Assembly (NCBI RefSeq): GCF_000257645.1 | Contig: NZ_AJHJ01000007.1 | Span: forward strand, 1 to 64,000 | Origin: Serratia sp. M24T3 | GTDB lineage: Bacteria > Pseudomonadota > Gammaproteobacteria > Enterobacterales > Enterobacteriaceae | DNA length: 64,000 nucleotides | Reading direction: 5' to 3' | Shown here: positions 1 through 64,000 of the stretch, in pieces | Numbering within the stretch: the first letter of the stretch is position 1 | How the letters are laid out: every line of letters starts with the position of its first letter | Notes under the pieces: model-generated | Databases searched by the model: none | What the model was told of the DNA's origin: nothing | The model's input: only the letters and a program-made list of their open reading frames with translations | Position numbers and translations under genes: made by a program

Positions 1-42
1 GGAGATTCCGTTTCGCCGTGGCATTCCAAAGGTTAAAATTTC

Positions 43-88
43 GCCCCATTTTGGCTCTATCGCTCAAAAATGGGGCAGACTATTTTTT
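43..88 (+). terminator. Hairpin with T-run
   Basis: A perfect 10-bp stem, GCCCCATTTT at 43-52 and AAAATGGGGC at 67-76, is followed by six T at 83-88. It could end a gene lying left of the window, possibly the missing sugar-binding protein, or separate it from the ATPase. Confidence 0.5.
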
Positions 89-247
89 ATCCAACAGAAT
101 TACCCGTGTTCACCAGATAGCGATCTTACTGCCTGCGGACAATAATTATTCCTTTTCATAAAACGGTTTAATTAGCTGTTTTATAATGATTTAAAACCTC
201 CTTCATTTATCTTGCATCTGCTTGCCTTCACCTTCAATTCGATAAAT

Positions 248-263
248 TGGCACGCTTAGTGCA
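248..263 (+). promoter_or_regulatory. Sigma-54-type -24/-12 promoter
   Basis: TGGCACGCTTAGTGCA has the GG and GC doublets at the spacing required by RpoN and matches TGGCACG-N4-TTGCA at all conserved positions but one. It would start transcription near 274, about 210 nt before the ATPase gene. Sequence match only. Confidence 0.5.
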
Positions 264-355
264 AATTTATTTTTGGCGACTCAGATATCCACACTCATTG
301 GTTTGTTAATCGGTTGAGCGGGAATAGCCGTTTCGCCGTTATTTTTGCCATTTGG

Positions 356-369
356 GTAAACCGGTTTAC
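356..369. promoter_or_regulatory. LacI/GalR-type palindromic operator
   Basis: GTAAACCGGTTTAC is a perfect 14-bp palindrome with a central CG, the usual form of LacI-family operators. It lies downstream of the predicted sigma-54 start and upstream of the ATPase, where a repressor could block the transcript. No LacI-family gene is in the window. Confidence 0.5.
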
Positions 370-486
370 AAGGAAAGGGAAATCGGTAATGGCGAATAAC
401 GGCGAGGCTAAATGCAGGCAATATCGGCCTTTTTCAGGCCCTGCCAATGTGCTTTCCGCCCGCCTCTTTCGTGATGGAGCAGATTT

Positions 487-1278
487 ATGTCCAGAGACCT
501 GTCAGGCCCGCCGAGGGTTGAGATGATTAATATCACCAAAACCTACGGTTCAATCCGCTCTCTTCGCGGCGTTAATCTCAGCCTTGCTCCGGGAGAAGTC
601 CTCGGGCTGGTCGGCGATAACGGCGCGGGTAAATCCACACTCACTAAAATTCTGGCCGGCGCGGTGGTTCCCAGCAGCGGCACACTGCGTATCGACGGTG
701 AAGAGGTTAATTTTAGCAACCCTTCAGATGCTCGTCGTTGTCACATCGAGATGGTTTATCAGGACCTGTCTCTTTGCGACACCGTTAACGTGGCGGGTAA
801 CCTGTTTATGGGCCGCGAGCCGCAAACTCGCTTGCTGGGCATTCCTTTTCTTGATGAAAAAAAGATGCATGAACAGGCCCACGAGATGCTGAAAGGTTTG
901 GGGATTTCGATTCCTGATACCCGGCTTCTGGTGCGCAATCTGTCTGGCGGTCAGCGTCAGGCAATCGCCATCGCACGCGCTGCGGCGTTTGAACCCAAAG
1001 TGTTGATTATGGACGAACCCACCGCCGCATTGGCCGTTGCCGAGGTTGAGGCCGTGCTCGAACTGGTCAGGCGGGTTAGCGCTCGCGGCGTTTCGGTGAT
1101 CCTGATAACTCACCGCTTGCAGGACCTGTTCCTGGTCTGCGATCGAATAATGGTGATGTACGAAGGCACTAACGTTGCTGACCGAAAAATTGCCGACACC
1201 AGCCTGTCTGACATCGTCAACCTGATTGTCGGGCAAAAATTCGAGGCACATTCGGCTCGTGAAACTGTCCCTCACTGA
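487..1278 (+). CDS. Sugar-type ABC transporter ATP-binding protein
   Basis: Cytoplasmic ATPase energising import by the adjacent permease. One complete nucleotide-binding domain is visible: Walker A GDNGAGKST (43-51), Q-loop Q92, signature LSGGQ (152-156), Walker B VLIMDE (172-177) and switch histidine H209. At 263 residues it is half the size of the fused RbsA/XylG ATPases and resembles the single-domain FrcA type. GGAG precedes the ATG at 487; an alternative ATG at 523 also has a fair GAGG site. It heads a four-gene run with permease, phosphotriesterase-like hydrolase and M20 deacylase. No periplasmic binding protein is present, so it may lie to the left or elsewhere. The substrate is unknown. 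Confidence 0.9.
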   Translation: MSRDLSGPPRVEMINITKTYGSIRSLRGVNLSLAPGEVLGLVGDNGAGKSTLTKILAGAVVPSSGTLRIDGEEVNFSNPSDARRCHIEMVYQDLSLCDTVNVAGNLFMGREPQTRLLGIPFLDEKKMHEQAHEMLKGLGISIPDTRLLVRNLSGGQRQAIAIARAAAFEPKVLIMDEPTAALAVAEVEAVLELVRRVSARGVSVILITHRLQDLFLVCDRIMVMYEGTNVADRKIADTSLSDIVNLIVGQKFEAHSARETVPH

Positions 1279-1298
1279 GTCTTTCATAAGGTAAGCCC

Positions 1299-2306
1299 AT
1301 GAGCATTGTGAATATGTCCAGTCCACGACTGATTAAACATTCGCTATCACGCCGCATCCTGCACAATCATTCTGGCGTGGTCAGCATTGCGGTTTTCTTT
1401 ATTTTTTGCTGCGTGGTTTTCACTTTCGCAACCGATGATTTTCTTTCGAAATACAACTGGCTGAATATTTTACGCCAAAGCGCCCCGCTGTTGATTGTCG
1501 CCGCAGCCATGACTCTGGTTATCACCACTGGCGGAATCGACCTCTCGGTAGGATCTACGCTGGCGTTGGTGGGCGCGCTTTCGGCTATCGCGCTAAACAA
1601 CTGGGGCTGGCCGTGGCCGGTAGTATTGCTGGCAGGTCTGGCTTTAGGCGCAGTGATTGGTGCGATTAATGGTTATTTTATCGCTTACGAAGGCATACCG
1701 GCGTTTATTGTCACGCTGGCAACACTGGCAGTGATTCGCGGCGTTGCGCTGCTGCTGACGCAGGGTTATTCAATTCCAATCCCTGAAAACAGTGACTTTA
1801 TCTGGCTGGGGCGAGCCTGGCTACTGGGGCTGCCGCTGCCGGCGATCCTTGGCGTGCTCGCACTGCTGGCAGGTCACGTGTTACTGACTCATACCCGTTT
1901 TGGTCGCTATGTTACCGCTATCGGTGCTAATGCCGAGGGCGTGCGCCGTGCGGGGGTGAACACACGATCTATCACGCTGTGGGTGTATATGCTGAGCGGC
2001 ATGGCGGCGGCGCTGGCGGGAATGATTATCACCGCCCGCCTCGGCAGCGGTTCATCGAACCAGGGTGAAGGTTTCGAGCTACAGGTGATTGCGGCTGTGG
2101 TGTTGGGCAGCACCAGTCTGTTTGGCGGATTCGGCACTATCATCGGCACGCTGCTCGGCGCGCTGTCGATTGCGGTTATCCAAAACGGTTTGATCCTCTC
2201 CCACATGTCGCCGTTTTATACCCAAATCGCCACCGGGTTAATTATTTTACTGGCCATCTGGCTTAACACGCGCATTTTCAATCCCGCTCGAACTAGTAAA
2301 GGATAG
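1299..2306 (+). CDS. Sugar-type ABC transporter permease (RbsC family)
   Basis: Inner-membrane permease of the BPD_transp_2 (RbsC/XylH/FrcC) family, 335 residues, the usual length. It shows multiple hydrophobic segments and the family regions ITTGGIDLSVGS (about 77-88) and VLGSTSLFGGFGT (about 267-279). An AGGTAA ribosome site lies 7-8 nt before the ATG. It starts 20 bases after the ATPase gene and ends 5 bases before the hydrolase gene, so the three are almost certainly co-transcribed. It should pair with the upstream ATPase and an unlinked or upstream binding protein. Confidence 0.92.
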   Translation: MSIVNMSSPRLIKHSLSRRILHNHSGVVSIAVFFIFCCVVFTFATDDFLSKYNWLNILRQSAPLLIVAAAMTLVITTGGIDLSVGSTLALVGALSAIALNNWGWPWPVVLLAGLALGAVIGAINGYFIAYEGIPAFIVTLATLAVIRGVALLLTQGYSIPIPENSDFIWLGRAWLLGLPLPAILGVLALLAGHVLLTHTRFGRYVTAIGANAEGVRRAGVNTRSITLWVYMLSGMAAALAGMIITARLGSGSSNQGEGFELQVIAAVVLGSTSLFGGFGTIIGTLLGALSIAVIQNGLILSHMSPFYTQIATGLIILLAIWLNTRIFNPARTSKG

Positions 2307-2311
2307 CGCTC

Positions 2312-3403
2312 ATGACTTCTGGTTCATTATTTCGCCATCCCGACCCGTTTCCGCTGGGTGTTACCAGCGGTCATGTGACTACCGTGCTCGGGCCAATGCC
2401 GGTGAGCAGCCTGGGTGTCACGCTGATGCATGAGCATATCCTGCTCGATGCTTCAGGTAAGTGGGTGCCGCCCTGCTGCTGTAGCGATCGCCATATTGCT
2501 GAAATGCCGGTCAAAATCGAAAATCTTGGCGAGCTTTCGCTAAATCCCCTGGCAAGTCGGGACAATTGCCAGCTTTTTGACGTCGATCTGGCAATTGAAG
2601 AGCTGATGAATTTCAAGGCGCAGGGCGGGCAAAGCGTGGTGGATCCGACCAATATCGGCATCGGGCGCGATCCGAAAGCGCTGCAACGGATTTCACGCCT
2701 GACCGGGCTGAACATCATTATGGGCACCGGTTTTTATCTGGAACCTTCGCATCCTGCCTATGTTAAAACCCATTCTTTGGAAACGCTGACCGATCAGATT
2801 ATCTATGACGTGGGCGGTTTCACCGACAAGCCGGAAGTCATTGCCGGGCTGATTGGCGAAATCGGGGTCTCCAGCGCCTTTACCGCCAATGAGGAAAAGT
2901 CGCTGCGCGCCGCAGGACGGGCCAATGCCGCAACCGGCGTGCCCATTGAGGTGCACCTGCCTGGATGGGAGCGTTTGGGCCATAAAGTGCTGGATATTCT
3001 GGCGGAAGAAGGGGCTGACCTGCATCACACCGTGCTGTGTCATATGAATCCCAGCTTTGATGATAAAAATTATCAAAGAACGCTGGCCGAACGCGGCGCT
3101 TTTTTGGAGTACGACATGATAGGCATGAACTATTTCTATGCCGATGAGAGTGCCCAGTCTCCTTCAGACGAGGAAAATGCGCAGGCGATTAAATCGCTTA
3201 TCGACGATGGATTCATTAATCAGGTATTACTTTCTCAAGACGTGTTTCTTAAAACAATGCTGACCCGCTTTGGCGGCCACGGCTATGGTTATATTTTAAA
3301 ACATTTTGTTCCCCGCCTGCGCCGTCATGGGGTGAGCGGCGAACAGCTGGAACAGCTGCTGATTAACAATCCGCAGCGCGTTTTCGGCACTATTATTGTT
3401 TGA
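2312..3403 (+). CDS. Phosphotriesterase-family metal hydrolase (PHP-like)
   Basis: Amidohydrolase-superfamily TIM barrel of the phosphotriesterase-related group, 363 residues. The binuclear metal site can be traced: H40 and H42 (HEH), E183 in GEIG replacing the carboxylated lysine of true phosphotriesterases, H215, H244 and D310. The glutamate bridge points to the PHP/lactonase-like branch rather than organophosphate degradation. AAAGGA lies 8 nt before the ATG. With a sugar-type importer and an M20 deacylase next to it, it probably opens a lactone, ester or phosphoester of the imported compound (inference). No signal peptide, so it should be cytoplasmic. Confidence 0.88.
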   Translation: MTSGSLFRHPDPFPLGVTSGHVTTVLGPMPVSSLGVTLMHEHILLDASGKWVPPCCCSDRHIAEMPVKIENLGELSLNPLASRDNCQLFDVDLAIEELMNFKAQGGQSVVDPTNIGIGRDPKALQRISRLTGLNIIMGTGFYLEPSHPAYVKTHSLETLTDQIIYDVGGFTDKPEVIAGLIGEIGVSSAFTANEEKSLRAAGRANAATGVPIEVHLPGWERLGHKVLDILAEEGADLHHTVLCHMNPSFDDKNYQRTLAERGAFLEYDMIGMNYFYADESAQSPSDEENAQAIKSLIDDGFINQVLLSQDVFLKTMLTRFGGHGYGYILKHFVPRLRRHGVSGEQLEQLLINNPQRVFGTIIV

Positions 3404-3431
3404 TACTCGTTTGCCCACACCAGGGAAACCT

Positions 3432-4568
3432 ATGAAATCTGAACTTTCAGTGATTGAACTGACGCAAAAACTGCTGGCTTTTGACACCATCAATCCACCG
3501 GGCAATGAGAAAGACTGCCTGCTGTGGCTCAGTGAATATCTTCGCCAGCACGGCTTTGAGGTCGCCGAGCATCCGTTTGGTGAAAAAAGAATGAATATTA
3601 TCGCCAGTATCCGCGGGAATTCGTCAGGAAAGCCCTTGGCATTTTCGGGACATCTGGACACTGTGCCGCTGGGCAATGCCCCGTGGCAGTATGATCCGTT
3701 TGGCCGCGACGTGGAAAAGGGTCGGCTGTATGGCCGTGGCAGCAGCGATATGAAAGCGGCCGTGGCGGCGTTTATTGTGGCCTGCATCAACGAATACGAG
3801 TCGTGCAAAACTGGCAGTGGCGTAGTGCTGTTACTGACAGGCGGTGAAGAAACAGGTTGTGACGGCGCGCGGGCGTTGATTCAAAACGCCGAAATCGAGC
3901 TTCCACTGCCCTCGGCGGTGATTGTCGGCGAGGCTACCGCCAACTATCCGGTGATTGGTCACAAAGGGGCATTATGGCTACGTTGCGAAACTCATGGAAA
4001 AACCGCGCACGGCTCAATGCCGGAACTGGGAATCAACGCCATTTATCTGGCGGTGGATGCGATGGGTAAAATTCGCAGCTTCGAACTCGGCCCCGCGCAT
4101 CCGTTGATGAAAAAGCCCACGCTAAACGTCGGCGTTATTCGTGGCGGGTTAAATATTAACTCAGTGCCGGATCGCGCCAATTTTGACGTCGATATGAGAA
4201 CCGACCCTACACTAAACCATTCAGATATCAGGCAAAAATTGCAGTATCATTTAAGTGACGCCGTCACTATTTCAACACTGGTTGACCTGCCTGCGGTGTT
4301 AACCGATCGCCTGCACGGCTGGGTCCAGCAAACCATCGCACTGTGCCAGCCTTATCACTCCACGCCGATAGAGCCGCGTATTGTGCCCTATTTTACCGAT
4401 GCCGCCCTGCTGCTTGCTGCGCTGGGCAATCCCCCCTGCGTGATCCTCGGACCGGGCGAACCTTCCATGGCTCACCAAACAGATGAATACTGCGAAGTGC
4501 AGCGTTTGGAGCAGTGCCTGACAATTTACCAACAGCTTGTCAGGGCGACGGCGACGCCTAAATCATAA
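3432..4568 (+). CDS. M20 family deacylase (ArgE/DapE-like)
   Basis: Zinc-dependent amidohydrolase of the ArgE/DapE/CPG2 group, 378 residues. Metal and catalytic residues are visible: H74 and D76 in SGHLDT, D106 in GRGSSDMK, and the E139-E140 pair in GGEETG. The start at 3432 is chosen because it has an AGGGAA site; an upstream TTG in the same frame has none. Last gene of the operon. Its final 11 bases overlap the convergent Rhs gene, with no terminator between. It probably removes an acyl group from the product of the preceding hydrolase (inference). Confidence 0.88.
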   Translation: MKSELSVIELTQKLLAFDTINPPGNEKDCLLWLSEYLRQHGFEVAEHPFGEKRMNIIASIRGNSSGKPLAFSGHLDTVPLGNAPWQYDPFGRDVEKGRLYGRGSSDMKAAVAAFIVACINEYESCKTGSGVVLLLTGGEETGCDGARALIQNAEIELPLPSAVIVGEATANYPVIGHKGALWLRCETHGKTAHGSMPELGINAIYLAVDAMGKIRSFELGPAHPLMKKPTLNVGVIRGGLNINSVPDRANFDVDMRTDPTLNHSDIRQKLQYHLSDAVTISTLVDLPAVLTDRLHGWVQQTIALCQPYHSTPIEPRIVPYFTDAALLLAALGNPPCVILGPGEPSMAHQTDEYCEVQRLEQCLTIYQQLVRATATPKS

Positions 4569-5649
4569 ATCCCAACCTGGGCATGGCAAAAGGGATGGGA
4601 ACTGGCATAAACGTGGTCGCAGTAGCATTCTTGAATAAACGTTTTTTCACCCTTGCCACTTCAATATCTTTCAACAAAGCCCGATCCCGCGGAACCAATA
4701 CCATTGGCTTGCCAGTGGCTGCCCGCTTCAGCGTAGAGCACGTATATATAGTATCCTCTCCATAGGCTATCACTGGGCAATTCAATCTGTTGGCAAGCTT
4801 CTGAGCATGTAAATTGCCGTAACAGCTGATTAGGTGCAGTGATTTTCCTCGAACGTTCTGCTCAAGGTCAATTTGGAACTTATCTTTCACCCGTGAAACC
4901 ATGCCACAGGCGTCCACCTGATTAGTGCCATCGACCGAAAGATAGTCCGGCTTACCGTGCATGATGACGGCCGGATTGTCCCCTGCCGCGAAATTCCTGA
5001 TGTAACCATTTTCACCGATGGCAATTTTTTCCCCATTTGCAGCTATATCATAATCGTAATAAAAAACGCGTGTTTCTGGATTGGTATCTATATTTTCCAC
5101 GTTTTCTTCTAATGTGGCCGAGCCAGCCATTTTGCCAACCAAACCCTCACTGCTTCTCAGCGCCCCTGTAAATCCCGCCCCCATCGATAGAATGCCCGTC
5201 GCCATAGACAACCAGCCCAAAGTTGCCGAGGCCTTTGGTTGGCTATCTTCGGTGACTGCGCTGGCGATGCCGGTGATATCTGCTGCCAGAGTACTTCCCC
5301 CGACAACCAACGTTACGCTGGAGGCTCCAGCCAAAGCTCCCATGATACTTCCCGCAGCGGCAATTGACGCGCCACCGGTGTAAACGGCCGCCAAAACGCC
5401 CACAATACTCAGCCCTATTCCCAACCCGGCTTGCCAGCTCATATGGCCAGAGGGATCGGCACGATTAATCGGGCCACCCTCACAATAGGCATAGGGATTA
5501 ATTCCCCCGGAACCAAACGGGCTCCAGCTGTCCGGGTTGTTAAAGCGCATCAGTAGCGGACTGTAAGCCCGATATCCATTACCTAAATGGCTTACACAGC
5601 CAAGAGGATCGCTGCGTTCGCCGCTAAATCCTAAAATTGTTTCAGTCAT
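4558..5649 (-). CDS. Rhs-core protein with caspase-like C-terminal domain
   Basis: 363 residues in three parts. Residues 1-69 are the end of an Rhs core (LGNGYR, LMRFNNPDSWSPFG, closing DPSGH). Residues about 72-130 are Gly/Ala-rich and hydrophobic. Residues about 190-330 form the variable tip, which carries MHG (H231) and, about 45 residues on, HLISCYG (C276) followed by an amphipathic AQKLANRL helix and PVIAY. That His-Gly and Cys arrangement is the pattern of caspase-fold cysteine peptidases (CHAT, C80). The gene is an orphan Rhs tip, with no long shell and no VgrG or immunity gene beside it. The adhesin-like Stv family is an alternative assignment. Rhs assignment is firm; the peptidase idea is inference. 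Confidence 0.8.
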   Translation of the reverse strand: MTETILGFSGERSDPLGCVSHLGNGYRAYSPLLMRFNNPDSWSPFGSGGINPYAYCEGGPINRADPSGHMSWQAGLGIGLSIVGVLAAVYTGGASIAAAGSIMGALAGASSVTLVVGGSTLAADITGIASAVTEDSQPKASATLGWLSMATGILSMGAGFTGALRSSEGLVGKMAGSATLEENVENIDTNPETRVFYYDYDIAANGEKIAIGENGYIRNFAAGDNPAVIMHGKPDYLSVDGTNQVDACGMVSRVKDKFQIDLEQNVRGKSLHLISCYGNLHAQKLANRLNCPVIAYGEDTIYTCSTLKRAATGKPMVLVPRDRALLKDIEVARVKKRLFKNATATTFMPVPIPFAMPRLGFMI

Positions 5650-6161
5650 AAACGTTCCAATTGAGTAAAAGGCGTATTTATGACCTCTCTACCGGCATAT
5701 TAGAAATCATATAACATCACAATAATCATACTGTTGGCCCAGACCCCGTAGCGGGTGCGTAGACTTAACAAATCCTCAATCCAACCATAATAAAAATCGG
5801 ACTTAGTTCACAATTCACGAAAATTCCATTTTAAAATGTATCATTCGGTTCGCAATAGCACTTATTGTATAACCCTAGATAAGACAAGGCTTTGCGCACG
5901 GTTTTGTATAAATTATCATCATAAATCACCCTAACCATTTACTTTAGTTACGAAACTATCTATTCACCCATTAAAAGAAGTGAATTAACATCAGCGAAAC
6001 ATTTAACAATATATCGGTCACATTTAGTCAATGACGTACCTAATGATTCGATATTTTCAAACAATGGCGTTTTTTGCATCACCTTTACATCAGTTTTTTT
6101 ACACGACAGGGCTCCGAACTAAACGGAATGTTTTAACCGACTGATTTTACGGAAAACCACC
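5650..6161. other. Divergent intergenic region, AT-rich
   Basis: About 510 bases between the starts of the Rhs gene (left) and the dehydrogenase operon (right). It must hold both promoters. No open frame with a ribosome site, clear terminator or strong operator is visible. The last 100 bases are T-rich and lead to the small-subunit start. Confidence 0.5.
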
Positions 6162-6701
6162 ATGATCAATCTTTCACGCCGCCGAGTTGTACTTGGTACT
6201 GCGAGCGTTCTTGCGGCCGGTTTCGGCAGCCAGTTGCTTGGCAGCAGTGTGTTCACCAATCTGGCGCTGGCAGCGCCGCCTCTGGCCTCGGCGATAACGA
6301 TGCCAGACAACTTTATGCAACTCTCGAAAAAGCTGACCGCAATGGACAACCTGGAATCCCATTTGGGTCAGGCTCTGTACAGCTGGCTGCATCATGCAGA
6401 GTTGGATGCTCAACTTGATGCGTTGACTACCCTGCTTGACGCCCACAGCGATGTGATTGGCGATCCTTTGCATCAGTTGTTGGCACAGCAGCCCGCGGCG
6501 TTGGGGCAGCTTTACCAACAGCTGGTTAATGGCTGGTATCTAGGCGTAGTTGGCCAGCCCGGCACACAGGTCTGTATCGGCTTTGAAAATATTGTGAGCT
6601 ATGAACTCGTGAAAGACAGTCTATTACCCCCAAGTTATGCGGTTGGCGAACCGAACTTCTGGATCCACAAGCCTGAAAGCGAGGTAGCAACCCATGGCTG
6701 A
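6162..6701 (+). CDS. Membrane sugar/gluconate dehydrogenase small subunit (Tat)
   Basis: Small subunit (179 residues) of the three-component FAD-dependent dehydrogenases for gluconate, 2-ketogluconate, sorbitol or fructose. It begins with a Tat signal, SRRRVVLG followed by a hydrophobic stretch ending ALAAP near residue 40. The partner flavoprotein lacks its own signal, so this subunit carries it across the membrane as a folded complex. It overlaps the flavoprotein gene by 8 bases. Family membership rests on the signal, the size and the operon; which sugar acid is oxidised cannot be told. Confidence 0.85.
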   Translation: MINLSRRRVVLGTASVLAAGFGSQLLGSSVFTNLALAAPPLASAITMPDNFMQLSKKLTAMDNLESHLGQALYSWLHHAELDAQLDALTTLLDAHSDVIGDPLHQLLAQQPAALGQLYQQLVNGWYLGVVGQPGTQVCIGFENIVSYELVKDSLLPPSYAVGEPNFWIHKPESEVATHG

Positions 6702-8298
6702 AGCATTGAACGCTGACGTAATCGTCATTGGTGCAGGTATTGCCGGTTCTCTGGCTGCCGAAAAGATGGCTAAAGCCGGAGTTTCCGTGCTGATGCTGGA
6801 CTCAGGCCCGTTTTTCAAGCGTGACGAAGCGGTTGAACTGTTCCGCCAGTCGCCGCTGAAAGGCGATTTTACCGAGCCTTATCCGGCAAAACCGTGGGCA
6901 CCACAGCCAAAGTTCCAGCCAAAAGATAATAACTATCTGATTCAAAAAGGCCCGGACGTGTATGCAGCGCAGTATCTGCGCGGTGTCGGCGGTACTACCT
7001 GGCACTGGGCCGGACAGGCTTTCCGTCTGCTGCCTAACGATATGAAAATCAACACCCTTTATGGCGTGGGTCGCGACTGGCCAATCAGCTATGAAGACTT
7101 GGAGCCTTATTACTCCGAAGCTGAAATTAAAATGGGCGTTTCAGGTGATGACGATTTAGGGTCACCGCGTTCTCAGCCTTACCCGCTGCCAGGCATCCCA
7201 TTGTCTTACGGCTTTGAACGAATTAAAGAACGCGTTGCGCCGCTGGGCTACATTGTCGGTATCGGCCCTCAGGCCCGTAACAGTATTCCTTACGACGGTC
7301 GCCCTGCCTGCTGCGGTAACAATAACTGTATGCCGGTTTGCCCGATCGACGCGCAGTATCACGGCGGTATCTCTGCTCGCCGCGCCTATGAGGCTGGCGT
7401 ACGCATCATCGCCAATGCCGTGGTTTACAAAATTGAAGCCGACGACAGCGGTAATATCGTGGCAATCCATTATCTGGATAAAGAAAAGCAGACGCACAAA
7501 GTTACGGGTAAACGTTTCGTTCTGACCGCTAACGGGCTGGAAAGTCCAAAACTGCTGCTGATCTCTACCAGCGACAAGTATCCCAACGGTATCGCCAATA
7601 GCTCTGGCATGGTGGGTCGTAACCTGATGGACCACCCTGGCACCTCGGTCGAATTCCTGGCCGACGAGCCGGTTTATTTTGGTCGTGGTCCAATGCGTCC
7701 GGGCAGTATTAACAACCTGCGTGACGGCTCTTGGCGTAACGAGCGCTCTGCGCTCCGCGTTGACCTGGCAAACACCTCGCCGGTGCGTTCTCTGACCGAA
7801 CGTCTGGTGAAACAGGGCTATTACGGCAAGGCACTGAATGACAAGCTGGCCTATCAGGCACCCCGCTACGTGCTACTGAACTGCCTGCTGGAAATGCTGC
7901 CAGAGCCGGAGAACCGCGTTGTTCCCAGCAAGACCGAGAAGGACGAATGGGGTATTCCACGCCTCGAGGTGTATTACAAGTTCCCGGAATACGTCAACAA
8001 AGGCTATGACCAGTCGATGATTGACTTCAAGAAGATCGCCGAAGCCATGGGCGGAACGGAAGTTGTTTACAGCAAACGCGGCGTTTACAACAACAACCAG
8101 CACATTACCGGCACCATGATCATGGGCAGCGATCCTAAGGATTCGGTCGTGGACGGCAACTGTCGTACCCACGATCACCCGAACTTGTTTATCGCCGGTA
8201 CCGGCATCATGCCTTCTGCTTCAACCGTTAACTCGACGTTAACGGGAACAGCGCTGGCGCTTCGCATGGCGGACTCGGTGCTGAAAAGCCTGGCCTGA
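6694..8298 (+). CDS. GMC-family FAD dehydrogenase large subunit
   Basis: Catalytic flavoprotein, 534 residues, oxidising a sugar or sugar acid in the periplasm. The N-terminal FAD fold is VIVIGAGIAGSLAAEK (residues 9-24). A cysteine cluster, CCGNNNCMPVCP near 208-219, is the pattern that binds a 3Fe-4S cluster in FAD-glucose dehydrogenases. The C-terminal GMC region has a His/Asn pair (NQHITGT near 468 and STVNSTLTGT near 510). It has no signal of its own and should be exported with the Tat small subunit. Electrons pass to the triheme cytochrome encoded next, then to ubiquinone. Confidence 0.92.
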   Translation: MAEALNADVIVIGAGIAGSLAAEKMAKAGVSVLMLDSGPFFKRDEAVELFRQSPLKGDFTEPYPAKPWAPQPKFQPKDNNYLIQKGPDVYAAQYLRGVGGTTWHWAGQAFRLLPNDMKINTLYGVGRDWPISYEDLEPYYSEAEIKMGVSGDDDLGSPRSQPYPLPGIPLSYGFERIKERVAPLGYIVGIGPQARNSIPYDGRPACCGNNNCMPVCPIDAQYHGGISARRAYEAGVRIIANAVVYKIEADDSGNIVAIHYLDKEKQTHKVTGKRFVLTANGLESPKLLLISTSDKYPNGIANSSGMVGRNLMDHPGTSVEFLADEPVYFGRGPMRPGSINNLRDGSWRNERSALRVDLANTSPVRSLTERLVKQGYYGKALNDKLAYQAPRYVLLNCLLEMLPEPENRVVPSKTEKDEWGIPRLEVYYKFPEYVNKGYDQSMIDFKKIAEAMGGTEVVYSKRGVYNNNQHITGTMIMGSDPKDSVVDGNCRTHDHPNLFIAGTGIMPSASTVNSTLTGTALALRMADSVLKSLA

Positions 8299-8352
8299 TT
8301 CTTCTGAGGAACTGCGATAACTCACCGGTGGGTATCGTATGAGGATGTGGAA

Positions 8353-9675
8353 ATGAAATTAAAATATTTGCTGGCAGCACTGTTGCCGCTGGCGGCCGCG
8401 ACCAGTGCTTTTGCCGATGATGCGTCAAACTCTGCTGACATGATTAAACGCGGTGCCTATCTGGCAACAGCGGCGGACTGTACTGCCTGTCATACCGCGC
8501 CCAACGCCGATAAAAATGCTCAATTTGGCGGCGGTTATCCGCTAGCATCGCCATTTGGGGTAATTTATGGCACTAACATCTCTTCCGATAAACAGTTTGG
8601 TATCGGTAACTGGACAGACGACGAGTTTGTGCGTGCCGTGCAGGACGGCGTAGGTAAAGACGGGCAGCAACTTTATCCGGCAATGCCTTATGACTCCTTC
8701 ACCAAAATGAAACGTGAAGACGTGCTGGCGATTAAAGCCTATTTGCTGTCATTGCCGGGCGTACATTCGGCACCGGCTAAAACTGACCTCTCCTTCCCGT
8801 TCAACCAACGTTGGGGCATGACCTTCTGGAAATGGTTCAACTTTGATAAAGGCGAGCTTAAGAACGATCCGAGCAAAAGCGATGACTGGAACCGTGGTCG
8901 TTATCTGGTGGATGCGATGGAGCACTGCGGCACCTGCCACACTCCGCGTAACTTGACCATGGGTATGGACAACAGCAAAGCCTTTGCCGGTGGCGATTTG
9001 GGGTCCTGGGTAGCATTTAACATTACTCCAGACAAAAATGCCGGCATCGGCACCTGGTCACAGCAAGAGCTGGTCACTTACCTGAAAACCGGTGACGTGG
9101 CGGGCAAGGCGTCGGCATCCGGTGCTATGTCTGAAGCTATCGAGCACAGCCTGCAACATCTGACCGACAGCGACCTGAACGCGATTGCAACCTACATCCG
9201 CTCAGTGCCTGCCATTGCAGATGACAAGCAGACTCAGCCACGCGATTCCTGGGGCAAACCGGCAACCAACGTGTTCGCCGATCGCGCCAACGCCGTGCCG
9301 TTTGACCAGTCCGCCTCGGCGCTGTTCAACAGCAGCTGTGCGGCCTGCCATGGGCAATCGGGTGGCGGCATTGGTAAAGGCTTCCACGCCTATCCTTCGC
9401 TGTATAACCACACCAGCACTGGCGCGGCCGACAGTCGTAACATGGTTTCAGTCATTCTCAATGGCGTACAGCGCCATATGGATCAGGGTGAAGTCATGAT
9501 GCCATCCTTTGCCAACCAGCTGAACGATGAGCAAATTGCCCAGATAAGCAACTATGTTAGCAATCAGTTTGGTAATCCGGCGGGCGCTACGGTCACGGCG
9601 AAAGAAGTTGCCAAGATGCGTAAAGCGGCAGACCTGACTTATCCTTCAAAAACTGAAGACGGTACTCAGAAATAA
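8353..9675 (+). CDS. Triheme cytochrome c subunit of the dehydrogenase
   Basis: Membrane-anchored cytochrome c, 440 residues, accepting electrons from the flavoprotein. It has a Sec signal peptide (KLKYLLAALLPLAAATSAFA) and three CXXCH haem sites: CTACH, CGTCH and CAACH, one per cytochrome c domain, each followed by a methionine-containing segment. The ATG at 8353 has GAGG 8-9 nt upstream; a GTG two codons earlier is less likely. Last gene of the operon, followed by a strong terminator at 9778-9805. Confidence 0.93.
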   Translation: MKLKYLLAALLPLAAATSAFADDASNSADMIKRGAYLATAADCTACHTAPNADKNAQFGGGYPLASPFGVIYGTNISSDKQFGIGNWTDDEFVRAVQDGVGKDGQQLYPAMPYDSFTKMKREDVLAIKAYLLSLPGVHSAPAKTDLSFPFNQRWGMTFWKWFNFDKGELKNDPSKSDDWNRGRYLVDAMEHCGTCHTPRNLTMGMDNSKAFAGGDLGSWVAFNITPDKNAGIGTWSQQELVTYLKTGDVAGKASASGAMSEAIEHSLQHLTDSDLNAIATYIRSVPAIADDKQTQPRDSWGKPATNVFADRANAVPFDQSASALFNSSCAACHGQSGGGIGKGFHAYPSLYNHTSTGAADSRNMVSVILNGVQRHMDQGEVMMPSFANQLNDEQIAQISNYVSNQFGNPAGATVTAKEVAKMRKAADLTYPSKTEDGTQK

Positions 9676-9777
9676 ATCAGGGGCTATATTGAGATTGAGA
9701 CAATCTCAGATAAGATTTAAGGCAATATCAGACTTAAATCAGAAGCAACGCCTTGACTATCTCTGAAAAAACCACCT

Positions 9778-9805
9778 AAAGGCCGAACTCACGTTCGGCC
9801 TTTTT
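9778..9805 (+). terminator. Rho-independent terminator of the dehydrogenase operon
   Basis: An 11-bp perfect stem (AAAGGCCGAAC, loop TCAC, GTTCGGCCTTT) runs into five T. It can also serve the convergent PEBP gene, with a poorer T-run on that side. A weaker dyad, TGAGATT/AATCTCA (9690-9708), lies between it and the cytochrome stop. Confidence 0.9.
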
Positions 9806-9836
9806 ATTGCCATTGGGCAAGGGAAATTGCACAAGA

Positions 9837-10406
9837 TTATTCGCCGAAGCGGGCGACCAGAGTCGAATTATCAATGGCGTGACCTTTAAGCTTTTCGAAC
9901 AACTGTTCGTAACTCAGCCCTTTGGGTAACGCATCAGGCGCTAAATCAGTGGCTATAAGCTGCACGATATAATGATGAGAGCCAGTGCCTACCGGTGGGC
10001 AAGGCCCGTTATAATAGCCGTGCTTCATCGTGTTGCTTCCGCCGATAAACCCTTTCCCCTCACTCAACGCGTCGCCAGCAAAACCTGTGGTTGAGGCAGG
10101 TATGCCATAAGCCACCAGATGGTTCACGCCGAGGCCATGATTGGCATCTACATCCCTGATGGTCAGGGTAAAGCTTTTGGTGCCTCCGGGCGCATTATGC
10201 CAGCTAAAAGCCGGTGAAAAGTTATCGCCAACGCAGGCCGGGTTCTCTTTAATGTTACCGGCGTATTTTTTAGCCAATACGCCATTGTCGTTAAACGCCG
10301 GAGAGCTCAAAGTGAACATCGGCGCCGCGTTGGCCAAGGGTAACCAGGCACACACGGCCAATCCCGCGATGACCTTGTTAATCGAATGAGAGTTTAATAA
10401 AGCCAT
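9837..10406 (-). CDS. YbhB/YbcL-type PEBP (Raf kinase inhibitor-like) protein
   Basis: Periplasmic phosphatidylethanolamine-binding-like protein, 189 residues. A signal peptide (about 1-28, ending ANA) is followed by the family pattern: FSPAFSWHNAPGGTKSFTLTIRDVDA, broken here as FSPAFSW and then the DVDA motif, the H in GVNHLVAYG, and NGPCPPVGTGSHHY. The start is set at the second in-frame ATG because AAGG lies 8 nt upstream of it; the first ATG (10415) directly abuts that AAGG. The molecular function of bacterial members is poorly known. Convergent with the dehydrogenase operon. Confidence 0.88.
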   Translation of the reverse strand: MALLNSHSINKVIAGLAVCAWLPLANAAPMFTLSSPAFNDNGVLAKKYAGNIKENPACVGDNFSPAFSWHNAPGGTKSFTLTIRDVDANHGLGVNHLVAYGIPASTTGFAGDALSEGKGFIGGSNTMKHGYYNGPCPPVGTGSHHYIVQLIATDLAPDALPKGLSYEQLFEKLKGHAIDNSTLVARFGE

Positions 10407-10536
10407 GTTCGACATCCTTGATAAATAAGCATAAGAACCTTAAGGATAGCAGCCAGGATTGCCAACAACGGCGAATAGGTCTTTTAAAATGAAGTTTATG
10501 TTAACAGTCATAAACATGAGGGTTGAATTGCAGAGC

Positions 10537-10660
10537 AAAAAAAAGCGTCCTGTTAGCGCTCAGTCTCCTGAACGCTAACGGACGCCTTTGTTTTTAAACG
10601 CTGACTAAGCCAGCTCAACTCAATATTGCGCGACTTAGTGCTGTGCCATACTTTCTATCC
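10537..10660 (-). ncRNA. Candidate small RNA between divergent genes
   Basis: A strong terminator lies between two divergent genes, where no mRNA should end. Read on the minus strand, the stem (GCGTCC and GTTAGCG arms, 10545-10585, one bulge) ends in eight T (10537-10544). About 120 nt upstream is a sigma-54-like promoter (10670-10686) overlapped by TATAAT. The predicted RNA, about 124 nt, also has ACTAAG/CTTAGT arms (10604-10609, 10634-10639). No known enteric sRNA was recognised. Confidence 0.4.
10545..10595. terminator. Bidirectional orphan terminator
   Basis: The stem GCGTCC-T-GTTAGCG pairs with CGCTAACGGACGC. It is flanked by eight A on the left (T-run for the minus strand) and CTTTGTTTTT on the right. 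No protein gene ends here on either strand. A plus-strand RNA of about 100 nt is also possible, with a GTTTATG/CATAAAC hairpin at 10494-10515. Confidence 0.8.
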
Positions 10661-10669
10661 GAAATTATA

Positions 10670-10686
10670 AAGCAGTTTACATGCCA
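10670..10686 (-). promoter_or_regulatory. Sigma-54-like promoter overlapped by a -10 box
   Basis: On the minus strand, TGGCATGTAAACTGCTT has the GG/GC doublets at RpoN spacing. TATAAT (10664-10669) directly follows, so a sigma-70 start could fall within a few bases of the sigma-54 start near 10660. This double arrangement is known for the enteric sRNA genes glmY and glmZ; the RNA here is not similar to either. Confidence 0.4.
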
Positions 10687-10965
10687 CTTTTAAACATCAA
10701 GATAATAAAAATATAAATCATATAATTATAAATTTATGGCATTTTAATCAGCTTCAATTACCGCGCAGCCATGCACCACCAAGGAGTCAGTGCACCTTTT
10801 ATTGGCAGCCCCACGATGTCAAAACTAAAACTCGGAACGTAAGAATGATAACCCACCAGCAAATTTAATATTTCATAGTCATGATTAATTGAAATAAATA
10901 ATTCATATTGCTAATTTTGATTCAGGCTCTGATTTTGAATCATTATTAATAGGTGGATAAACACA

Positions 10966-11961
10966 ATGTTAAAAGTTGCGCTGTTGGGGGCGGGCAGAAT
11001 TGCCAGGGTTCATGCAAAACACATCGACGATAATCCTGACTCGGTGCTGTTCTCGGTCTCAGGTTCGTCCTCAGGGAATGCCGGGGAATTAGCTGAAAAA
11101 TATCACGCTAAAGTGCTTTCGGTCACAGAGGCGATTAATCATCCCGAAGTCGACATTGTGTTGATCGCCACGCCAAATGATACTCATGCTGATTTCGCTC
11201 TTCAGGCAGCGCGGGCGGGCAAAGCTATCTTTTGCGAAAAACCAATCGACTTGCATATCGAGCGGGTACGAGCCTGCGTAGAAGAGATAAATCAGCTAGC
11301 CGTGCCGTTTATGATTGGTTTCAACCGACGCTTTGACCCAAACCATGCGGCGCTGCACCGCGCCCTGAGTGCCGGTGAAATTGGCGAGCTTGAGCATTTG
11401 CAGATATCTTCCCGCGACCCTTCGCCCCCGCCGCAGGAAAATTATCCGGATTCCGGCGGCATCTTCCGTGATATGACGATTCATGATTTTGATATGGCGC
11501 GTTTTCTGCTGCAGGAAGAACCGATTGCTGTTTCAGCCATCGCCGCTGCGCTGGTGAACCCAAAAATCAAGGCTGGCGGTGATGTTGATGTTGTCGTGGT
11601 AACACTGCAAACCGCGTCAGGAAAAATTGTGGTTATCAATAACAGCCGCCGCTCAGGCTATGGCTACGATCAGCGCATTGAAGCGCACGGCCAGCTGGGC
11701 TGTTTGCAGGTCAACAATGTGCCCGCGACTACGCTGGTGAAATTTACTGAAAACAATGCCGTCCAGTCACAAAAGCCGCTTTATTCTGTGCTTGACCGTT
11801 ATCACGCGGCTTTCCAACAGCAGTGGCAGGCGTTTGTTACGGCAGTGAAAGAAAATAAAACATTGCCAATTACTGCTGACGATGGCCTCAAGGCCCTAAT
11901 GCTGGCCGAGGCGGCCATTGAATCATTGAAAACGCAGAAAGTGGTGACGGTGACGCTTTGA
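10966..11961 (+). CDS. Gfo/Idh/MocA oxidoreductase, inositol 2-dehydrogenase-like
   Basis: NAD(P)-dependent dehydrogenase, 331 residues. The N-terminal Rossmann fold starts MLKVALLGAGRIA. The EKP motif follows (FCEKPIDL), and the catalytic His region is RDMTIHDFDMARFL, as in IolG. Family members oxidise inositols or other sugars; the exact substrate is uncertain. AGGTGG precedes the start at a good distance. It stands alone, with a GATTCA/TGAATC dyad (10919-10941) just upstream and a long-loop terminator downstream. No other inositol genes are near, so it may serve another polyol. Confidence 0.85.
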   Translation: MLKVALLGAGRIARVHAKHIDDNPDSVLFSVSGSSSGNAGELAEKYHAKVLSVTEAINHPEVDIVLIATPNDTHADFALQAARAGKAIFCEKPIDLHIERVRACVEEINQLAVPFMIGFNRRFDPNHAALHRALSAGEIGELEHLQISSRDPSPPPQENYPDSGGIFRDMTIHDFDMARFLLQEEPIAVSAIAAALVNPKIKAGGDVDVVVVTLQTASGKIVVINNSRRSGYGYDQRIEAHGQLGCLQVNNVPATTLVKFTENNAVQSQKPLYSVLDRYHAAFQQQWQAFVTAVKENKTLPITADDGLKALMLAEAAIESLKTQKVVTVTL

Positions 11962-11962
11962 C

Positions 11963-12019
11963 AAAACTCCCCCTAAATCTGCCTGATAGAATTACCCGCA
12001 AATGCTGGAGGGAGTTTTT
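11963..12019. terminator. Long-loop bidirectional terminator
   Basis: AAAACTCCC (11963-11971) pairs with GGGAGTTTT (12010-12018) around a 38-nt loop, with T-runs outward on both strands. It sits between two convergent genes and would serve both. The long loop lowers confidence. Confidence 0.5.
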
Positions 12020-12024
12020 CATCA

Positions 12025-12705
12025 TCAACCCAGCACAAACCCTTTAGCCATAGTGACATGCCGGTCACACATGTGGTCAATCACGTCGGCGTCGTGGCTG
12101 ACCAAAATCATCGTCAACTCACCCGCCTCTTTCAACTCATTGAGCAAGTTGAGGATTTCTGCCTGCACTGACATATCCAGCGCCGAGGTCGGTTCGTCGA
12201 GCAGCAGCAGTTTTGGCTTTAGCAACAGCGCACGCACGATCGCCACGCGCTGGCGCTGTCCGCCGGAAAGCTGATGTGGATAACGATGGATAAGCGCCGG
12301 GTCGAGACCAACCTGACGAAAACCGTCGGCCACCTTTTGCTCGATATCCTGTTCTTTCAAAAGCTTAAGCGGCTCACTTAGCGTGCGCAGCAGTTTGTGT
12401 TTTGGGTGCAGCGACGCATAAGGGTCTTGAAACACCATCTGCACTTCACGGCGCAAGATGCCGGTAAAAGGTTTCCCCGGCGATAATCGATGCCCCAGCA
12501 GAGTCATGTTACCGCTCCACTGCGTATTTAATCCCGCCAGCACCCACAGCAGTGAGGATTTACCACAGCCCGATGGGCCAACCAGACCAAAACATTCGTC
12601 CTGATGAATAGTCAGGTCCACGTCGTGCACCACCGTGCGAACGTCATAACCTTGGCGATGTGAAACGCTGAGCTGATGCAGCTGGGCAATAATTTCCTGA
12701 CTCAT
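12025..12705 (-). CDS. Peptide/nickel-type ABC transporter ATPase 2
   Basis: Second ATPase of the five-gene importer, 226 residues. Walker A is GPSGCGKSS, the signature QLSGGQRQRVAIVRA, Walker B LLLLDEPTSAL and the switch region LVSHDADV. It stops soon after the nucleotide-binding domain and lacks the C-terminal oligopeptide extension (about 80-100 residues) of DppF/OppF. The ATG overlaps the stop of the preceding ATPase by 4 bases, indicating coupled translation. Last gene of the operon. Confidence 0.9.
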   Translation of the reverse strand: MSQEIIAQLHQLSVSHRQGYDVRTVVHDVDLTIHQDECFGLVGPSGCGKSSLLWVLAGLNTQWSGNMTLLGHRLSPGKPFTGILRREVQMVFQDPYASLHPKHKLLRTLSEPLKLLKEQDIEQKVADGFRQVGLDPALIHRYPHQLSGGQRQRVAIVRALLLKPKLLLLDEPTSALDMSVQAEILNLLNELKEAGELTMILVSHDADVIDHMCDRHVTMAKGFVLG

Positions 12706-13586
12706 AACTGCCCCTCTTCACTAAGTTTCGCCAGCAACGCGCGGTCCAATACTGGCAGCATTTCGCCGTGAGTGGCTTTGCTCGGGCGGCATGACCACAG
12801 CGTGTGAGTGTAAGGATGCGTGGCGTGAGCCAGCTGGCTTGACGGCAGGCTATCGACAATTTGCCCTTTGTACATCACCATCACCTGCTCGGTATATTCC
12901 GCTACCTGCTGTAAATCATGGCTAATCAGAATCAGGCCCATATTGCGCTCATCAACCAGTCGCTCGATCAACTTCAACACTTGCTCGCGCACTGCAAAAT
13001 CCAGCGCTGAGGTTGGCTCATCGGCAATCAGAAATTGTGGATGATTAATCAGCGCAATCGCCAGCATCACTCTTTGCCCCATACCACCGGAAAGCTGGTG
13101 CGGATAAAGCTTGCTGAGCTGCGCCGGATGCGGCAAACCCACCGCGTTAAGCATGTCGAGCCGCTGCTCTTTGCGCTCACTGCCGCTAAACTTACCGTGC
13201 AGGCGCAGCGGTTCCTCAACCTGTTTGCCGATCGGCTGTGCCGGATTCAGCGCATGTTTCGGGTCCTGCATTACCATCGCAATGCGATTGCCACGCAGCT
13301 GGTTCCACTGCCTTTCTTTCAAATGAGTTAAATCCTGCTCACCCAACGTCAACTGACTTGCGTGCATTACGCAAGGATTGGGCAGCAGCCCCATCAGCGC
13401 ACGAGCAGTCATCGACTTGCCCGAGCCTGATTCGCCAACCAGCGCGATTCGCTGCTGACCGACGCTAAAGGAAATCGATTTAACCAGCTCAATCGGCTGC
13501 GGTCCCGGAATGTAGACAGTCAAGTCACGAGCAATCAGGCGATCGTTGTGCAAATTTGCCGCGTGGGGCTGAGAATTAGTTACCAT
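12702..13586 (-). CDS. Peptide/nickel-type ABC transporter ATPase 1
   Basis: First ATPase (DppD/NikD position), 294 residues. Walker A GESGSGKSM, signature QLSGGMGQRVMLAIAL (note GGMGQ), Walker B FLIADEPTSAL, switch LISHDLQQ, then the HPYTHTLW segment of the oligopeptide C-terminal domain. The start at 13586 is chosen because the ATG lies in the last codons of the permease gene (11-base overlap), as in coupled operons; an upstream in-frame ATG at 13616 would overlap far more. Confidence 0.9.
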   Translation of the reverse strand: MVTNSQPHAANLHNDRLIARDLTVYIPGPQPIELVKSISFSVGQQRIALVGESGSGKSMTARALMGLLPNPCVMHASQLTLGEQDLTHLKERQWNQLRGNRIAMVMQDPKHALNPAQPIGKQVEEPLRLHGKFSGSERKEQRLDMLNAVGLPHPAQLSKLYPHQLSGGMGQRVMLAIALINHPQFLIADEPTSALDFAVREQVLKLIERLVDERNMGLILISHDLQQVAEYTEQVMVMYKGQIVDSLPSSQLAHATHPYTHTLWSCRPSKATHGEMLPVLDRALLAKLSEEGQL

Positions 13587-14442
13587 GACGGGTATCCATT
13601 TTATCGCGCAGGCCATCGCCTATCAGGTTAAACGCCAGACTGGCAAACAAAATCGCGCCACCGGGTGCGGCAGCGACCCACCATTGGTCGAAAATGACTT
13701 TGCTACCTTCGGCGACCATCGCCCCCCATTCGGCGGTCGGCGGTTGAATGCCCATGCCGAGAAAGCCTAAACCAGCCGAAGAAAGGATAATACCGCCCAG
13801 ACTCAGTGCAGCACGAACGACCGCGCTAGGCAGGCATAATGGTAAAATATGGCCAAACATCAGGCGAAAACCACCAATGCCCTGCATCCGCGCTGCAGCC
13901 AGATAATCGCTGCGACGCAGAGCCAGTGTCTCGGCTCGCGCCTGACGCGCAAACGACGGCCAGCTGGTAAACGCCAGCGCCAGTGCGCCATTCATCAGCC
14001 CCGGCCCGAGGATTGCCACCAGCGCCAGCGCCATCACCAGACTGGGTAACGACAGGATAATATCGGTGAAACGCATCAGAATACGTTCTACCCAGCCGCC
14101 GAGATAACCGGCGCTGATGCCAATCAGCAAACCAAAGGGGATCGTCAGCAGCAGGATAAGCGACACCAGCAGCAGTGTCGGTCTGGCACCATAAATCACT
14201 CGCGACAGCAAGTCACGGCCAAAGCCGTCGGTGCCTAACCAGTGGACGGAAGACGGCGGCAACAGGCGGATTTCAATGTGTTGCAGATTAGGGTCGAACG
14301 GGGCCAGCCACGGGGCAAACAGCGCTGCCAGCAACAGCACCACTGCCAGCACAGTGCCCACCGACAGCGTGGTGACATGGCGCAGGCTTTTGCCAGTGGC
14401 CACACCCGCCAGTGGCGGTTTTTCAGGTATAAGTTGGGTCAT
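13576..14442 (-). CDS. Peptide/nickel-type ABC permease (DppC/NikC position)
   Basis: Inner-membrane permease, 288 residues, with an N-terminal OppC_N-type segment followed by a BPD_transp_1 domain. It carries LGTDGFGRDLLSRVIYGAR, the family's hallmark, and an EAA loop (ARAETLALRRSDYLAAARMQG). Six membrane segments are expected. It starts 6 bases after the other permease and overlaps the next ATPase. The gene order, binding protein-B-C-D-E, is that of nik and dpp operons. Confidence 0.92.
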   Translation of the reverse strand: MTQLIPEKPPLAGVATGKSLRHVTTLSVGTVLAVVLLLAALFAPWLAPFDPNLQHIEIRLLPPSSVHWLGTDGFGRDLLSRVIYGARPTLLLVSLILLLTIPFGLLIGISAGYLGGWVERILMRFTDIILSLPSLVMALALVAILGPGLMNGALALAFTSWPSFARQARAETLALRRSDYLAAARMQGIGGFRLMFGHILPLCLPSAVVRAALSLGGIILSSAGLGFLGMGIQPPTAEWGAMVAEGSKVIFDQWWVAAAPGGAILFASLAFNLIGDGLRDKMDTRHGN

Positions 14443-14448
14443 AAATGC

Positions 14449-15501
14449 TTACCGGGTCCGCGGATCGAGTAAATAGGTCAGCGCATCCGCCAACGTATTA
14501 AGCAATACAAAACAGGTGCCTATCAGCAGCGTCGAGCCGAGGATAGCCGGGGTGTCTGAGGCAAACAGTGCGCTGGTCAGATAGCGGCCCACGCCCGGCC
14601 AGGCAAACACCGTTTCGGTTAGCACCGCGCCTTCCAACAGGCTGGCATATGACAGGCTCAGCACGGTAATCAGGGTGCCCAGTACGTTAGGAAACACGTG
14701 GCAAAGCAGCACGCGAGCGCGCCCAGCCCCTTTGGAACGGGCCAGTATCACGTACTCTTTGTTCATTTCGCCGAGCATCGAAGCACGCAACAGGCGGGTG
14801 ATGCCTGCCATCGAAAGCAGACCCAGCACCGTTACCGGCAGCCACATGTGACGGATAGCGTTAAAGAACATCTCACGATCGCCGGAAAGCCAGGTGTCAA
14901 TCAGCACGAAACCGGTACGCGGCTCCATAGTATAAAGATAGGCATCATCGAGCCTGCCCGGCCCGCCCGCCCAGTGTAATACGGCGTAAAACAGCAGCAA
15001 CCCCAACAGGCTAAGCCAGAAAATCGGCACCGAATAGCCGAGCAGCGAAACCAGCCTGACCAGATTATCCTGCCAGCTGCCGGGCTTATATACCGACAGC
15101 AGCGCTAGCGTGATGCCCAATATAGCGCCGAGGATAATCGCGCAGGTTGCAAGCTCAATCGTGGCCGGGAAAGTATGCATCAGGTCGCTGGCCACCGGCT
15201 GACCGGTGATGCTCGACATGCCCATGTCACCGTGAGCCAGGTGTTGCAGATAATGCCAAAACTGCACTGGCATTGGCTTGTCCAGCCCCAGACTTTGGCG
15301 CACTTGAGCATAGGTCGCTGCGCTGGCGTGGTCACCGGCGATTTGAAGCGTTGGGTCAACCGGAGCAAGATGAGAAAGTGCGAAGGTAAAAGCCAGCAGC
15401 CCTAACAGAGTCAGCATTAAAGAAACCAGGCCGCCCACCAGGCGGCCTGACCAACGCCAACCCTGTCGGAAGAAACCGACCGGGGGAGTACTGTCTATCA
15501 T
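14449..15501 (-). CDS. Peptide/nickel-type ABC permease (DppB/NikB position)
   Basis: Inner-membrane permease, 350 residues, BPD_transp_1 family. The EAA loop MLGEMNKEYVILARSKG and the terminal AVLTETVFAWPGVGRY segment are typical of DppB/OppB. It has a longer periplasmic insertion near residues 185-210 than most members. Its start shares a base with the stop of the binding-protein gene (15501), so the two are tightly coupled. Confidence 0.92.
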   Translation of the reverse strand: MIDSTPPVGFFRQGWRWSGRLVGGLVSLMLTLLGLLAFTFALSHLAPVDPTLQIAGDHASAATYAQVRQSLGLDKPMPVQFWHYLQHLAHGDMGMSSITGQPVASDLMHTFPATIELATCAIILGAILGITLALLSVYKPGSWQDNLVRLVSLLGYSVPIFWLSLLGLLLFYAVLHWAGGPGRLDDAYLYTMEPRTGFVLIDTWLSGDREMFFNAIRHMWLPVTVLGLLSMAGITRLLRASMLGEMNKEYVILARSKGAGRARVLLCHVFPNVLGTLITVLSLSYASLLEGAVLTETVFAWPGVGRYLTSALFASDTPAILGSTLLIGTCFVLLNTLADALTYLLDPRTR

Positions 15502-17066
15502 TACTTAGTGACCTTGCTGTAGAACACCATGTCAGGATTGATGCCCTGCACGTACCCTTTGATGTTGTCACGTACGGCGATCAGGCTGCGTGCCTGTAGG
15601 CCAATCACGAACGGCGAGTTTTTCTGCACTTCAAGCTGCAACTGGCGATAGTCCGCCACGCGTTTTGCTTTGTCATTTTCAGCCGTTGCCGCGAGCGTTA
15701 ACTTGCTCAGCGCTGGAATACTCCAGTTGGCGCGCCATGCCAGCGTATTACTGCCATCTTCCGGATTATAGGCAAAGGCCGCGGCGTTGGTGTTCGGATC
15801 GAAATAATCCGGTCCCCATGAAGACAGCGTCGCGTCATAGTTGTGGGCCTTCACGCGCAGGGAAATCTGCGAACTGACTCCTGGCTCCAGCTTGACGGTA
15901 ATACCGCCCAGCGCGAAGTTGGCCTGCAGCGCCTGTGCGATATCCAGATAAGGCGGCTGGTTGGTCACGGCGATAGTGAAAGTCACGTTTTTCAGGCCGG
16001 CTTTGGCCAGAATTTCTTTTGCCTTGGCCGGGTCAAACTTGTAGGGATTGTCGTTCAACGCGCCCAAATAACCGTCCGGCAGGAATGCTTGATGCACCTG
16101 GAACTGGCCTTTCAACAGGTCTTTGGCGATACCGTTATAATCCCACAGGTAACGAGCCGCTTCCCACAGTGCCGGATTGCCCAGCGCCGGAGAGGCCTTG
16201 GTGTTGAAATACAGGAAATACAGTGAAGCGTAAGGCACGGCCAGAGGTTTAACGCCCGGTTTGCCCTGTAGGCTAGCCATTTGGTCGGCGCCCAGATTAC
16301 GTGCGATATCGGCATCGCCCTGCTCAATCAGCAGGCTACGCGCAGCGGCATCGGGCACGTTTTTAATCAACACGGTCGGGATCTTTGGCGCGCCTTCAGG
16401 CGAACTTGGATTAGCCTGCAACACCAGTACCTGATGTGGAACATAAGTGCGGATCTTGTACGGGCCGCTGCCCGCCGAGTGGTCACTCAACCACTGGTGT
16501 CCGAGATCGTCACCCTTGGCATTCTGCGTAACCAGTTTGGAGTCAACAATCGATGAAACCGGCGCAGAAAGCAGGCTCAACACGAAACTCGGGCTGACAT
16601 TCTCGGTCCAGCTGATTTTAACGTGCCGGGCATCTACTTTAGTCAGAAAACCATCCACATTTTTGGCATTCCAACCCAGCTGGGTCAGGATAAATGAAGG
16701 TTCGAGATTAAGTTTCACCACGCGCGACAGCGAGTAAATGATGTCGTCGGCGGTGAGCGGATTGCCGCTGGCGAAGGTCGCTTTTGGATTCAGAGTAAAA
16801 GTCAGGCTCTTGCCGTCACTGCCCGCCTGCCATGAGGAGGCCAGCACTGGTTTCAAATCAATGGGGTTGTTAGGGTCAGACTGAACCAGACGCTGATAAA
16901 TATTATTAAACGCCTGCACGGTGGTCAGCTCAAAACCCTGCGCCGGGTCGAAGCTAGAGGCATCATCCAAAGATTGTGCAATGACCAGTGTATTGGCCGG
17001 TGTAGCCGCCTGTACGGTAAAAGTTGCAGCAATAGCGGCAAAAAGAACTGAAGGGATCAATTTCAT
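15501..17066 (-). CDS. Extracellular solute-binding protein, family 5
   Basis: Periplasmic binding protein (SBP_bac_5), 521 residues, giving the importer its specificity. A signal peptide ends at about residue 20 (VQAA). Family features include the SFDPAQGFE region, LTADDIIYSLSRV and the GSGPYKIRTYVP segment. First gene of the five-gene operon. A 21-bp dyad lies 91 bases upstream. The substrate (peptide, nickel chelate, glycoside or opine) cannot be assigned. Confidence 0.92.
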   Translation of the reverse strand: MKLIPSVLFAAIAATFTVQAATPANTLVIAQSLDDASSFDPAQGFELTTVQAFNNIYQRLVQSDPNNPIDLKPVLASSWQAGSDGKSLTFTLNPKATFASGNPLTADDIIYSLSRVVKLNLEPSFILTQLGWNAKNVDGFLTKVDARHVKISWTENVSPSFVLSLLSAPVSSIVDSKLVTQNAKGDDLGHQWLSDHSAGSGPYKIRTYVPHQVLVLQANPSSPEGAPKIPTVLIKNVPDAAARSLLIEQGDADIARNLGADQMASLQGKPGVKPLAVPYASLYFLYFNTKASPALGNPALWEAARYLWDYNGIAKDLLKGQFQVHQAFLPDGYLGALNDNPYKFDPAKAKEILAKAGLKNVTFTIAVTNQPPYLDIAQALQANFALGGITVKLEPGVSSQISLRVKAHNYDATLSSWGPDYFDPNTNAAAFAYNPEDGSNTLAWRANWSIPALSKLTLAATAENDKAKRVADYRQLQLEVQKNSPFVIGLQARSLIAVRDNIKGYVQGINPDMVFYSKVTK

Positions 17067-17156
17067 TAGTTGTGCTCTTCAACATAGCGGAATTGCTAAT
17101 AATTTCGCGAGTGTATGGTAGTTATGAACACACAATAAAGTCATTTGAGGTCTATG

Positions 17157-17177
17157 GTTATGCAATTTTTGCATAAC
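17157..17177. promoter_or_regulatory. 21-bp dyad upstream of the ABC operon
   Basis: Perfect 9-bp arms, GTTATGCAA and TTGCATAAC, surround a TTT centre. It lies 91-111 bases upstream of the binding-protein start, a usual operator place. It does not match the NikR or Fur site forms. The regulator is unknown. Confidence 0.55.
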
Positions 17178-17312
17178 ATAATTTAAATGGATATAACTTG
17201 CTCAAAACGGTCAATATACCACCTATCCTCAACCGGCTTGCAGTGTATAAGCAGGAAGGACAAGCTCATTGAGAGGGGTCTTAGTGATGAAGTATTGTTT
17301 GAGTTGTAATCT

Positions 17313-18512
17313 CTATAAGGGGGTATTCCACCTGTTCGAAGACGTTTCTCCCAATGAATCTCCTTCATATCCATCTTTAAGTGCTGTTGCTTTCATTTCT
17401 TCTTTAACTTTCGCCTCTTTATCGGCCTGGTCCTTGGCTATCAACTCCCGATTAGCTATAGCGCCAGTTGAAAAATCCGATTCGTCAACAGGGCTTAATT
17501 TAGCTATTAAAACACGATTGCTGGCAATAAATTTTTTCGCGCTCTCGTATTTATCCTTTATCACAGCCAGTGTAATTTTAGTTTCCAGTGGCATCTTGTA
17601 GTTCTGGAATTCTTTTATGGCGGAGGTAATGGATGGGGCAATACCGTCATCTGTGGGGCTTAACCTTGATATTGGTAGCTGAACATTTTCATACTCTTTA
17701 TTAAGAACATCTTCAAGCTGTTCAAGTAAATCAACAATCTTGCCCTGCTTATTAATGGATAAGGGCTTTTTGGCTTTGTTTCTTTCATATCCAATTTTAT
17801 ATAAATCAGACAATGGGAGATATTTCAAAACTTTCAAAATAATTTTTAGCTCACCAGAAATAATTGATTTATTAAGTCCTTTTTTAGCATGACCTTCAAC
17901 ACTATTTTTAAATTCTTTGGCATCTATATCAGCACCAAGATAGGCAGAAGCAATGCTGGCACCAATGTCTTTGGTAGAGGGATAAATCCCCTTGGCAGTT
18001 TTATTCCACCCCATTTTCTTTCCCAATTCACGTTCAACGTTTTTATAAACTTTCTTGCCAAAATAGCCGCCCATCGTCGCCCCTGCCAGTCCCCCCATCA
18101 ATGTTCCTGCTGGTCCGGCAACCAATGTGCCAACACCTCCACCTAATGCCATACCGGCATAAGCGCCAGCAGATTTTACTCCGCTAGATACCATGGCTTT
18201 AGCCGTTTGAATTTTGAGCGCTTTGGCCAACTTAAGTTCATGCATGAAAGACAAACGAATATTCAAGTCCTCCATTTGAGTATCAGATTCGTCAATTAAA
18301 TTATAGGCCTGCCGCACAGTATACCGGTCATCGCTATCCCTGGGAGATTGAGGGTAATTTTTGGAAAAGTGCTTTTTTATCGTCTCTCTGTAAAACTGAT
18401 TATTAGAAAAACCACCAAAATCGCGATCTCTTTCCTCTCTTTCTTGCGTGGTTTGAGGCTGCTGGCGTAATTTATCGCTATAGTGCTTAAACATATAGGT
18501 TGATTGAGGCAT
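17313..18512 (-). CDS. Hypothetical glycine-zipper protein
   Basis: 399 residues, not recognised. The first 45 residues are Gln/Ser/Arg-rich and polar. A charged helical part (about 60-110) is followed by a glycine zipper (about 122-155, GGGVGTLVAGPAG then GGLAGATMGGYFG) that could insert in a membrane, and a long Lys/Glu-rich helical C-terminus. No signal peptide. Its codons are AT-richer than those of the flanking ABC operon, as in the two SET-like genes next to it, which suggests a shared foreign origin. A secreted effector is possible but unproven. An AATGGTTT/AAACCATT dyad (18535-18563) lies in its leader, next to the ribosome site. Confidence 0.65.
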   Translation of the reverse strand: MPQSTYMFKHYSDKLRQQPQTTQEREERDRDFGGFSNNQFYRETIKKHFSKNYPQSPRDSDDRYTVRQAYNLIDESDTQMEDLNIRLSFMHELKLAKALKIQTAKAMVSSGVKSAGAYAGMALGGGVGTLVAGPAGTLMGGLAGATMGGYFGKKVYKNVERELGKKMGWNKTAKGIYPSTKDIGASIASAYLGADIDAKEFKNSVEGHAKKGLNKSIISGELKIILKVLKYLPLSDLYKIGYERNKAKKPLSINKQGKIVDLLEQLEDVLNKEYENVQLPISRLSPTDDGIAPSITSAIKEFQNYKMPLETKITLAVIKDKYESAKKFIASNRVLIAKLSPVDESDFSTGAIANRELIAKDQADKEAKVKEEMKATALKDGYEGDSLGETSSNRWNTPL

Positions 18513-18740
18513 AGTATTTTTTCCAATGGTTTACTGGATCTTGGCAAACCATTAGATACTGATTGATATTATTAAAAAGGAGGAAGACTTCCACGCCTAA
18601 CTTGAAGTCAATATTACCCATATTTGTGAAAAATAACCAATCACACACCATTCACGTATTTTCATAATTAAGCCTTAGCCTTATTCTTTACTTACAACTC
18701 TTGATGCCAGTGGTTCTCGATGGCCATAAAAGAGTGGTAT

Positions 18741-20408
18741 CTAGTGAAAGTCGACAAAATACCTTTCTCCTGCTTCGACCGCTCTGGTAGTGATATAAGC
18801 CATCAATCGGTTATTTACCTGCACGGCAGCAATATTATTTCCGCTCGGCGCAAACTCTTTAGGTAGATTGTTAGGGATAATGTTGCGCAAGATGTTACCG
18901 GTGGCAAAGGCGTCTGTGCTGAATTTTTCCGAGCTGGTTCCCCAATTATTAACATCGGGGTAAAAGCCCAGTACCGTATTTGCAGCAACCGTCTTGGGGC
19001 CGGGGTTAAAAACGCCCATCTTCGAATTTAATTCTTGATCATTTTTTTGTGACAGGGAATGTGAACCGACATTTTTCATCAAGCTATTCATCCACTCGCT
19101 CTGCTGAGTTCCTTCCATTATTTGTCGATGCAGTTCAGTGATAATTTTTAATTCCAACCTAATGCGATTTTTTTTCGGCATGGTGGCGAAAACGGCCTTC
19201 ATGCTGCCCCAGTCCGTCACTTCGATATCTTTAACCTGTGCATGAGAATCAAGGCCCAGCACCTCATAAATCAGGCTATTACGAAGATTATCAGGATGAT
19301 GATAAATAGGCTGGCTATTATTAATCACTGCTTTTTTCGGTAATGGGGATCGCTCAGAAAAAGGATTTCTCGAATCATTGACCGGCATATTATGCATGAT
19401 TCCGGCTATTGCCGTTTTCTGTGGCTCGATTGACTTATTTGTCGCAACAAATAGCAGAGCCGTATCGATAACGGGCTGCGGCTGATTTCCTGAACGACGT
19501 TTAATTCTTATTATTGATTTGACTAAGGTATTCTCTTTTACCCCACAGCCACGGGAAAATCGTGACATACTTATCCCTCTAATTTTAAAAAAATCTTTAT
19601 TATCCAACCAGGCAAACACGCTTTTGATGGTATCACCCCTGCAATCGTAGCTCTTAATTACGTTATTAATAAATTTTTGGTCATTGTTTCCAAAATCTAT
19701 TATTAGCCGCGGCAGGCCTGTATTCAGCAGTTCTCGAGACTGCAAGCGATTAACGATTACCACCAGCGAGTGAGGAGTTACCTCATTAAGGCGAGCGAAC
19801 TGAGCCGGGATGATCCCGGCATTCTGCAGCGTGGTTTGATTTGCAATCCACGCCCGAGATGCCTTGCCAGGATCTTTAAAACACTGCGCATCCAAAATAA
19901 CCTGCTCCACTATAGTTTGCTGAAACACCGTCAGCGGCAATCGTGCTTTCTTCTCTTGGTTAATATAATTTTGGAATGTCCGATAATTAACATAGCAAAA
20001 TTCGGAAAAGTCTTTGGGCTTAATATCATGGCTGTCCATGGCTGGCAGGTTATCCATCCAGGCAGTGACGCTTTTGGCGGGTATATTCAGGCATTCAGTA
20101 TGGTTAACGATGCAGTTCAGTAAGTTATTTTGCTGCGCTGTCAGCCTGCCGATGACCTCTGCTCTCTTCTTTTCAACAGATATTGATGTCTGGAGAAACG
20201 CATGTCTGAGCATTATGCTACAACTATCCCGTATTGACGATTGATTATCCGGTGTCGTCGCGGTTGGCTGTGAAGCGGGTATTTTAATGCTATGGTTAAC
20301 GTCTAATAAATTATTTGAAATTAAATTATAACCCGCAGCAGCCTGTGATGTTGAACTACCAGGGGTAATTAATACATTCTCGCCAGTTAGTATTGAAAAA
20401 TCACTCAT
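18741..20408 (-). CDS. HTH-repeat protein with degenerate SET-like domain (paralogue B)
   Basis: 555 residues, clearly paralogous to the 590-residue protein upstream; both start MSDFSIL and share the leader TTAAATAATA just before the ATG. The N-terminus (1-60) is Ser/Thr/Asn/Gln-rich. Three repeats of about 70 residues follow (about 85-320), each with a Cys, an AW(I/L/M) core and a GI...F helix-turn-helix-like end. The C-terminal 100 residues align with the SET-like domain of paralogue A, but about 25 residues after the first strand are gone. The closing DYG motif is VDFH at the very end, so the tyrosine is lost. Probably catalytically dead. Function unknown. Confidence 0.7.
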   Translation of the reverse strand: MSDFSILTGENVLITPGSSTSQAAAGYNLISNNLLDVNHSIKIPASQPTATTPDNQSSIRDSCSIMLRHAFLQTSISVEKKRAEVIGRLTAQQNNLLNCIVNHTECLNIPAKSVTAWMDNLPAMDSHDIKPKDFSEFCYVNYRTFQNYINQEKKARLPLTVFQQTIVEQVILDAQCFKDPGKASRAWIANQTTLQNAGIIPAQFARLNEVTPHSLVVIVNRLQSRELLNTGLPRLIIDFGNNDQKFINNVIKSYDCRGDTIKSVFAWLDNKDFFKIRGISMSRFSRGCGVKENTLVKSIIRIKRRSGNQPQPVIDTALLFVATNKSIEPQKTAIAGIMHNMPVNDSRNPFSERSPLPKKAVINNSQPIYHHPDNLRNSLIYEVLGLDSHAQVKDIEVTDWGSMKAVFATMPKKNRIRLELKIITELHRQIMEGTQQSEWMNSLMKNVGSHSLSQKNDQELNSKMGVFNPGPKTVAANTVLGFYPDVNNWGTSSEKFSTDAFATGNILRNIIPNNLPKEFAPSGNNIAAVQVNNRLMAYITTRAVEAGERYFVDFH

Positions 20409-20643
20409 TATTATTTAACTCCAATTTAATTTAAAAAACCCCATTAATAATCCGCGACGAGTAACAAAATTACAATCTCACTTCGATTATTAATAAATAA
20501 TTTTAGTATTATTACAAAGTTATCAGTGACATTGCTTGATAATTGCACTTTATAAAAAAACAGGCTTAAACGCTCACAATTATTTTCATTGAGGAAATAA
20601 CCTTCGCTACTTCTGCCTTAATCTTATTCCATGCTTAGCGCTG

Positions 20644-22416
20644 TTAATTTTTGTGATTTTTAATCGCCATAAACGGGTTGGATCTAACGCCGTAATCGAC
20701 GAAGTACTCCTCTCCCGCCGCGATCTCTCGAAGAGTGACATAAGCCGTCAATTTGGAGTTCACCTGCACCGCTGCAACATTATTTTCGACCAGAAGTGGC
20801 TCTTTGGCTAACTTGCCACTGTTAATGTTGTGCGCAATGCTGCCCGCCGCCAAGGTGTCTGCGTTGAACCTTTCCAGGCTGCTTCCACCTTTATAAATAA
20901 GAGTGTTCACTGGACCAGTGTTGTCCACTACTTTCCCCGCAGCCCCTTGTTCTAAAAATATGCCATCATAAAAATCTATTACCGTATTGGCAGCAATTGG
21001 CTCCGAGCCGAGATTAAAAACCCCTATCCCCATAATTATAATTTCATTAGCACGATGTGGCAGAGAGTGCGGTTCAGAATTCTCCATCAAGCAATTAACC
21101 TGCCCGTCATTCTGAGATTTATCCTTTATTTGCTGATATAATTCGCTGACAATTTTTGATTCCAGCTTTATACGGCTTTTAATAGGCATTTTCTCTAAAA
21201 CCGTCTTCATGCCGCCCCAGCTCGTCACCTTACTATTTTTAACCTCATTAGCAGAATCAAGACCCAACACCTCAACACTTGGATTTTGTCGAGGATTTTC
21301 AGGATGGTGATAAACAGGCAGGCTATTATCACTCCCGGCGGCTTCCTGCAAACGAGGCTCGGTAATAATACGGCATTCCGATTCATTTCCCGATTCATCA
21401 AGAGTAATTTCGACTATTCCCCTGTTTGACGGATCGATTTCCTTTTTTATCGCAATCATTGGAATCTCTGGGTTTAGGACTGGGTTTAGGACTGGCTTTA
21501 TAACTGGGTTCATCTGATGGCGAAGACGGAATTTCATATAGGCTATAGCTTTACTTAAAACTTTGGCGCTGACCCCACAGCGGCTGGCAAATTGTGACCT
21601 GGTTATTCCTCTAACCTCAAAAGTATGCTGATTAGCCAACCAGGCACGTGCGCTTTCTTTGCTATTTTTGCTGCAATTATGGCTTTTGACCATATTATCC
21701 ACAAACGGTAAGTCTTTGTGTCCAGGCCCTAAGGTTAACTGCGGCAAATGTTTCTGCGGCTGCAAACATTTGATGAGCACAATCAAGGTTTGCGGAGGGA
21801 CTTCAGCCAGGCGGGAGAACTGAAACGGGGTGATCCCCACGCCCTGCAGCGTGGTTTGATGCTGAATCCACGCCTGAGTTGCCTTGTGTGGTTCTCTTGC
21901 GCACTGTGCATCTCTGACCACCTGCTGACCCAGGGCTTGCTGAGACGCCGTCAGTGGCAATCGTGCCCGTTGCTCGTGAGAGATATAGTTCCTTAATGTA
22001 CTCTCGTTAACACCACAAAAGTCGGCAAAGTCTTTAAGCTTGATATTATTGCTAATCATGGTGGGCAGGTAATCTAGCCAGGCGCAGACAGCTCTGGCCT
22101 TTGCCCCGAGGCAATCTGCGTGGTGAGTGATTTGGTTCAGTACCTGGTTTTGCTGCACTGTTAGCCTGTTGGTGACTTCCTGCTTTCTCATCTGCAGACA
22201 CATAAACTCATGTCTGAGCCTTAGGTTGCAATTATCCAGTATTGCCGATTGATTATCCGCTGTCGTGCTGGGTGACAGCGATAAAGGCATTTTGGTGCTG
22301 TGGCTGAGGTCTAGAATATTATTTGAAATAGAACTAAAACTAGCGGCAGCCATTGATGTTGAATCGGCAGAGCCAATTAATACGCTTTCGCTCCCTAATA
22401 TAGAAAAATCACTCAT
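20644..22416 (-). CDS. HTH-repeat protein with C-terminal SET-like domain (paralogue A)
   Basis: 590 residues. Polar Ser/Thr-rich N-terminus (1-60), then three repeats of about 70 residues (about 85-310) following the plan Cys, (K)A..AWL, Q.T, GI...QF, R..V, TL, resembling repeated helix-turn-helix units. After a linker, residues about 463-580 fit a SET methyltransferase: GIGVFNLGSEPI with ANTVIDFYDG, then GSIAHNINS in place of the NHS motif, AAVQV, and REIAAGEEYFVDYG with Y575 where the catalytic tyrosine belongs. Bacterial SET proteins are often effectors that modify host proteins. Role as a secreted host-directed or DNA-directed methyltransferase is inference; no secretion genes are nearby. 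Confidence 0.72.
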   Translation of the reverse strand: MSDFSILGSESVLIGSADSTSMAAASFSSISNNILDLSHSTKMPLSLSPSTTADNQSAILDNCNLRLRHEFMCLQMRKQEVTNRLTVQQNQVLNQITHHADCLGAKARAVCAWLDYLPTMISNNIKLKDFADFCGVNESTLRNYISHEQRARLPLTASQQALGQQVVRDAQCAREPHKATQAWIQHQTTLQGVGITPFQFSRLAEVPPQTLIVLIKCLQPQKHLPQLTLGPGHKDLPFVDNMVKSHNCSKNSKESARAWLANQHTFEVRGITRSQFASRCGVSAKVLSKAIAYMKFRLRHQMNPVIKPVLNPVLNPEIPMIAIKKEIDPSNRGIVEITLDESGNESECRIITEPRLQEAAGSDNSLPVYHHPENPRQNPSVEVLGLDSANEVKNSKVTSWGGMKTVLEKMPIKSRIKLESKIVSELYQQIKDKSQNDGQVNCLMENSEPHSLPHRANEIIIMGIGVFNLGSEPIAANTVIDFYDGIFLEQGAAGKVVDNTGPVNTLIYKGGSSLERFNADTLAAGSIAHNINSGKLAKEPLLVENNVAAVQVNSKLTAYVTLREIAAGEEYFVDYGVRSNPFMAIKNHKN

Positions 22417-22606
22417 TATTATTTAATTAAAATGTAATTGAAAGTTAGCACAATAATAACCTTTGCCGAGTGATTTATCTTTTATTTTTCACTCATCATG
22501 TCGTAATAAAAAATGAAGTTATTAATTCAGCAGTGCGTTATTTAACAAGTACAGTTTTTTATTTAAAAAATAACCGGTTAATATTTAACCCACATTTTTA
22601 TTATAT

Positions 22607-22637
22607 GAAAAAAGCCCTTCTTCACAGGAAGAAAGGC
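22607..22637 (-). terminator. Terminator of the siderophore receptor gene
   Basis: On the minus strand a 10-bp stem (GCCTTTCTTC with GAAGAAGGGC, one G-T pair, loop CTGT) is followed by six T. It lies 34 bases after the receptor stop. Confidence 0.85.
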
Positions 22638-22670
22638 GTGGGTATTAAAGCTGTCAGAAATTTGACGGTT

Positions 22671-24947
22671 TTAGAAATCGTAGGTCGCAGAGAGTTTAAA
22701 CTCACGCGGATCGCCCTGTGTCAGATACCCGCCGGTAGCCGAGGCCCAGTATTTCTCGTTGGTGACATTTTCCACGGTCGCGCGCCAGGTCAGCGTGCTG
22801 TCTTTGAGCGGCATGGTATAACGCAAACCCACGTCCAAACGGGTCCAGGCATCAACCTTCAAGGTGTTTGCTTCATCAGCATACTGGGAACCGGTGCGGA
22901 TAAGCTTGCTGGTCGCCGTGACGCCGGTTAAGCCCGGTAAATCCCACTCGCCGCCCAATACCCACTGATAACGCGGAACGCCAACGGCGTCATTACCGTT
23001 GTAGGTTCCGCTTTGGGTCTTGGTGACATCCGGATTCATCAGCGTTGCGCTGCCGTTGATGCGAACGCCCAGCACCGGCTCACCGAAGAAGTTCCACTCA
23101 ATGCCCCGATTACGCTCTTCGCCGTAGTTGCCAAAGGTATAGCTATCGCCTACAAGCGTGTACATCCCGATAGGTTTCTTGATTTCAAACAAGGCCAGAG
23201 AGGTGGCAACACGGCCAAAGTCGGCCTTCACGCCTACTTCATTTTGTTTGGAGGTTTCAATACCAGAAACTTGACCACCGTTGGTAACCGCTACGCCGCC
23301 ATAGGTCGTTCCAGCCGTTTCACCCGCCTGTAGCGCTTCTATGTGGTTAGCGTAGAAGGAAATGTGTTCCCACGGCTTGATGACCAATCCAACTGCAGGA
23401 GTGACTTTTGTCTGGTCGAACGACGAACTTTCGGAACCGTCGTAGTTGTAGTTCATCACCATCACGTTTTGACGGCGCAATCCGGCTATCAACTGACCGC
23501 GACCGTCAAGTACGGACAAGGTATCGGAAAGCATCACCCCCTGCGAGCGCGTGCGGTTGGTAACGCCCGGATCAGACATATTGCCGCCGCTGTAAAGCGT
23601 GGTTGGCTGCACGTCGACGGCGATCGGATCATAAAGATTGCTGCTAATCGTGGTGCCGCTCAAGGTGTAGGCAGAACGCGTTTTGCGATACAGCGAGGTT
23701 ACGCCCAGATTGACATGATGAGTGATAAATCCGGTATCAAATTTACCGCGAATACCCGCCTGCCCCGCAATGCTGTCTGCGCGATACGGCACCGTCATGC
23801 GGCTCATTTTAGTATCGCCGCTGTTATCAGTCAGCGTTGGCGAACTGTAGATCCCGTCTTCATGATCGTGATTTGCTCCACCAGCGGCGTAAACGGTCCA
23901 GTTATCGGAAAGATCATATTCAGCTTTCAACAGACCAAACTCGTTGGTCATGTCGGTGTAGGCCCACTTTTGGCCATAATTACGGGTGGCCTTAGGCGCG
24001 TCCGGGATCTCGGTCGCGCTGCCGAGATAAACCACCGGACGTCCACCGTGAATCGTTTGCCTGGTCACGCCAAAATCAAACGAGGTGTGGAAACGGTCGC
24101 TGCGATAGTCCAGGCCAACCGTGCCCATGGTCAGGCGCTTTTTCTCGTTGTCGATGGCCGTGTCGCCTTCGCGGTGTACCATGTTGACCCGCACACCAAA
24201 CTGATTGTTATCACCAAAACGGCGGCCAACATCCAGCGCGCCGCCAATCTGCGACTTGGCATTGTAATCAACCGACACGCGATTGATTGGCTCGTCGGTG
24301 GCGTGTTTCGGTTCAATATTGACACTGCCACCTACGCCAGTGCCGCCGGGAGGAACGCCGTTCAAGAAAGCGCTTGACCCTTTAAGCAGCTCGACGCGCT
24401 CAGCCAGCTCCATAGGCACTACCTGCCGAGGCAAGATGCCGTAAAGGCCGCCGTATGCAATATCTTCGCCGTCGAGTGGAAAGCCGCGAATCACGAAAGT
24501 TTCGGCATAATTGCCGTAACCATAGCCGGTTTGTACCGAGGCATCATTGTTTAACACATCGCCCAGAGTCCGGCTTTGCTGGTCTTGAATCAGTTTTGAG
24601 GTATAGCTGACGATACTGAACGGCACGTTTTGCGCGCTCTGCTCTCCCAGTATCCCCAAACGGCCGCCGTTGGCGAAACCGCCATCAAGATAGGCAGGTA
24701 CCAGCTGGTCGCCGCCGGACTTAAAAACTGTAGGTGATGCGGTGACTGTAATGGTATCACCGGCGTTGCTTGTCGCAGTTTTCGCAGGCGAAACAGTTTT
24801 GGCTATTGGGGAAACCACGGTGGCGGTGTTATCAACGTTGGCAGCCAGCACCGGCACACTACTTAAGGTTAAGGCAATAGAAATCGAAAGAGATAGCAGC
24901 GTGCGTCGAGAAATTTTGCCTCGCGCCGCCTTATTTTGCTCGTGCAT
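22671..24947 (-). CDS. TonB-dependent siderophore receptor
   Basis: Outer-membrane receptor importing a ferric siderophore, 758 residues. Signal peptide to about residue 36 (VPVLAA), TonB-box-like DTITVTA (about 64-70), plug domain (about 95-215, with FVIRGFPLDG and LLKGSSAFLNG) and a 22-strand barrel ending in the terminal F of SATYDF. The length and the plug motifs place it with FhuA/FoxA/FpvA-type receptors; the ligand is not clear. The start is the ATG at 24947 with AGGG upstream, not an earlier TTG. A Fur box lies 20 bases upstream. No siderophore biosynthesis or ABC genes are adjacent, so it may take up a foreign siderophore. Confidence 0.92.
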   Translation of the reverse strand: MHEQNKAARGKISRRTLLSLSISIALTLSSVPVLAANVDNTATVVSPIAKTVSPAKTATSNAGDTITVTASPTVFKSGGDQLVPAYLDGGFANGGRLGILGEQSAQNVPFSIVSYTSKLIQDQQSRTLGDVLNNDASVQTGYGYGNYAETFVIRGFPLDGEDIAYGGLYGILPRQVVPMELAERVELLKGSSAFLNGVPPGGTGVGGSVNIEPKHATDEPINRVSVDYNAKSQIGGALDVGRRFGDNNQFGVRVNMVHREGDTAIDNEKKRLTMGTVGLDYRSDRFHTSFDFGVTRQTIHGGRPVVYLGSATEIPDAPKATRNYGQKWAYTDMTNEFGLLKAEYDLSDNWTVYAAGGANHDHEDGIYSSPTLTDNSGDTKMSRMTVPYRADSIAGQAGIRGKFDTGFITHHVNLGVTSLYRKTRSAYTLSGTTISSNLYDPIAVDVQPTTLYSGGNMSDPGVTNRTRSQGVMLSDTLSVLDGRGQLIAGLRRQNVMVMNYNYDGSESSSFDQTKVTPAVGLVIKPWEHISFYANHIEALQAGETAGTTYGGVAVTNGGQVSGIETSKQNEVGVKADFGRVATSLALFEIKKPIGMYTLVGDSYTFGNYGEERNRGIEWNFFGEPVLGVRINGSATLMNPDVTKTQSGTYNGNDAVGVPRYQWVLGGEWDLPGLTGVTATSKLIRTGSQYADEANTLKVDAWTRLDVGLRYTMPLKDSTLTWRATVENVTNEKYWASATGGYLTQGDPREFKLSATYDF

Positions 24948-24966
24948 AATCAACCCTGGATGAAAT

Positions 24967-24985
24967 GATAATGAGAATAGTTATT
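24967..24985 (-). promoter_or_regulatory. Fur box
   Basis: GATAATGAGAATAGTTATT matches the 19-bp Fur consensus GATAATGATAATCATTATC at most positions. It lies just upstream of the receptor ribosome site, predicting iron repression. Confidence 0.8.
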
Positions 24986-25071
24986 AGATCGATTCGGATT
25001 ATGCTGAATGAGATGAAAATTGCAAGTCCCTGAGCCGGGATTACACATTCCTTACCTGTTTAAAAGTCGAT

Positions 25072-25102
25072 AAAAAACCCGGAAGCTAAAAGCGTTCCGG
25101 GT
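25072..25102 (-). terminator. Terminator of the chaC-like gene
   Basis: Stem ACCCGGAA/TTCCGGGT with six T on the minus strand, 40 bases beyond the stop codon. Confidence 0.85.
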
Positions 25103-25142
25103 CAATGAAGGTTGCTATTGCGCTGTTTGCGGAGGCTAAACC

Positions 25143-25838
25143 TTAAATTAGTTGGATATCTGACGAGGTGTTTGCTGAAATACCTAATAACATTCTTACC
25201 TGATTGACCAGCTCACTCATGCAGTCATCACTCATGCCGTAAGTTTTTAGCTCTTTCTCTAGCGCAAACAGATATTGCGCATTGGTCCCCAGCGGCCCGC
25301 TGGCTTTGGCGATTAGCGGGGCAATAACCTCATAGCGGGTATCAGACTCGAAAAACGGGTGCTTGGGATCCATGATAAACACCAGCGCCGTGACGATTCG
25401 GCCATCAGTCAGTTCAAGCTCACACCAGGTCGGGCAGTAGCTGCCAGTGAGCATTTCACGTTTCCACAGCAGCTCAAGGTCTTCACGCAACTTTTCTTCC
25501 GGCAGGCGGAATGCCAGACCGGTAGTCATGCCGCCTTCAGTCAGCGCCAGCATGCGACCAGGTTGGGCATGGGAACCTCGCCCTGCGGTTAAACGAAGAC
25601 AAAATGCGCGATGAAAACCGTGCAACGTGGCGGGGCAAGATTCTTCGGAGTCAAAGATAGGATTCCACATCAGCGATCCATAGCCGAAAATCCACACTGG
25701 GCTTTTGTCCGGTCTTTTCGCCAATGTACAGTCAAGCGAGGCCGAGCGCTGCTCTGCAGTCAGTAAAATTGACTCATCAATGCTGCCGAATGCTGTTTTG
25801 CAGTCTGCGTTACGCAGAAAATCTCGAGTTAACACCAT
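25143..25838 (-). CDS. chaC: ChaC-like glutathione-specific gamma-glutamylcyclotransferase
   Basis: Cytoplasmic enzyme that cleaves glutathione to 5-oxoproline and Cys-Gly, 231 residues as in E. coli ChaC. The substrate loop WIFGYGSLMWNP (about 49-60) and the R-rich FHRAFCLRL segment are diagnostic; the catalytic glutamate should be in the LALTEGG-to-ELLWKREM stretch. Single gene with its own terminator. Downstream of an Lrp-type regulator gene in the same orientation, but a terminator-like hairpin (26046-26078) separates them. Confidence 0.9.
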   Translation of the reverse strand: MVLTRDFLRNADCKTAFGSIDESILLTAEQRSASLDCTLAKRPDKSPVWIFGYGSLMWNPIFDSEESCPATLHGFHRAFCLRLTAGRGSHAQPGRMLALTEGGMTTGLAFRLPEEKLREDLELLWKREMLTGSYCPTWCELELTDGRIVTALVFIMDPKHPFFESDTRYEVIAPLIAKASGPLGTNAQYLFALEKELKTYGMSDDCMSELVNQVRMLLGISANTSSDIQLI

Positions 25839-26045
25839 TCAATACCTCCACTCATTAACCTTGCCATAGCTTTGTACGCGTCTTCTCCCCTACAAAGGAT
25901 TCATGTAACTTTAAATTTTATGCCCACACATAACTTAGGCTGATAGAACAAACCTTATTCGTTTATTAACCAGCAATCAAGAATGAGTTGGGTCACAAAA
26001 CGAAAATAAACAATAAAAGTGTAAGAAAATGAGCATTAATTTGAA

Positions 26046-26078
26046 ATAAACGACTCCGCCGCCGTTTCAGCGCCGGAG
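26046..26078 (-). terminator. Terminator of the Lrp-type regulator gene
   Basis: On the minus strand CTCCGGCGC pairs with GCGGCGGAG (one mismatch), then TCGTTTATTT. It begins 20 bases beyond the regulator stop. Confidence 0.5.
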
Positions 26079-26097
26079 AGGTGAGAAAAAGATGAGG

Positions 26098-26604
26098 TTA
26101 ATTGGTATTTTGCATCTGCTGGGTAAGCAACGTGCGCAGTGGAACGCTGCTTTTAATAATCGGGGATTTGATCACGATGTAGCTAAAATACTTGTCGATA
26201 CCAATGTTCTTATCCAATAAAGATTCTATGACTTCCTGATAGTGTTCGATGCTGCGAGTGATGAAACGCAGCAGGTAGTCATAGCCGCCAGTGATGAGAT
26301 GGCATTCAATCAGTTCGTCATATTCACGGATACAGTTTTCGAATTTTGAAAACTCTTCGCGGCGGTGTCCCTGCAGGGTTACCTCGGTGAATACGGTGAC
26401 AGAATCGGTGATTTTTGGCAGGTTAACGTGAGCCTCGTAACCGGTTATATAGCCAGCACTTTCCAGCCGTTTTACCCGCTGCAGGCAGGGACTTGGTGAT
26501 AACCCCACCGCATCGGCCAAATTGACGTTGCTGATGCGACCGTCTTTTTGCAGTTGAACCAGTATATTGATGTCGATACGATCAAGTTTTAAAAAGCCGT
26601 TCAT
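26098..26604 (-). CDS. Lrp/AsnC family transcriptional regulator
   Basis: DNA-binding regulator, 168 residues, usual size. N-terminal winged helix (LDRIDINILVQLQKDGRIS, then NLADAVGLSPSPCLQRVKRLE), followed by a RAM effector-binding domain with the GGYDYLLRF signature (about 107-115). GAGG precedes the ATG. Next to a GABA-type transaminase gene transcribed toward it; Lrp-type proteins often control the adjacent amino-acid catabolic gene in response to its substrate. Target not proven. Confidence 0.92.
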   Translation of the reverse strand: MNGFLKLDRIDINILVQLQKDGRISNVNLADAVGLSPSPCLQRVKRLESAGYITGYEAHVNLPKITDSVTVFTEVTLQGHRREEFSKFENCIREYDELIECHLITGGYDYLLRFITRSIEHYQEVIESLLDKNIGIDKYFSYIVIKSPIIKSSVPLRTLLTQQMQNTN

Positions 26605-26767
26605 AGCACCTCACTGTCTTCTTGAGCGTCGACCCGGAATAAAGAGCAGGTTTCCCTCTGCGCCTGATTCGACCCTGAATGTCATAAAACCATTACTAGG
26701 ATATACCACGGTTTTATGGGTAAACACCAGAGCCAGACGCAGAGAGTTCATTAGCCTGTTTTGTAAC

Positions 26768-26790
26768 AAAACCCTATGAAATTTCAGGGG
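26768..26790 (-). terminator. Weak terminator of the transaminase gene
   Basis: Short stem CCCT/AGGG with a 10-nt loop, followed by TTTTG on the minus strand, just after the gabT stop. Confidence 0.35.
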
Positions 26791-26796
26791 AAAATA

Positions 26797-28113
26797 TTAG
26801 TCGAGACGGCCAGTTCCACGCGCCAGTGCGATATCAAAGATATGCATGGCTTCTTCAAGCTGCGCATCGGTGGTCACCAGCGGTGCCAGGAAACGAATCG
26901 TGTTGCGATACAGCCCGCATTTAATTAACAGCAGCCCTTCTTCGCAGGCGCAGTTAAGGATCTTTTCAGTCAGGGCCGCGTCCGGTTTGCCGGTATCGTA
27001 ATCAACGATTTCTACCGCCTGCATAAAGCCAACGCCGCGAACATCACCGATACAGGCATATTTTTCAGCCAGTTGGCGCAGACGGCTTTCCAGCTGTTTG
27101 CCAAGCTCGACAGAACGTTCAAGTAAACGCTCGTTTTCCAGCACGTCGAGCACCGCCAATGCCGCAGCACAGGCCAGCGCGTTGCCGCCGTAAGTACCGC
27201 CGAGGCCGCCTGGGGTTGGCGAATCCATGATTTCTGCTTTGCCCACAACGCCAGAAATAGGCAATCCACCGCCAAGACTTTTCGCTACGGTTATCAAGTC
27301 AGGAGTAATATCCAGATGCTGGAAACCGAACATTTTGCCGGTGCGACCAAAGCCGGTTTGCACTTCATCACAGATTAACAGAATGCCGTGGCGCTCGGTC
27401 AACTCGCGCAAGGCCTGCATAAAGGCTTTTGGCGCTGGCAGGAAACCGCCGTCGCCCTGCACCGGCTCAATTAAAATAGCCGCAACGCGATCGGGCAAAG
27501 TCTGCGTGGCAAATAAAGTATCCAGCGCTTTCAGGGAGTCTTCCGGCGTAATACCGTGGAACGCATTAGGATAAGGGATACGATAAATATCGCCGGGGAA
27601 AGGTCCAAAATTCTGCTTATAAGGCTGGCTCATGCCGGTAAGCGCACAACCTAATAACGTTCGACCGTGGAACGCGCCGTCAAATACAATCACGCCGGAA
27701 CGATTAGTATAAGAACGGGCGATCTTCACGGCATTTTCTACCGCCTCGGCACCCGAGGTAAACAGCACTGACTTATAATGCTCGCCTTTGCCAACTAATT
27801 TATTTAAGCGTTTTGCCAATTCAATATAAGGAGGGTAAGCCACGACCTGGAAACAGGCGTGAGAAACATTTTCCAGCTGACGCTGAACGGCTTTAACTAC
27901 TTCAGGATGATTGTGCCCAACGTTTAATACGCCGATGCCGCCTACAAAATCGAGATAGCGACGACCGTCGTCACTCCACACTTCCGAGCCTTTGGCCTTG
28001 GCGACCACCAGGCTATGTGCTGTCACTACTCCGCGTGGAACATGTTGTTCACGCAGCGCAAGCCAGTCGATATCATCTTCAGTCACAGGTTGTGTGCTTA
28101 ATACATTGTGCAT
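26797..28113 (-). CDS. gabT: 4-Aminobutyrate transaminase (GabT/PuuE type)
   Basis: PLP-dependent class III aminotransferase, 438 residues, converting GABA and 2-oxoglutarate to succinate semialdehyde and glutamate. Visible residues: FTSGAEAVENA (118-128), FHGRT (149-152), D249 in LLICDEVQTGFGRTG, and the Schiff-base lysine K278 in VAKSLGGGLP. The succinate-semialdehyde dehydrogenase that would complete the pathway is at 45.7-47.2 kb, not adjacent. A GCGCTGACAGCGC palindrome (28229-28241) and a half-site (28140-28149) lie upstream. Beta-alanine or another omega-amino acid cannot be excluded as substrate. Confidence 0.88.
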   Translation of the reverse strand: MHNVLSTQPVTEDDIDWLALREQHVPRGVVTAHSLVVAKAKGSEVWSDDGRRYLDFVGGIGVLNVGHNHPEVVKAVQRQLENVSHACFQVVAYPPYIELAKRLNKLVGKGEHYKSVLFTSGAEAVENAVKIARSYTNRSGVIVFDGAFHGRTLLGCALTGMSQPYKQNFGPFPGDIYRIPYPNAFHGITPEDSLKALDTLFATQTLPDRVAAILIEPVQGDGGFLPAPKAFMQALRELTERHGILLICDEVQTGFGRTGKMFGFQHLDITPDLITVAKSLGGGLPISGVVGKAEIMDSPTPGGLGGTYGGNALACAAALAVLDVLENERLLERSVELGKQLESRLRQLAEKYACIGDVRGVGFMQAVEIVDYDTGKPDAALTEKILNCACEEGLLLIKCGLYRNTIRFLAPLVTTDAQLEEAMHIFDIALARGTGRLD

Positions 28114-28228
28114 TGCTATACCTCATCCGGTTAATTCGGGCGCTGTCAGAATTTGAATCAGTATCTCAATACACCGCTTTATTTCGTGCCGTAATGACGG
28201 TTCAGAAAAAATATCATGCGGTAATTAG

Positions 28229-28241
28229 GCGCTGACAGCGC
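28229..28241. promoter_or_regulatory. Palindrome upstream of gabT
   Basis: GCGCTGACAGCGC is a perfect 6-1-6 palindrome; GCGCTGTCAG at 28140-28149 repeats most of one half 80 bases nearer the start of gabT. The pair may bind a regulator. It also lies just after the deoX stop, so a role as part of a terminator is possible, but no T-run follows. Confidence 0.35.
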
Positions 28242-28252
28242 AGGAGGTATCT

Positions 28253-29272
28253 TTAAATCTCAATCATGCCGGTTTCCACGCTAAATAAGCGCGATTCACC
28301 GGCGGCCAATTGCAGCAAGGTCCCTGCTTGCTGCGCTGCAAGAAAGCCTTCCGGGCGACAGGTGGCAGGCAGAACGAATGCCGCAACCTGCTGATCGGCA
28401 TTATTCAATATCCAACGCGTGGCGTGACTGAACTGGCGAGTATCAAACAGCGTGCTGAAACCATAGCCTAATGGCGAGGAAATACTGAAACTGACCTTTT
28501 CGCCATACTGCGGCAGGTTATCGGCAAAAAACACAATTTCAGGATCGCACATTTCTGGACGATTCATCCCATCAAAGCGGGTCGGTTCCGCCTCAAGCCC
28601 GCGGGTATAATCGAGCCATTTCGGCGTTGGGTGGACGTGTCCCGGAATTGAGGTCCGCAGCCTGAAAGCCTCGTCAGGAATCGTTTGGGCAAACACGCCG
28701 TCGGCCACCCAGGCATAGTTCATATGACACATATACTGAAGCGGCATCGCGTTGCCTGAAAGATTAGTCACCGCCATCTCGATACACAGCCGAGGCCGGT
28801 CCGCCAATAGAGTGACTGCCGGATTAGCCCGATAATGGTGCCCAAAACCTTTGATATATTCCACTTCGCCGCGCAGTGAAACACCCTGTTCGTCGAGTTC
28901 CAGCCAGGCGCTGTCCATGCGAGCGCAGGCCATTTCGCCGTGCAATGGATGAGTATCTTCCGCAGCCGGACATCCATTAGCCAGCAAGCCTGAGTGAAAG
29001 GCAAAACAGCCGTAAGTATCGACAATATCCTTACCGGGCAGTGGCTGCTTAAAGCCGCTACCCATAGTCAATGAACGACCATCAAAGGTGGCATCCCAGA
29101 CAATCTGCCCGTAATACGGCAACACAGTCACGGTTCCACGGCTATTGTTCAGCTTTACGGCTTCAATTCCACAAGGATATCGAAATAGCTCGACCTTAAA
29201 TTTATCGTTAGTCAACAACACCCGCGGCGTGTCGGTAAACATCGCCGTGGTCAACGGTATAGTGGTTTTCAT
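28253..29272 (-). CDS. deoX: DeoX-like sugar epimerase-fold protein (DUF4432)
   Basis: 339 residues, aldose-1-epimerase-like fold (DUF4432). Histidines in FHSGLLANG and HPLHGEMA and the MCHMNYAW segment fit a mutarotase-type pocket. In Salmonella the orthologous deoX follows deoK and deoP and is needed for good growth on 2-deoxyribose, probably by anomer interconversion. Here it overlaps the end of the permease gene by 4 bases. The symbol rests on gene order as well as sequence. Confidence 0.8.
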   Translation of the reverse strand: MKTTIPLTTAMFTDTPRVLLTNDKFKVELFRYPCGIEAVKLNNSRGTVTVLPYYGQIVWDATFDGRSLTMGSGFKQPLPGKDIVDTYGCFAFHSGLLANGCPAAEDTHPLHGEMACARMDSAWLELDEQGVSLRGEVEYIKGFGHHYRANPAVTLLADRPRLCIEMAVTNLSGNAMPLQYMCHMNYAWVADGVFAQTIPDEAFRLRTSIPGHVHPTPKWLDYTRGLEAEPTRFDGMNRPEMCDPEIVFFADNLPQYGEKVSFSISSPLGYGFSTLFDTRQFSHATRWILNNADQQVAAFVLPATCRPEGFLAAQQAGTLLQLAAGESRLFSVETGMIEI

Positions 29273-30594
29273 TGTGCTTCCCCGGCCAGATTTCCCTGGG
29301 TTGCGGGCTGTTTTTTATGACGCAGCTCGCCCCAGAAGTAAAAACCAACCCAGGCGAAGCACAGCAGCGATACGCCAAACGCCAGCTGCATAGAGCCGGT
29401 GCGGTCAGAAACCAGTCCCTGCAATGCAGGTACAAAGGCGGCACCAACGATAGCCATCACGATAAATGCGCCTGCTACTTCTGTGTATTTATTATCAACG
29501 GTCGACAGCGTGCCGGCATAAATGGTCGCCCAGCAGGGTCCGAAGAGCACGCTGACGAAGACTGCCGCATAGACTGCCGTGAAGTTGGGTACAAACATCA
29601 CATAAAGCAGCGTGGCAACGCCGATGATCGAATAAGCAATCAGCACTTTTTCGGCGCGGAACCGGGTCATCAGGAAATTGGCGACAAACTTGCCGATAAA
29701 GAAGCAGATAAAGCCATAAATCATAAAGTTGGAGGCGTGGCGCTCGTTAACTGCCCCCAGATTCAGGGCGAGACGAATGGTGAATGACCACACGGCAACC
29801 TGCATGCCGACATAGATAAACTGAGTAATAATGCCGCGTTTAAAGTGACGATTTTTCGCCAGATAACTGAAGGTTTCCCCCAGACTCGGCAGCTTTTTCT
29901 CGGCACTCTTCGGCTTGCAGCGCGGATAGCGCGTCATCAGGAACAGCACCATGACCACAACCAGAACCATCACCAGATATTTGTAAGGTGCCAGCGTATG
30001 CTCCAGCATCGTCAGGCGAAACTGATGCAACTGTTCTGCGTTGAGACCTGCCATCTGGCTGTGCAGGCTATCACCGTCCTGAAACACCAGATATTTACCC
30101 AGCACAATGCCCATCAGCGCGCCAACAGGGTAGAAGGTCTGACTGATGTTCAGGCGCAGCGTGGCGTAATCGCGGTGACCAATCATTGAACTGTAAGTGT
30201 TGGCCGCGGTTTCAAGAAAGCTCAGGCCGATGGCAATCGCAAAAATTGCCGCCAGAAACATGGTGTAAGTCGCCATGTGTGAAGCCGGGTAAAACAGCAC
30301 GCAGCCGACAATGTACAGCGCCAGCCCAAGCAAGATAGCAATCTTGTAGCTACTGCTGCGGATAACCAGCGAAGCCGGGATGGCAATCAGAAAATAGCCG
30401 CCGTAGAACGCGCTTTGCACCAGCGCGCTGGCAAAGTCACTAAGCTCGAAAACACTTTTAAACTGGGTGATCAAAATATCATTGAGGCTGGCGGCGCATC
30501 CCCACAGCGGGAACAGGCAAGACAGCAGAATAAACTGCAGCAGTGGCGTCTTGTTCAAATAGCCATCGGGTTGTTGAATGATGTTCTGGTGCAT
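29269..30594 (-). CDS. deoP: DeoP-like sugar permease (FucP family MFS)
   Basis: Twelve-helix inner-membrane sugar/proton symporter of the fucose permease family, 441 residues. The N-terminal FPLWGCAASLNDILITQF segment corresponds to the FucP region with the critical Asp/Asn, and FYGGYFL and ETAANTY are family signatures. Between the deoK kinase and deoX genes, as in Salmonella; predicted to import 2-deoxy-D-ribose. Some FucP relatives carry fucose, galactose or glucose, so specificity relies on context. Confidence 0.85.
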   Translation of the reverse strand: MHQNIIQQPDGYLNKTPLLQFILLSCLFPLWGCAASLNDILITQFKSVFELSDFASALVQSAFYGGYFLIAIPASLVIRSSSYKIAILLGLALYIVGCVLFYPASHMATYTMFLAAIFAIAIGLSFLETAANTYSSMIGHRDYATLRLNISQTFYPVGALMGIVLGKYLVFQDGDSLHSQMAGLNAEQLHQFRLTMLEHTLAPYKYLVMVLVVVMVLFLMTRYPRCKPKSAEKKLPSLGETFSYLAKNRHFKRGIITQFIYVGMQVAVWSFTIRLALNLGAVNERHASNFMIYGFICFFIGKFVANFLMTRFRAEKVLIAYSIIGVATLLYVMFVPNFTAVYAAVFVSVLFGPCWATIYAGTLSTVDNKYTEVAGAFIVMAIVGAAFVPALQGLVSDRTGSMQLAFGVSLLCFAWVGFYFWGELRHKKQPATQGNLAGEAQ

Positions 30595-30603
30595 GATGAA
30601 TCC

Positions 30604-31521
30604 TCAGTTAGCAGTGAGAAAACCATGAAAAGTATCGGCATCGGGGTAAGACAGTTGAGTTCCCCGTTGGGTAACGCTGCAGGCGGCATAGGCGGAAGCC
30701 GACTGCATGGCTGTGGCAATATCGCCATCTTTGACCAGGTAATGGGCGAAGCAGCCAATAAAGGCATCGCCCGCGCCACTGGTATCCACCGCCTGCACCG
30801 GAGTTGGGCTGACACGATGAATTTGATCACCTTGCATCCACACCGAACCACGGTTGCCCAGAGTAATAATCAAGTTTTTCAAGCCGCGTCCCAGCAGCAT
30901 ACGCCCTGCCCTTAGCACTTCTTCTTCCGTCGCCGTGGGTAAACCGGTGAGGATCTCCAGCTCGGTTTCGTTGGGCATAAAGAACTCACACTGGCAGGCA
31001 TAGTCGATATCAAGGTCGGCGACCGCAGGTGCCGGATTGAGGATCACGGGAATGCCATGCCTGCGGGCAAAATCGATGGCGTAATACACCGTCGGCAGCG
31101 GGATTTCCAACTGCAAGACGATAAGACGACAGGCTTTTAGCGCCTCGGCGGCGGCATCAATATCAGCCGGAGCCAGCTTTGCGTTTGCCCCTTTGATAAT
31201 CAAAATGCGGTTTTGCGACTGATCGTCGACAAAAATTGGCGCTACGCCGCTGGAAGTTCCCGCTGCGACCGTGACATAGCGCGTATCAATGCCAAATTGC
31301 TGCAGATTCTTTACCGTATTTTCAGCAAATAAATCTTCCCCCACCTTGCTGACCATCATGACTTTGGCACCCAGTTTGGCAGCGGCAACGGCCTGATTGG
31401 CCCCCTTTCCCCCACAGCCCAGCGCGAAGTCCGGCGCTTCCAGCGTCTCTCCGGCTTTAGGCATCGAATTGGTGTAAGTAATCAGATCAACCATGTTTGA
31501 ACCAATGACGGCAATTTCCAT
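30604..31521 (-). CDS. deoK: Deoxyribokinase/ribokinase
   Basis: PfkB-family sugar kinase, 305 residues. GCGGKGANQAVAAAKLG (36-52) binds the sugar, and DTSGAGDAF near 250 contains the catalytic aspartate and anion hole. The ATG is chosen over a GTG one codon earlier because GGAG lies 5 nt upstream of it. First gene of the deoK-deoP-deoX operon (10-base gap to deoP). Two DeoR-type operators lie upstream. It should make deoxyribose 5-phosphate, entering glycolysis through DeoC elsewhere. Ribokinase is the alternative reading. Confidence 0.87.
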   Translation of the reverse strand: MEIAVIGSNMVDLITYTNSMPKAGETLEAPDFALGCGGKGANQAVAAAKLGAKVMMVSKVGEDLFAENTVKNLQQFGIDTRYVTVAAGTSSGVAPIFVDDQSQNRILIIKGANAKLAPADIDAAAEALKACRLIVLQLEIPLPTVYYAIDFARRHGIPVILNPAPAVADLDIDYACQCEFFMPNETELEILTGLPTATEEEVLRAGRMLLGRGLKNLIITLGNRGSVWMQGDQIHRVSPTPVQAVDTSGAGDAFIGCFAHYLVKDGDIATAMQSASAYAACSVTQRGTQLSYPDADTFHGFLTAN

Positions 31522-31552
31522 CACATCTCCCCTGTAAAATTAACTCTATAAA

Positions 31553-31568
31553 TGTTGTAGAAATAACA
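31553..31568. promoter_or_regulatory. Secondary DeoR-type operator
   Basis: TGTTGTAGAAATAACA keeps both TGTT and AACA ends of the DeoR operator TGTTAGAATTCTAACA (10 of 16 bases match). It lies about 30 bases before the deoK start. Confidence 0.4.
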
Positions 31569-31662
31569 ATAACAGCGGTTGAATGTTAAATGCGTGACAT
31601 CAATCCCACTCTTGAGATTACGTTGTACGGGGCTTAACGAGTTAATACCGCTGATGTCAAAA

Positions 31663-31678
31663 TGTTATAATTTTAACA
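31663..31678. promoter_or_regulatory. Primary DeoR-type operator of the deo operon
   Basis: TGTTATAATTTTAACA matches the E. coli DeoR operator palindrome TGTTAGAATTCTAACA at 14 of 16 positions. About 140 bases upstream of deoK, in the 328-base gap to the preceding gene, which also holds that gene's terminator. A second site at 31553 would allow looping, as known for DeoR. No deoR/deoQ gene is in the window. Confidence 0.7.
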
Positions 31679-31791
31679 AAAAGGGCGTTTTTGACAGAAG
31701 AGCTTTGAATTTACGACGCTTTTAAAGTGAATTGAGTAAACCTGATTACTGAGGAGGCGGCGAACGAGAATCAAGCAGAGAGTTCAGCAGT

Positions 31792-31815
31792 AAAACCGGC
31801 AACTCATGCTGCCGG
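31792..31815 (-). terminator. Terminator of the 11-gene operon
   Basis: On the minus strand CCGGCA pairs with TGCCGG around an 8-nt loop, followed by TTTTA. It lies 35 bases after the amidohydrolase stop. Confidence 0.7.
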
Positions 31816-31849
31816 ATTGAACGGATAGTAAAACGGGAAATTCGAGAGA

Positions 31850-33034
31850 TTAAGCCCCCAATTGACACCTGACTACCTCGGCAAACCAGCGCACGCCGTG
31901 AGTAATGATGTTGTCATTGAAGTCATAGCGCGGGTGATGCAGCGGGGCGAGTGGTTTCGCGCTGCCGTCGCCTTGCCCAAGCCACAGATAAGCGCCCGGT
32001 TTTTCCTGCAACATAAACGAGAAATCTTCCGAGGTCAGCGCCGGTTTCGGGGCCACGCTGGCATCCAGTCCGGCAGCGCGGGCGGCTTTCAGCGCAACTT
32101 CGGCTTCTTCCGGTGTATTGATGGTCGCCGGATAGTAGCGGTGATATTTCACGTCGGCGTCGAGGCCGTGCGCGGCGGGAACGTGTTCTGCGATACGGCG
32201 CAGGCTGGCTTCGATAATGTCCTGCGCGCGCAGGTCAAAACTGCGCACCGTGCCGGTGATTTTGGCTTCCGCCGGGATCATGTTATGCGAGAATCCGCCC
32301 TGCACCTGCGTAACAGTCAGCAACGCCGGATCAGTCGGGTCGATGCAGCGCGAAACGATAGTATTCAGCTGCACCACCAGCTCGCTGGTCGCCAGCATCG
32401 TATCTGGTGACAGGTGAGGCTGCGCCGCGTGGCCACCTCCGCCGAAAACGCGAATATCAAACCGGTCAGCTGCCGCCATAATCGGCCCTGGACGTGTCTG
32501 CGCTACGCCCTCTGCCAGTTCTGGCCAGTTGTGTACCGCAAATACGCTGTCACAGGGGAAGCGGCGAAATAATCCGTCATCGATCATCGCTTTAGCCCCG
32601 GCCTGCCCCTCTTCGGCGGGCTGGAAGATAAAGTTTACCGTGCCGTCAAAATCAGCGGTTTTAGATAATAGCCACGCCGCGCCGAGCAGCATGGTGGTAT
32701 GTCCGTCATGGCCGCAGGCGTGCATGACGCCGGGATTCTGGCTGATATAGTCCGGCGTGCCTTGCTCGACAATCGGCAACGCGTCCATATCGGCACGCAG
32801 CCCAACGCTTTTCCCCCCGGTTCCCTTGCGTAATACGCCCACCACGCCGGTTTGGCCGATGCCTTCATGCACTTCAATACCCAATTCACGCAAAAATTCT
32901 GCCACCACTTTTGCGGTGCGATGAACCTCGAATCCCAGCTCGGGATGGGCGTGCAAATCGCGGCGAATATCAGTCAGTCGGGAAAGTATTTCTGCGATTA
33001 ATGACTCGTCGCCAGTGGCGGCAATACTGCTCAT
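31850..33034 (-). CDS. M20D amidohydrolase (hippurate hydrolase-like)
   Basis: Metal-dependent aminoacylase of the HipO/AmhX/IAA-amino-acid hydrolase group, 394 residues. Metal ligands are in MHACGHDGHTTM (C and two H, near 109-119), QPAEEGQAGA (E-E) and AVHNWP. It cleaves N-acyl amino acids such as hippurate or plant auxin conjugates. Last gene of the long operon; it starts one base after the previous stop. It may release the amino acid or amine oxidised by the upstream flavoenzymes (inference). Confidence 0.9.
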   Translation of the reverse strand: MSSIAATGDESLIAEILSRLTDIRRDLHAHPELGFEVHRTAKVVAEFLRELGIEVHEGIGQTGVVGVLRKGTGGKSVGLRADMDALPIVEQGTPDYISQNPGVMHACGHDGHTTMLLGAAWLLSKTADFDGTVNFIFQPAEEGQAGAKAMIDDGLFRRFPCDSVFAVHNWPELAEGVAQTRPGPIMAAADRFDIRVFGGGGHAAQPHLSPDTMLATSELVVQLNTIVSRCIDPTDPALLTVTQVQGGFSHNMIPAEAKITGTVRSFDLRAQDIIEASLRRIAEHVPAAHGLDADVKYHRYYPATINTPEEAEVALKAARAAGLDASVAPKPALTSEDFSFMLQEKPGAYLWLGQGDGSAKPLAPLHHPRYDFNDNIITHGVRWFAEVVRCQLGA

Positions 33035-33035
33035 A

Positions 33036-33986
33036 TCAATACCCCTTGGTTTTATCTATTTCACCATGCATTGGCTGTCCTTGAGCAAACCGCTGCAGAT
33101 TGGCCAGCAGCGCGGTCACTGCGGTTTCTGGCTGAGTCTGACTGGCGATATGCGGCGTGATCCACACTTGCGGATGCTGCCACAGCGCCTCTCCCGCCGG
33201 TAAGGGTTCGGGATCGAAAACGTCGAGCACCGCCGCGCGCAACTGCCCGCTATCCAGTGCGACGAGCAAATCTTCGGCGACCAGCTGTTGTCCGCGCCCC
33301 ACCTGAATCAGGCCAGCCCCTTTTGGCAGTTGAGCAAACAGCTCGGCATTGAGCATTCCGCGCGTTTGCTCGGTCAGCGGCAGTAGGCAAACCAGAATAT
33401 CACTGTGCGACAAAAATTCACCCAGTTGCTCGACGCCCGCCCAGCCCGTCACTCCTTCAGGCGCATTGCCGGAACGGCTCCAGCCGTGGCACTCAAAGCC
33501 GAAATTATTCAGCATCTTAAGTGTAGCCTGACCCAATTCGCCCAGCCCTAAAACGCCAATGCGTCGTTTAGCGGCGCCGAGCAACGGATGACTCTGCCAA
33601 AGCTGCTGTTTTTGCTGCTGTAAATACTGCGGAATATCGCGATGCAGCGCCAGTGCGGCAAAAGTAACATACTCCACCATGCCCTGCGTCAGGCCGGGTT
33701 CGACCATTCTCACCACCGGCAAAGACGCAGGCAACTGGCGTAAATCAAAATGATCGACACCGGCAGCTACCGAGAATAAAACTTTCAAATTTGGAAAACG
33801 ATCGGCCAGGTTTTCCGGCGGTATCCAAGACACCAGAAAATCGACCTCAGCGAAAATTGCAGGATCACCGTCGCTGAAATCCAAATCATTCCACTGAATA
33901 AAACGATATTCCGGCGCAATTTCTGCCAGAATTTTTTGCCATACTTTGCCGCGTGCAGGGTCCGATTTATAGAGAAGGGTTTTCAC
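33036..33986 (-). CDS. D-2-hydroxyacid dehydrogenase (GhrA-like)
   Basis: NAD(P)-dependent glyoxylate/hydroxypyruvate reductase-type enzyme, 316 residues. Rossmann motif GVLGLGELGQATL; catalytic R in QVGRGQQLV, E in DVFDPEPLP, and H in WITPHIASQ. The start is a GTG at 33986 with GGAG at good spacing; an upstream in-frame codon at 34046 would overlap the GNAT gene by 40 bases. In the operon it may recycle a glyoxylate-like product of the oxidases. Confidence 0.85.
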   Translation of the reverse strand: MKTLLYKSDPARGKVWQKILAEIAPEYRFIQWNDLDFSDGDPAIFAEVDFLVSWIPPENLADRFPNLKVLFSVAAGVDHFDLRQLPASLPVVRMVEPGLTQGMVEYVTFAALALHRDIPQYLQQQKQQLWQSHPLLGAAKRRIGVLGLGELGQATLKMLNNFGFECHGWSRSGNAPEGVTGWAGVEQLGEFLSHSDILVCLLPLTEQTRGMLNAELFAQLPKGAGLIQVGRGQQLVAEDLLVALDSGQLRAAVLDVFDPEPLPAGEALWQHPQVWITPHIASQTQPETAVTALLANLQRFAQGQPMHGEIDKTKGY

Positions 33987-34006
33987 GTTTGCTCCCGAAC
34001 TTAGCC

Positions 34007-34897
34007 TTAGGCCAGCGCCTGCGTTGCCAGCACGAAGTTGCACCAACCCCCGGCGGAAACAGGAGGATGGCCGTCTTTGTACATCGTAGTTGGGCGGTCA
34101 ACACAGGGTAATCCCAGCGTTTCCAGCCACTCTGCCAATCCGGACTCTGCCTCGACGTCAAGGCGCATGAATTTCCCGCTGCTTTCACTCAACAGCTGTT
34201 GAATCAACGCCTTGGCATCGTCAAGGCTGGCGGCAATCACCGGCCCGATGTTATAGCCACGGCCAAACTTGCGCAGCAGCGCGAAACCGGCGGGCTTGTC
34301 GTCGCGCGTCAACAGCAGGCCTTTTTCCATGCAAAACGGGCTCTGCGGGTCCAACAGCGCCTGATACAGCGCCGGACGCCGCATGCCGCTCGACAACGTA
34401 TCCAGCTCGCTCAGCGTATTGACATCCTCCACGCACAATGGGCGAAAACGACAGTTATTTTCCAGCTCTGGAGCAGTAATTACAGGCAGTTCGCGGCTCT
34501 GCTGCTGGCGAATACCGCCCGTAGTGACAAAACCGAGCTTCTCATACAACGGCTTGCCTTCAGGCGTGGCGTGCAGGCGAATTTTGCTGCCGTCAAGCTT
34601 AGCGATAAGCGTGTTAAGCAATGCTTTGCCCACACCGCGCCCCTGACAGTCCGGGCTGACAATAACCAGCCCCAGCGTCGCGGACTCGCTGCCCCACCGC
34701 CAGTAAATCGCGCTGCCCAACACTTGACCGGCGGACTCGGCTACCCAGCCTTTGCCACAGTGAAAAGCCAGCTGCCAGTCTTCGACACGATGCGACCAGG
34801 ACACCGCCTGAGATAATCCGTGGCACGCCGTTAAATCGGCGGCTGTCATTTCACGTAAAATAATTTCTGGCAAAATTTTTGCAGACTGCTCAGTCAT
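34007..34897 (-). CDS. Two-domain GNAT acetyltransferase
   Basis: Acetyl-CoA-dependent N-acyltransferase, 296 residues. The N-terminal GNAT domain is clear, with QGRGVGKALL (85-94) as the CoA-binding motif A. The C-terminal half (about 150-280) resembles a second, degenerate GNAT fold (GFALLRKFGRGYNIGP). It directly abuts the oxidase gene, so it is co-transcribed. It could detoxify an amine intermediate or the substrate itself; acceptor unknown. Confidence 0.82.
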   Translation of the reverse strand: MTEQSAKILPEIILREMTAADLTACHGLSQAVSWSHRVEDWQLAFHCGKGWVAESAGQVLGSAIYWRWGSESATLGLVIVSPDCQGRGVGKALLNTLIAKLDGSKIRLHATPEGKPLYEKLGFVTTGGIRQQQSRELPVITAPELENNCRFRPLCVEDVNTLSELDTLSSGMRRPALYQALLDPQSPFCMEKGLLLTRDDKPAGFALLRKFGRGYNIGPVIAASLDDAKALIQQLLSESSGKFMRLDVEAESGLAEWLETLGLPCVDRPTTMYKDGHPPVSAGGWCNFVLATQALA

Positions 34898-36229
34898 TTA
34901 CATCATCCCCGGTTTTTTGATATCGCTGCCGTCGCTGAAGCGGTCAAGGCGGAAAGGCGTAGGGTCAACCACTGGCGCGCTGTCGGTTACCAAATCAGAC
35001 ATCAGACTGCCCGCGCCCGGACCAATGCCGAAACCGTGTGCGCTGTACCCGGCTGAAATAAACAGTCCTGGCAGTTTATCAACGCTGGAAATCACCGGCA
35101 CTGCGTCCGGCGTGCTGTCTATCATCCCGCCCCACGACTGCACCACTTTTACTGCGCCAAGTGCCGGATATTCGCGGCGCATGGCTTCAATACCCTCTTG
35201 CACCATAGCGTGGTCCGGCTCAGGGTCAAGCACGCGCACTTTTTCAAATGGCGATCGGCCATCAAATTCCCATGACCCCATGGCTTCCGGGCCTTCGATA
35301 AACGCGCCGGGACTGAAATGTACTTTGAGATTTTTTCGCCGCGCCTGAAAGGTCGGATAAAACTTCTTGGCATAACGCAAACCTTGTGGACCGATGGCCA
35401 CCCTTCCACGTCCAGAAACTGACAGCGTGTAGCTACCGTCGAGCTGCGGGCGGCAGGCGAAACCTTCGGTATACAGCGGCATCTTGATCACCTGTTCGAT
35501 AGGCGCGGTGCGCATCGCAGTGCCAATCACGTTGCCCAGCGGCAGGTCAATGCCGTGGCGACGACAGAACATTGAGCTCCACGCCCCGCCCGCCACCACC
35601 ACCGAGCTGGCGCGAATCAGCCCGCGTTCGGTCCACACGCCGCTAACCCGACCAGCGGAAACATCCAGCCCGCGCACGGCACAATACTGAAACACCAGTG
35701 CGCCGAGCTTTTGGGCGGCAATTGCCAGACCCGGTGCGGCAAGTGAAGGTTCGGCGTGGCCGTCAGTCGGGGAATATACGCCGCCGAGCCAGGTCGATAC
35801 GCTGCCCGCCGTCAGCTCTTTGGCCCGCGCAGCGGTAAGAATTTCGCTATGCATGCCGTAATTTTTCGCCATCTGGCCCCATTTTTCCCAGGCGTCAATC
35901 TCTTCCTGCTTTTTGGTCGCATACACCAGGCCGGTATTGCGGAAACCCAGCTCTTCGCCTGTTTCCTGTTTTAATTCTTTCCAACGTTGCAGCGCGTGGA
36001 TCGAGAGCGGTAACTCGCGCTCATCGCGATTCTGCTGGCGGCACCAGCCCCAGTTGCGGCTCGACTGCTCCGCGCCAATCAGGCCTTTCTCGAGTAAAAC
36101 CACCGAAACGCCCTTGCGCGCCAGTTCGTAAGCGGTAGCAGCACCGGCAATGCCTCCGCCAATAACCACCACGTCAACTGCATCGGGAAATAAATGACTG
36201 TCTTGTACAAACCTGATCGGTGCTGGCAT
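34898..36229 (-). CDS. DAO-family FAD-dependent oxidoreductase
   Basis: Flavoprotein oxidase/dehydrogenase for amines or amino acids, 443 residues. FAD motif VVVIGGGIAGAATAYELARKG (20-40 region, split here as VVVIGGGIAG then AATAYELARKG), GWCRQQNRDE, and a C-terminal YSAHGFGIGPGAG segment that closes the flavin site. Related to glycine/sarcosine/D-amino-acid oxidases. It starts 105 bases after the ATPase gene, the widest gap in the run, which could hold an internal promoter. Confidence 0.88.
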   Translation of the reverse strand: MPAPIRFVQDSHLFPDAVDVVVIGGGIAGAATAYELARKGVSVVLLEKGLIGAEQSSRNWGWCRQQNRDERELPLSIHALQRWKELKQETGEELGFRNTGLVYATKKQEEIDAWEKWGQMAKNYGMHSEILTAARAKELTAGSVSTWLGGVYSPTDGHAEPSLAAPGLAIAAQKLGALVFQYCAVRGLDVSAGRVSGVWTERGLIRASSVVVAGGAWSSMFCRRHGIDLPLGNVIGTAMRTAPIEQVIKMPLYTEGFACRPQLDGSYTLSVSGRGRVAIGPQGLRYAKKFYPTFQARRKNLKVHFSPGAFIEGPEAMGSWEFDGRSPFEKVRVLDPEPDHAMVQEGIEAMRREYPALGAVKVVQSWGGMIDSTPDAVPVISSVDKLPGLFISAGYSAHGFGIGPGAGSLMSDLVTDSAPVVDPTPFRLDRFSDGSDIKKPGMM

Positions 36230-36334
36230 CGACTGCTGTTCCTTATAAATCGTATAACTTGGTGCAAAGGATTAATTCAATAGAAGTTATTTACTGCCTA
36301 CTTTCAAGCGTAATATTGAACAAATTTACATCGC

Positions 36335-38041
36335 TTATTCTGCCTGCTCGGCATCCTGCTCCTCAAGCCAACCCTGACGCAGCTCCGGCACCGCTCTTTT
36401 CAGCCGCTCGTAGTAAAGGCTGCTAGAGGTTTTATCGTAATCTTCACGGCTGACCTGGGTCGCAACTTTGCCGTTATTAATCACGATAATATCGTCGCAA
36501 ACCGAGCGCACAGCGTGCAAATCATGGCTAATAAACAGGAACGACACATTCAGCTCGCGGCGCAGTTCGGAAATAAGATCCAAAACGGCAGCAGCGACTA
36601 CGGAATCCAGCGCAGAAGTGACCTCGTCACAAAGTATCAGATCAGGCTCTGCCGCCAGCGCGCGCGCCAGATTGACGCGCTGCTTTTGACCGCCCGACAG
36701 TCCTGAAGGTTTGCGATGCAGAATGCTGTGTGGCAAACGGACGAGATCCAGTAGTTGTTTCAGTCGAGCATCCAGCGCCTTGCCGCGCAGGCCGTGGAAA
36801 AACACCAGCGGGCGTTTCAGGATAGTCGCGATTGTCTGGCTCGGGTTTAGCGCGGTATCGGCCATCTGGAATACAAACTGCACGCGGCGCAGCTCGTCAG
36901 GACTGCGAGCTGACATATCGCCTTTCAGATAACTGTCGTTAAAAAGAATATAACCTTCGCTCGGAGCAATCATGCCGGCAATTGCTCGCGCCAACGTCGT
37001 TTTACCGGAACCGGATTCACCAATAATGCCGATCGCCTGTCCGGGATAAAGTTTGAAATTAATGTCTTGCAGGATGCTGATTTTTGGCTTGCCGTTGGCA
37101 TCCAATGGACCATAACCGGCAGAAAGTTCACGGACTTCCAGCAAACATTTAACCGGAGCCTCTTCCGGCTGCCATGGACTAACGCGCGGTTTATGCTGCG
37201 CTGCGGCAAGCAAACTGCGGGTATAAGGCGATTCTGGTCGTTGCAGCAGTGCTTCCGTGGTGCCGTACTCGGCAATCTGGCCTTTTAATAACACCAGAAT
37301 CTTGTCGGCCATCTGCGCCACTACCGCTAAATCGTGGCTGACGTAAATCGCCGTGGTGCCGCGTTGCTTGACTACGCGACGAAAAGTTTTCAGCACTTCA
37401 AGCTGCGTGGTCACGTCCAGCGCGGTAGTTGGCTCGTCAAGAATCACGACTTCAGGATCGCCAATCAGCGCCATTGCGGCCATCACGCGCTGTAGCTGCC
37501 CGCCCGAAACCTGATGCGGATAGCGATTGCCGATGGTTTCCGGCGACGGCAGTGCCATCTCACGGAACAGGTCAACGGCTTTTTTCTCGGCATCAGCGCG
37601 TTTCATGGTGTGATGAATCAACACCGGTTCGATGACCTGATCCATTAATCTCATGGCCGGATTAAACGAGGCCGCTGCGCTTTGTGCAATATAGGCCACT
37701 TTCGAACCGCGAAACTCGCTAAGCTGGCGCGACGAAAGTTTCGTCACGTCCGTGCCCACAATGTCTAGCTGGCCGTGACTTATTTTACATCCGTGACGCG
37801 CATAGCCCATTAGCGCCAGCGCGATAGTGGTTTTGCCGGAACCGGACTCGCCAATCAGCGCCAGCACTTCGCCCTTTCGCACCTCGAAACTGATGTCTGA
37901 AACGAGAGTAATTATCTCGTCGCTGTCGTTTTTCGCCTGCACTTCCAGCTGGCTGACGTTAACCACCACCGGAGCCTGATTCTGCGTGGCCTGTGTCATA
38001 TCCTTGATACCCGGCTGTGAATTAATGGGAAATGTATTCAT
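36335..38041 (-). CDS. Fused double ABC ATPase (DppD-DppF type)
   Basis: 568 residues with two complete nucleotide-binding domains. First: GESGSGKTT, VSGGQLQRVMAA (variant signature VSGGQ), VVILDEPTTAL. Second: GESGSGKTT, LSGGQKQRVNLARAL, LILCDEVTSAL with CDE in Walker B. A SPYTRSLLAA segment ends the first half. One protein thus replaces the usual pair of ATPases. The ATG overlaps the permease stop (ATGA) and has GGAGG just upstream, indicating coupling. Confidence 0.92.
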   Translation of the reverse strand: MNTFPINSQPGIKDMTQATQNQAPVVVNVSQLEVQAKNDSDEIITLVSDISFEVRKGEVLALIGESGSGKTTIALALMGYARHGCKISHGQLDIVGTDVTKLSSRQLSEFRGSKVAYIAQSAAASFNPAMRLMDQVIEPVLIHHTMKRADAEKKAVDLFREMALPSPETIGNRYPHQVSGGQLQRVMAAMALIGDPEVVILDEPTTALDVTTQLEVLKTFRRVVKQRGTTAIYVSHDLAVVAQMADKILVLLKGQIAEYGTTEALLQRPESPYTRSLLAAAQHKPRVSPWQPEEAPVKCLLEVRELSAGYGPLDANGKPKISILQDINFKLYPGQAIGIIGESGSGKTTLARAIAGMIAPSEGYILFNDSYLKGDMSARSPDELRRVQFVFQMADTALNPSQTIATILKRPLVFFHGLRGKALDARLKQLLDLVRLPHSILHRKPSGLSGGQKQRVNLARALAAEPDLILCDEVTSALDSVVAAAVLDLISELRRELNVSFLFISHDLHAVRSVCDDIIVINNGKVATQVSREDYDKTSSSLYYERLKRAVPELRQGWLEEQDAEQAE

Positions 38042-38907
38042 GCCGCCTCCTCTTCCAGTTCGAGTCGAATCACGCGCCGAGACTGCAGGCTGTCAATAAA
38101 CAAGTTCACGCCAATAGTGAGACTGGCAATCGCCACGGCCGGAACCAGCACCGACGGCGAGCCGTCAAACAGCGCCTGCAGGTTTTCGTGCACCAGCGTG
38201 CCCCAGTCGGCGTAAGGCGGTTGCACGCCCAGGCCAAGGAAACTCAGACCGCTGAGTAGCAGCACAATGTAAACGAAGCGCAGGCCAAAATCGGTCAACA
38301 TCGGATGCAGCATATTGGGCAGCACATCCGTCAGCGCGATATAAACTTTACTCTCGCCGCGCAGGTGCGCCGCCTGCACGTATTCCATCGAGCGCAGATT
38401 GGAGGCCATGGCGTAGGCGATACGAAAAGCGCCGGGCCAATAGCTGATTACCGCGGTGAGGATCAGCATCGGCAGTGAAGAGCCGAACACCGCCACCATC
38501 AGCAGCGCCATGATCTTGCCGGGCATAATCAGCATCGCGTCATTGATACGGCCTAAAAGTTCTTCGATCCATTTACCTGACATTGCGGCGACCAACGCGA
38601 GCACGGTGCCAAGTACGCTGGCCAGAATTGCAGCGGAAAGTGCCAGTCCAATCGAGTAACGCGCGCCGTAAAGCACGCGGGTCAGCATGTCGCGCCCGAG
38701 ATAATCCGTGCCGAGCAGGAAGGCGCGACTAAAACCTTCGTTAATACCGCCGCCGGCAATATCTTCTATGCTGTACGGCGCAAGCCAGCCGCCAAACAGC
38801 GCCATGCATAGCCAAAATAGAGAAATCACCAGGCCAACGCGGCCGGTAGTGGATAACGAACGCCAGAAGTTCAGAGTCGTTTTTAACACCATGACAGTTC
38901 TACGCAT
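38038..38907 (-). CDS. Peptide-type ABC permease (DppC position)
   Basis: Inner-membrane permease, 289 residues. LGTDYLGRDMLTRVLYGARYS near 50-70 (read as LGTDYLGRDMLTR then VLYGARYS) and the EAA loop (MEYVQAAHLRGES) mark it as OppC/DppC. Start at the ATG with AGGGGA upstream; a GTG one codon earlier is also possible. Lies between the second permease and the fused ATPase. Confidence 0.92.
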   Translation of the reverse strand: MRRTVMVLKTTLNFWRSLSTTGRVGLVISLFWLCMALFGGWLAPYSIEDIAGGGINEGFSRAFLLGTDYLGRDMLTRVLYGARYSIGLALSAAILASVLGTVLALVAAMSGKWIEELLGRINDAMLIMPGKIMALLMVAVFGSSLPMLILTAVISYWPGAFRIAYAMASNLRSMEYVQAAHLRGESKVYIALTDVLPNMLHPMLTDFGLRFVYIVLLLSGLSFLGLGVQPPYADWGTLVHENLQALFDGSPSVLVPAVAIASLTIGVNLFIDSLQSRRVIRLELEEEAA

Positions 38908-38932
38908 CACTGAGTCCCCTCTGGTAAATAAC

Positions 38933-39886
38933 TTATTGTTTCAGCTTCGGATTAAAGGCAATGGTGGCGATATCGGCCATCAACAGCAGCAGAAGATAAC
39001 AGCCGCTGAACAGCATCACGCACAGCTGCACGATGGGCAGGTCGCGGTTGCTCACCGCATCGACCATCTGACTGGCAAGCCCCGGATAGCTGAAAATAGT
39101 TTCGATAATAATGACGCCGCCAAACAGGTAGGAAAGGCTCAGCGAGATAGCATTGGCAATCGGCCCTACGGCGTTGGGCAAGGCGTGGCGCAACACGGCC
39201 CGCAGCGGGCGGACGCCCTTGAGCAGCGTCATTTCAAGATAAGAACTGTCGAGCTGGTTGATAATCGCCGAACGTGTCATGCGCGCCATTTGCGCCACCA
39301 GCACGCAGCACAGGGTAAATACCGGCAGCGCATAGGCCTGCAGGTAGCCAAGAAAATCCTGATTGGTGGAACCCAGCGACATCGCCGGGAACCAGTGCAG
39401 ATGCACCGCAAACACCATTACCGAGACAGTTGCCACCAGGAATTCTGGCACGGCCACCACCGACATGGTGCCTACCACCAGGATGCGGTCAATCAGCGAA
39501 CCCCGTTTCATCGCCGCCGTAATCCCGATAATCAATGCCAGCGGCACTGACACCAGCGTGGTAATCCCGGCCAGCTCAAAAGTGGCGGGAATACGCTGGG
39601 CGACCAGTTTGGTGACCGGCATATTGTTGGCAAACGACGTTCCAAAATCGCCGTGCAACATGCCGCCAAGCCACTCAAAATAGCGCTGCCAAATCGGCAG
39701 ATTCAGGCCTAGCTCTTTACGCAGAGCGGCAACCGTTTCCGGCGTGGCCGCCTGTCCCAGCAGCTGCTGTGCCGCATCGCCCGGCAACATGCTGGTGATA
39801 ATAAATACCAGCGCCGAAACGATAAACAGCGTCAAAATGCCCGAACCAATACGACGAAGAATAAGTAACAGGATAAGCTGATTCAT
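38933..39886 (-). CDS. Peptide-type ABC permease (DppB position)
   Basis: Inner-membrane permease, 317 residues. The N-terminal RRIGSGILTLFIVSALVFIITS helix (first part RRIGSGILTLFIV) and the terminal GGVIIIETIFSYPGLASQMV segment are typical of DppB/OppB. Start set at 39886 because GGAGG lies 6 nt upstream; an earlier in-frame codon has no ribosome site. Confidence 0.92.
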   Translation of the reverse strand: MNQLILLLILRRIGSGILTLFIVSALVFIITSMLPGDAAQQLLGQAATPETVAALRKELGLNLPIWQRYFEWLGGMLHGDFGTSFANNMPVTKLVAQRIPATFELAGITTLVSVPLALIIGITAAMKRGSLIDRILVVGTMSVVAVPEFLVATVSVMVFAVHLHWFPAMSLGSTNQDFLGYLQAYALPVFTLCCVLVAQMARMTRSAIINQLDSSYLEMTLLKGVRPLRAVLRHALPNAVGPIANAISLSLSYLFGGVIIIETIFSYPGLASQMVDAVSNRDLPIVQLCVMLFSGCYLLLLLMADIATIAFNPKLKQ

Positions 39887-39899
39887 GACTACCTCCGGA

Positions 39900-41522
39900 T
39901 TATGCTGATAGCCAGACAAGCTCAGTGAAGCGATAGCCCATCATCATGCCCGACGGATAAGACTCTACCCCTTTGACCTTGTTGCTGTAGCCATCCAATG
40001 AACTGATAAACAAAGGAATAATGGTTCCGCAGTGGTTATAGACCAGTTCTTGCATATCGCCGTACATCTGCTTGCGCTTAGCCTGATCGCGCTCACCGCG
40101 TGCCGCAGTAACCAGCTGATCAAACTGGGCATTTTTCCAGCCGGACTCGTTCCACGGCGCGTCGGATTTATAAAACTGGCTAAACAGCAGGTCCAGCGTC
40201 GGACGCGGGTTGACCGAGCCGTAGGAAATCGGGTGTTTCATCCAGTGTTGCGACCAGTAACCGTCATAAGGCACGCGACGCACTTTCAGGTTCATACCGA
40301 CCTGCGATCCCAACTGTTGCAGGAACTGCGCGCCTTCAATCGCCCCTTCGATGTTATCGGTGGTCACGATTTCCAGACTCGGCTTCACCAGACCTGACTT
40401 CTTGAGGTAAAACCTGGCTTTGTCGAGATCGTTAGGGCGCTGCGGCAGGTCCTTGTTGAAATACGGGTGCCAAGGTGGAACCGGATGGTCATTGGCTACG
40501 GTGCCAAAGCCCTGAACCGCCGTTTTCAGCAGGGTCTCGCGCGGTTGCAAATATTTCATCGCCAGGACGAAATCAGGATTGCTGGTGATCGCCGCGTCCT
40601 GACGCAGGATCAAATCGCTGTACATCCCGGATTTACTTTCCAGCACCGAACAAGAACCGGAACCGTTAATGCGTTTTACATCGCGGGAACTGATAGTCGA
40701 AACAAAATGTAGCTCACCGGAGAGCAGCGCATTGACGCGCCCGGCCTGATCGGTCACTCCCAGCAGCTCGACTTCATCAAGATGCGGCAGGCCTGGTTTC
40801 CAGAAATTCTTGTTGCGCTCGCCCACGGTGCGGGTGCCGGGGGAAAATTCCTTGCAGGTATAGGGGCCGGTGCCGATGGCTTTGCTGAAATCTTTAGTGC
40901 CGTCCTGCAGGATTAGGAAAGCTGGCGTGCCCAGAATCGACGGCAGGTCGAAGTTGGCCTGAGCGAGTATGATTTCAACTTCCATCAGTCCCACGGCTTT
41001 CACGCTGGTAAACTGTTTGGCCAACGAGATGGCAGTGGAGGCGACGGCGGGATCTTTATGGCGCGACAACGAGTAAACCACGTCTTGAGCGGTCAACGAT
41101 TTACCGTCGTGGAAGGTCACCCCCTGACGCAGTTTAATGCTCCAAGTGACACCGTCACTGCTGCTGATGGATTCAGCCAGCCCCATCTGCGGGACAAGCT
41201 TGGTGTCCAACTCGGTAAGACCGCTGTAAAACATGTACTGGCGCATATAATCGCCGCTGTTGTTGCCCTTGGCAGGGTCCAACGTATCGGCAGCGGACGA
41301 GTTGGCCGCCGCAGCGCGCAGTTTCCCGCCTTTAACCGGCGTGGCTTCGGCAGCCCAGGCGCTGTTTGGCAGGCTGATAATGCCGGTGGTTAGTGCGGCA
41401 CCGGCTGAAAACATTTTCATCACGCCGCGACGTGAAACGTTGATCTCTGGCAGGCCAGAATTCAGCGCTGTTGCAGCAGACTTCGGTGTGGCTGGACCTG
41501 ATTCTTTACGAAATTTACTCAT
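39900..41522 (-). CDS. Solute-binding protein, family 5, with Tat signal
   Basis: Periplasmic binding protein, 540 residues. A twin-arginine signal (VSRRGVMKMFSAG, hydrophobic stretch, NSAWAAE near 54) is unusual, since most family members use Sec. SBP_bac_5 features: DTLDPAKGNNSGDYMRQYMF start, SLTAQDVVYSLSRH, IGTGPYTCKEFSPG. Tat export suggests that it folds, perhaps with a cofactor, before export. It supplies specificity to the adjacent importer; the ligand is unknown, probably an amide- or amine-bearing compound. Confidence 0.9.
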   Translation of the reverse strand: MSKFRKESGPATPKSAATALNSGLPEINVSRRGVMKMFSAGAALTTGIISLPNSAWAAEATPVKGGKLRAAAANSSAADTLDPAKGNNSGDYMRQYMFYSGLTELDTKLVPQMGLAESISSSDGVTWSIKLRQGVTFHDGKSLTAQDVVYSLSRHKDPAVASTAISLAKQFTSVKAVGLMEVEIILAQANFDLPSILGTPAFLILQDGTKDFSKAIGTGPYTCKEFSPGTRTVGERNKNFWKPGLPHLDEVELLGVTDQAGRVNALLSGELHFVSTISSRDVKRINGSGSCSVLESKSGMYSDLILRQDAAITSNPDFVLAMKYLQPRETLLKTAVQGFGTVANDHPVPPWHPYFNKDLPQRPNDLDKARFYLKKSGLVKPSLEIVTTDNIEGAIEGAQFLQQLGSQVGMNLKVRRVPYDGYWSQHWMKHPISYGSVNPRPTLDLLFSQFYKSDAPWNESGWKNAQFDQLVTAARGERDQAKRKQMYGDMQELVYNHCGTIIPLFISSLDGYSNKVKGVESYPSGMMMGYRFTELVWLSA

Positions 41523-41593
41523 TGAAATCTCCCCGAATGCGGTATTTACCGAAAAAAGCCATGGATGTTAATGAATTATGCTTTGCCGCTGAC

Positions 41594-42871
41594 TTACGAC
41601 ACCTTGTCTTTGGCTTTGTAATACAGGCCCGCCACTGGCAAGAACCAGGGTTTGCCAAAGTATCCAGGCATCGCGGCCCAATTGCTGCGCTGCCAAGGAT
41701 TACTGACCGGTTTTCCGGTAACCAATGCCGCCATCACTTTGCCCATGTACACCGACATCTGCGTGCCGTGTCCGCTGTAGCCCATCGAGTAAAACAGTCC
41801 CTCGTGTTCACCGGCGCGCGGCAGGCGATCGGCGGTCATATCCACCAGTCCGCCCCAGCAATAATCGATATCGACATCGGCAATTTGCGGGAACAATTCA
41901 CGCAGTCCCGATCTCAGTACTGCACCGCTGCGCGCGTCGGAAGTTGGGCTACTGATGGCGAAACGCGCACGGCCGCCGAAAATCAGTCGGTTATCAGCGG
42001 TAGTGCGGAAATAGTTGCCAATATTGAGTGAGGTCACATAGGTGCGATTATTGATAAACGCCTGCTTCAGCTGGGCCGGCGTCAACGGGGCGGTGGCGAT
42101 AATAAAGCTGCCTACGGGCACGATGCGACGCTGGAACCAGGAGAAAGGCCCTTTGTCGGAGGTGCCGGTCGCCAGCAGGACGCGCCCGGCTTCAATTTCG
42201 CCGCGTGCGGTGCTGACTCGATAACGATGACCGTCGATCTGCTGCAAGCCTGTAACCGCAGTGTGGGCATGGATAACCGCGCCGCTGGCTACTGCCGCCT
42301 GAGCCAGGCCGATGCCAAACTTACCCATGTGCATCTGGCCGCCGCCTTTTTGCAGCAGGCCACCGTGGAAGGCGTCGGAGCCGATTTCATCGCGGATATG
42401 CGCCGCTTCAATTAATTCGACGTTGCTGTCGACGGTGCGTTTTAGCAGTTCATAGGTCTTGACCAGCGAAGGAAAATGCTTGGCCTTGCTGGCCAGTTTG
42501 AGTTTGCCGGTGCGAATAAAATCGCAGTCGATGGCTTCATCTTTAATAATCGACTGCACGTATTCCACGGCATCGGTGTAGGCATGGTAATAAATAGAGG
42601 CTTGTTCCAGGCCGATACTTTCTACCAGAGAGGCAAAGTTCTGCGCGACGCCAGTGTTGCAGTGGCCGCCGTTGCGACCGGATGCCTGACTCAGCACCTC
42701 ACCGGCCTCCAGCACCACCACATCGACCCCGGCTTTCGCCAGGTTATAGGCCGCCGACAGCCCGGTAAATCCACCGCCGACCACCACAACCTCGGCCTTT
42801 TTCGGGAGTTCTCCCGCTGCCGCGCCGCTGAAAACCGGTGCTGTTGCCTGCCAAAATGATTCAAGTTTCAT
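41594..42871 (-). CDS. PuuB-like FAD-dependent amine oxidase
   Basis: Oxidoreductase of the gamma-glutamylputrescine oxidase type, 425 residues. FAD motif VVVVGGGFTGLSAAYNLAKAG (28-48), SGRNGGHCNTG, GYSGHGTQMSVYMGK near the end. Such enzymes oxidise an amine to an aldehyde, which fits the aldehyde dehydrogenase at the head of the operon. The second flavoenzyme of this operon, distinct from the one at 34.9-36.2 kb. Confidence 0.88.
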   Translation of the reverse strand: MKLESFWQATAPVFSGAAAGELPKKAEVVVVGGGFTGLSAAYNLAKAGVDVVVLEAGEVLSQASGRNGGHCNTGVAQNFASLVESIGLEQASIYYHAYTDAVEYVQSIIKDEAIDCDFIRTGKLKLASKAKHFPSLVKTYELLKRTVDSNVELIEAAHIRDEIGSDAFHGGLLQKGGGQMHMGKFGIGLAQAAVASGAVIHAHTAVTGLQQIDGHRYRVSTARGEIEAGRVLLATGTSDKGPFSWFQRRIVPVGSFIIATAPLTPAQLKQAFINNRTYVTSLNIGNYFRTTADNRLIFGGRARFAISSPTSDARSGAVLRSGLRELFPQIADVDIDYCWGGLVDMTADRLPRAGEHEGLFYSMGYSGHGTQMSVYMGKVMAALVTGKPVSNPWQRSNWAAMPGYFGKPWFLPVAGLYYKAKDKVS

Positions 42872-42945
42872 GCCTGTGCCTCATCCAGTGACTAATCTAT
42901 GTACCGCCTGCCTTGCTCTATCCATTCTTCACAACTCGATTCGAC

Positions 42946-43614
42946 TTACAGCCCGACGACGCCCGGCAGTCCGCCAATATCCTTGATTTCTGTGTAGCCA
43001 TAAGCCGGGTTGGCAGGATCGTGCCCACGGTTCACCCAAACCTTGTTTTTGATGCCCATATCGTGGCAGGTCATCAGGTCATAACGCAGGCTGGAAGAAA
43101 CGTGCAGAATATCTTCCGGACCACAGCCCAGCTCATCGAGCATGTATTCAAAGCCGCGCATTCTTGGCTTGTAGGACTGTGCCTGCTCGGCGGTAAACAC
43201 GCGGTGGATAGGTGCGCCAAGGCGCGGTACGTGATGAGTGATAAGGTCGTTCATGGTGTTGGAAAGCAGCACCAGCGGGAACTCTTTGGCGACTTTCGCC
43301 AGTCCGGCAGGGACGTCTGGATGAGGACCCCAGGTCGCACAGGCTTCCATGATCCCGGCACCATCGCTGTCTTTATATTCCACGCCCCATTTTTTGCAGG
43401 TGCGAATCATCGCCTGGCAAACTACGTCGCCGTAAGGTTTCCACGCGCCCAGCACTTCATCCATGCGGTAACGCGCAAAATCGGTGGTGAATGCCAGCAT
43501 CTGGTCTGCGCTGACGCGGTCAGCAAAAATAGCGCTTGCCGCTCCGGCCATGTCGAAATTAATCAGCGTGCCGTAGCAGTCGAAAGTAATGAACTTAGGT
43601 TTGAATACCGCCAT
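42946..43614 (-). CDS. HAD superfamily hydrolase, haloacid dehalogenase type II
   Basis: 222 residues. Motif I FDCYGTLINF with nucleophile D12, motif II LLSNT, and the dehalogenase-type HVSSSLRYDLMTCHDMG with WVNR region. Annotated relatives are 2-haloacid dehalogenases, yet many sit in amine catabolic operons and probably act on phosphorylated or other intermediates. Between the oxidase and aldehyde dehydrogenase genes. Confidence 0.88.
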   Translation of the reverse strand: MAVFKPKFITFDCYGTLINFDMAGAASAIFADRVSADQMLAFTTDFARYRMDEVLGAWKPYGDVVCQAMIRTCKKWGVEYKDSDGAGIMEACATWGPHPDVPAGLAKVAKEFPLVLLSNTMNDLITHHVPRLGAPIHRVFTAEQAQSYKPRMRGFEYMLDELGCGPEDILHVSSSLRYDLMTCHDMGIKNKVWVNRGHDPANPAYGYTEIKDIGGLPGVVGL

Positions 43615-43667
43615 GATAATCCCCTTCTCCGATAGTGTTTTCGTGTGTTGAAAAGTAGTAGAAAGTA

Positions 43668-45140
43668 TTAAAAATCAATCAGTACACTTTTATAACGCAG
43701 GCAGGCTTCGAACGCCTGACGGCCTAAATCTTTACCAATACCGGACCCGTTAAAACCGCCGGTTGGGATAATAAAGTCTCCGGAACGGCCGTAGCGGTTG
43801 ATCCAAACGGTTCCGGCCGCCAGCCGACGCATGGCACGCAGCGCCCGGTCGATATTCAGGGTGTGAACTCCGGCAGCCAATCCGTAAATCGCGTGGTCGG
43901 CCAGCGCTAGCCCCTGTTCTTCAGTTTCAAAGGTTTGAATGGTCAGCACCGGTCCAAAAATTTCTTCCTGCACGGCGGCAGATTCGGCACCGACACCGGC
44001 CAGCAGCGTCGGTTTGAAGAAATATCCGGCGTCGGTATTGGCGAAGAATTCGCCACCGGTCAGCAGCTGTGCGCCCTCGTTAATAGCCGCTTGAACAATG
44101 GATTGGATTTTGTTTGCCTGACGAGCGTCGATGATTGGCGCATAGCGGCAAGCGCTGTTCCAGGTATTGCCCGCTTCGACGCCTTCGCAAAGCGCAACCA
44201 GTTTGGCGACAAGCGCATCGGCAATGCCGGACTGCACCACTAAACGCGTTCCGGCTACGCAGGCCTGTCCGCCGTTGGCGGTAAAGCCACGGAAAATTCG
44301 TCCGGCAACCACGTCGATATCACCGGCATCGTCGAACACCAGCTGCGGGCTTTTGCCACCCAGTTCCAGAGTGACCGGTTTCATGCCGTTTAGCGCCGCC
44401 TGGCTCATGATTTGCGCGCCGGTAGCCGTCGAGCCGGTAAAGGAAATTTTGCGCACCAACGGATGATTGACTAACGCGCTGCCGCAGCTCAAACCGCGCC
44501 CCTGCACAATGTTCAGCACCCCGGCCGGCAGCCCGGCCTCAATCGCCAGTTCCGCTAACATCACGCTGGAAAACGGGGTCAATTCAGAAGGTTTCAACAC
44601 CACGGCATTTCCTGCTGCCAGCGCCGGACCTAATTTCCACGAAGCCATCGACAGCGGAAAATTCCATGGGGTAATCGCGCCAATCACGCCATACGGTTCC
44701 GGTACCAACATGCCGAGGCTGTTTGCGCGAGTCGGCAGCACGTCACCGCTGTATTTGTCACAGCACTCGGCGTAAAAACGAATAGCTTCGGCAGTGAACG
44801 GGATTTCGTGATTCACCACGTCATAGATAGGACGCGTTGAGCCGATCGCCTCAAGCTGGCCCAGCGCCACGGCGTTTTGTTCAATCAAGTCCGCCCAGCG
44901 GCGCAGCACTTTGCCACGTTCGCGCGGAGGGCGTGTTCCCCAGCCGCTTTCGAGCCAGGACTGATGGGCGTTGGTGACCGCCAGATTAACCAGCTCGGCG
45001 TCGCCGTCGGGGATTTCGCCAAGGAATTGCCCGTCAGACGGACGGTTAACGCTGATACGTTCGCCGTTACCGGCGATGATTTTGCCGCCAATCAGGTGCC
45101 CGGCAGGTAAAGGCACTTTTTCAGGATCAAAACTCAACAT
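43668..45140 (-). CDS. NAD(P)-dependent aldehyde dehydrogenase (PuuC-like)
   Basis: Oxidises the aldehyde formed by the operon's amine oxidase, 490 residues. TPWNFPLSMASWK, LELGGKSPQ (general-base Glu), GGQACVAGTR (catalytic Cys) and EIFGPVL are all in place. The ATG at 45140 is preferred over a TTG seven codons upstream because of the GAGGAA spacing. First gene of the 11-gene operon, with a sigma-54-like promoter about 200 bases upstream. Confidence 0.9.
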   Translation of the reverse strand: MLSFDPEKVPLPAGHLIGGKIIAGNGERISVNRPSDGQFLGEIPDGDAELVNLAVTNAHQSWLESGWGTRPPRERGKVLRRWADLIEQNAVALGQLEAIGSTRPIYDVVNHEIPFTAEAIRFYAECCDKYSGDVLPTRANSLGMLVPEPYGVIGAITPWNFPLSMASWKLGPALAAGNAVVLKPSELTPFSSVMLAELAIEAGLPAGVLNIVQGRGLSCGSALVNHPLVRKISFTGSTATGAQIMSQAALNGMKPVTLELGGKSPQLVFDDAGDIDVVAGRIFRGFTANGGQACVAGTRLVVQSGIADALVAKLVALCEGVEAGNTWNSACRYAPIIDARQANKIQSIVQAAINEGAQLLTGGEFFANTDAGYFFKPTLLAGVGAESAAVQEEIFGPVLTIQTFETEEQGLALADHAIYGLAAGVHTLNIDRALRAMRRLAAGTVWINRYGRSGDFIIPTGGFNGSGIGKDLGRQAFEACLRYKSVLIDF

Positions 45141-45355
45141 GATCAACAATTCCTCATTCAATACGGATAAAGGGTCGGAAAATATTTATGACCTGCCAAT
45201 AAAAACGACCATTAAATAAGCAGGCAATGCTTTGACGATTATTTATCGATCAAAATCTGCATATTCAACGCTATGAAGAAAATTAATACTTTGTTCGCGT
45301 ATTAATTTCCCCGACTGCCGTGCAAGCCACAATAAATAATTTCTCTGATACTAAT

Positions 45356-45372
45356 AAGCATAAAGCGTGCCA
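45356..45372 (-). promoter_or_regulatory. Sigma-54 promoter of the 11-gene operon
   Basis: On the minus strand TGGCACGCTTTATGCTT matches TGGCACG-N4-TTGCTT at all conserved bases but one (A for the first T of TTGC). It predicts a start near 45346 and a leader of about 200 nt. It shares 12 consecutive bases, counted over TGGCACGCTT plus the TGC position, with the promoter at 248. The GCGGA palindrome 21 bases upstream could be an activator site, though closer than usual. Confidence 0.65.
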
Positions 45373-45660
45373 TATTATTAAAAACGGAAAATGCGGAATC
45401 CGCGGTCCAAAAAACGTTTTATGCCGTAGCAGAGGGTAAAAGTTCATAAATCCGTTTTTAAATATTATCTGAAGCCCCAGAGAACGTTTTTTTGCACCAA
45501 AAGAATGAATATCACGGTTACTGATGCACCAAAATAACCACGAGTGATTAAGCCTATTTACCTAACCCACTATTTAATATGGATTTAATAGTATTGCACT
45601 TAGAAAGCACCTCAGATAAAGGTCTTGAGTCATTGATATGGCAGAAAAATTCGCGACCCC

Positions 45661-45695
45661 AAAAAAAACGGCTACCTATTGTGAGGTAGCCGTTT
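45661..45695 (-). terminator. Terminator of the gabD-like gene
   Basis: A 12-bp perfect stem (AAACGGCTACCT with AGGTAGCCGTTT, 6-nt loop) is followed on the minus strand by a long T-run (A8 at 45661-45668 on the plus strand). Confidence 0.92.
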
Positions 45696-45750
45696 ATCAG
45701 CTTAAGTACGATAAAATTTCTGCTGATCGAGGAATATTTAACTTTAGAAA

Positions 45751-47211
45751 TTAATCCAGCCCGCCAATATGAAATGACTTCATTTCTAAATATTCTTCGA
45801 TACCTGCCTTAGCCCCTTCGCGCCCTATTCCCGAGAGTTTAACCCCGCCGAATGGGGCTATTTCTAAAGAAACAGAACCGGTATTCAAACCTACCATGCC
45901 AAATTCAAGTTTCTCGGCGACTCGCCATGAACGACGTAAATTTTCGGTAAAGAAATAGGCCGCTAAACCAAATGGCGTAGCATTGGCTAAATCAATCGCC
46001 TGCTGCTCATCATCAAAACAAAATAATGGCGCAACGGGACCAAAAGTTTCTTCATTGGCGATAAGCATCTTGGCGGTGACATCGGCCAGAACCGTAGGCT
46101 GGGCAAAATTATTACCACTTTCGGCGATACCGCCGGTCAGCAGACGAGCGCCCTGGCTTAATGCATCATCGATATGTCGATTGACCTTTTCAACCGCGGC
46201 TTTATTAATCAACGGTCCGATTTGCGTTCCAGCCGCAAAACCGTCTCCAACTTTCAGTTTGTTAGTTTCTTCTACCAAACGTGCGGCAAACTTGTCGTAA
46301 ATACCGCGCTGTACCAAAATGCGGTTGGCACAAACACAGGTCTGGCCGCCATTGCGGAATTTACTCACCATTACGCCGGCAATCGCCAACTCGATATCCG
46401 CATCATCAAAGACAATAAACGGCGCATTGCCGCCTAACTCAAAACTCAGCCGCTTAACAGAATCTGCACACTGGCGCATCAGCAATTGGCCGACGCGGGT
46501 GGAACCGGTAAACGACAGCTTGCGCACCAGCGGATTGCTGGTCAATTCTGCGCCAATACCCTGCGGCATGCCGGTCACGACTTGCAGTACACCGGCGGGA
46601 ATTCCCGCACGCGAGGCCAGCTCGGCCAGCGCCAGCGCGCAAAGCGGCGTCAGGTCAGAAGGTTTGACAATAATCGGACAACCTGCGGCGATAGCGGGAG
46701 CACATTTACGGGTGATCATCGCTATCGGAAAATTCCACGGCGTAATCGCAGCAGCAATACCTACCGGCTGTTTCAACACCAAAATGCGGCGGTCACGAGT
46801 CGGCGCGGGAATGGTTTCTCCATAAATACGCCTTGCTTCTTCGGCAAACCATTTAACAAAACTGGCACCGTAGCGCACTTCACCGCGCGCCTCTTCCAGC
46901 GACTTGCCCTGCTCGGCAGTCATTAATACGGCCAAGTCTTCAGTGTTGTCCAAAATCAGCTGATACCATTTTTCGAGCATCGCGGCACGATCTGCTGCCG
47001 GCGTTTCGGCGAAACTGATGCGCACGTTTTCAGCGGCTGTAATGGCTGCACGAGTATCTATTTCGCCCATTGCTGGAACCAAAGCGATAACTTCAGATGT
47101 AGAAGGGTTAACCACTTCTATTGTTTCTTTGCTGTTTGCATCGACCCAACTACCGGCGATACACGCCTGCTGGCGGTAAAGTGTTGGGTCCTTTAAAGGC
47201 AATGGCGACAT
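45751..47211 (-). CDS. gabD: Succinate-semialdehyde dehydrogenase (GabD-like)
   Basis: NAD(P)-dependent aldehyde dehydrogenase, 486 residues, the length of GabD. TPWNFPIAMITRKCAPAIAAG (split TPWNFPIAMITRK / CAPAIAAG), FELGGNAPFIVFDDAD, and GGQTCVCANR with the catalytic cysteine plus the second Cys two residues on that is typical of GabD. KPSDLTPL fits NADP binding. Single gene with its own terminator; it would complete GABA use with the transaminase at 26.8 kb. Confidence 0.87.
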   Translation of the reverse strand: MSPLPLKDPTLYRQQACIAGSWVDANSKETIEVVNPSTSEVIALVPAMGEIDTRAAITAAENVRISFAETPAADRAAMLEKWYQLILDNTEDLAVLMTAEQGKSLEEARGEVRYGASFVKWFAEEARRIYGETIPAPTRDRRILVLKQPVGIAAAITPWNFPIAMITRKCAPAIAAGCPIIVKPSDLTPLCALALAELASRAGIPAGVLQVVTGMPQGIGAELTSNPLVRKLSFTGSTRVGQLLMRQCADSVKRLSFELGGNAPFIVFDDADIELAIAGVMVSKFRNGGQTCVCANRILVQRGIYDKFAARLVEETNKLKVGDGFAAGTQIGPLINKAAVEKVNRHIDDALSQGARLLTGGIAESGNNFAQPTVLADVTAKMLIANEETFGPVAPLFCFDDEQQAIDLANATPFGLAAYFFTENLRRSWRVAEKLEFGMVGLNTGSVSLEIAPFGGVKLSGIGREGAKAGIEEYLEMKSFHIGGLD

Positions 47212-47827
47212 GTTTTCTCCAATCGATGCAGATTCAGTAAATGGCCCTAGCAGCGAGCCAAGGTAAAAGGCTGTTGATTTACTCTACCGCCAATGACGAA
47301 TTTTTTGTGGGGAATGCGCAGTTTGCTACAGCAGAATGTGCGTTATCGGTTTGCGAAAGGAAATTTCATGTTGATGCTGCTCTCAAGCCGCTAAAACTTA
47401 TGATTGAGGGCTAACACGGCAATTCAGCTTACGGTCAACAGTGTTTAAAACTGACAACTTGCAAACTTAACTTAAATTTCAAACCAACAATAGGTCACTA
47501 AATTAATTTATCAGCACAACACGCTTTATAATGAGGATTTAAAGCATTTGCTAAGCCTTTAGTCGTCAATTAAAGGTTAATGTTTAAATCACAGACTTGA
47601 ATAGGCGGCAAAAAAAGGTGGTATTGGCTAACTTCTCTTAAACACCTTTGATTCTGTTATAAAATAATTGTTTAAAAATCCCCCCTGCTGAAGCAATCGC
47701 ATTTTTCGCTTCTTTAAAAACCTGATCTAAAGTTTGTATCAGACCCTGGGTAAACAGATGCTCTGTCCGATGACCGCAAGGTACGCCTGAATGGGTTGGC
47801 ACCATATTCTAACCGGAGATTATTATC
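47212..47827. other. Intergenic region upstream of the peptide locus
   Basis: 616 AT-rich bases between the divergent gabD and the first precursor. An AAAGGTG/CACCTTT hairpin (47614-47649) has a T-run only on the minus strand and follows no gene. GATGACCGCAAGG near 47771-47783 resembles the GGTCGCAAGG element before later precursors. The promoter of the first precursor block should lie here but is not clear. Confidence 0.45.
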
Positions 47828-48031
47828 ATGAAAGAACTCAATATGAATGAATTGGAAATGGTTGCAGGCGGTGGATTGGTAAGTGGTGCTCAGGCCTCTA
47901 TATTTACTGTAATAAATAACGCAACTGCTGGAGCAGTAGGTGCAGCATCTGGAGCACTTGGTGCTCTACCTGGTGCTTTCACAACTTTGGAAAGCGACGT
48001 AACCGGATTAGAAGGTAGTTTACTTAATTAA
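47828..48031 (+). CDS. Double-glycine peptide precursor 1 (microcin-like)
   Basis: 67 residues: 15-residue leader MKELNMNELEMVAGG plus a 52-residue core. The leader has the L/M-x-x-x-E-L-x-x-V-x-G-G pattern cut by C39 peptidases, as in the microcin V leader. The core is Gly/Ala-rich and hydrophobic, has no Cys, Lys or Arg, and three acidic residues (D/E) near the C-terminus. CGGAG lies 9 nt before the ATG. It should be exported and processed by the transporter encoded 2.5 kb downstream. Antibacterial action is inferred from the family, not shown. Confidence 0.85.
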   Translation: MKELNMNELEMVAGGGLVSGAQASIFTVINNATAGAVGAASGALGALPGAFTTLESDVTGLEGSLLN

Positions 48032-48086
48032 TTAAATCAGTGCAATACGTTGAATATATAAGCCTACACAATGTAGATTTATTATA

Positions 48087-48109
48087 CGGCTCCCAACCTA
48101 TGGGAGCCG
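48087..48109 (+). terminator. Hairpin after precursor 1
   Basis: CGGCTCCCA/TGGGAGCCG stem, 5-nt loop, followed by ATTTGTT. The same hairpin occurs after precursors 2 and 3. The weak T-run suggests partial termination or 3'-end protection. Confidence 0.6.
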
Positions 48110-48133
48110 ATTTGTTCACCATTGTCATTTGAA

Positions 48134-48268
48134 ATGGATTGCATTATATCGCCATTATTCCGCCAGAGAGAGTGAGAAAATAAAGTAGTTACAGCAGTAA
48201 AAGTGTTAGAGAACAATGTGGCTAAAGACGTAGAAGCACTAGAAGAAATTGCTGTTTATGATATCTAG
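48134..48268 (+). pseudogene. Chimeric relic: exporter N-terminus fused to an orphan tail (unit A)
   Basis: In one frame it reads MDCIISPLFRQRE, stop (TGA at 48173), ENK, then a 27-codon tail VVTAVKVLENNVAKD... ending YDI and TAG. The first part matches the start of the intact fusion protein (MDSIMPPLFRPEVAENK). The tail resembles the acidic, helical end of a precursor core. It is broken by the TGA. Confidence 0.6.
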
Positions 48269-48377
48269 TAGATGTAATTCAATTAATTAAACTCAAGGCA
48301 GGCTGCATTGCTGTGACACGTTTACAAGCCGCCTGGCACGGGTTTTAACAACTATCACAATTTCGGAGATTATTATC

Positions 48378-48569
48378 ATGAAAGAACTCAATATGAATGA
48401 ATTGGAAATGGTTGCAGGCGGTGAAGGAATATTAGATGGTATTTTGAATGCCACCTCGGATACATACAATGAAGCAATTAATGTCGGCAATCAAGCCCTT
48501 AAGGAAACAGATATTTTTGTTGCTGTATCCACCCAAAACTTACAGACTGTCTTTGGCGGTGACATATGA
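48378..48569 (+). CDS. Double-glycine peptide precursor 2
   Basis: 63 residues: the same 15-residue leader as precursor 1, identical also at the DNA level, and a 48-residue core unlike it. The core has seven acidic residues and one Lys, no Cys, and a helical pattern (DGILNATSDTYNEAI). CGGAG ribosome site. Leader identity with core divergence indicates diversifying selection or cassette replacement. Confidence 0.82.
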   Translation: MKELNMNELEMVAGGEGILDGILNATSDTYNEAINVGNQALKETDIFVAVSTQNLQTVFGGDI

Positions 48570-48623
48570 TTTTTTAAAATAACGGATTAAATACATAAGC
48601 CTACACAATGTAGATTAATTATA

Positions 48624-48646
48624 CGGCTCCCAACCTATGGGAGCCG
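48624..48646 (+). terminator. Hairpin after precursor 2
   Basis: Second copy of the CGGCTCCCA/TGGGAGCCG stem-loop, followed by ATTTATTCC. Confidence 0.6.
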
Positions 48647-48670
48647 ATTTATTCCCCATGGTCATTTGTA

Positions 48671-48805
48671 ATGGATTGCATTACATCGCCACTGTTCCGC
48701 CTAATAAGGCGAGGAAATACATTGGGTAAAGTAGTAGAAGTGTTAGAGAACGATGTGGTTAAAGACGTAGAAGCACTAAAAGAAATTGCTTTTGATACTA
48801 TCTAG
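48671..48805 (+). pseudogene. Chimeric relic, uninterrupted frame (unit B)
   Basis: 44 codons, open from ATG to TAG: MDCITSPLFRLIRRG from the exporter-type start, then GKVVEVLENDVVKDVEAL... ending DTI. It has no good ribosome site and no leader. It is probably a duplication relic, although it could in principle be expressed. Confidence 0.5.
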
Positions 48806-48914
48806 CATGTGTAGTTCAATTAATTAAACTCAAGGCAGGCTGCATTGCTGTGACACTTTTACAAGCCGCCTGACACGGGTTTTAACAACCGTCACAATTT
48901 CGGAGATTATTATC

Positions 48915-49109
48915 ATGAAAGAACTCAATATGAATGAATTGGAAATGGTTGCAGGCGGTGGAGTAATATATGACACTGTATATGATTTAAACAACGAAAT
49001 CAATACAATAGTCATGGATACTGATCTTACCACTCAAGAAAAAAATGAGGCAATTAATACTCTCCATCTTGTAACCCGTGGCACATCTGATCTTATTAAC
49101 CTTTTATAG
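48915..49109 (+). CDS. Double-glycine peptide precursor 3
   Basis: 64 residues: the shared 15-residue leader and a 49-residue core that is unlike precursors 1 and 2. The core is strongly acidic (eight D/E against one K and one R), has two Tyr and no Cys. Last precursor before the intact exporter, separated from it by the third GGCTCCCA hairpin. Confidence 0.82.
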   Translation: MKELNMNELEMVAGGGVIYDTVYDLNNEINTIVMDTDLTTQEKNEAINTLHLVTRGTSDLINLL

Positions 49110-49168
49110 CCATTTCGACCAGCACTGTGGATTGAGCATATAAGGTTAAATGATTTAGATTTATTATA

Positions 49169-49191
49169 CGGCTCCCAACCTATGGGAGCCG
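49169..49191 (+). terminator. Hairpin after precursor 3
   Basis: Third copy of the CGGCTCCCA/TGGGAGCCG stem-loop. It is 37 bases before the fusion-protein ATG and lacks a T-run, so it may set the ratio of precursor to exporter mRNA. Confidence 0.6.
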
Positions 49192-49227
49192 AGTTAATCA
49201 CAATTGTCATTTGTAATGGATTCCATT

Positions 49228-50514
49228 ATGCCCCCACTCTTCCGCCCTGAAGTCGCCGAAAATAAACAGTCTCAGTGGCTGGGTAAAGCGCTATTACTCA
49301 AAGGCTGGCCACCTTGGGTTACCGCACTGCTGACCGCCGGATTTATGATTGCCCTGCTCATATTCCTAATTTTCGCACAATACGCCAGACGCATCACGGT
49401 AAGTGCAGAAGTCATTACTCAGCCGCATACTATTAACTTATTTTCTCCTGTAGAGGGTGTTATTTCACAACTGTTAGTCAGCAATGGCCAAAAGGTTATT
49501 GCCGGAACACCGCTGTATCAGCTAGACCTCAGCCGCGTCGGGCAAACGGGCAATGCCAGCACCACCACGCTGGCGGCAATAAATAAACAAAGACACCAGC
49601 TCGACGATATTATTGCTCAGCTTGAAAATAATAAACGTGCCACTTTATCTAATCTGCAAGACCAACTGGATCAATATCAACAGGCGCAAACAGGATTAAA
49701 CAAGATGGTGGCATCTGCCGCAGACGGTTTAAACGCCATGCGCATTACTCTGGATTCCTACAATATTTCGCTGCGCAAAGGGTTAATTAATACCGATCAG
49801 CTGAACAATCAGCGCTATCTCTATTACCAGCAACAAAGCTCATACCAAAATTTGCATGCACAGGCGATACAGCAGTCATTGCAAATCAGCGGTCTGCAAA
49901 GCGCCAAAGTGACGAAATCCTCAGATTTTGATAATCAAATTTCACAGTCGCGCTATCAGCAGCAGGGACTGGACCGCGAATTAGCCGAAGCTAACGTTAA
50001 AAACTTACTGTTAATCACCGCGCCCGCGGCGGGAAGTATTTCATCTCTCAGCGTGACACCGGGGCAAATGGTCAATGCAGGCGACAGTTTGGTACAGCTG
50101 GTGCCGGGAAATAATGAAATTTTTTTTCTCGTCGCCTGGCTACCCGATGAAAGCCGCCCCTTTGTAACCCTGGGTGAAACAATCAATATCCGCTATGCGG
50201 CGTTTCCCTCTGAAAAATATGGGCAGTTTCCCGGCAAGGTCATTTCTATTGCCGATGCGCCCAGTACCGCGCAAGAAATGAAAGATTATCTCAGCGCCCC
50301 GCGTAACAGCAGTGGAATGATCACCGGCTCCTATTTTAAAGCCATTATTGGTCTCAACTCGGCCTCAGTCACCTGGCATCAACAGCATCTGGCATTGACG
50401 AGCGGCATGCAGGCGCAAACGACGCTGTTTCTTGAGCAGCGTCCGTTATATCAGTGGATGCTCTCACCTTATTACAGCCTTAAGAACAGCATCACGGGAC
50501 CAATAAATGAATAA
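49228..50514 (+). CDS. Peptide exporter membrane fusion protein (CvaA/MchE-like)
   Basis: Periplasmic adaptor linking the inner-membrane ABC exporter to TolC, 428 residues. One membrane helix (about 24-49), a biotinyl-lipoyl-like strand region (VISQLLVSNGQKVIAGTPLYQ), a long coiled coil (about 105-230), and the second lipoyl half with TAPAAGSISSLSVTPGQMV. The ATG at 49228 is chosen by alignment with the second copy; another at 49216 is in frame and neither has a good ribosome site. It overlaps the transporter gene by 8 bases. Confidence 0.9.
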   Translation: MPPLFRPEVAENKQSQWLGKALLLKGWPPWVTALLTAGFMIALLIFLIFAQYARRITVSAEVITQPHTINLFSPVEGVISQLLVSNGQKVIAGTPLYQLDLSRVGQTGNASTTTLAAINKQRHQLDDIIAQLENNKRATLSNLQDQLDQYQQAQTGLNKMVASAADGLNAMRITLDSYNISLRKGLINTDQLNNQRYLYYQQQSSYQNLHAQAIQQSLQISGLQSAKVTKSSDFDNQISQSRYQQQGLDRELAEANVKNLLLITAPAAGSISSLSVTPGQMVNAGDSLVQLVPGNNEIFFLVAWLPDESRPFVTLGETINIRYAAFPSEKYGQFPGKVISIADAPSTAQEMKDYLSAPRNSSGMITGSYFKAIIGLNSASVTWHQQHLALTSGMQAQTTLFLEQRPLYQWMLSPYYSLKNSITGPINE

Positions 50515-52609
50515 TTTGGAGCTAAAAGCGCTGATGCAAAAACTTCATTTCGGCTTTCGTCGCCAAGTGCCGCAAATTATCCAGACGGAAGCGGCGGAAT
50601 GTGGGCTGGCTTGCGTGGCGATGGTCTGTGGCTTTCACGGATTGCAGACTGATCTTCTGAGCCTGCGCCAACAGTTTGATGTATCGACCCGAGGGGTGAA
50701 CTTAAAAACTCTGATGGGTATCACCAGCCAACTGCATCTTAAATCGCGCGCCTTACAGGTTGATATCGATAATATAAACGCACTTAAAACACCCTGTATT
50801 TTGCACTGGGACATGAACCATTTTGTGGTGTTGATAAGCTCGAATAAAGGCAAGGTGCGGGTTCACGATCCTGCTTTTGGCAAACGAACGTTGAGTATGC
50901 AGGAAGTGTCGGCGCATTTTACCGGAGTGGCATTGGAGCTGTGGCCAGACGCAGAGTTTAGCCAGGATAAAAAGCTTAACCGACTGAATCTTAGGAAAAT
51001 GGTCGGCAACGTTGGCGGGCTGTTCGCTACCCTGAGCAAGCTTTTTTGTTTTTCGTTAATGATTGAATCGGTGAATTTGTTGCTGCCGGTGGGTATGCAA
51101 CTGGTAATGGACCACGTAATTCCTGCACAGGACGCTAATCTGCTGACCCTGATTTGCCTTGGCTTGCTGTTTTTTGTGTTTTTTCGCACCGGAGTCAGCA
51201 TTCTTAAATCCTGGACCCAACTGGTAATGAGCACGCTGATTGACGTGCAATGGAAAGCCCGCCTGTTCGACCACTTGCTGGCGTTGCCTTTGTCATATTT
51301 TGAGAAGCGCAAACTCGGCGACATTCAATCACGCTTTATTTCACTTGATACCCTGCGCACCACACTGACCACCAATGTGGTTAATAGCTTGATGGACGGC
51401 ATTATGTCCGTTGGGCTGATAATGATGATGGCGCTTTATGGCGGTTGGCTGGTTTGGGTAATTCTCGGATTTACCGTGCTTTATAGTCTCTTCCGACTGG
51501 TGACTTACTCGCGTTATCGGCAGATTTCAGAAGAACAGCTTGTCAAAACCGCCCGCGCCAGCTCGCATTTTATGGAAACACTGTACGGCATGGGGACCCT
51601 AAAGGCGCTGGGTTTGTCATCAAATCGTGCCCAGCGCTGGCTGAACATGAACATTGATACCGCCAACGCCAACGTGAGAAAAACCCGTTTCGATATGTTA
51701 TTTGCGGGTGGGAACACCTTAATCTCTACCCTCGATCAAATTTTACTGCTATGGCTGGGAGCAACTCAGGTAATCGATGGCCATATGACGCTGGGTATGT
51801 TTGTGGCTTTTAATACCTATCGTGGCCAGTTTTCGGAAAGAGCGGCCAACCTGCTGAATATGGTGTTGCAGCTGCGAATGCTATCGCTGCACTCGGAACG
51901 TATTGCCGATATTGCCCTCACTGAGGTTGAACACAACCTGCCTGCTCGCGCACTTTTACAGGCCGGGGAAGCGGCAGCCTTGGAAGTTAACGACGTCTCA
52001 TTTCAATACGATGTGATGTCTGCACCGCTGATTAAAAATCTGTTCATGACGGTTGCAGCCGGTGAGAGTGTGGCAATCACAGGTCCATCGGGCCAGGGCA
52101 AGACAACACTGATGAAATTACTGTCCGGCCTGCTGCCGCCAACATCAGGAGAGATTCGATTAAACAGCTTGGATATCAGCAAGGTAGGGGTTAATAATTA
52201 TCGCGCCTGTATTGCCTGTGTGTTGCAGGACGATACGCTGTTCGCAGGTTCCATTGCCGAAAATATTGCAGGCTTTGCAGAGTTGCGAGAACCCGAGCAT
52301 TTGCTGGATTGTGCTCAACGTTGCAGTATTCACGAAGATATCCTGCGCATGCCCATGGGTTATGAGACCTTGATCAGTGAGCTGGGCGGCAGCCTTTCAG
52401 GCGGTCAAAAACAGCGTTTGCTGATTGCCCGAGCATTATATCGCCGTCCTGGAATTCTATTTTTGGATGAAGCCACCAGCCATTTAGATGTAGAAAATGA
52501 AGCTCGCATAAATGCCGCCATTTCGGCATTGAAGATCACTCGTATAATTATTGCTCACCGCCCTTCCACCATCGCTTCTGCCGATCGCGTCATTGTTCTT
52601 GGCGATTGA
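50507..52609 (+). CDS. C39-peptidase ABC exporter (CvaB/MchF-like)
   Basis: Inner-membrane transporter that cuts the leader after Gly-Gly and exports the peptide, 700 residues. C39 peptidase: C32 in QTEAAECGLAC, H105 in WDMNHFVVL, D121 in HDPAFG. A six-helix membrane domain (about 160-440) follows, then the ATPase domain: GPSGQGKTT, LGGSLSGGQKQR, ILFLDEATSHLD, switch IIAHRPS. All catalytic parts are present. It should serve all eight precursors, since they share the leader. Confidence 0.93.
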   Translation: MNNLELKALMQKLHFGFRRQVPQIIQTEAAECGLACVAMVCGFHGLQTDLLSLRQQFDVSTRGVNLKTLMGITSQLHLKSRALQVDIDNINALKTPCILHWDMNHFVVLISSNKGKVRVHDPAFGKRTLSMQEVSAHFTGVALELWPDAEFSQDKKLNRLNLRKMVGNVGGLFATLSKLFCFSLMIESVNLLLPVGMQLVMDHVIPAQDANLLTLICLGLLFFVFFRTGVSILKSWTQLVMSTLIDVQWKARLFDHLLALPLSYFEKRKLGDIQSRFISLDTLRTTLTTNVVNSLMDGIMSVGLIMMMALYGGWLVWVILGFTVLYSLFRLVTYSRYRQISEEQLVKTARASSHFMETLYGMGTLKALGLSSNRAQRWLNMNIDTANANVRKTRFDMLFAGGNTLISTLDQILLLWLGATQVIDGHMTLGMFVAFNTYRGQFSERAANLLNMVLQLRMLSLHSERIADIALTEVEHNLPARALLQAGEAAALEVNDVSFQYDVMSAPLIKNLFMTVAAGESVAITGPSGQGKTTLMKLLSGLLPPTSGEIRLNSLDISKVGVNNYRACIACVLQDDTLFAGSIAENIAGFAELREPEHLLDCAQRCSIHEDILRMPMGYETLISELGGSLSGGQKQRLLIARALYRRPGILFLDEATSHLDVENEARINAAISALKITRIIIAHRPSTIASADRVIVLGD

Positions 52610-53042
52610 TATAAAAAAACACCACTTGTAATAATTAGTTTTTTATTTAAATAAAAATTTACATATTTAGTCTTTAATAAAAAAACCCCAAAACACAAGC
52701 GATCAAAAAACAACCAAAATCATTAAGTCTCTATGTCAATTAATCTTGATGACTTAAAAACATAAAGAAAATTAATGTTATCCCGCATGGTTTAGGCATA
52801 GGAATTTATCTGAATTAGGCGCTAAATCCTTGGTGTTTATTTTTCAAAACAGAATAATAAGCTGCACTAAACTAAACGTAAAGAATCTTACTATTTTCTA
52901 TCAAAACAATAACCTAAATTCAATCATTTCGTTTAGAGTAAATGCGTGGTTGCAAGGAGCAGCTATGCGGCAAGCTGGAAATTAACCTCAGCTGCCTTTC
53001 AAATATTAATCCAGTATTAATTGATAATTTCTCGAGGTTATT
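52610..53042 (+). other. AT-rich region before the second precursor block
   Basis: 433 bases with no open frame. Its right part is homologous to the regions before precursors 7 and 8 (AAAGAAAATTAATGTTA and GTTTAGAGTAAAT at 52931) and should contain the promoter of the second block. Confidence 0.6.
52931..52943 (+). promoter_or_regulatory. Shared upstream element, copy 1
   Basis: GTTTAGAGTAAAT, followed by GTTGCAAGG. The same element, GTTTAGAGTGA, precedes precursors 7 (54387) and 8 (55326) at a similar distance, 90-110 bases from the ATG. Possibly a promoter or activator site. Confidence 0.45.
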
Positions 53043-53222
53043 ATGAAAGTTCTAGACACTATGGAAGTTGAACAAGTTGTAGGTGCTGGTGGTTTTCTTA
53101 CCGACACACTGGGCACTGTTATTGGCGCGGTAAGTAATGTTGTAAGCCCATTGGTAGGACAAACCGTGCAATCTTTAGACAATGATGTCGATGGACTTTT
53201 AAAGTTGTTAATCACCTTTTAA
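53043..53222 (+). CDS. Double-glycine peptide precursor 4 (GA type)
   Basis: 59 residues, a short frame beginning MKVLDTMEVEQVVGA, so the leader ends Gly-Ala as in microcin L. The core of 44 residues begins GGFLTDTLGTVIG and ends LLKLLITF; four Asp, one Lys, no Cys. GAGG precedes the ATG. Close paralogue of precursor 5, 46 bases downstream; the two could act as a pair. Confidence 0.8.
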   Translation: MKVLDTMEVEQVVGAGGFLTDTLGTVIGAVSNVVSPLVGQTVQSLDNDVDGLLKLLITF

Positions 53223-53268
53223 ATCCTAGGTCTAACGCTTATTAAATACGCTAATCCTGGAGACTGGC

Positions 53269-53460
53269 ATGAAAGAACTCAATGTTACTGAAATTGATCA
53301 AGTTGCCGGGGCCGGTGGCGTTATCACCGATCTGCTGGGAACTGTTCTGGGCAGCACAAATGACGCAATAAGTAACGCGATCAGCCCAGTTGTAGGACAA
53401 ACCGTACAATTTGCAGAAATTGATGTCGACAGTATTTTAAAATCGTTAATCACCTTCTAA
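53269..53460 (+). CDS. Double-glycine peptide precursor 5 (GA type)
   Basis: 63 residues: leader MKELNVTEIDQVAGA and a 48-residue core sharing GTV(I/L)G, SP(L/V)VGQTVQ and the end LITF with precursor 4. Five acidic residues, one Lys, no Cys. GGAG lies 8 nt before the ATG. Confidence 0.82.
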   Translation: MKELNVTEIDQVAGAGGVITDLLGTVLGSTNDAISNAISPVVGQTVQFAEIDVDSILKSLITF

Positions 53461-53669
53461 AGCGAAGGTTGGACGTTTAATAAATACGCTTAATTTGCCT
53501 GTGACCCATGATGCTGTTTCATATATACGCAGACAGAGTCGCGCCTGCGAATATTATGACTCACATTGGCAACCCAGCCTTGCTTGCTTAAGTAACATCA
53601 GTGACCTGTCAATTACTGTTGAAACCATTAGCCATTGCATATCAATTTTTTAAAATCCTGGAGACTGAG

Positions 53670-53852
53670 ATGAAAGAACTCAATTCTATTGAAACTGAAC
53701 AAGTTGCTGGCGGCGGTTTAGCTATCAGTGCAGTGAATGATGTTGTTAGTGCTTTGGACCCATTATTACACCAAGTGCTGGCGATCTCTGTTCCGAATGC
53801 ATTAACCAGTGTTGAAACAGCGGCTACCAGCCTATTTTCAACCTTGGCCTAA
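53670..53852 (+). CDS. Double-glycine peptide precursor 6
   Basis: 60 residues from the ATG at 53670 (GGAG 7 nt upstream); the open frame extends further upstream but that part is not translated from a recognisable start. Leader MKELNSIETEQVAGG, core of 45 residues with three acidic, no basic residue except one His, no Cys. The pattern NDVVSALDPLLHQVL then SVPNAL matches precursor 7. Confidence 0.82.
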   Translation: MKELNSIETEQVAGGGLAISAVNDVVSALDPLLHQVLAISVPNALTSVETAATSLFSTLA

Positions 53853-53932
53853 AATTTAGTAGCAACGGCATTATGCAACTCAATTAACTGGCTATTAAAA
53901 CCTCCATTAATAGCTGATATGGGTTATGTCGA

Positions 53933-53958
53933 CCACCTGCTGTTTAACCAGCAGGTGG
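53933..53958 (+). terminator. Hairpin after precursor 6
   Basis: A 10-bp perfect stem, CCACCTGCTG/CAGCAGGTGG, loop TTTAAC, followed by ATTATCTTTATG. Likely terminator despite the interrupted T-run. Confidence 0.65.
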
Positions 53959-54386
53959 ATTATCTTTATGTCTTAATTTACTCCTGCGCAAGTTTGTAAC
54001 AAAGCGCGCCTTATTCGCCTACATTCTGCCCAAACCTCCCTCGAACTCAACTCTGCACTTTTATCGATAATTTTAGCTTCCTGCCTAACCACATTTCATT
54101 ACTAACAATGAGTTACATATTTTTTTCAGACCTAGATCACAGAATGCTACCAGATTGCTCAAAAATCACCCACCCTGCTTATATACTTAAGTAAAATAGA
54201 TATCACAAAAATAAAATATAAATTTAATTAATGTTAAAAATTACATTCACTTCCTAGGAGGCCGATCGGCCATTTCGACCAATGCGTTGATGATTTGATT
54301 ATAGATAGAATAAAAAACCATGAATTACAAACCATAAAGAATTTAAAACTTTTATAACGAAATAATATGCCAATTTTAAGAAGATA

Positions 54387-54397
54387 GTTTAGAGTGA
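54387..54397 (+). promoter_or_regulatory. Shared upstream element, copy 2
   Basis: GTTTAGAGTGA preceded by AAGATA and followed by GTGGTCGGAAAG, 90 bases before precursor 7. Confidence 0.45.
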
Positions 54398-54486
54398 TTG
54401 AGTGGTCGGAAAGAATCAAACAGCGTAATCCTTACATTGTTTGCAGGATCACAATTAAACTTTTGTTAACTATTCCTGAGGTTACT

Positions 54487-54669
54487 ATGAAAGAACTCAA
54501 TACTATGGAAGTTGAACAGGTTGCTGGTGGCGGTTTAGTGTCAGACCTGTTGGGTGAAGTCGCTAGCACTGTTAACCCACTGGTTAATGAACTGGTTCAA
54601 ACGACTATTCCTAACGCCGTTTCAAGCGTTGCGACAGGTGTTAACGGTATCCTGACTGCTTTGTTCTAA
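54487..54669 (+). CDS. Double-glycine peptide precursor 7
   Basis: 60 residues: leader MKELNTMEVEQVAGG and a 45-residue core, GLVSDLLGEVASTVNPLVNEL and onward (quoted in part as SDLLGEVASTVNPLV), ending ILTALF. Three acidic residues, no basic residue, no Cys. Own upstream region and GAGG ribosome site, so a separate transcript. Paralogous with precursors 6 and 8. Confidence 0.84.
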   Translation: MKELNTMEVEQVAGGGLVSDLLGEVASTVNPLVNELVQTTIPNAVSSVATGVNGILTALF

Positions 54670-54734
54670 GAATTGTATCGATGTCATATACTAGTAAATC
54701 AGCAAGCCAGCGCTTTATTACCAGCATATGACAC

Positions 54735-54768
54735 TGTTCCCCCTGCAGCTTCTATTGTTGGGGGAACA
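54735..54768 (+). terminator. Hairpin after precursor 7
   Basis: 9-bp perfect stem with a 16-nt loop; no T-run follows, so it may protect the 3' end or end transcription inefficiently. Confidence 0.45.
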
Positions 54769-55325
54769 AAAAGGCCAAATTAGTTCCGCTCAATGCTTCC
54801 AACTAAATATTTTATTGAATTACCCCACCTTGCACTGCTTAAATCCAGTCTGAATAAAAGTGTGATTGCCTTTGCATTTTTAATATCTGAATCACCCATC
54901 AAATCCCTACATTTATTAATACAATATGAATCCAACTGTATTTCTCCTGGCAACATCCACTGCATCAATCTGCCGTCGTAGATTTGTCGTTCTACCAAAC
55001 ACCCAGACAATAGTTTCAAACTGAAATAATATTTCAATTTTAACAAAAAGTTACAATAGATCCCTGCCGCCAACGCTCAATAAATCACCAGCAGAATACC
55101 CCCTTTGGCTCATGGCTTATTTACTTAAGCTAAATGGATATCTAACAATTGAAATATAAAGAAAAATTAATGTATTATCTCCATAAGAAAGGTCTAGGAA
55201 CGCGGCAGGATTTTCCGTCAAAAGAGTGGCATTAACTTTATAATCAGTCTTAAACACTGCCATTTTAAATTTAAAAAGAATTTTTAACTTTTCTCACGAT
55301 AGAATAAGCCAAATTCAATTAGATA

Positions 55326-55336
55326 GTTTAGAGTGA
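55326..55336 (+). promoter_or_regulatory. Shared upstream element, copy 3
   Basis: GTTTAGAGTGA followed by ATCCAAGGTCGCAAGG, 100 bases before precursor 8. Confidence 0.45.
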
Positions 55337-55425
55337 ATCCAAGGTCGCAAGGGGTTACTTGCTGATGTATGAGGAAATAATCAGCGACTGTAGTTAAGCA
55401 TCTATTATTAATTTCGGAGATTATT

Positions 55426-55644
55426 ATGAAAGAACTAAACACTATCGAAGTTGAGCAAGTTGCGGGCGGCGGTTTGCTGTCAAGCCTGTTGGGTAATGTT
55501 GCGAGCACCGTTGGTGTTGCATTAGGTACAGTAGGAACTGTTGTTACTAGCACTGTTCCTAATATTCTTGGCACCACCGTATCCGATGTTGGCGCAGCGT
55601 TGAACGACCTGGGTATTCCTGCTGCAGTTTCAGAGCTGGTTTAA
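55426..55644 (+). CDS. Double-glycine peptide precursor 8
   Basis: 72 residues, the longest: leader MKELNTIEVEQVAGG and a 57-residue core rich in Val, Thr, Gly and Leu (LLSSLLGNVASTVGVALG, then TVVTSTVPNIL), with three acidic and no basic residues and no Cys. CGGAG 8 nt before the ATG. It immediately precedes the second exporter pair. Confidence 0.85.
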   Translation: MKELNTIEVEQVAGGGLLSSLLGNVASTVGVALGTVGTVVTSTVPNILGTTVSDVGAALNDLGIPAAVSELV

Positions 55645-55722
55645 TATCTGAAATAAATATATGTCTGTCTCCTACTCGTCAATATTCAAGCCATTTTGAA
55701 TAACTTGTAAGAGATATTCTTC

Positions 55723-55746
55723 CACCTGCAGTTAAGGCTGCAGGTG
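55723..55746 (+). terminator. Hairpin after precursor 8
   Basis: CACCTGCAG/CTGCAGGTG, loop TTAAGG, followed by ATTTAATC. It lies 29 bases before the second fusion-protein gene, in the same place as the hairpin before the first. Confidence 0.55.
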
Positions 55747-55774
55747 ATTTAATCGCTTCTACCAGAGTATTTTG

Positions 55775-57058
55775 ATGTCTGCACTTTTCCGTAAGGAAGT
55801 TGCCACTCAGCAACAAACTCAGTGGCTAGGCAAAGCGCTGCTGCTTAAAGGCTGGCCACTATGGATTACTTTATCCTTAACCAGTACATTCCTTGTATTG
55901 CTGCTGCTATTTCTGACGTTTGCAAACTACACTCGCCGAATTAACGTCAGTGCCGAAGTCATTACCCAGCCCTACACGATTAACCTGTTCTCACCTCAGC
56001 AAGGGGTCATTTCCAAACTGCTGGTTAAAAATGGACAACAGGTCGCTGCCGGCACTCCGCTTTATAAAATAGATGTCAGCCAGATTTCACAATCAGGTAA
56101 TGTCAGTACCTCAACGCTTGATGCTATCAATAAGCAGAAGTTGCAGTTGGACAACATTATCGCTCAGCAACGAAATAATAAGCAGGCCACGTTAGATAAT
56201 CTCCAGCAGCAGCTAGAGCAATACCAGCAGGCACAGATTGGCCTGAATAAAATGGTCGCCTCAGCCAGGCAAGGGTTAGAGTCGATGGGCAAAAGTCTTG
56301 ACTCTTATAATGTGTAGCTTAAAAAAGGTCTGATTACTACCGACCAGCTAAATAACCAGCGCTACCTTTATTACCAGCAGCAGAGTTCCTTCCAAAGCCT
56401 TACTGCACAGGTTATTCAGCAGTCACTCCAGATTAGCAACCTGCAAAGTCAGAAAGTGACCAAGGCGGCCGAGTTTGATAATCAGATCTCGCAATCGCTT
56501 TATCAACAGCAAACGCTGGACCGCGATCTTGCCGAAGCTAATGCAAGAAATCTAATTATCATCACTGCTCCGACGGCAGGAAATATCTCTTCACTGAGCG
56601 TAACGCCGGGCCAAATGGTCAATACCGGTGACAGCCTGGTGCAGCTGGTGCCAGAGAGTGAACACGCCTTTTATCTGGTTGCCTGGCTGCCTGATGCAAG
56701 CCGCCCTTACGTGCAACTGGGCGAAAAAATTAATGTCAGCTACGCCGCGTTCCCATTCCAAAAATATGGCCAATTCCCGGGAAAGATAATTTCGGTCGCC
56801 AGTGCGCCAAGTACGGCAAAAGAAATGTCGGGCTATGTGAGCGCGCCTCGACAGAACCAGGTTACCGATGGCAGTTATTTCAAAGCCATTGTAGCGCTTG
56901 ATAAAGGCTCGCTTAGCTGGCACGGACAACCTTTAGCTTTATCCAGCGGCATGCAGGCGGAATCCACGCTGTTTCTCGAAAAACGCCCGCTCTATCAATG
57001 GATGCTTTCCCCTTATTACAGCTTGAAGAAAAGTATTACCGGACCGGTGAATGAATAA
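55775..57058 (+). pseudogene. Second fusion protein gene, interrupted by one amber codon
   Basis: Paralogue of the gene at 49228, alignable end to end. Codon 181 is TAG (56315-56317), where the intact copy has TCG (Ser) in YNIS; one base change explains it. The frame is otherwise open to the TAA that overlaps the next start (TAATG). The break falls in the coiled coil, so without read-through the product lacks the second lipoyl half. All other family features remain. Confidence 0.85.
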
Positions 57059-59160
57059 TGAATAAAGCGCAGTTAGACGAACTCGTACAAAAATTACATT
57101 TCAGCTTTCGCCGCCGAGTGCCACAAATCATTCAGACCGAAGCGGCTGAGTGCGGGCTAGCCTGTGTGGCCATGATTTGTGGTTATCACGGATTACAGAC
57201 TGACCTGCTCACGCTGCGCCAGCAGTTTGATGTTTCCACTCGCGGCGTCACGCTGAAAACCCTGATGGCGGTGACTCAGCAGCTGAATTTAAAATCTCGT
57301 GCGCTACGCCTGGATATCGACGAACTTATCGAGCTTAAGACGCCGTGCATTTTGCACTGGGACATGAATCATTTTGTGGTGCTGCTCTCCGCCAAACGTG
57401 GGCGAATTGTGGTGCATGATCCGGCGTTCGGGCGGCGCGTTTTGGGCTTGCAGGAAGTGTCGGCGCACTTTACCGGCGTTGCGCTCGAGCTATGGCCAGA
57501 TGCCAATTTCAGCCATAAAAAGAACACCAACCGGCTCAATCTGCGCAAGATGGCGAGCAATGTCAGCGGCATTTTTGCTACCTTGACCAAACTGTTTTGT
57601 TTCTCGCTGATGATAGAGGCGGTAAATCTGCTGTTACCGGTCGGTATGCAGTTGGTGATGGACCATGTGATCCCGGCGCAGGACCCCAACCTGCTCACGC
57701 TTATCTGTCTTGGCCTGCTGCTGTTCGTGATATTTCGCACCGGCATCAGTATTCTGAAATCCTGGACTCAGCTGGTAATGACGACTCTGATAGACGTGCA
57801 ATGGAAAGCGCGCCTGTTTGATCACCTGCTTGCCCTGCCGCTGGCCTATTTTGAGAAACGTAAACTCGGCGACATTCAATCGCGCTTTGTTTCACTCGAC
57901 ACTTTGCGCACCACGCTGACCTCCAACGTCGTCAATAGCCTGATGGACGGCATTATGTCGGTCGGGCTGTTGGTGATGATGATTCTGTACGGCGGCTGGC
58001 TGGTGTGGGTTATCCTTGGTTTCACTACCCTTTACTGTTTATTCCGCCTGGCAACCTATCCAACTTATCGCCAGATAGCCGAGGAGCAGTTGGTGAAAAA
58101 TGCCCGTGCCAGCTCGCACTTTATGGAAACGCTGTACGGCATGGGCACCTTAAAAGCGCTGGGGCTTTCCTCAAACCGCGCACAGCGTTGGCTGAATATG
58201 AATATTGATACCGCCAACGCCACTGTGCGAAAAACGCGTTACGAGATGCTGTTTCAGGGCGGCAATACCTTGATTGCGACTCTCGACCAGATTGCTCTGC
58301 TGTGGCTCGGCGCGAGTCAGGTGATTGACGGCCATATGACGCTGGGTATGTTTGTGGCGTTTAACACCTATCGCGGGCAGTTTTCAGACCGCGCCGCCAA
58401 CCTGCTGGATATGGTGCTACAGCTGCGCATGCTGTCGCTGCATTCCGAGCGTATTGCAGACATTGCTCTCACCGAGGAAGAGCATTATATCCCTGAGCGC
58501 CCGCTGCTGCGCGTGGGTGAAGCCGCGGGTCTGGAGGTGCAAAATGTATCCTTCCAGTACGATGTGCTGTCCGCCCCGCTGATTAACAATCTCAACCTTA
58601 GCGTGACGGCAGGCGAAAGCGTGGCGATAACCGGCCCGTCGGGGACGGGGAAAACCACCTTGATGAAGCTGTTGTCGGGTCTGTTGTTGCCCACCGCCGG
58701 AGAAGTCAAACTCAACGGAATGGATATCAGCAAAGTTGGCGTAAACAATTACCGCGCCTGTATTGCCTGTGTGTTGCAGGAAGATACGCTGTTTGCCGGT
58801 TCAATTGCCGAAAACATTGCCAGCTTTGAGGAACAGAACGAGCCTGAGCACCTGCTGGAATGCGCCCGCCGCGCGAATATTCATGACGATATTTTAGCCA
58901 TGCCAATGGGCTATGAAACGTTGATAAGCGAGCTGGGCGGCAGCCTGTCCGGTGGGCAAAAACAGCGTTTGCTTATTGCCCGGGCACTGTATCGCCGTCC
59001 GAGCATTTTGTTCCTCGATGAAGCTACCAGCCATCTTGATGTCGAAAACTAGGCTCATATCAATGCTTCGATTGCGGCGCTAAAAGTGACTCGCATAATC
59101 ATTGCTCACCGCCCTTCAACGATTGCCTCAGCCGATCGCGTGATTGTGCTGGGGAGCTGA
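57058..59160 (+). pseudogene. Second C39 ABC exporter gene, interrupted by one amber codon
   Basis: Paralogue of the gene at 50507. Peptidase residues (ECGLAC, WDMNHFVVL, HDPAFG), membrane domain, GPSGTGKTT, LSGGQKQR and ILFLDEATSHLD are intact. Codon 665 is TAG (59050-59052) directly after LDVEN, where the intact copy has GAA (Glu). The last 35 codons, including the switch region AHRPS, stay open to TGA at 59158. Truncation would remove the switch histidine, so the protein should be inactive unless the codon is read through. Its end overlaps the convergent regulator gene by 33 bases. Confidence 0.85.
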
Positions 59161-60645
59161 TTCAGCCAGCATTTCATCTACCACATCGCCGACGATAGCT
59201 ATGCCGTCGGCGATGTCTTCCACTTTGATTGATGAAAAACCAATACGCATGTAGTGAGTTGGCCGCGAGGTTAATTTATTGGCAGACTGTAAGAAATAGC
59301 TTTCACCGGGCTGGATATAAACGTCTCTCTGGTAAGCTCGTTGCGAAAGCTCACGAGTATTGATCTCCTCGGGAAAGCGCAGCCACACCGAACTGCCACC
59401 TTCAGAACTTGCCACCTCGGCCAGCGGAATATACTGCCTGAGTGCCTGTTGCAGGGTATGCCAGCGCAGTTCGTATTCTTCGTGAAAGCGCTTGAGAAGC
59501 GACTCGTAATAGCCCCCTTTCAGAAACAGCGCGACGGTGCGCTGGTTATTTGCCGCCGGGTGACGAATGCTCATCCTGCGCAGCGCGCGGGCCTGTCGAA
59601 TAAACGGCAGCGGACCGACTAAAAATCCAACTCGCAGGCCGGGCGACAGCAGCTTTGACAGGCTAGTGACATACACCACGCGGCCATCTGTATCGATCGA
59701 TTTCAACGCGCTGGAAGGAAAACGGCCAAATCGCGATTCCGTGTCGTAATCATCCTCAATGATAATAAAGTCGTGATCTTTAGCCATTTGCAGCAGCTCA
59801 CGACGTCGTGAATGTGACAACGTCACGGTTGTCGGTGACTGGTGACTTGGGGTGACGTAAAGAATATCGCAACCCACCAGCGCATCGCCGATAATCAGCC
59901 CGTCTTCATCGACTGGCAGCGGTTTAAGCACCGCACCGTGGAAAATCATCAGGTTACGTACATCGGGGTACGACGGGTCCTCAATGCCAACCACCATTCC
60001 CGGGCGGATTAAACACTGGATTGCCAAAAATAGTGCATGCTGGGCGCCCACGGTAACCAGCACTTCCTGGGTATGGGCCGTAAATCCGCGCCTTGGCAAA
60101 ACGCGACGGCGAAACGCATCCAACAATACAGGGTCATCTTCGTCGACATAATCCACGGTCCAGTCATACATATCATGCAGTGACAGCGAATCGCGGCTGC
60201 ATTTTCGCCAGCTGGAGATTGGAAAGATCCAGCGGTCATGCTGGCCGTACATAAAGGTATATTTTTTGCTCCGCCAATCCTGTGGATGAGTAATGTGCTC
60301 CATCGCGGCAGGATTGATAACCAGCTTGCTGTCCCAGTCAACCGACGGCGAAACCTGCTCCACTGGCCGACTTTGCGGCAACCTCGCGATGGCATCTGGC
60401 GCAACGTAAAAACCGCGCCGGTGTTCGGAAATCAAGACGCCTTCCGCCGCCAGCTCTTCGTAGACCAGCGTCACGGTATTGCGAGATATCTTCAGCTGCT
60501 CGGCCATAATGCGAGTGGATGGCAGAGTTTGCCCCTGCTCGTAATCCCCTTTAGCTATCGCCTCAGAAATTTTTTCGCGCAGTTTTGACTGTAATGAACC
60601 CTGCGACTTGCGATCTATTGCGTTGGCAACCGATAAGTTAAGCAT
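59128..60645 (-). CDS. MocR/PdxR-type GntR-aminotransferase regulator
   Basis: 505-residue regulator: N-terminal GntR winged helix (about 18-85, LPSTRIMAEQLKISRNTVTLVYEEL shortened to LPSTRIMAEQLKISRN) joined to an aminotransferase class I fold. The PLP lysine is in YVTSLSKLLSPGLRVGF and the D-Y pair in IIEDDYDTE. Such proteins sense PLP-bound amino compounds. It follows the hydantoinase genes by 37 bases in the same orientation and so probably regulates them, and may also affect the convergent exporter by antisense overlap. Confidence 0.9.
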   Translation of the reverse strand: MLNLSVANAIDRKSQGSLQSKLREKISEAIAKGDYEQGQTLPSTRIMAEQLKISRNTVTLVYEELAAEGVLISEHRRGFYVAPDAIARLPQSRPVEQVSPSVDWDSKLVINPAAMEHITHPQDWRSKKYTFMYGQHDRWIFPISSWRKCSRDSLSLHDMYDWTVDYVDEDDPVLLDAFRRRVLPRRGFTAHTQEVLVTVGAQHALFLAIQCLIRPGMVVGIEDPSYPDVRNLMIFHGAVLKPLPVDEDGLIIGDALVGCDILYVTPSHQSPTTVTLSHSRRRELLQMAKDHDFIIIEDDYDTESRFGRFPSSALKSIDTDGRVVYVTSLSKLLSPGLRVGFLVGPLPFIRQARALRRMSIRHPAANNQRTVALFLKGGYYESLLKRFHEEYELRWHTLQQALRQYIPLAEVASSEGGSSVWLRFPEEINTRELSQRAYQRDVYIQPGESYFLQSANKLTSRPTHYMRIGFSSIKVEDIADGIAIVGDVVDEMLAESAPQHNHAIG

Positions 60646-60682
60646 CCGCGCCCGTCCTCACTTGAATAACTTGCAGCGACTA

Positions 60683-62677
60683 TTACGCGGGTCGTTGGCC
60701 GCCAATAGCCGGAAATTTATTCACTAATCCATGCAATATTTCGGCCATCTGTTGAGTCATCGCCTGTTCATCGGCAGGTTTGTCCTGCGCGGCAACGGCT
60801 GCGAACACCTGATGCTTAAGGAAGTGTCGCCACACCACGGGCATTGCGGCTAAAAACTCGGTCAGCAAACTGTAGCGCTGGCGAGTCCAGACCTGTTCAA
60901 ATTCGCGCCGCGCCGTGCCGTAATCGAAATGCTCACTGCCGGCTACGGCCATGGTGCTGCGGGTGATTTCAGTTTCAAAGGCATCGATTGCGCCATTGTG
61001 GATAACCACGCCGTAATCACGGCGCGCGCCTTCCAGACTCACGAAACCGCATTGCACGTCGCGCAGTACGCTTTGTGGTGAACGCTCGCGCGCCGGGCCG
61101 TACCCGCCGGCACCGGGGCCAATCAGCCTAACGATGTCACCCGGCCCGCATTTAATGACGTCAATATTGCCGTGCTCCACTTCCCCAGCGCTGCCGGGAT
61201 TGGTCTGGAAGCTCGAGTTTTTACCGGCATTACCGCCCGCCGCGCCAGCCGAGGCAAACACTGAGCGATTACGGTTCCGCGCGGTGACGACGGTATTTGG
61301 CGCGGTGATTTCAAACTCCATCACGGTCGCCATGCCGCCGCGATAGCGCCCTGCGCCGCCGCTGTCAGGCTGCAAGCCGTAACGGCGCACCAGAATCGGC
61401 ACCTCGGCTTCGTTGATTTCGACTGGAGTATTTTTGAGGAAGGCGGAGAGCCCGCCCGAGCCGTCCGGGCCGTCGTGACGCGGGGTGCCACCTGCGCCAC
61501 CGCCGACGGGGCCAATCGAGGCCACCACGGTCCGGCTTTGGGCGTCCACGGTTCTAATATTCACAATCGAGTTACCGCCAGGAGAGTTGGCCGGTAATCG
61601 ATCAGGTACTGCCAGTGAAAACGCCCCCAGCGTGGCAATTTGCGACACCGCGCAGGTCAGCGAACGCATGCCAACCGCCGCCGGTTCTTCACAGTTCATC
61701 ACCGTGCCGCTGGGTAGAATAGCTCGCGTCGGGCGCAGCGTTCCGGCATTGAGCAGCAGGCGACTGTCCAGCGTCGACAGCACGTAAGTCACGCCCACCA
61801 GCGCCAGCGGATGCCTTTCACGCCCGCCGGTTGGCATATTCAGTGAGGACGTGAGCTGCGGATCGCTGCCAGTGTAGTCCAGTTCAAGGGTTTCGCCCGT
61901 AACGCGCAGCGTAACCGCAATGCGGCAGGGATAACCGCCATCAGTATCTTCGTCAGCGTAATCGGCATAGAAATATTCTCCGTCGGGAATAGTCGCGATG
62001 ATATTGCGCGCCTGCTGCTCGGCATAGTCGAGAATACCCTCGACCCCCTGCAAGAAATCTTCAATGCCAAAGCGGGCAATAATCTCCTGAACCTTGCGTT
62101 CGCCGATATTAACCGAGGCGATCTGGGCATTAAAATCCCCCCAGTTTTGATCCGGCGCGCGAACGTTAAGGCGCATAATCCGTGCCACATCTTCATTCAA
62201 CTTGCCGCCAGAGATAATTTTTAACGGCGGTATGCGCAATCCTTCCTGCACTATCTCGGTCAGCGATCGCGACAAAGAAGCAGGCACCGCACCACCAACG
62301 TCGGTGTTATGGATATGTCCGACCACAAAACAGGCAATCTGCCCCTGATAAAATACCGGCTTCCAGATATGAATATCAGGCGAATGCGTGGCCACATTGC
62401 CAGCATAAGAGTCATTGGTAATGCAAATATCGCCCTCTTGATAATCGTCGATCAGTTCTAAAACCGGCGCATAATCAATACCGCTGTACCAAGGTGCACC
62501 AAAACTGCGCGGAGAAGCGAAAGCCAGCCCCTCGCGACTGACAATTTGGCAGGAAAAATCCTCGGTTTCTTTAACGAATGTTGAATGCGCGGTGCGCATC
62601 AGCGTAAAGGCCATGGCATCGGCGGCAGCAGCGCAGTAGTTGGCCAATATTTGCAGATTGCGTCCATCAATTGCCAT
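60683..62677 (-). CDS. Hydantoinase B/oxoprolinase family protein (HyuB)
   Basis: B subunit of ATP-dependent N-methylhydantoinase/5-oxoprolinase/acetone-carboxylase-type enzymes, 664 residues. Family features: ICITNDSYAGNVATHSPD, HIHNTDVGG, a Gly-rich centre (GPVGGGAGGTPRHDGPDGSGG as GPVGGGAGG and GPDGSGG), and GAGGYGPARER. The ATG at 62677 lies in the end of the A gene with an 11-base overlap; an earlier in-frame TTG is less likely. Acts with subunit A to open a cyclic amide in the cytoplasm. Confidence 0.92.
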   Translation of the reverse strand: MAIDGRNLQILANYCAAAADAMAFTLMRTAHSTFVKETEDFSCQIVSREGLAFASPRSFGAPWYSGIDYAPVLELIDDYQEGDICITNDSYAGNVATHSPDIHIWKPVFYQGQIACFVVGHIHNTDVGGAVPASLSRSLTEIVQEGLRIPPLKIISGGKLNEDVARIMRLNVRAPDQNWGDFNAQIASVNIGERKVQEIIARFGIEDFLQGVEGILDYAEQQARNIIATIPDGEYFYADYADEDTDGGYPCRIAVTLRVTGETLELDYTGSDPQLTSSLNMPTGGRERHPLALVGVTYVLSTLDSRLLLNAGTLRPTRAILPSGTVMNCEEPAAVGMRSLTCAVSQIATLGAFSLAVPDRLPANSPGGNSIVNIRTVDAQSRTVVASIGPVGGGAGGTPRHDGPDGSGGLSAFLKNTPVEINEAEVPILVRRYGLQPDSGGAGRYRGGMATVMEFEITAPNTVVTARNRNRSVFASAGAAGGNAGKNSSFQTNPGSAGEVEHGNIDVIKCGPGDIVRLIGPGAGGYGPARERSPQSVLRDVQCGFVSLEGARRDYGVVIHNGAIDAFETEITRSTMAVAGSEHFDYGTARREFEQVWTRQRYSLLTEFLAAMPVVWRHFLKHQVFAAVAAQDKPADEQAMTQQMAEILHGLVNKFPAIGGQRPA

Positions 62678-64000
62678 GCTGGAAGTCCTCAAATGGGGTA
62701 ATAATCAAATTGCCAAAACTATCGACGTTGACCTGCATCGCGGTTGGCACACAGGTAGTACAGTCGTCCTGAGCAATAATCGCCGGTCCGTTAAACTGTT
62801 GACCCGCCCGTAATTGGTCACGGCGCACGACCATGACGTCGCGTCGAGCCCCGTCCACCCAGGCACTGACCACCGATTGCGCAACCACCGGAGCGTCACT
62901 GTGAGCCAGTTTTTGCAGGTCAGGTCGCGCGGTGGGTGAAGTGATAACCAGACGCAGGTTGATTATTTGCATCGCGGCCTGCGCGTCGCTGTGGCCAAAG
63001 ATTTTCAGATGCTGCTGGTTAAACGCCTCGCCGATGGCGGCAAGGCTCTCGGCCTGGCATAATCCCGCCGCCAGCCAGCCGTTTTCCAGCGCCACTTCAA
63101 TTTCAAATGATTGACCGCGATAGCGCATATCGGCCGAAAATTGCAGGCGATAAGGTAAATCGGCACCGTGTTCGCGCCGCAACCAGCCCTCGGCATCCTG
63201 CTGCAGCGCCGTTGCAGCGAGCGCGATTTCCTGTAGGCAGTCGAGAGTTAAATCGCGGTACAGAGTGCGGATAAAATCATTTTTCAGGTCCGCCACCAGC
63301 CCGCCCAGTGCCGAGAGCACGCCCGGCGTCGGTGGCACCACCACGCCTTTCATATTCAGTTCGCGGGCCAGATAGCAGCCCATCATCGGACCCGCACCGC
63401 CAAATGCCAGGAAGTAGAATTCGCGCGGATCAATGCCAAAGCGCGACACTAAACCGCTGGTATCGGTATACATACTGGATATCGCCAGCTGAATAATGGT
63501 TTCGGCGGTCTCTTCAATGGAAATTCCCAACGGCCGAGCCAGTAAACTCACTGCGTCACGCGCGGCTGCAACGTCAACACTCACCGCACTGTAGCCCAAC
63601 GCGCCGTGGCCTAATAATCCGCAGGCGGCAAAGGCATCAGTCACCGTGGCCTGCTTGCCGCCGCGCCCGTAACACACCGGGCCAGGCAACGATCCGGCGC
63701 TGTCAGGCCCGACCTGCAATACGCCAAGCCGGTCTATCCACGCCAGCGAACCGCCGCCCTGTCCCACTGAGGTGACTGAAACGGAAGGAATAAAAATTTG
63801 AAACTCGCCGATCACTTCACCGCTGCCGTATTCCGGCCTGCCGTCAACGATCACTGCCACGTCGGCGCTGGTGCCGCCGATATCTAAACTCAGCAGCTTG
63901 CCGAAACCGCATTGGTCGGCGATATATCCGGCACCAATCACTCCAGAGGCAGTGCCAGAGAGGATCATCTGCACACATTCGGCCTTGGCTTGAGTCACGC
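62667..64000 (-). CDS. Hydantoinase A/oxoprolinase family protein (HyuA), C-terminal part
   Basis: Partial gene: about 444 C-terminal codons; the start lies beyond the right edge (complete members are about 680-700 residues). The ATPase-type motif LSLDIGGTSADVAVI (near the start of the visible part), SVGQGGGSLAWID and GGAGPMMGC are typical. ATP-dependent subunit of the hydantoinase pair. No true start codon is in the window. Confidence 0.92.
   Translation of the reverse strand, partial: VTQAKAECVQMILSGTASGVIGAGYIADQCGFGKLLSLDIGGTSADVAVIVDGRPEYGSGEVIGEFQIFIPSVSVTSVGQGGGSLAWIDRLGVLQVGPDSAGSLPGPVCYGRGGKQATVTDAFAACGLLGHGALGYSAVSVDVAAARDAVSLLARPLGISIEETAETIIQLAISSMYTDTSGLVSRFGIDPREFYFLAFGGAGPMMGCYLARELNMKGVVVPPTPGVLSALGGLVADLKNDFIRTLYRDLTLDCLQEIALAATALQQDAEGWLRREHGADLPYRLQFSADMRYRGQSFEIEVALENGWLAAGLCQAESLAAIGEAFNQQHLKIFGHSDAQAAMQIINLRLVITSPTARPDLQKLAHSDAPVVAQSVVSAWVDGARRDVMVVRRDQLRAGQQFNGPAIIAQDDCTTCVPTAMQVNVDSFGNLIITPFEDFQHGN

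Follow-up and report, generated by a model that had tools for sequence, protein, structure and literature searches.

The window, by which we mean the whole 64,000-nucleotide stretch of DNA analysed, contains eight small precursor genes and two exporter gene pairs, which we read, with a probability of about 0.55, as a microcin-like type I peptide export locus of a Rouxiella species in which one group of precursors (array 1) has been diversified by exchange of the core-coding segments and the peptides, specific to the strain, most likely serve in antagonism between bacteria. That role is the least certain step of the explanation; an antibacterial, biofilm or autolysis function is possible for the peptides. 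Judged from sequence, the unusual part of the locus is array 1, where the leader DNA appears to be fixed and the cores differ both between copies and between strains. The features, all on the plus strand, are as follows.

47828-48031, +, array 1 precursor P1, 67 aa (leader 15, core 52)
48050-48349, +, spacer repeat copy 1, with hairpin 48087-48109, a relic of the HlyD 5' end, a headless core relic from 48188 and the 5' flank of the next unit
48378-48569, +, array 1 precursor P2, 63 aa
48587-48886, +, spacer repeat copy 2, with hairpin 48624-48646, a HlyD 5' relic and a headless core relic from 48728
48915-49109, +, array 1 precursor P3, 64 aa
49169-49191, +, third, exact copy of the 23-nt hairpin, preceding exporter 1
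49204-50514, +, exporter 1 HlyD-like adaptor, 436 aa from TTG or 428 aa from the ATG at 49228
50507-52609, +, exporter 1 C39 peptidase-ABC transporter, 700 aa
53043-53222, +, array 2 precursor P4, 59 aa, GA at residues 14-15 and GG at 16-17
53269-53460, +, array 2 precursor P5, 63 aa, core related to that of P4
53670-53852, +, array 2 precursor P6, 60 aa
53933-53958, +, terminator-like hairpin 3' of P6
54487-54669, +, array 2 precursor P7, 60 aa
55426-55644, +, array 2 precursor P8, 72 aa
55772-57058, +, exporter 2 HlyD-like gene, in-frame TAG at 56315-56317
57058-59158, +, exporter 2 C39-ABC gene, in-frame TAG at 59050-59052

The ORF calls and inspection of the leaders give eight GG/GA-leader ORFs of 59-72 aa, each with a leader of 15 residues that ends in GG in six cases and in GA in two. 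A leader matrix, trained in part on these same leaders, scores the eight precursors at 34.3-43.3 bits and has no match at 14 bits or more in 1,518,089 reversed control bases, and a profile of the eight precursors, run against the whole 5.25 Mb genome at E values up to 10, retrieves exactly these eight. The set of precursors put forward in a preliminary description of this DNA is thus borne out, as is its view of a multi-peptide export locus, since the eight precursors compare with a maximum of five counted in 79 relative loci, counts that are lower bounds given that many of the loci are incomplete and divergent leaders are undercounted. A strict leader pattern missed the Rahnella-type leaders and the matrix still misses some (as in locus L010), so that zero counts are undercounts. 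Related loci likewise have the 15-residue leader, this type of exporter and short precursors, the counted precursors ranging over 31-118 aa; neither leader length nor short precursors are therefore distinctive, and the shortness that the preliminary description had singled out holds against the 75-120 aa of class II microcin precursors (PMC9746304, PMC11494933) but is a weak mark within the exporter family.

In array 1 (47.8-49.2 kb), the three precursors have a common ribosome-binding region, leader and 3' hairpin. The leader DNA of P1, P2 and P3 is identical (45/45 nt), and the shared block of 62 nt stops at codons 15-16. Beyond it, when the cores of P1, P2, P3 and the corresponding precursor of the conspecific genome G004 were compared in all six pairs, the scores fell within those of shuffled sequences (15-281 of 300 shuffles reach the score), the P3-G004 pair being borderline (15/300, z 2.0). 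Of 393 further genomes from the order, one gave a match to the P1 core (E=0.009), which lies within a frame of 420 aa and which we take as chance. Since the leader DNA of P1-P3 shows no differences, synonymous sites included, the copies must be recent, leaving point mutations too little time to account for the divergence of the cores. The two spacer repeats are 88% identical, and the 23-nt hairpin has three exact copies genome-wide, all in the array 1 region; terminator-like sites as such are fewer in the region than in shuffles (5 versus a mean of 8.4). Compared with nine cores, both core relics in the spacers match that of G004 best (reached by 0 and by 3 of 500 shuffles), within a set of 18 comparisons in which relic 2 with P4 comes next at 7/500.

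The comparison with G004 places the break between strains at the same position. Its array 1 site holds one precursor with 44 of the 45 leader nucleotides the same and a core unrelated to those of P1-P3; the strain alignment stops at nt 47871, within codon 15 (the cleavage codon), and restarts at 49227, at the start of the exporter 1 HlyD gene. The flanks of the differing array are syntenic in these two strains, and all five array 2 precursors (P4-P8) are amino-acid identical between them; P8 also has a counterpart in R. badensis, with a core 60% identical. Exchange, whether by gain or by loss of cassettes, is what we infer from this comparison of two conspecific genomes. Recombination would replace the core-coding segment, anchored on the left by the near-identical leader DNA and on the right by the region of the 3' hairpin and HlyD start, and would leave behind the HlyD and headless-core relics in the spacers.

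Two HlyD-like/C39-ABC pairs are present, as the preliminary description had it, with ABC proteins 84% identical to each other, but the second is interrupted by TAG in both genes. Both frames of exporter 1 are open, and its ABC protein has the presumptive motifs Cys32/His105/Asp121, Walker A/B, signature and H-loop. In exporter 2, the TAG in the HlyD-like gene leaves a first piece of 180 aa, and that in the ABC gene stops the 700-aa protein at 664 aa, short of the H-loop, which is lost. Readthrough of the two stops by amber suppression, which would make exporter 2 functional, might be suggested by the fact that both interruptions are TAG and the remainder of each frame is open; it is very improbable, since no CTA-anticodon tRNA occurs in ARAGORN calls covering 58 RF00005 matches (150 of 218 first-look candidates scored, in a 113-contig draft) and the stops are absent from G004, where the frames are open at 428 aa and 700 aa. 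On the same two grounds, a second working exporter appears to be a trait of the other strain and not of the sequenced one. The broken exporter, with one stop per gene, and the HlyD and headless-core relics could also be taken as signs of a locus in decay, with relic-filled spacers and cores drifting without function. We regard this as unlikely: no frame is interrupted among the eight precursors or in exporter 1, the leaders are intact, the array 2 precursors have the same amino-acid sequences in both strains, and the exporter 2 genes have open frames in R. badensis as well as in G004.

Under the preferred reading of peptide export with core exchange, the leaders of all eight peptides would direct them to exporter 1, which a TolC-type channel encoded elsewhere would complete; the genome has 24 OEP-family (PF02321) matches elsewhere, TolC itself not being singled out among them. 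The C39 domain of exporter 1 would cut after GG/GA and release acidic, Cys-free cores of 44-57 residues. The net charge of the cores is -1 to -6, whereas many bacteriocins are not acidic. The helical hydrophobic moment exceeds that of shuffles for P4, P6, P7 and P8 (reached by 2-9 of 500) and not clearly so for P1, P2, P3, P5 and the G004 core (29-180 of 500); the AlphaFold model of the array 2 core family is helical, at low confidence (mean pLDDT 57.7). A plasmid origin was considered and rejected, positions 47700-59300 having no megablast match in 72,556 plasmid records; the two precursors searched against those records by tblastn, P1 and P8, had no match at E 0.01, and relatives of the exporter on plasmids reach up to 62.9% identity among the matches listed. 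By eye, the gene at 59128-60645 looks like one for a GntR/aminotransferase-type regulator.

No clear immunity gene was found among 25 extra ORFs in and beside the locus, a list of ORFs of at least 30 aa that overlap known genes by no more than 40%, in which hydrophobicity is a 19-residue mean. The most hydrophobic (54793-54981, maximum 1.55) has a G004 counterpart of just 38 aa; the next (54234-54419, minus strand, 61 aa, 1.33) retains its whole length in G004 (93%), so that an immunity function is possible for it. The ORF at 54780-55073 (minus strand, 97 aa) was rejected as an immunity gene, with no Pfam match at E 0.01 and a G004 counterpart of 76 aa. Among the ORFs of 47.2-59.4 kb we saw neither immunity genes nor peptide-induced regulators.

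The lack of a clear immunity gene would be expected if the secreted peptides had a non-antibacterial role in biofilm formation, autolysis or signalling, the turnover of cassettes then providing surface or kin variation. We consider this possible, though less probable than the preferred reading. It is in keeping with the acidic, Cys-free cores, with array 2 cores that are the same in two strains, and with seven Rahnella/Ewingella/Hafnia-type relative loci in which a single near-invariant 63-aa GG peptide lies next to the exporter, unlike an arms-race gene. The Rce1-like family is linked with bacteriocin immunity, and a member of it adjoins the parallel Psychrosphaera locus described below, which speaks for antagonism. 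Precedents for a non-antibacterial role are EbfG1-4 in Synechococcus biofilm (PMC4997328) and the Naps, which have no detectable antimicrobial activity and promote autolysis (PMC11798529), although the nap island does carry the immunity-like napI (PMC11798529). By contrast, a syntenic locus whose GG peptides vary between strains has the pattern of an antagonistic repertoire, as described for the pneumococcal BIR (PMC7595303).

The same combination of constant leaders and unrelated cores occurs in Psychrosphaera saromensis (locus L083), with three precursors whose leaders agree at 41-44 of 45 nt and whose cores are unrelated (85-225 of 300 shuffles), a 75-nt repeat that ends in the GG codons, a duplicated HlyD and an Rce1-like gene (PF02517, 9.4e-20) adjoining the third precursor. 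In array 2 and the Ewingella, LSJC7 and Pseudoalteromonas multi-precursor groups, the cores are related, so that exchange is not a general rule; leaders and cores were compared in four loci picked by eye from the 15 relative loci with at least two counted precursors (L083, L044 and L077 whole, L063 for three of five precursors). We tentatively propose, at somewhat less than even odds, that arrays of leader-anchored cassettes exist in Gram-negative bacteria. The ribosome-binding site and leader DNA would serve there as a handle for recombination, with the cleavage codon as the point at which the mature-peptide segment alone is swapped; each strain would thereby acquire its own set of peptides, secreted through a single conserved exporter and without dedicated immunity genes, and such arrays would have arisen at least twice (array 1 of Rouxiella, and Psychrosphaera).

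The array 1 arrangement looks like a means of rapidly altering the weapons or signals that are secreted, and constant leader DNA with exchanged cores shows how repertoires of exported peptides could change within a species. The locus offers natural core variants for probing the substrate tolerance of a C39 exporter, and prompts one to ask how producers withstand peptides for which no immunity gene is apparent. Searches for microcins are mostly designed to find a single precursor of 75-120 aa with an immunity gene nearby. A literature search found no paper on such a locus, and Rouxiella and Rahnella are not named in the main texts of PMC9746304, PMC13174018 and PMC11494933. The novelty claimed in the preliminary description stands to that extent and does not extend to multi-peptide GG loci, which are already known as a kind: the E. 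coli H47 cluster holds three class II microcins (PMC11494933), 74% of the Serratia marcescens assemblies that bear microcins have more than one (PMC13101503), Synechococcus has four EbfG peptides (PMC4997328) and Neisseria three Naps (PMC11798529), and the pneumococcal BIR is a further case (PMC7595303). The preliminary description mentions neither the TAG interruptions nor the DNA-identical leaders with unrelated cores, and it does not cover the spacer repeats or the differing array 1 of G004.

Of the systems already described, loci for class II microcins (MccV/CvaAB, the E. coli H47-I47-M cluster, Klebsiella E492-G492, the Serratia marcescens SM microcins) have a double-glycine leader, C39-ABC and HlyD-like proteins and can hold several precursors. 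The locus described here has the double-glycine leader of about 15 residues and the exporter proteins (exporter 1 intact, exporter 2 interrupted); it differs in its eight precursors, in their 59-72 aa, which miss the 75-120 aa range, in having no clear immunity gene, and in its DNA-identical leaders with unrelated cores. Because the precursors are shorter than known ones and we found no clear immunity gene, we do not file it as a class II microcin locus. No match to a characterised family emerged, Pfam and NCBIfam scores lying below curated cut-offs: this holds for the MccV/Bacteriocin_IIc matches of the precursors (P1 among them) and for the E492 model (15.8 bits against a cut-off of 50), in a set of models that covers not every verified microcin. 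The pneumococcal blp BIR likewise has double-glycine leaders and strain-varying peptides in a syntenic locus (PMC7595303); here the exporter is of the Gram-negative type, the strain break falls at the leader-core junction, and neither clear immunity genes nor an adjacent peptide-sensing regulator were seen. The Neisseria nap island and Synechococcus ebfG1-4 also combine several GG peptides with C39 processing, nap encoding cationic autolysis peptides with an immunity-like napI and ebfG biofilm proteins, whereas the cores here are acidic. The Psychrosphaera locus shares the same-leader, unrelated-core precursors and the HlyD duplication, with a C39-ABC protein 44% identical, and differs in its distant host, its precursors of 47-54 aa and its Rce1-like gene. 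In polymorphic toxins that undergo tip exchange (CDI, Rhs), a constant delivery part is joined to an exchangeable C-terminal part and relics of displaced parts are left behind; by analogy, array 1 may be seen as a similar arrangement in which the constant part is the 15-residue leader of a short peptide.

The eight small plus-strand genes of 59–72 aa with a 15-residue leader that the preliminary description had recognized are borne out by the ORF listing and by alignment, in which the leaders of all eight precursors (P1–P8, in order) take the form MK-x-L-x-x-x-E-x-x-x-V-x-G-G/A. A profile of the eight precursors matched them and nothing else in the strain's own genome (5,253,142 bases, 113 contigs) and was matched in 36 of 392 family genomes, counting its own and that of the conspecific G004. 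The precursors match Bacteriocin_IIc, MccV, the CTB family and other Pfam and NCBIfam entries only below curated cut-offs, and the core of P1 (the residues after the leader) has a single weak match (E 0.009; within a 420-aa frame) in 393 further genomes of the order. P1–P3 form array 1 (47.8–49.2 kb) and P4–P8 array 2 (53043–55644); the exporter genes are as follows:

49204–52609, + strand: exporter 1, complete, with an HlyD-family adaptor and a 700-aa C39 peptidase/ABC membrane/ABC ATPase protein
55772–57058, + strand: exporter 2, HlyD-like frame, interrupted by TAG at 56315–56317
57058–59158, + strand: exporter 2, ABC frame, interrupted by TAG at 59050–59052

The duplicated CvaA/CvaB-type exporter described earlier thus holds as two pairs, but only the first is complete, the second being interrupted in both genes. 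The 700-aa protein of exporter 1 carries Cys32, His105 and Asp121 together with the Walker A and B, signature and H-loop motifs. The ABC piece of exporter 2 stops at residue 664, ahead of the H-loop. In G004, the sole other conspecific among the genomes searched, both exporter 2 frames are uninterrupted, at 428 and 700 aa. ARAGORN found no tRNA with a CTA anticodon among the 58 tRNA-family matches of the genome (150 of 218 first-look candidates scored). On the simplest view, exporter 2 would not work in this strain, and both arrays would depend on exporter 1.

In array 1, the cores of P1, P2 and P3 resemble one another no more than shuffled sequences do (P1–P2, P1–P3 and P2–P3 scores reached by 265, 211 and 55 of 300 shuffles). 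Their leader DNA is identical at 45 of 45 nt, and a 62-nt block of ribosome-binding region and leader, ending at codons 15–16, is common to all three at 98–100%. This identity extends to synonymous sites, which makes the copies recent ones; point mutation in place therefore cannot explain the divergence of the cores. The two spacers repeat each other at 88% over 300 nt, and each contains a headless core end alongside an HlyD 5′-end relic. An exact 23-nt element occurs three times in the array 1 region and nowhere else in the genome; we name it a hairpin only, because the region has fewer terminator-like sites than shuffles do (5 versus 8.4 on average) and slightly more promoter-like ones (27 versus 20.1, sd 4.1).

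Left homology to G004 stops at window nt 47871, within P1 codon 15, and restarts at 49227, at the HlyD start of exporter 1. Between these breaks G004 has one precursor, its leader identical at 44 of 45 nt and its core unrelated to those of P1 and P2 (scores reached in 281 and 82 of 300 shuffles) and borderline to that of P3 (15 of 300). Identity in 250-nt bins is 82–98% over 49250–51500 and 93–100% beyond. For the spacer relics the G004 core was the best match of nine cores (0 and 3 of 500 shuffles; next best in the 18 comparisons made, 7 of 500), a likeness that is suggestive only.

The array 2 precursors are all identical in amino acids between the two strains (5/5), and their cores, unlike those of array 1, are mostly interrelated (in 7 of 10 pairs no more than 2 of 300 shuffles reach the score) and look like ordinary paralogues. 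R. badensis (Rouxiella) has four array 2-type precursors spread over two contigs. A further R. badensis exporter is flanked on its 3′ side by a 62-aa GG peptide whose leader is extended and on its 5′ side by a short ORF whose leader is degenerate (L115 5033–5221 and 9158–9265).

A scan of genome contigs with the exporter pair as query gave 79 loci, in which a leader matrix counted no precursor in 40, one in 24, two in 10, three in 2, four in 2 and five in 1; these are lower bounds, some loci being truncated and some leaders divergent, and the GG peptide of L010 escapes the count. At L083 of Psychrosphaera saromensis, three precursors have leaders identical at 41–44 of 45 nt and unrelated cores. 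A 75-nt repeat there closes with the GG codons, the HlyD gene is duplicated, and an Rce1-like gene is present. Here the anatomy of array 1 recurs in a distant host, which makes two examples. Among six groups in which leaders and cores were compared, cores are unrelated in two (array 1 and Psychrosphaera) and not so in four.

Seven loci (L010, L012, L013, L014, L018, L022, L047; Rahnella, Ewingella, Hafnia psychrotolerans, unclassified) each encode one near-invariant 63-aa GG peptide. With L116 they represent a common separate exporter locus (hosts Rahnella, Ewingella, H. psychrotolerans, a MAG and one Rouxiella-genus genome), its single conserved peptide of 63–64 aa encoded on the strand opposite the exporter. 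Two Pseudoalteromonas loci (L063 13151–13661, L065 13146–13655) each have four near-identical 36-aa GG peptides at ~133-base spacing, downstream of the exporter and close to the contig end. Elsewhere in the window, adjacent minus-strand genes encode large proteins, paralogues by eye, of 555 aa (18741–20408; no Pfam match at E 0.01) and 590 aa (20644–22416; only weak MerR/HTH_3 matches, below cut-off). A 363-aa minus-strand ORF (4558–5649; no Pfam match at E 0.01) resembles, by eye, an Rhs C-terminal end with tip, its N-terminal part absent nearby.

From the sequences, the open and interrupted frames and the homology breaks, which are directly observed, we infer export, cleavage and core exchange: exporter 1 would export the peptides, cleaving after residue 15, and cores would be exchanged by homologous recombination via the leader DNA and the 3′ region. 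As to role, antagonism would be our first choice, since GG peptides that vary from strain to strain within a syntenic locus are the pattern of the pneumococcal BIR (PMC7595303). Two things count against antagonism: no clear immunity gene was found at the locus (according to PMC9746304, perhaps not every microcin has one), and GG peptides with other roles have precedents (PMC4997328 and PMC11798529).

Known class II microcins are given as 75–120 aa in PMC9746304 and PMC11494933, and their immunity genes as adjacent in PMC13101503. Because the precursors here fall outside that range and no clear immunity gene is seen, we term the locus microcin-like and do not file it as a microcin. Multi-peptide GG loci as such are already known. 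The literature searched, mostly outside subscription journals, yielded no description of core exchange behind the same leader in a Gram-negative locus, and such exchange behind a fixed leader is here put forward tentatively as new.
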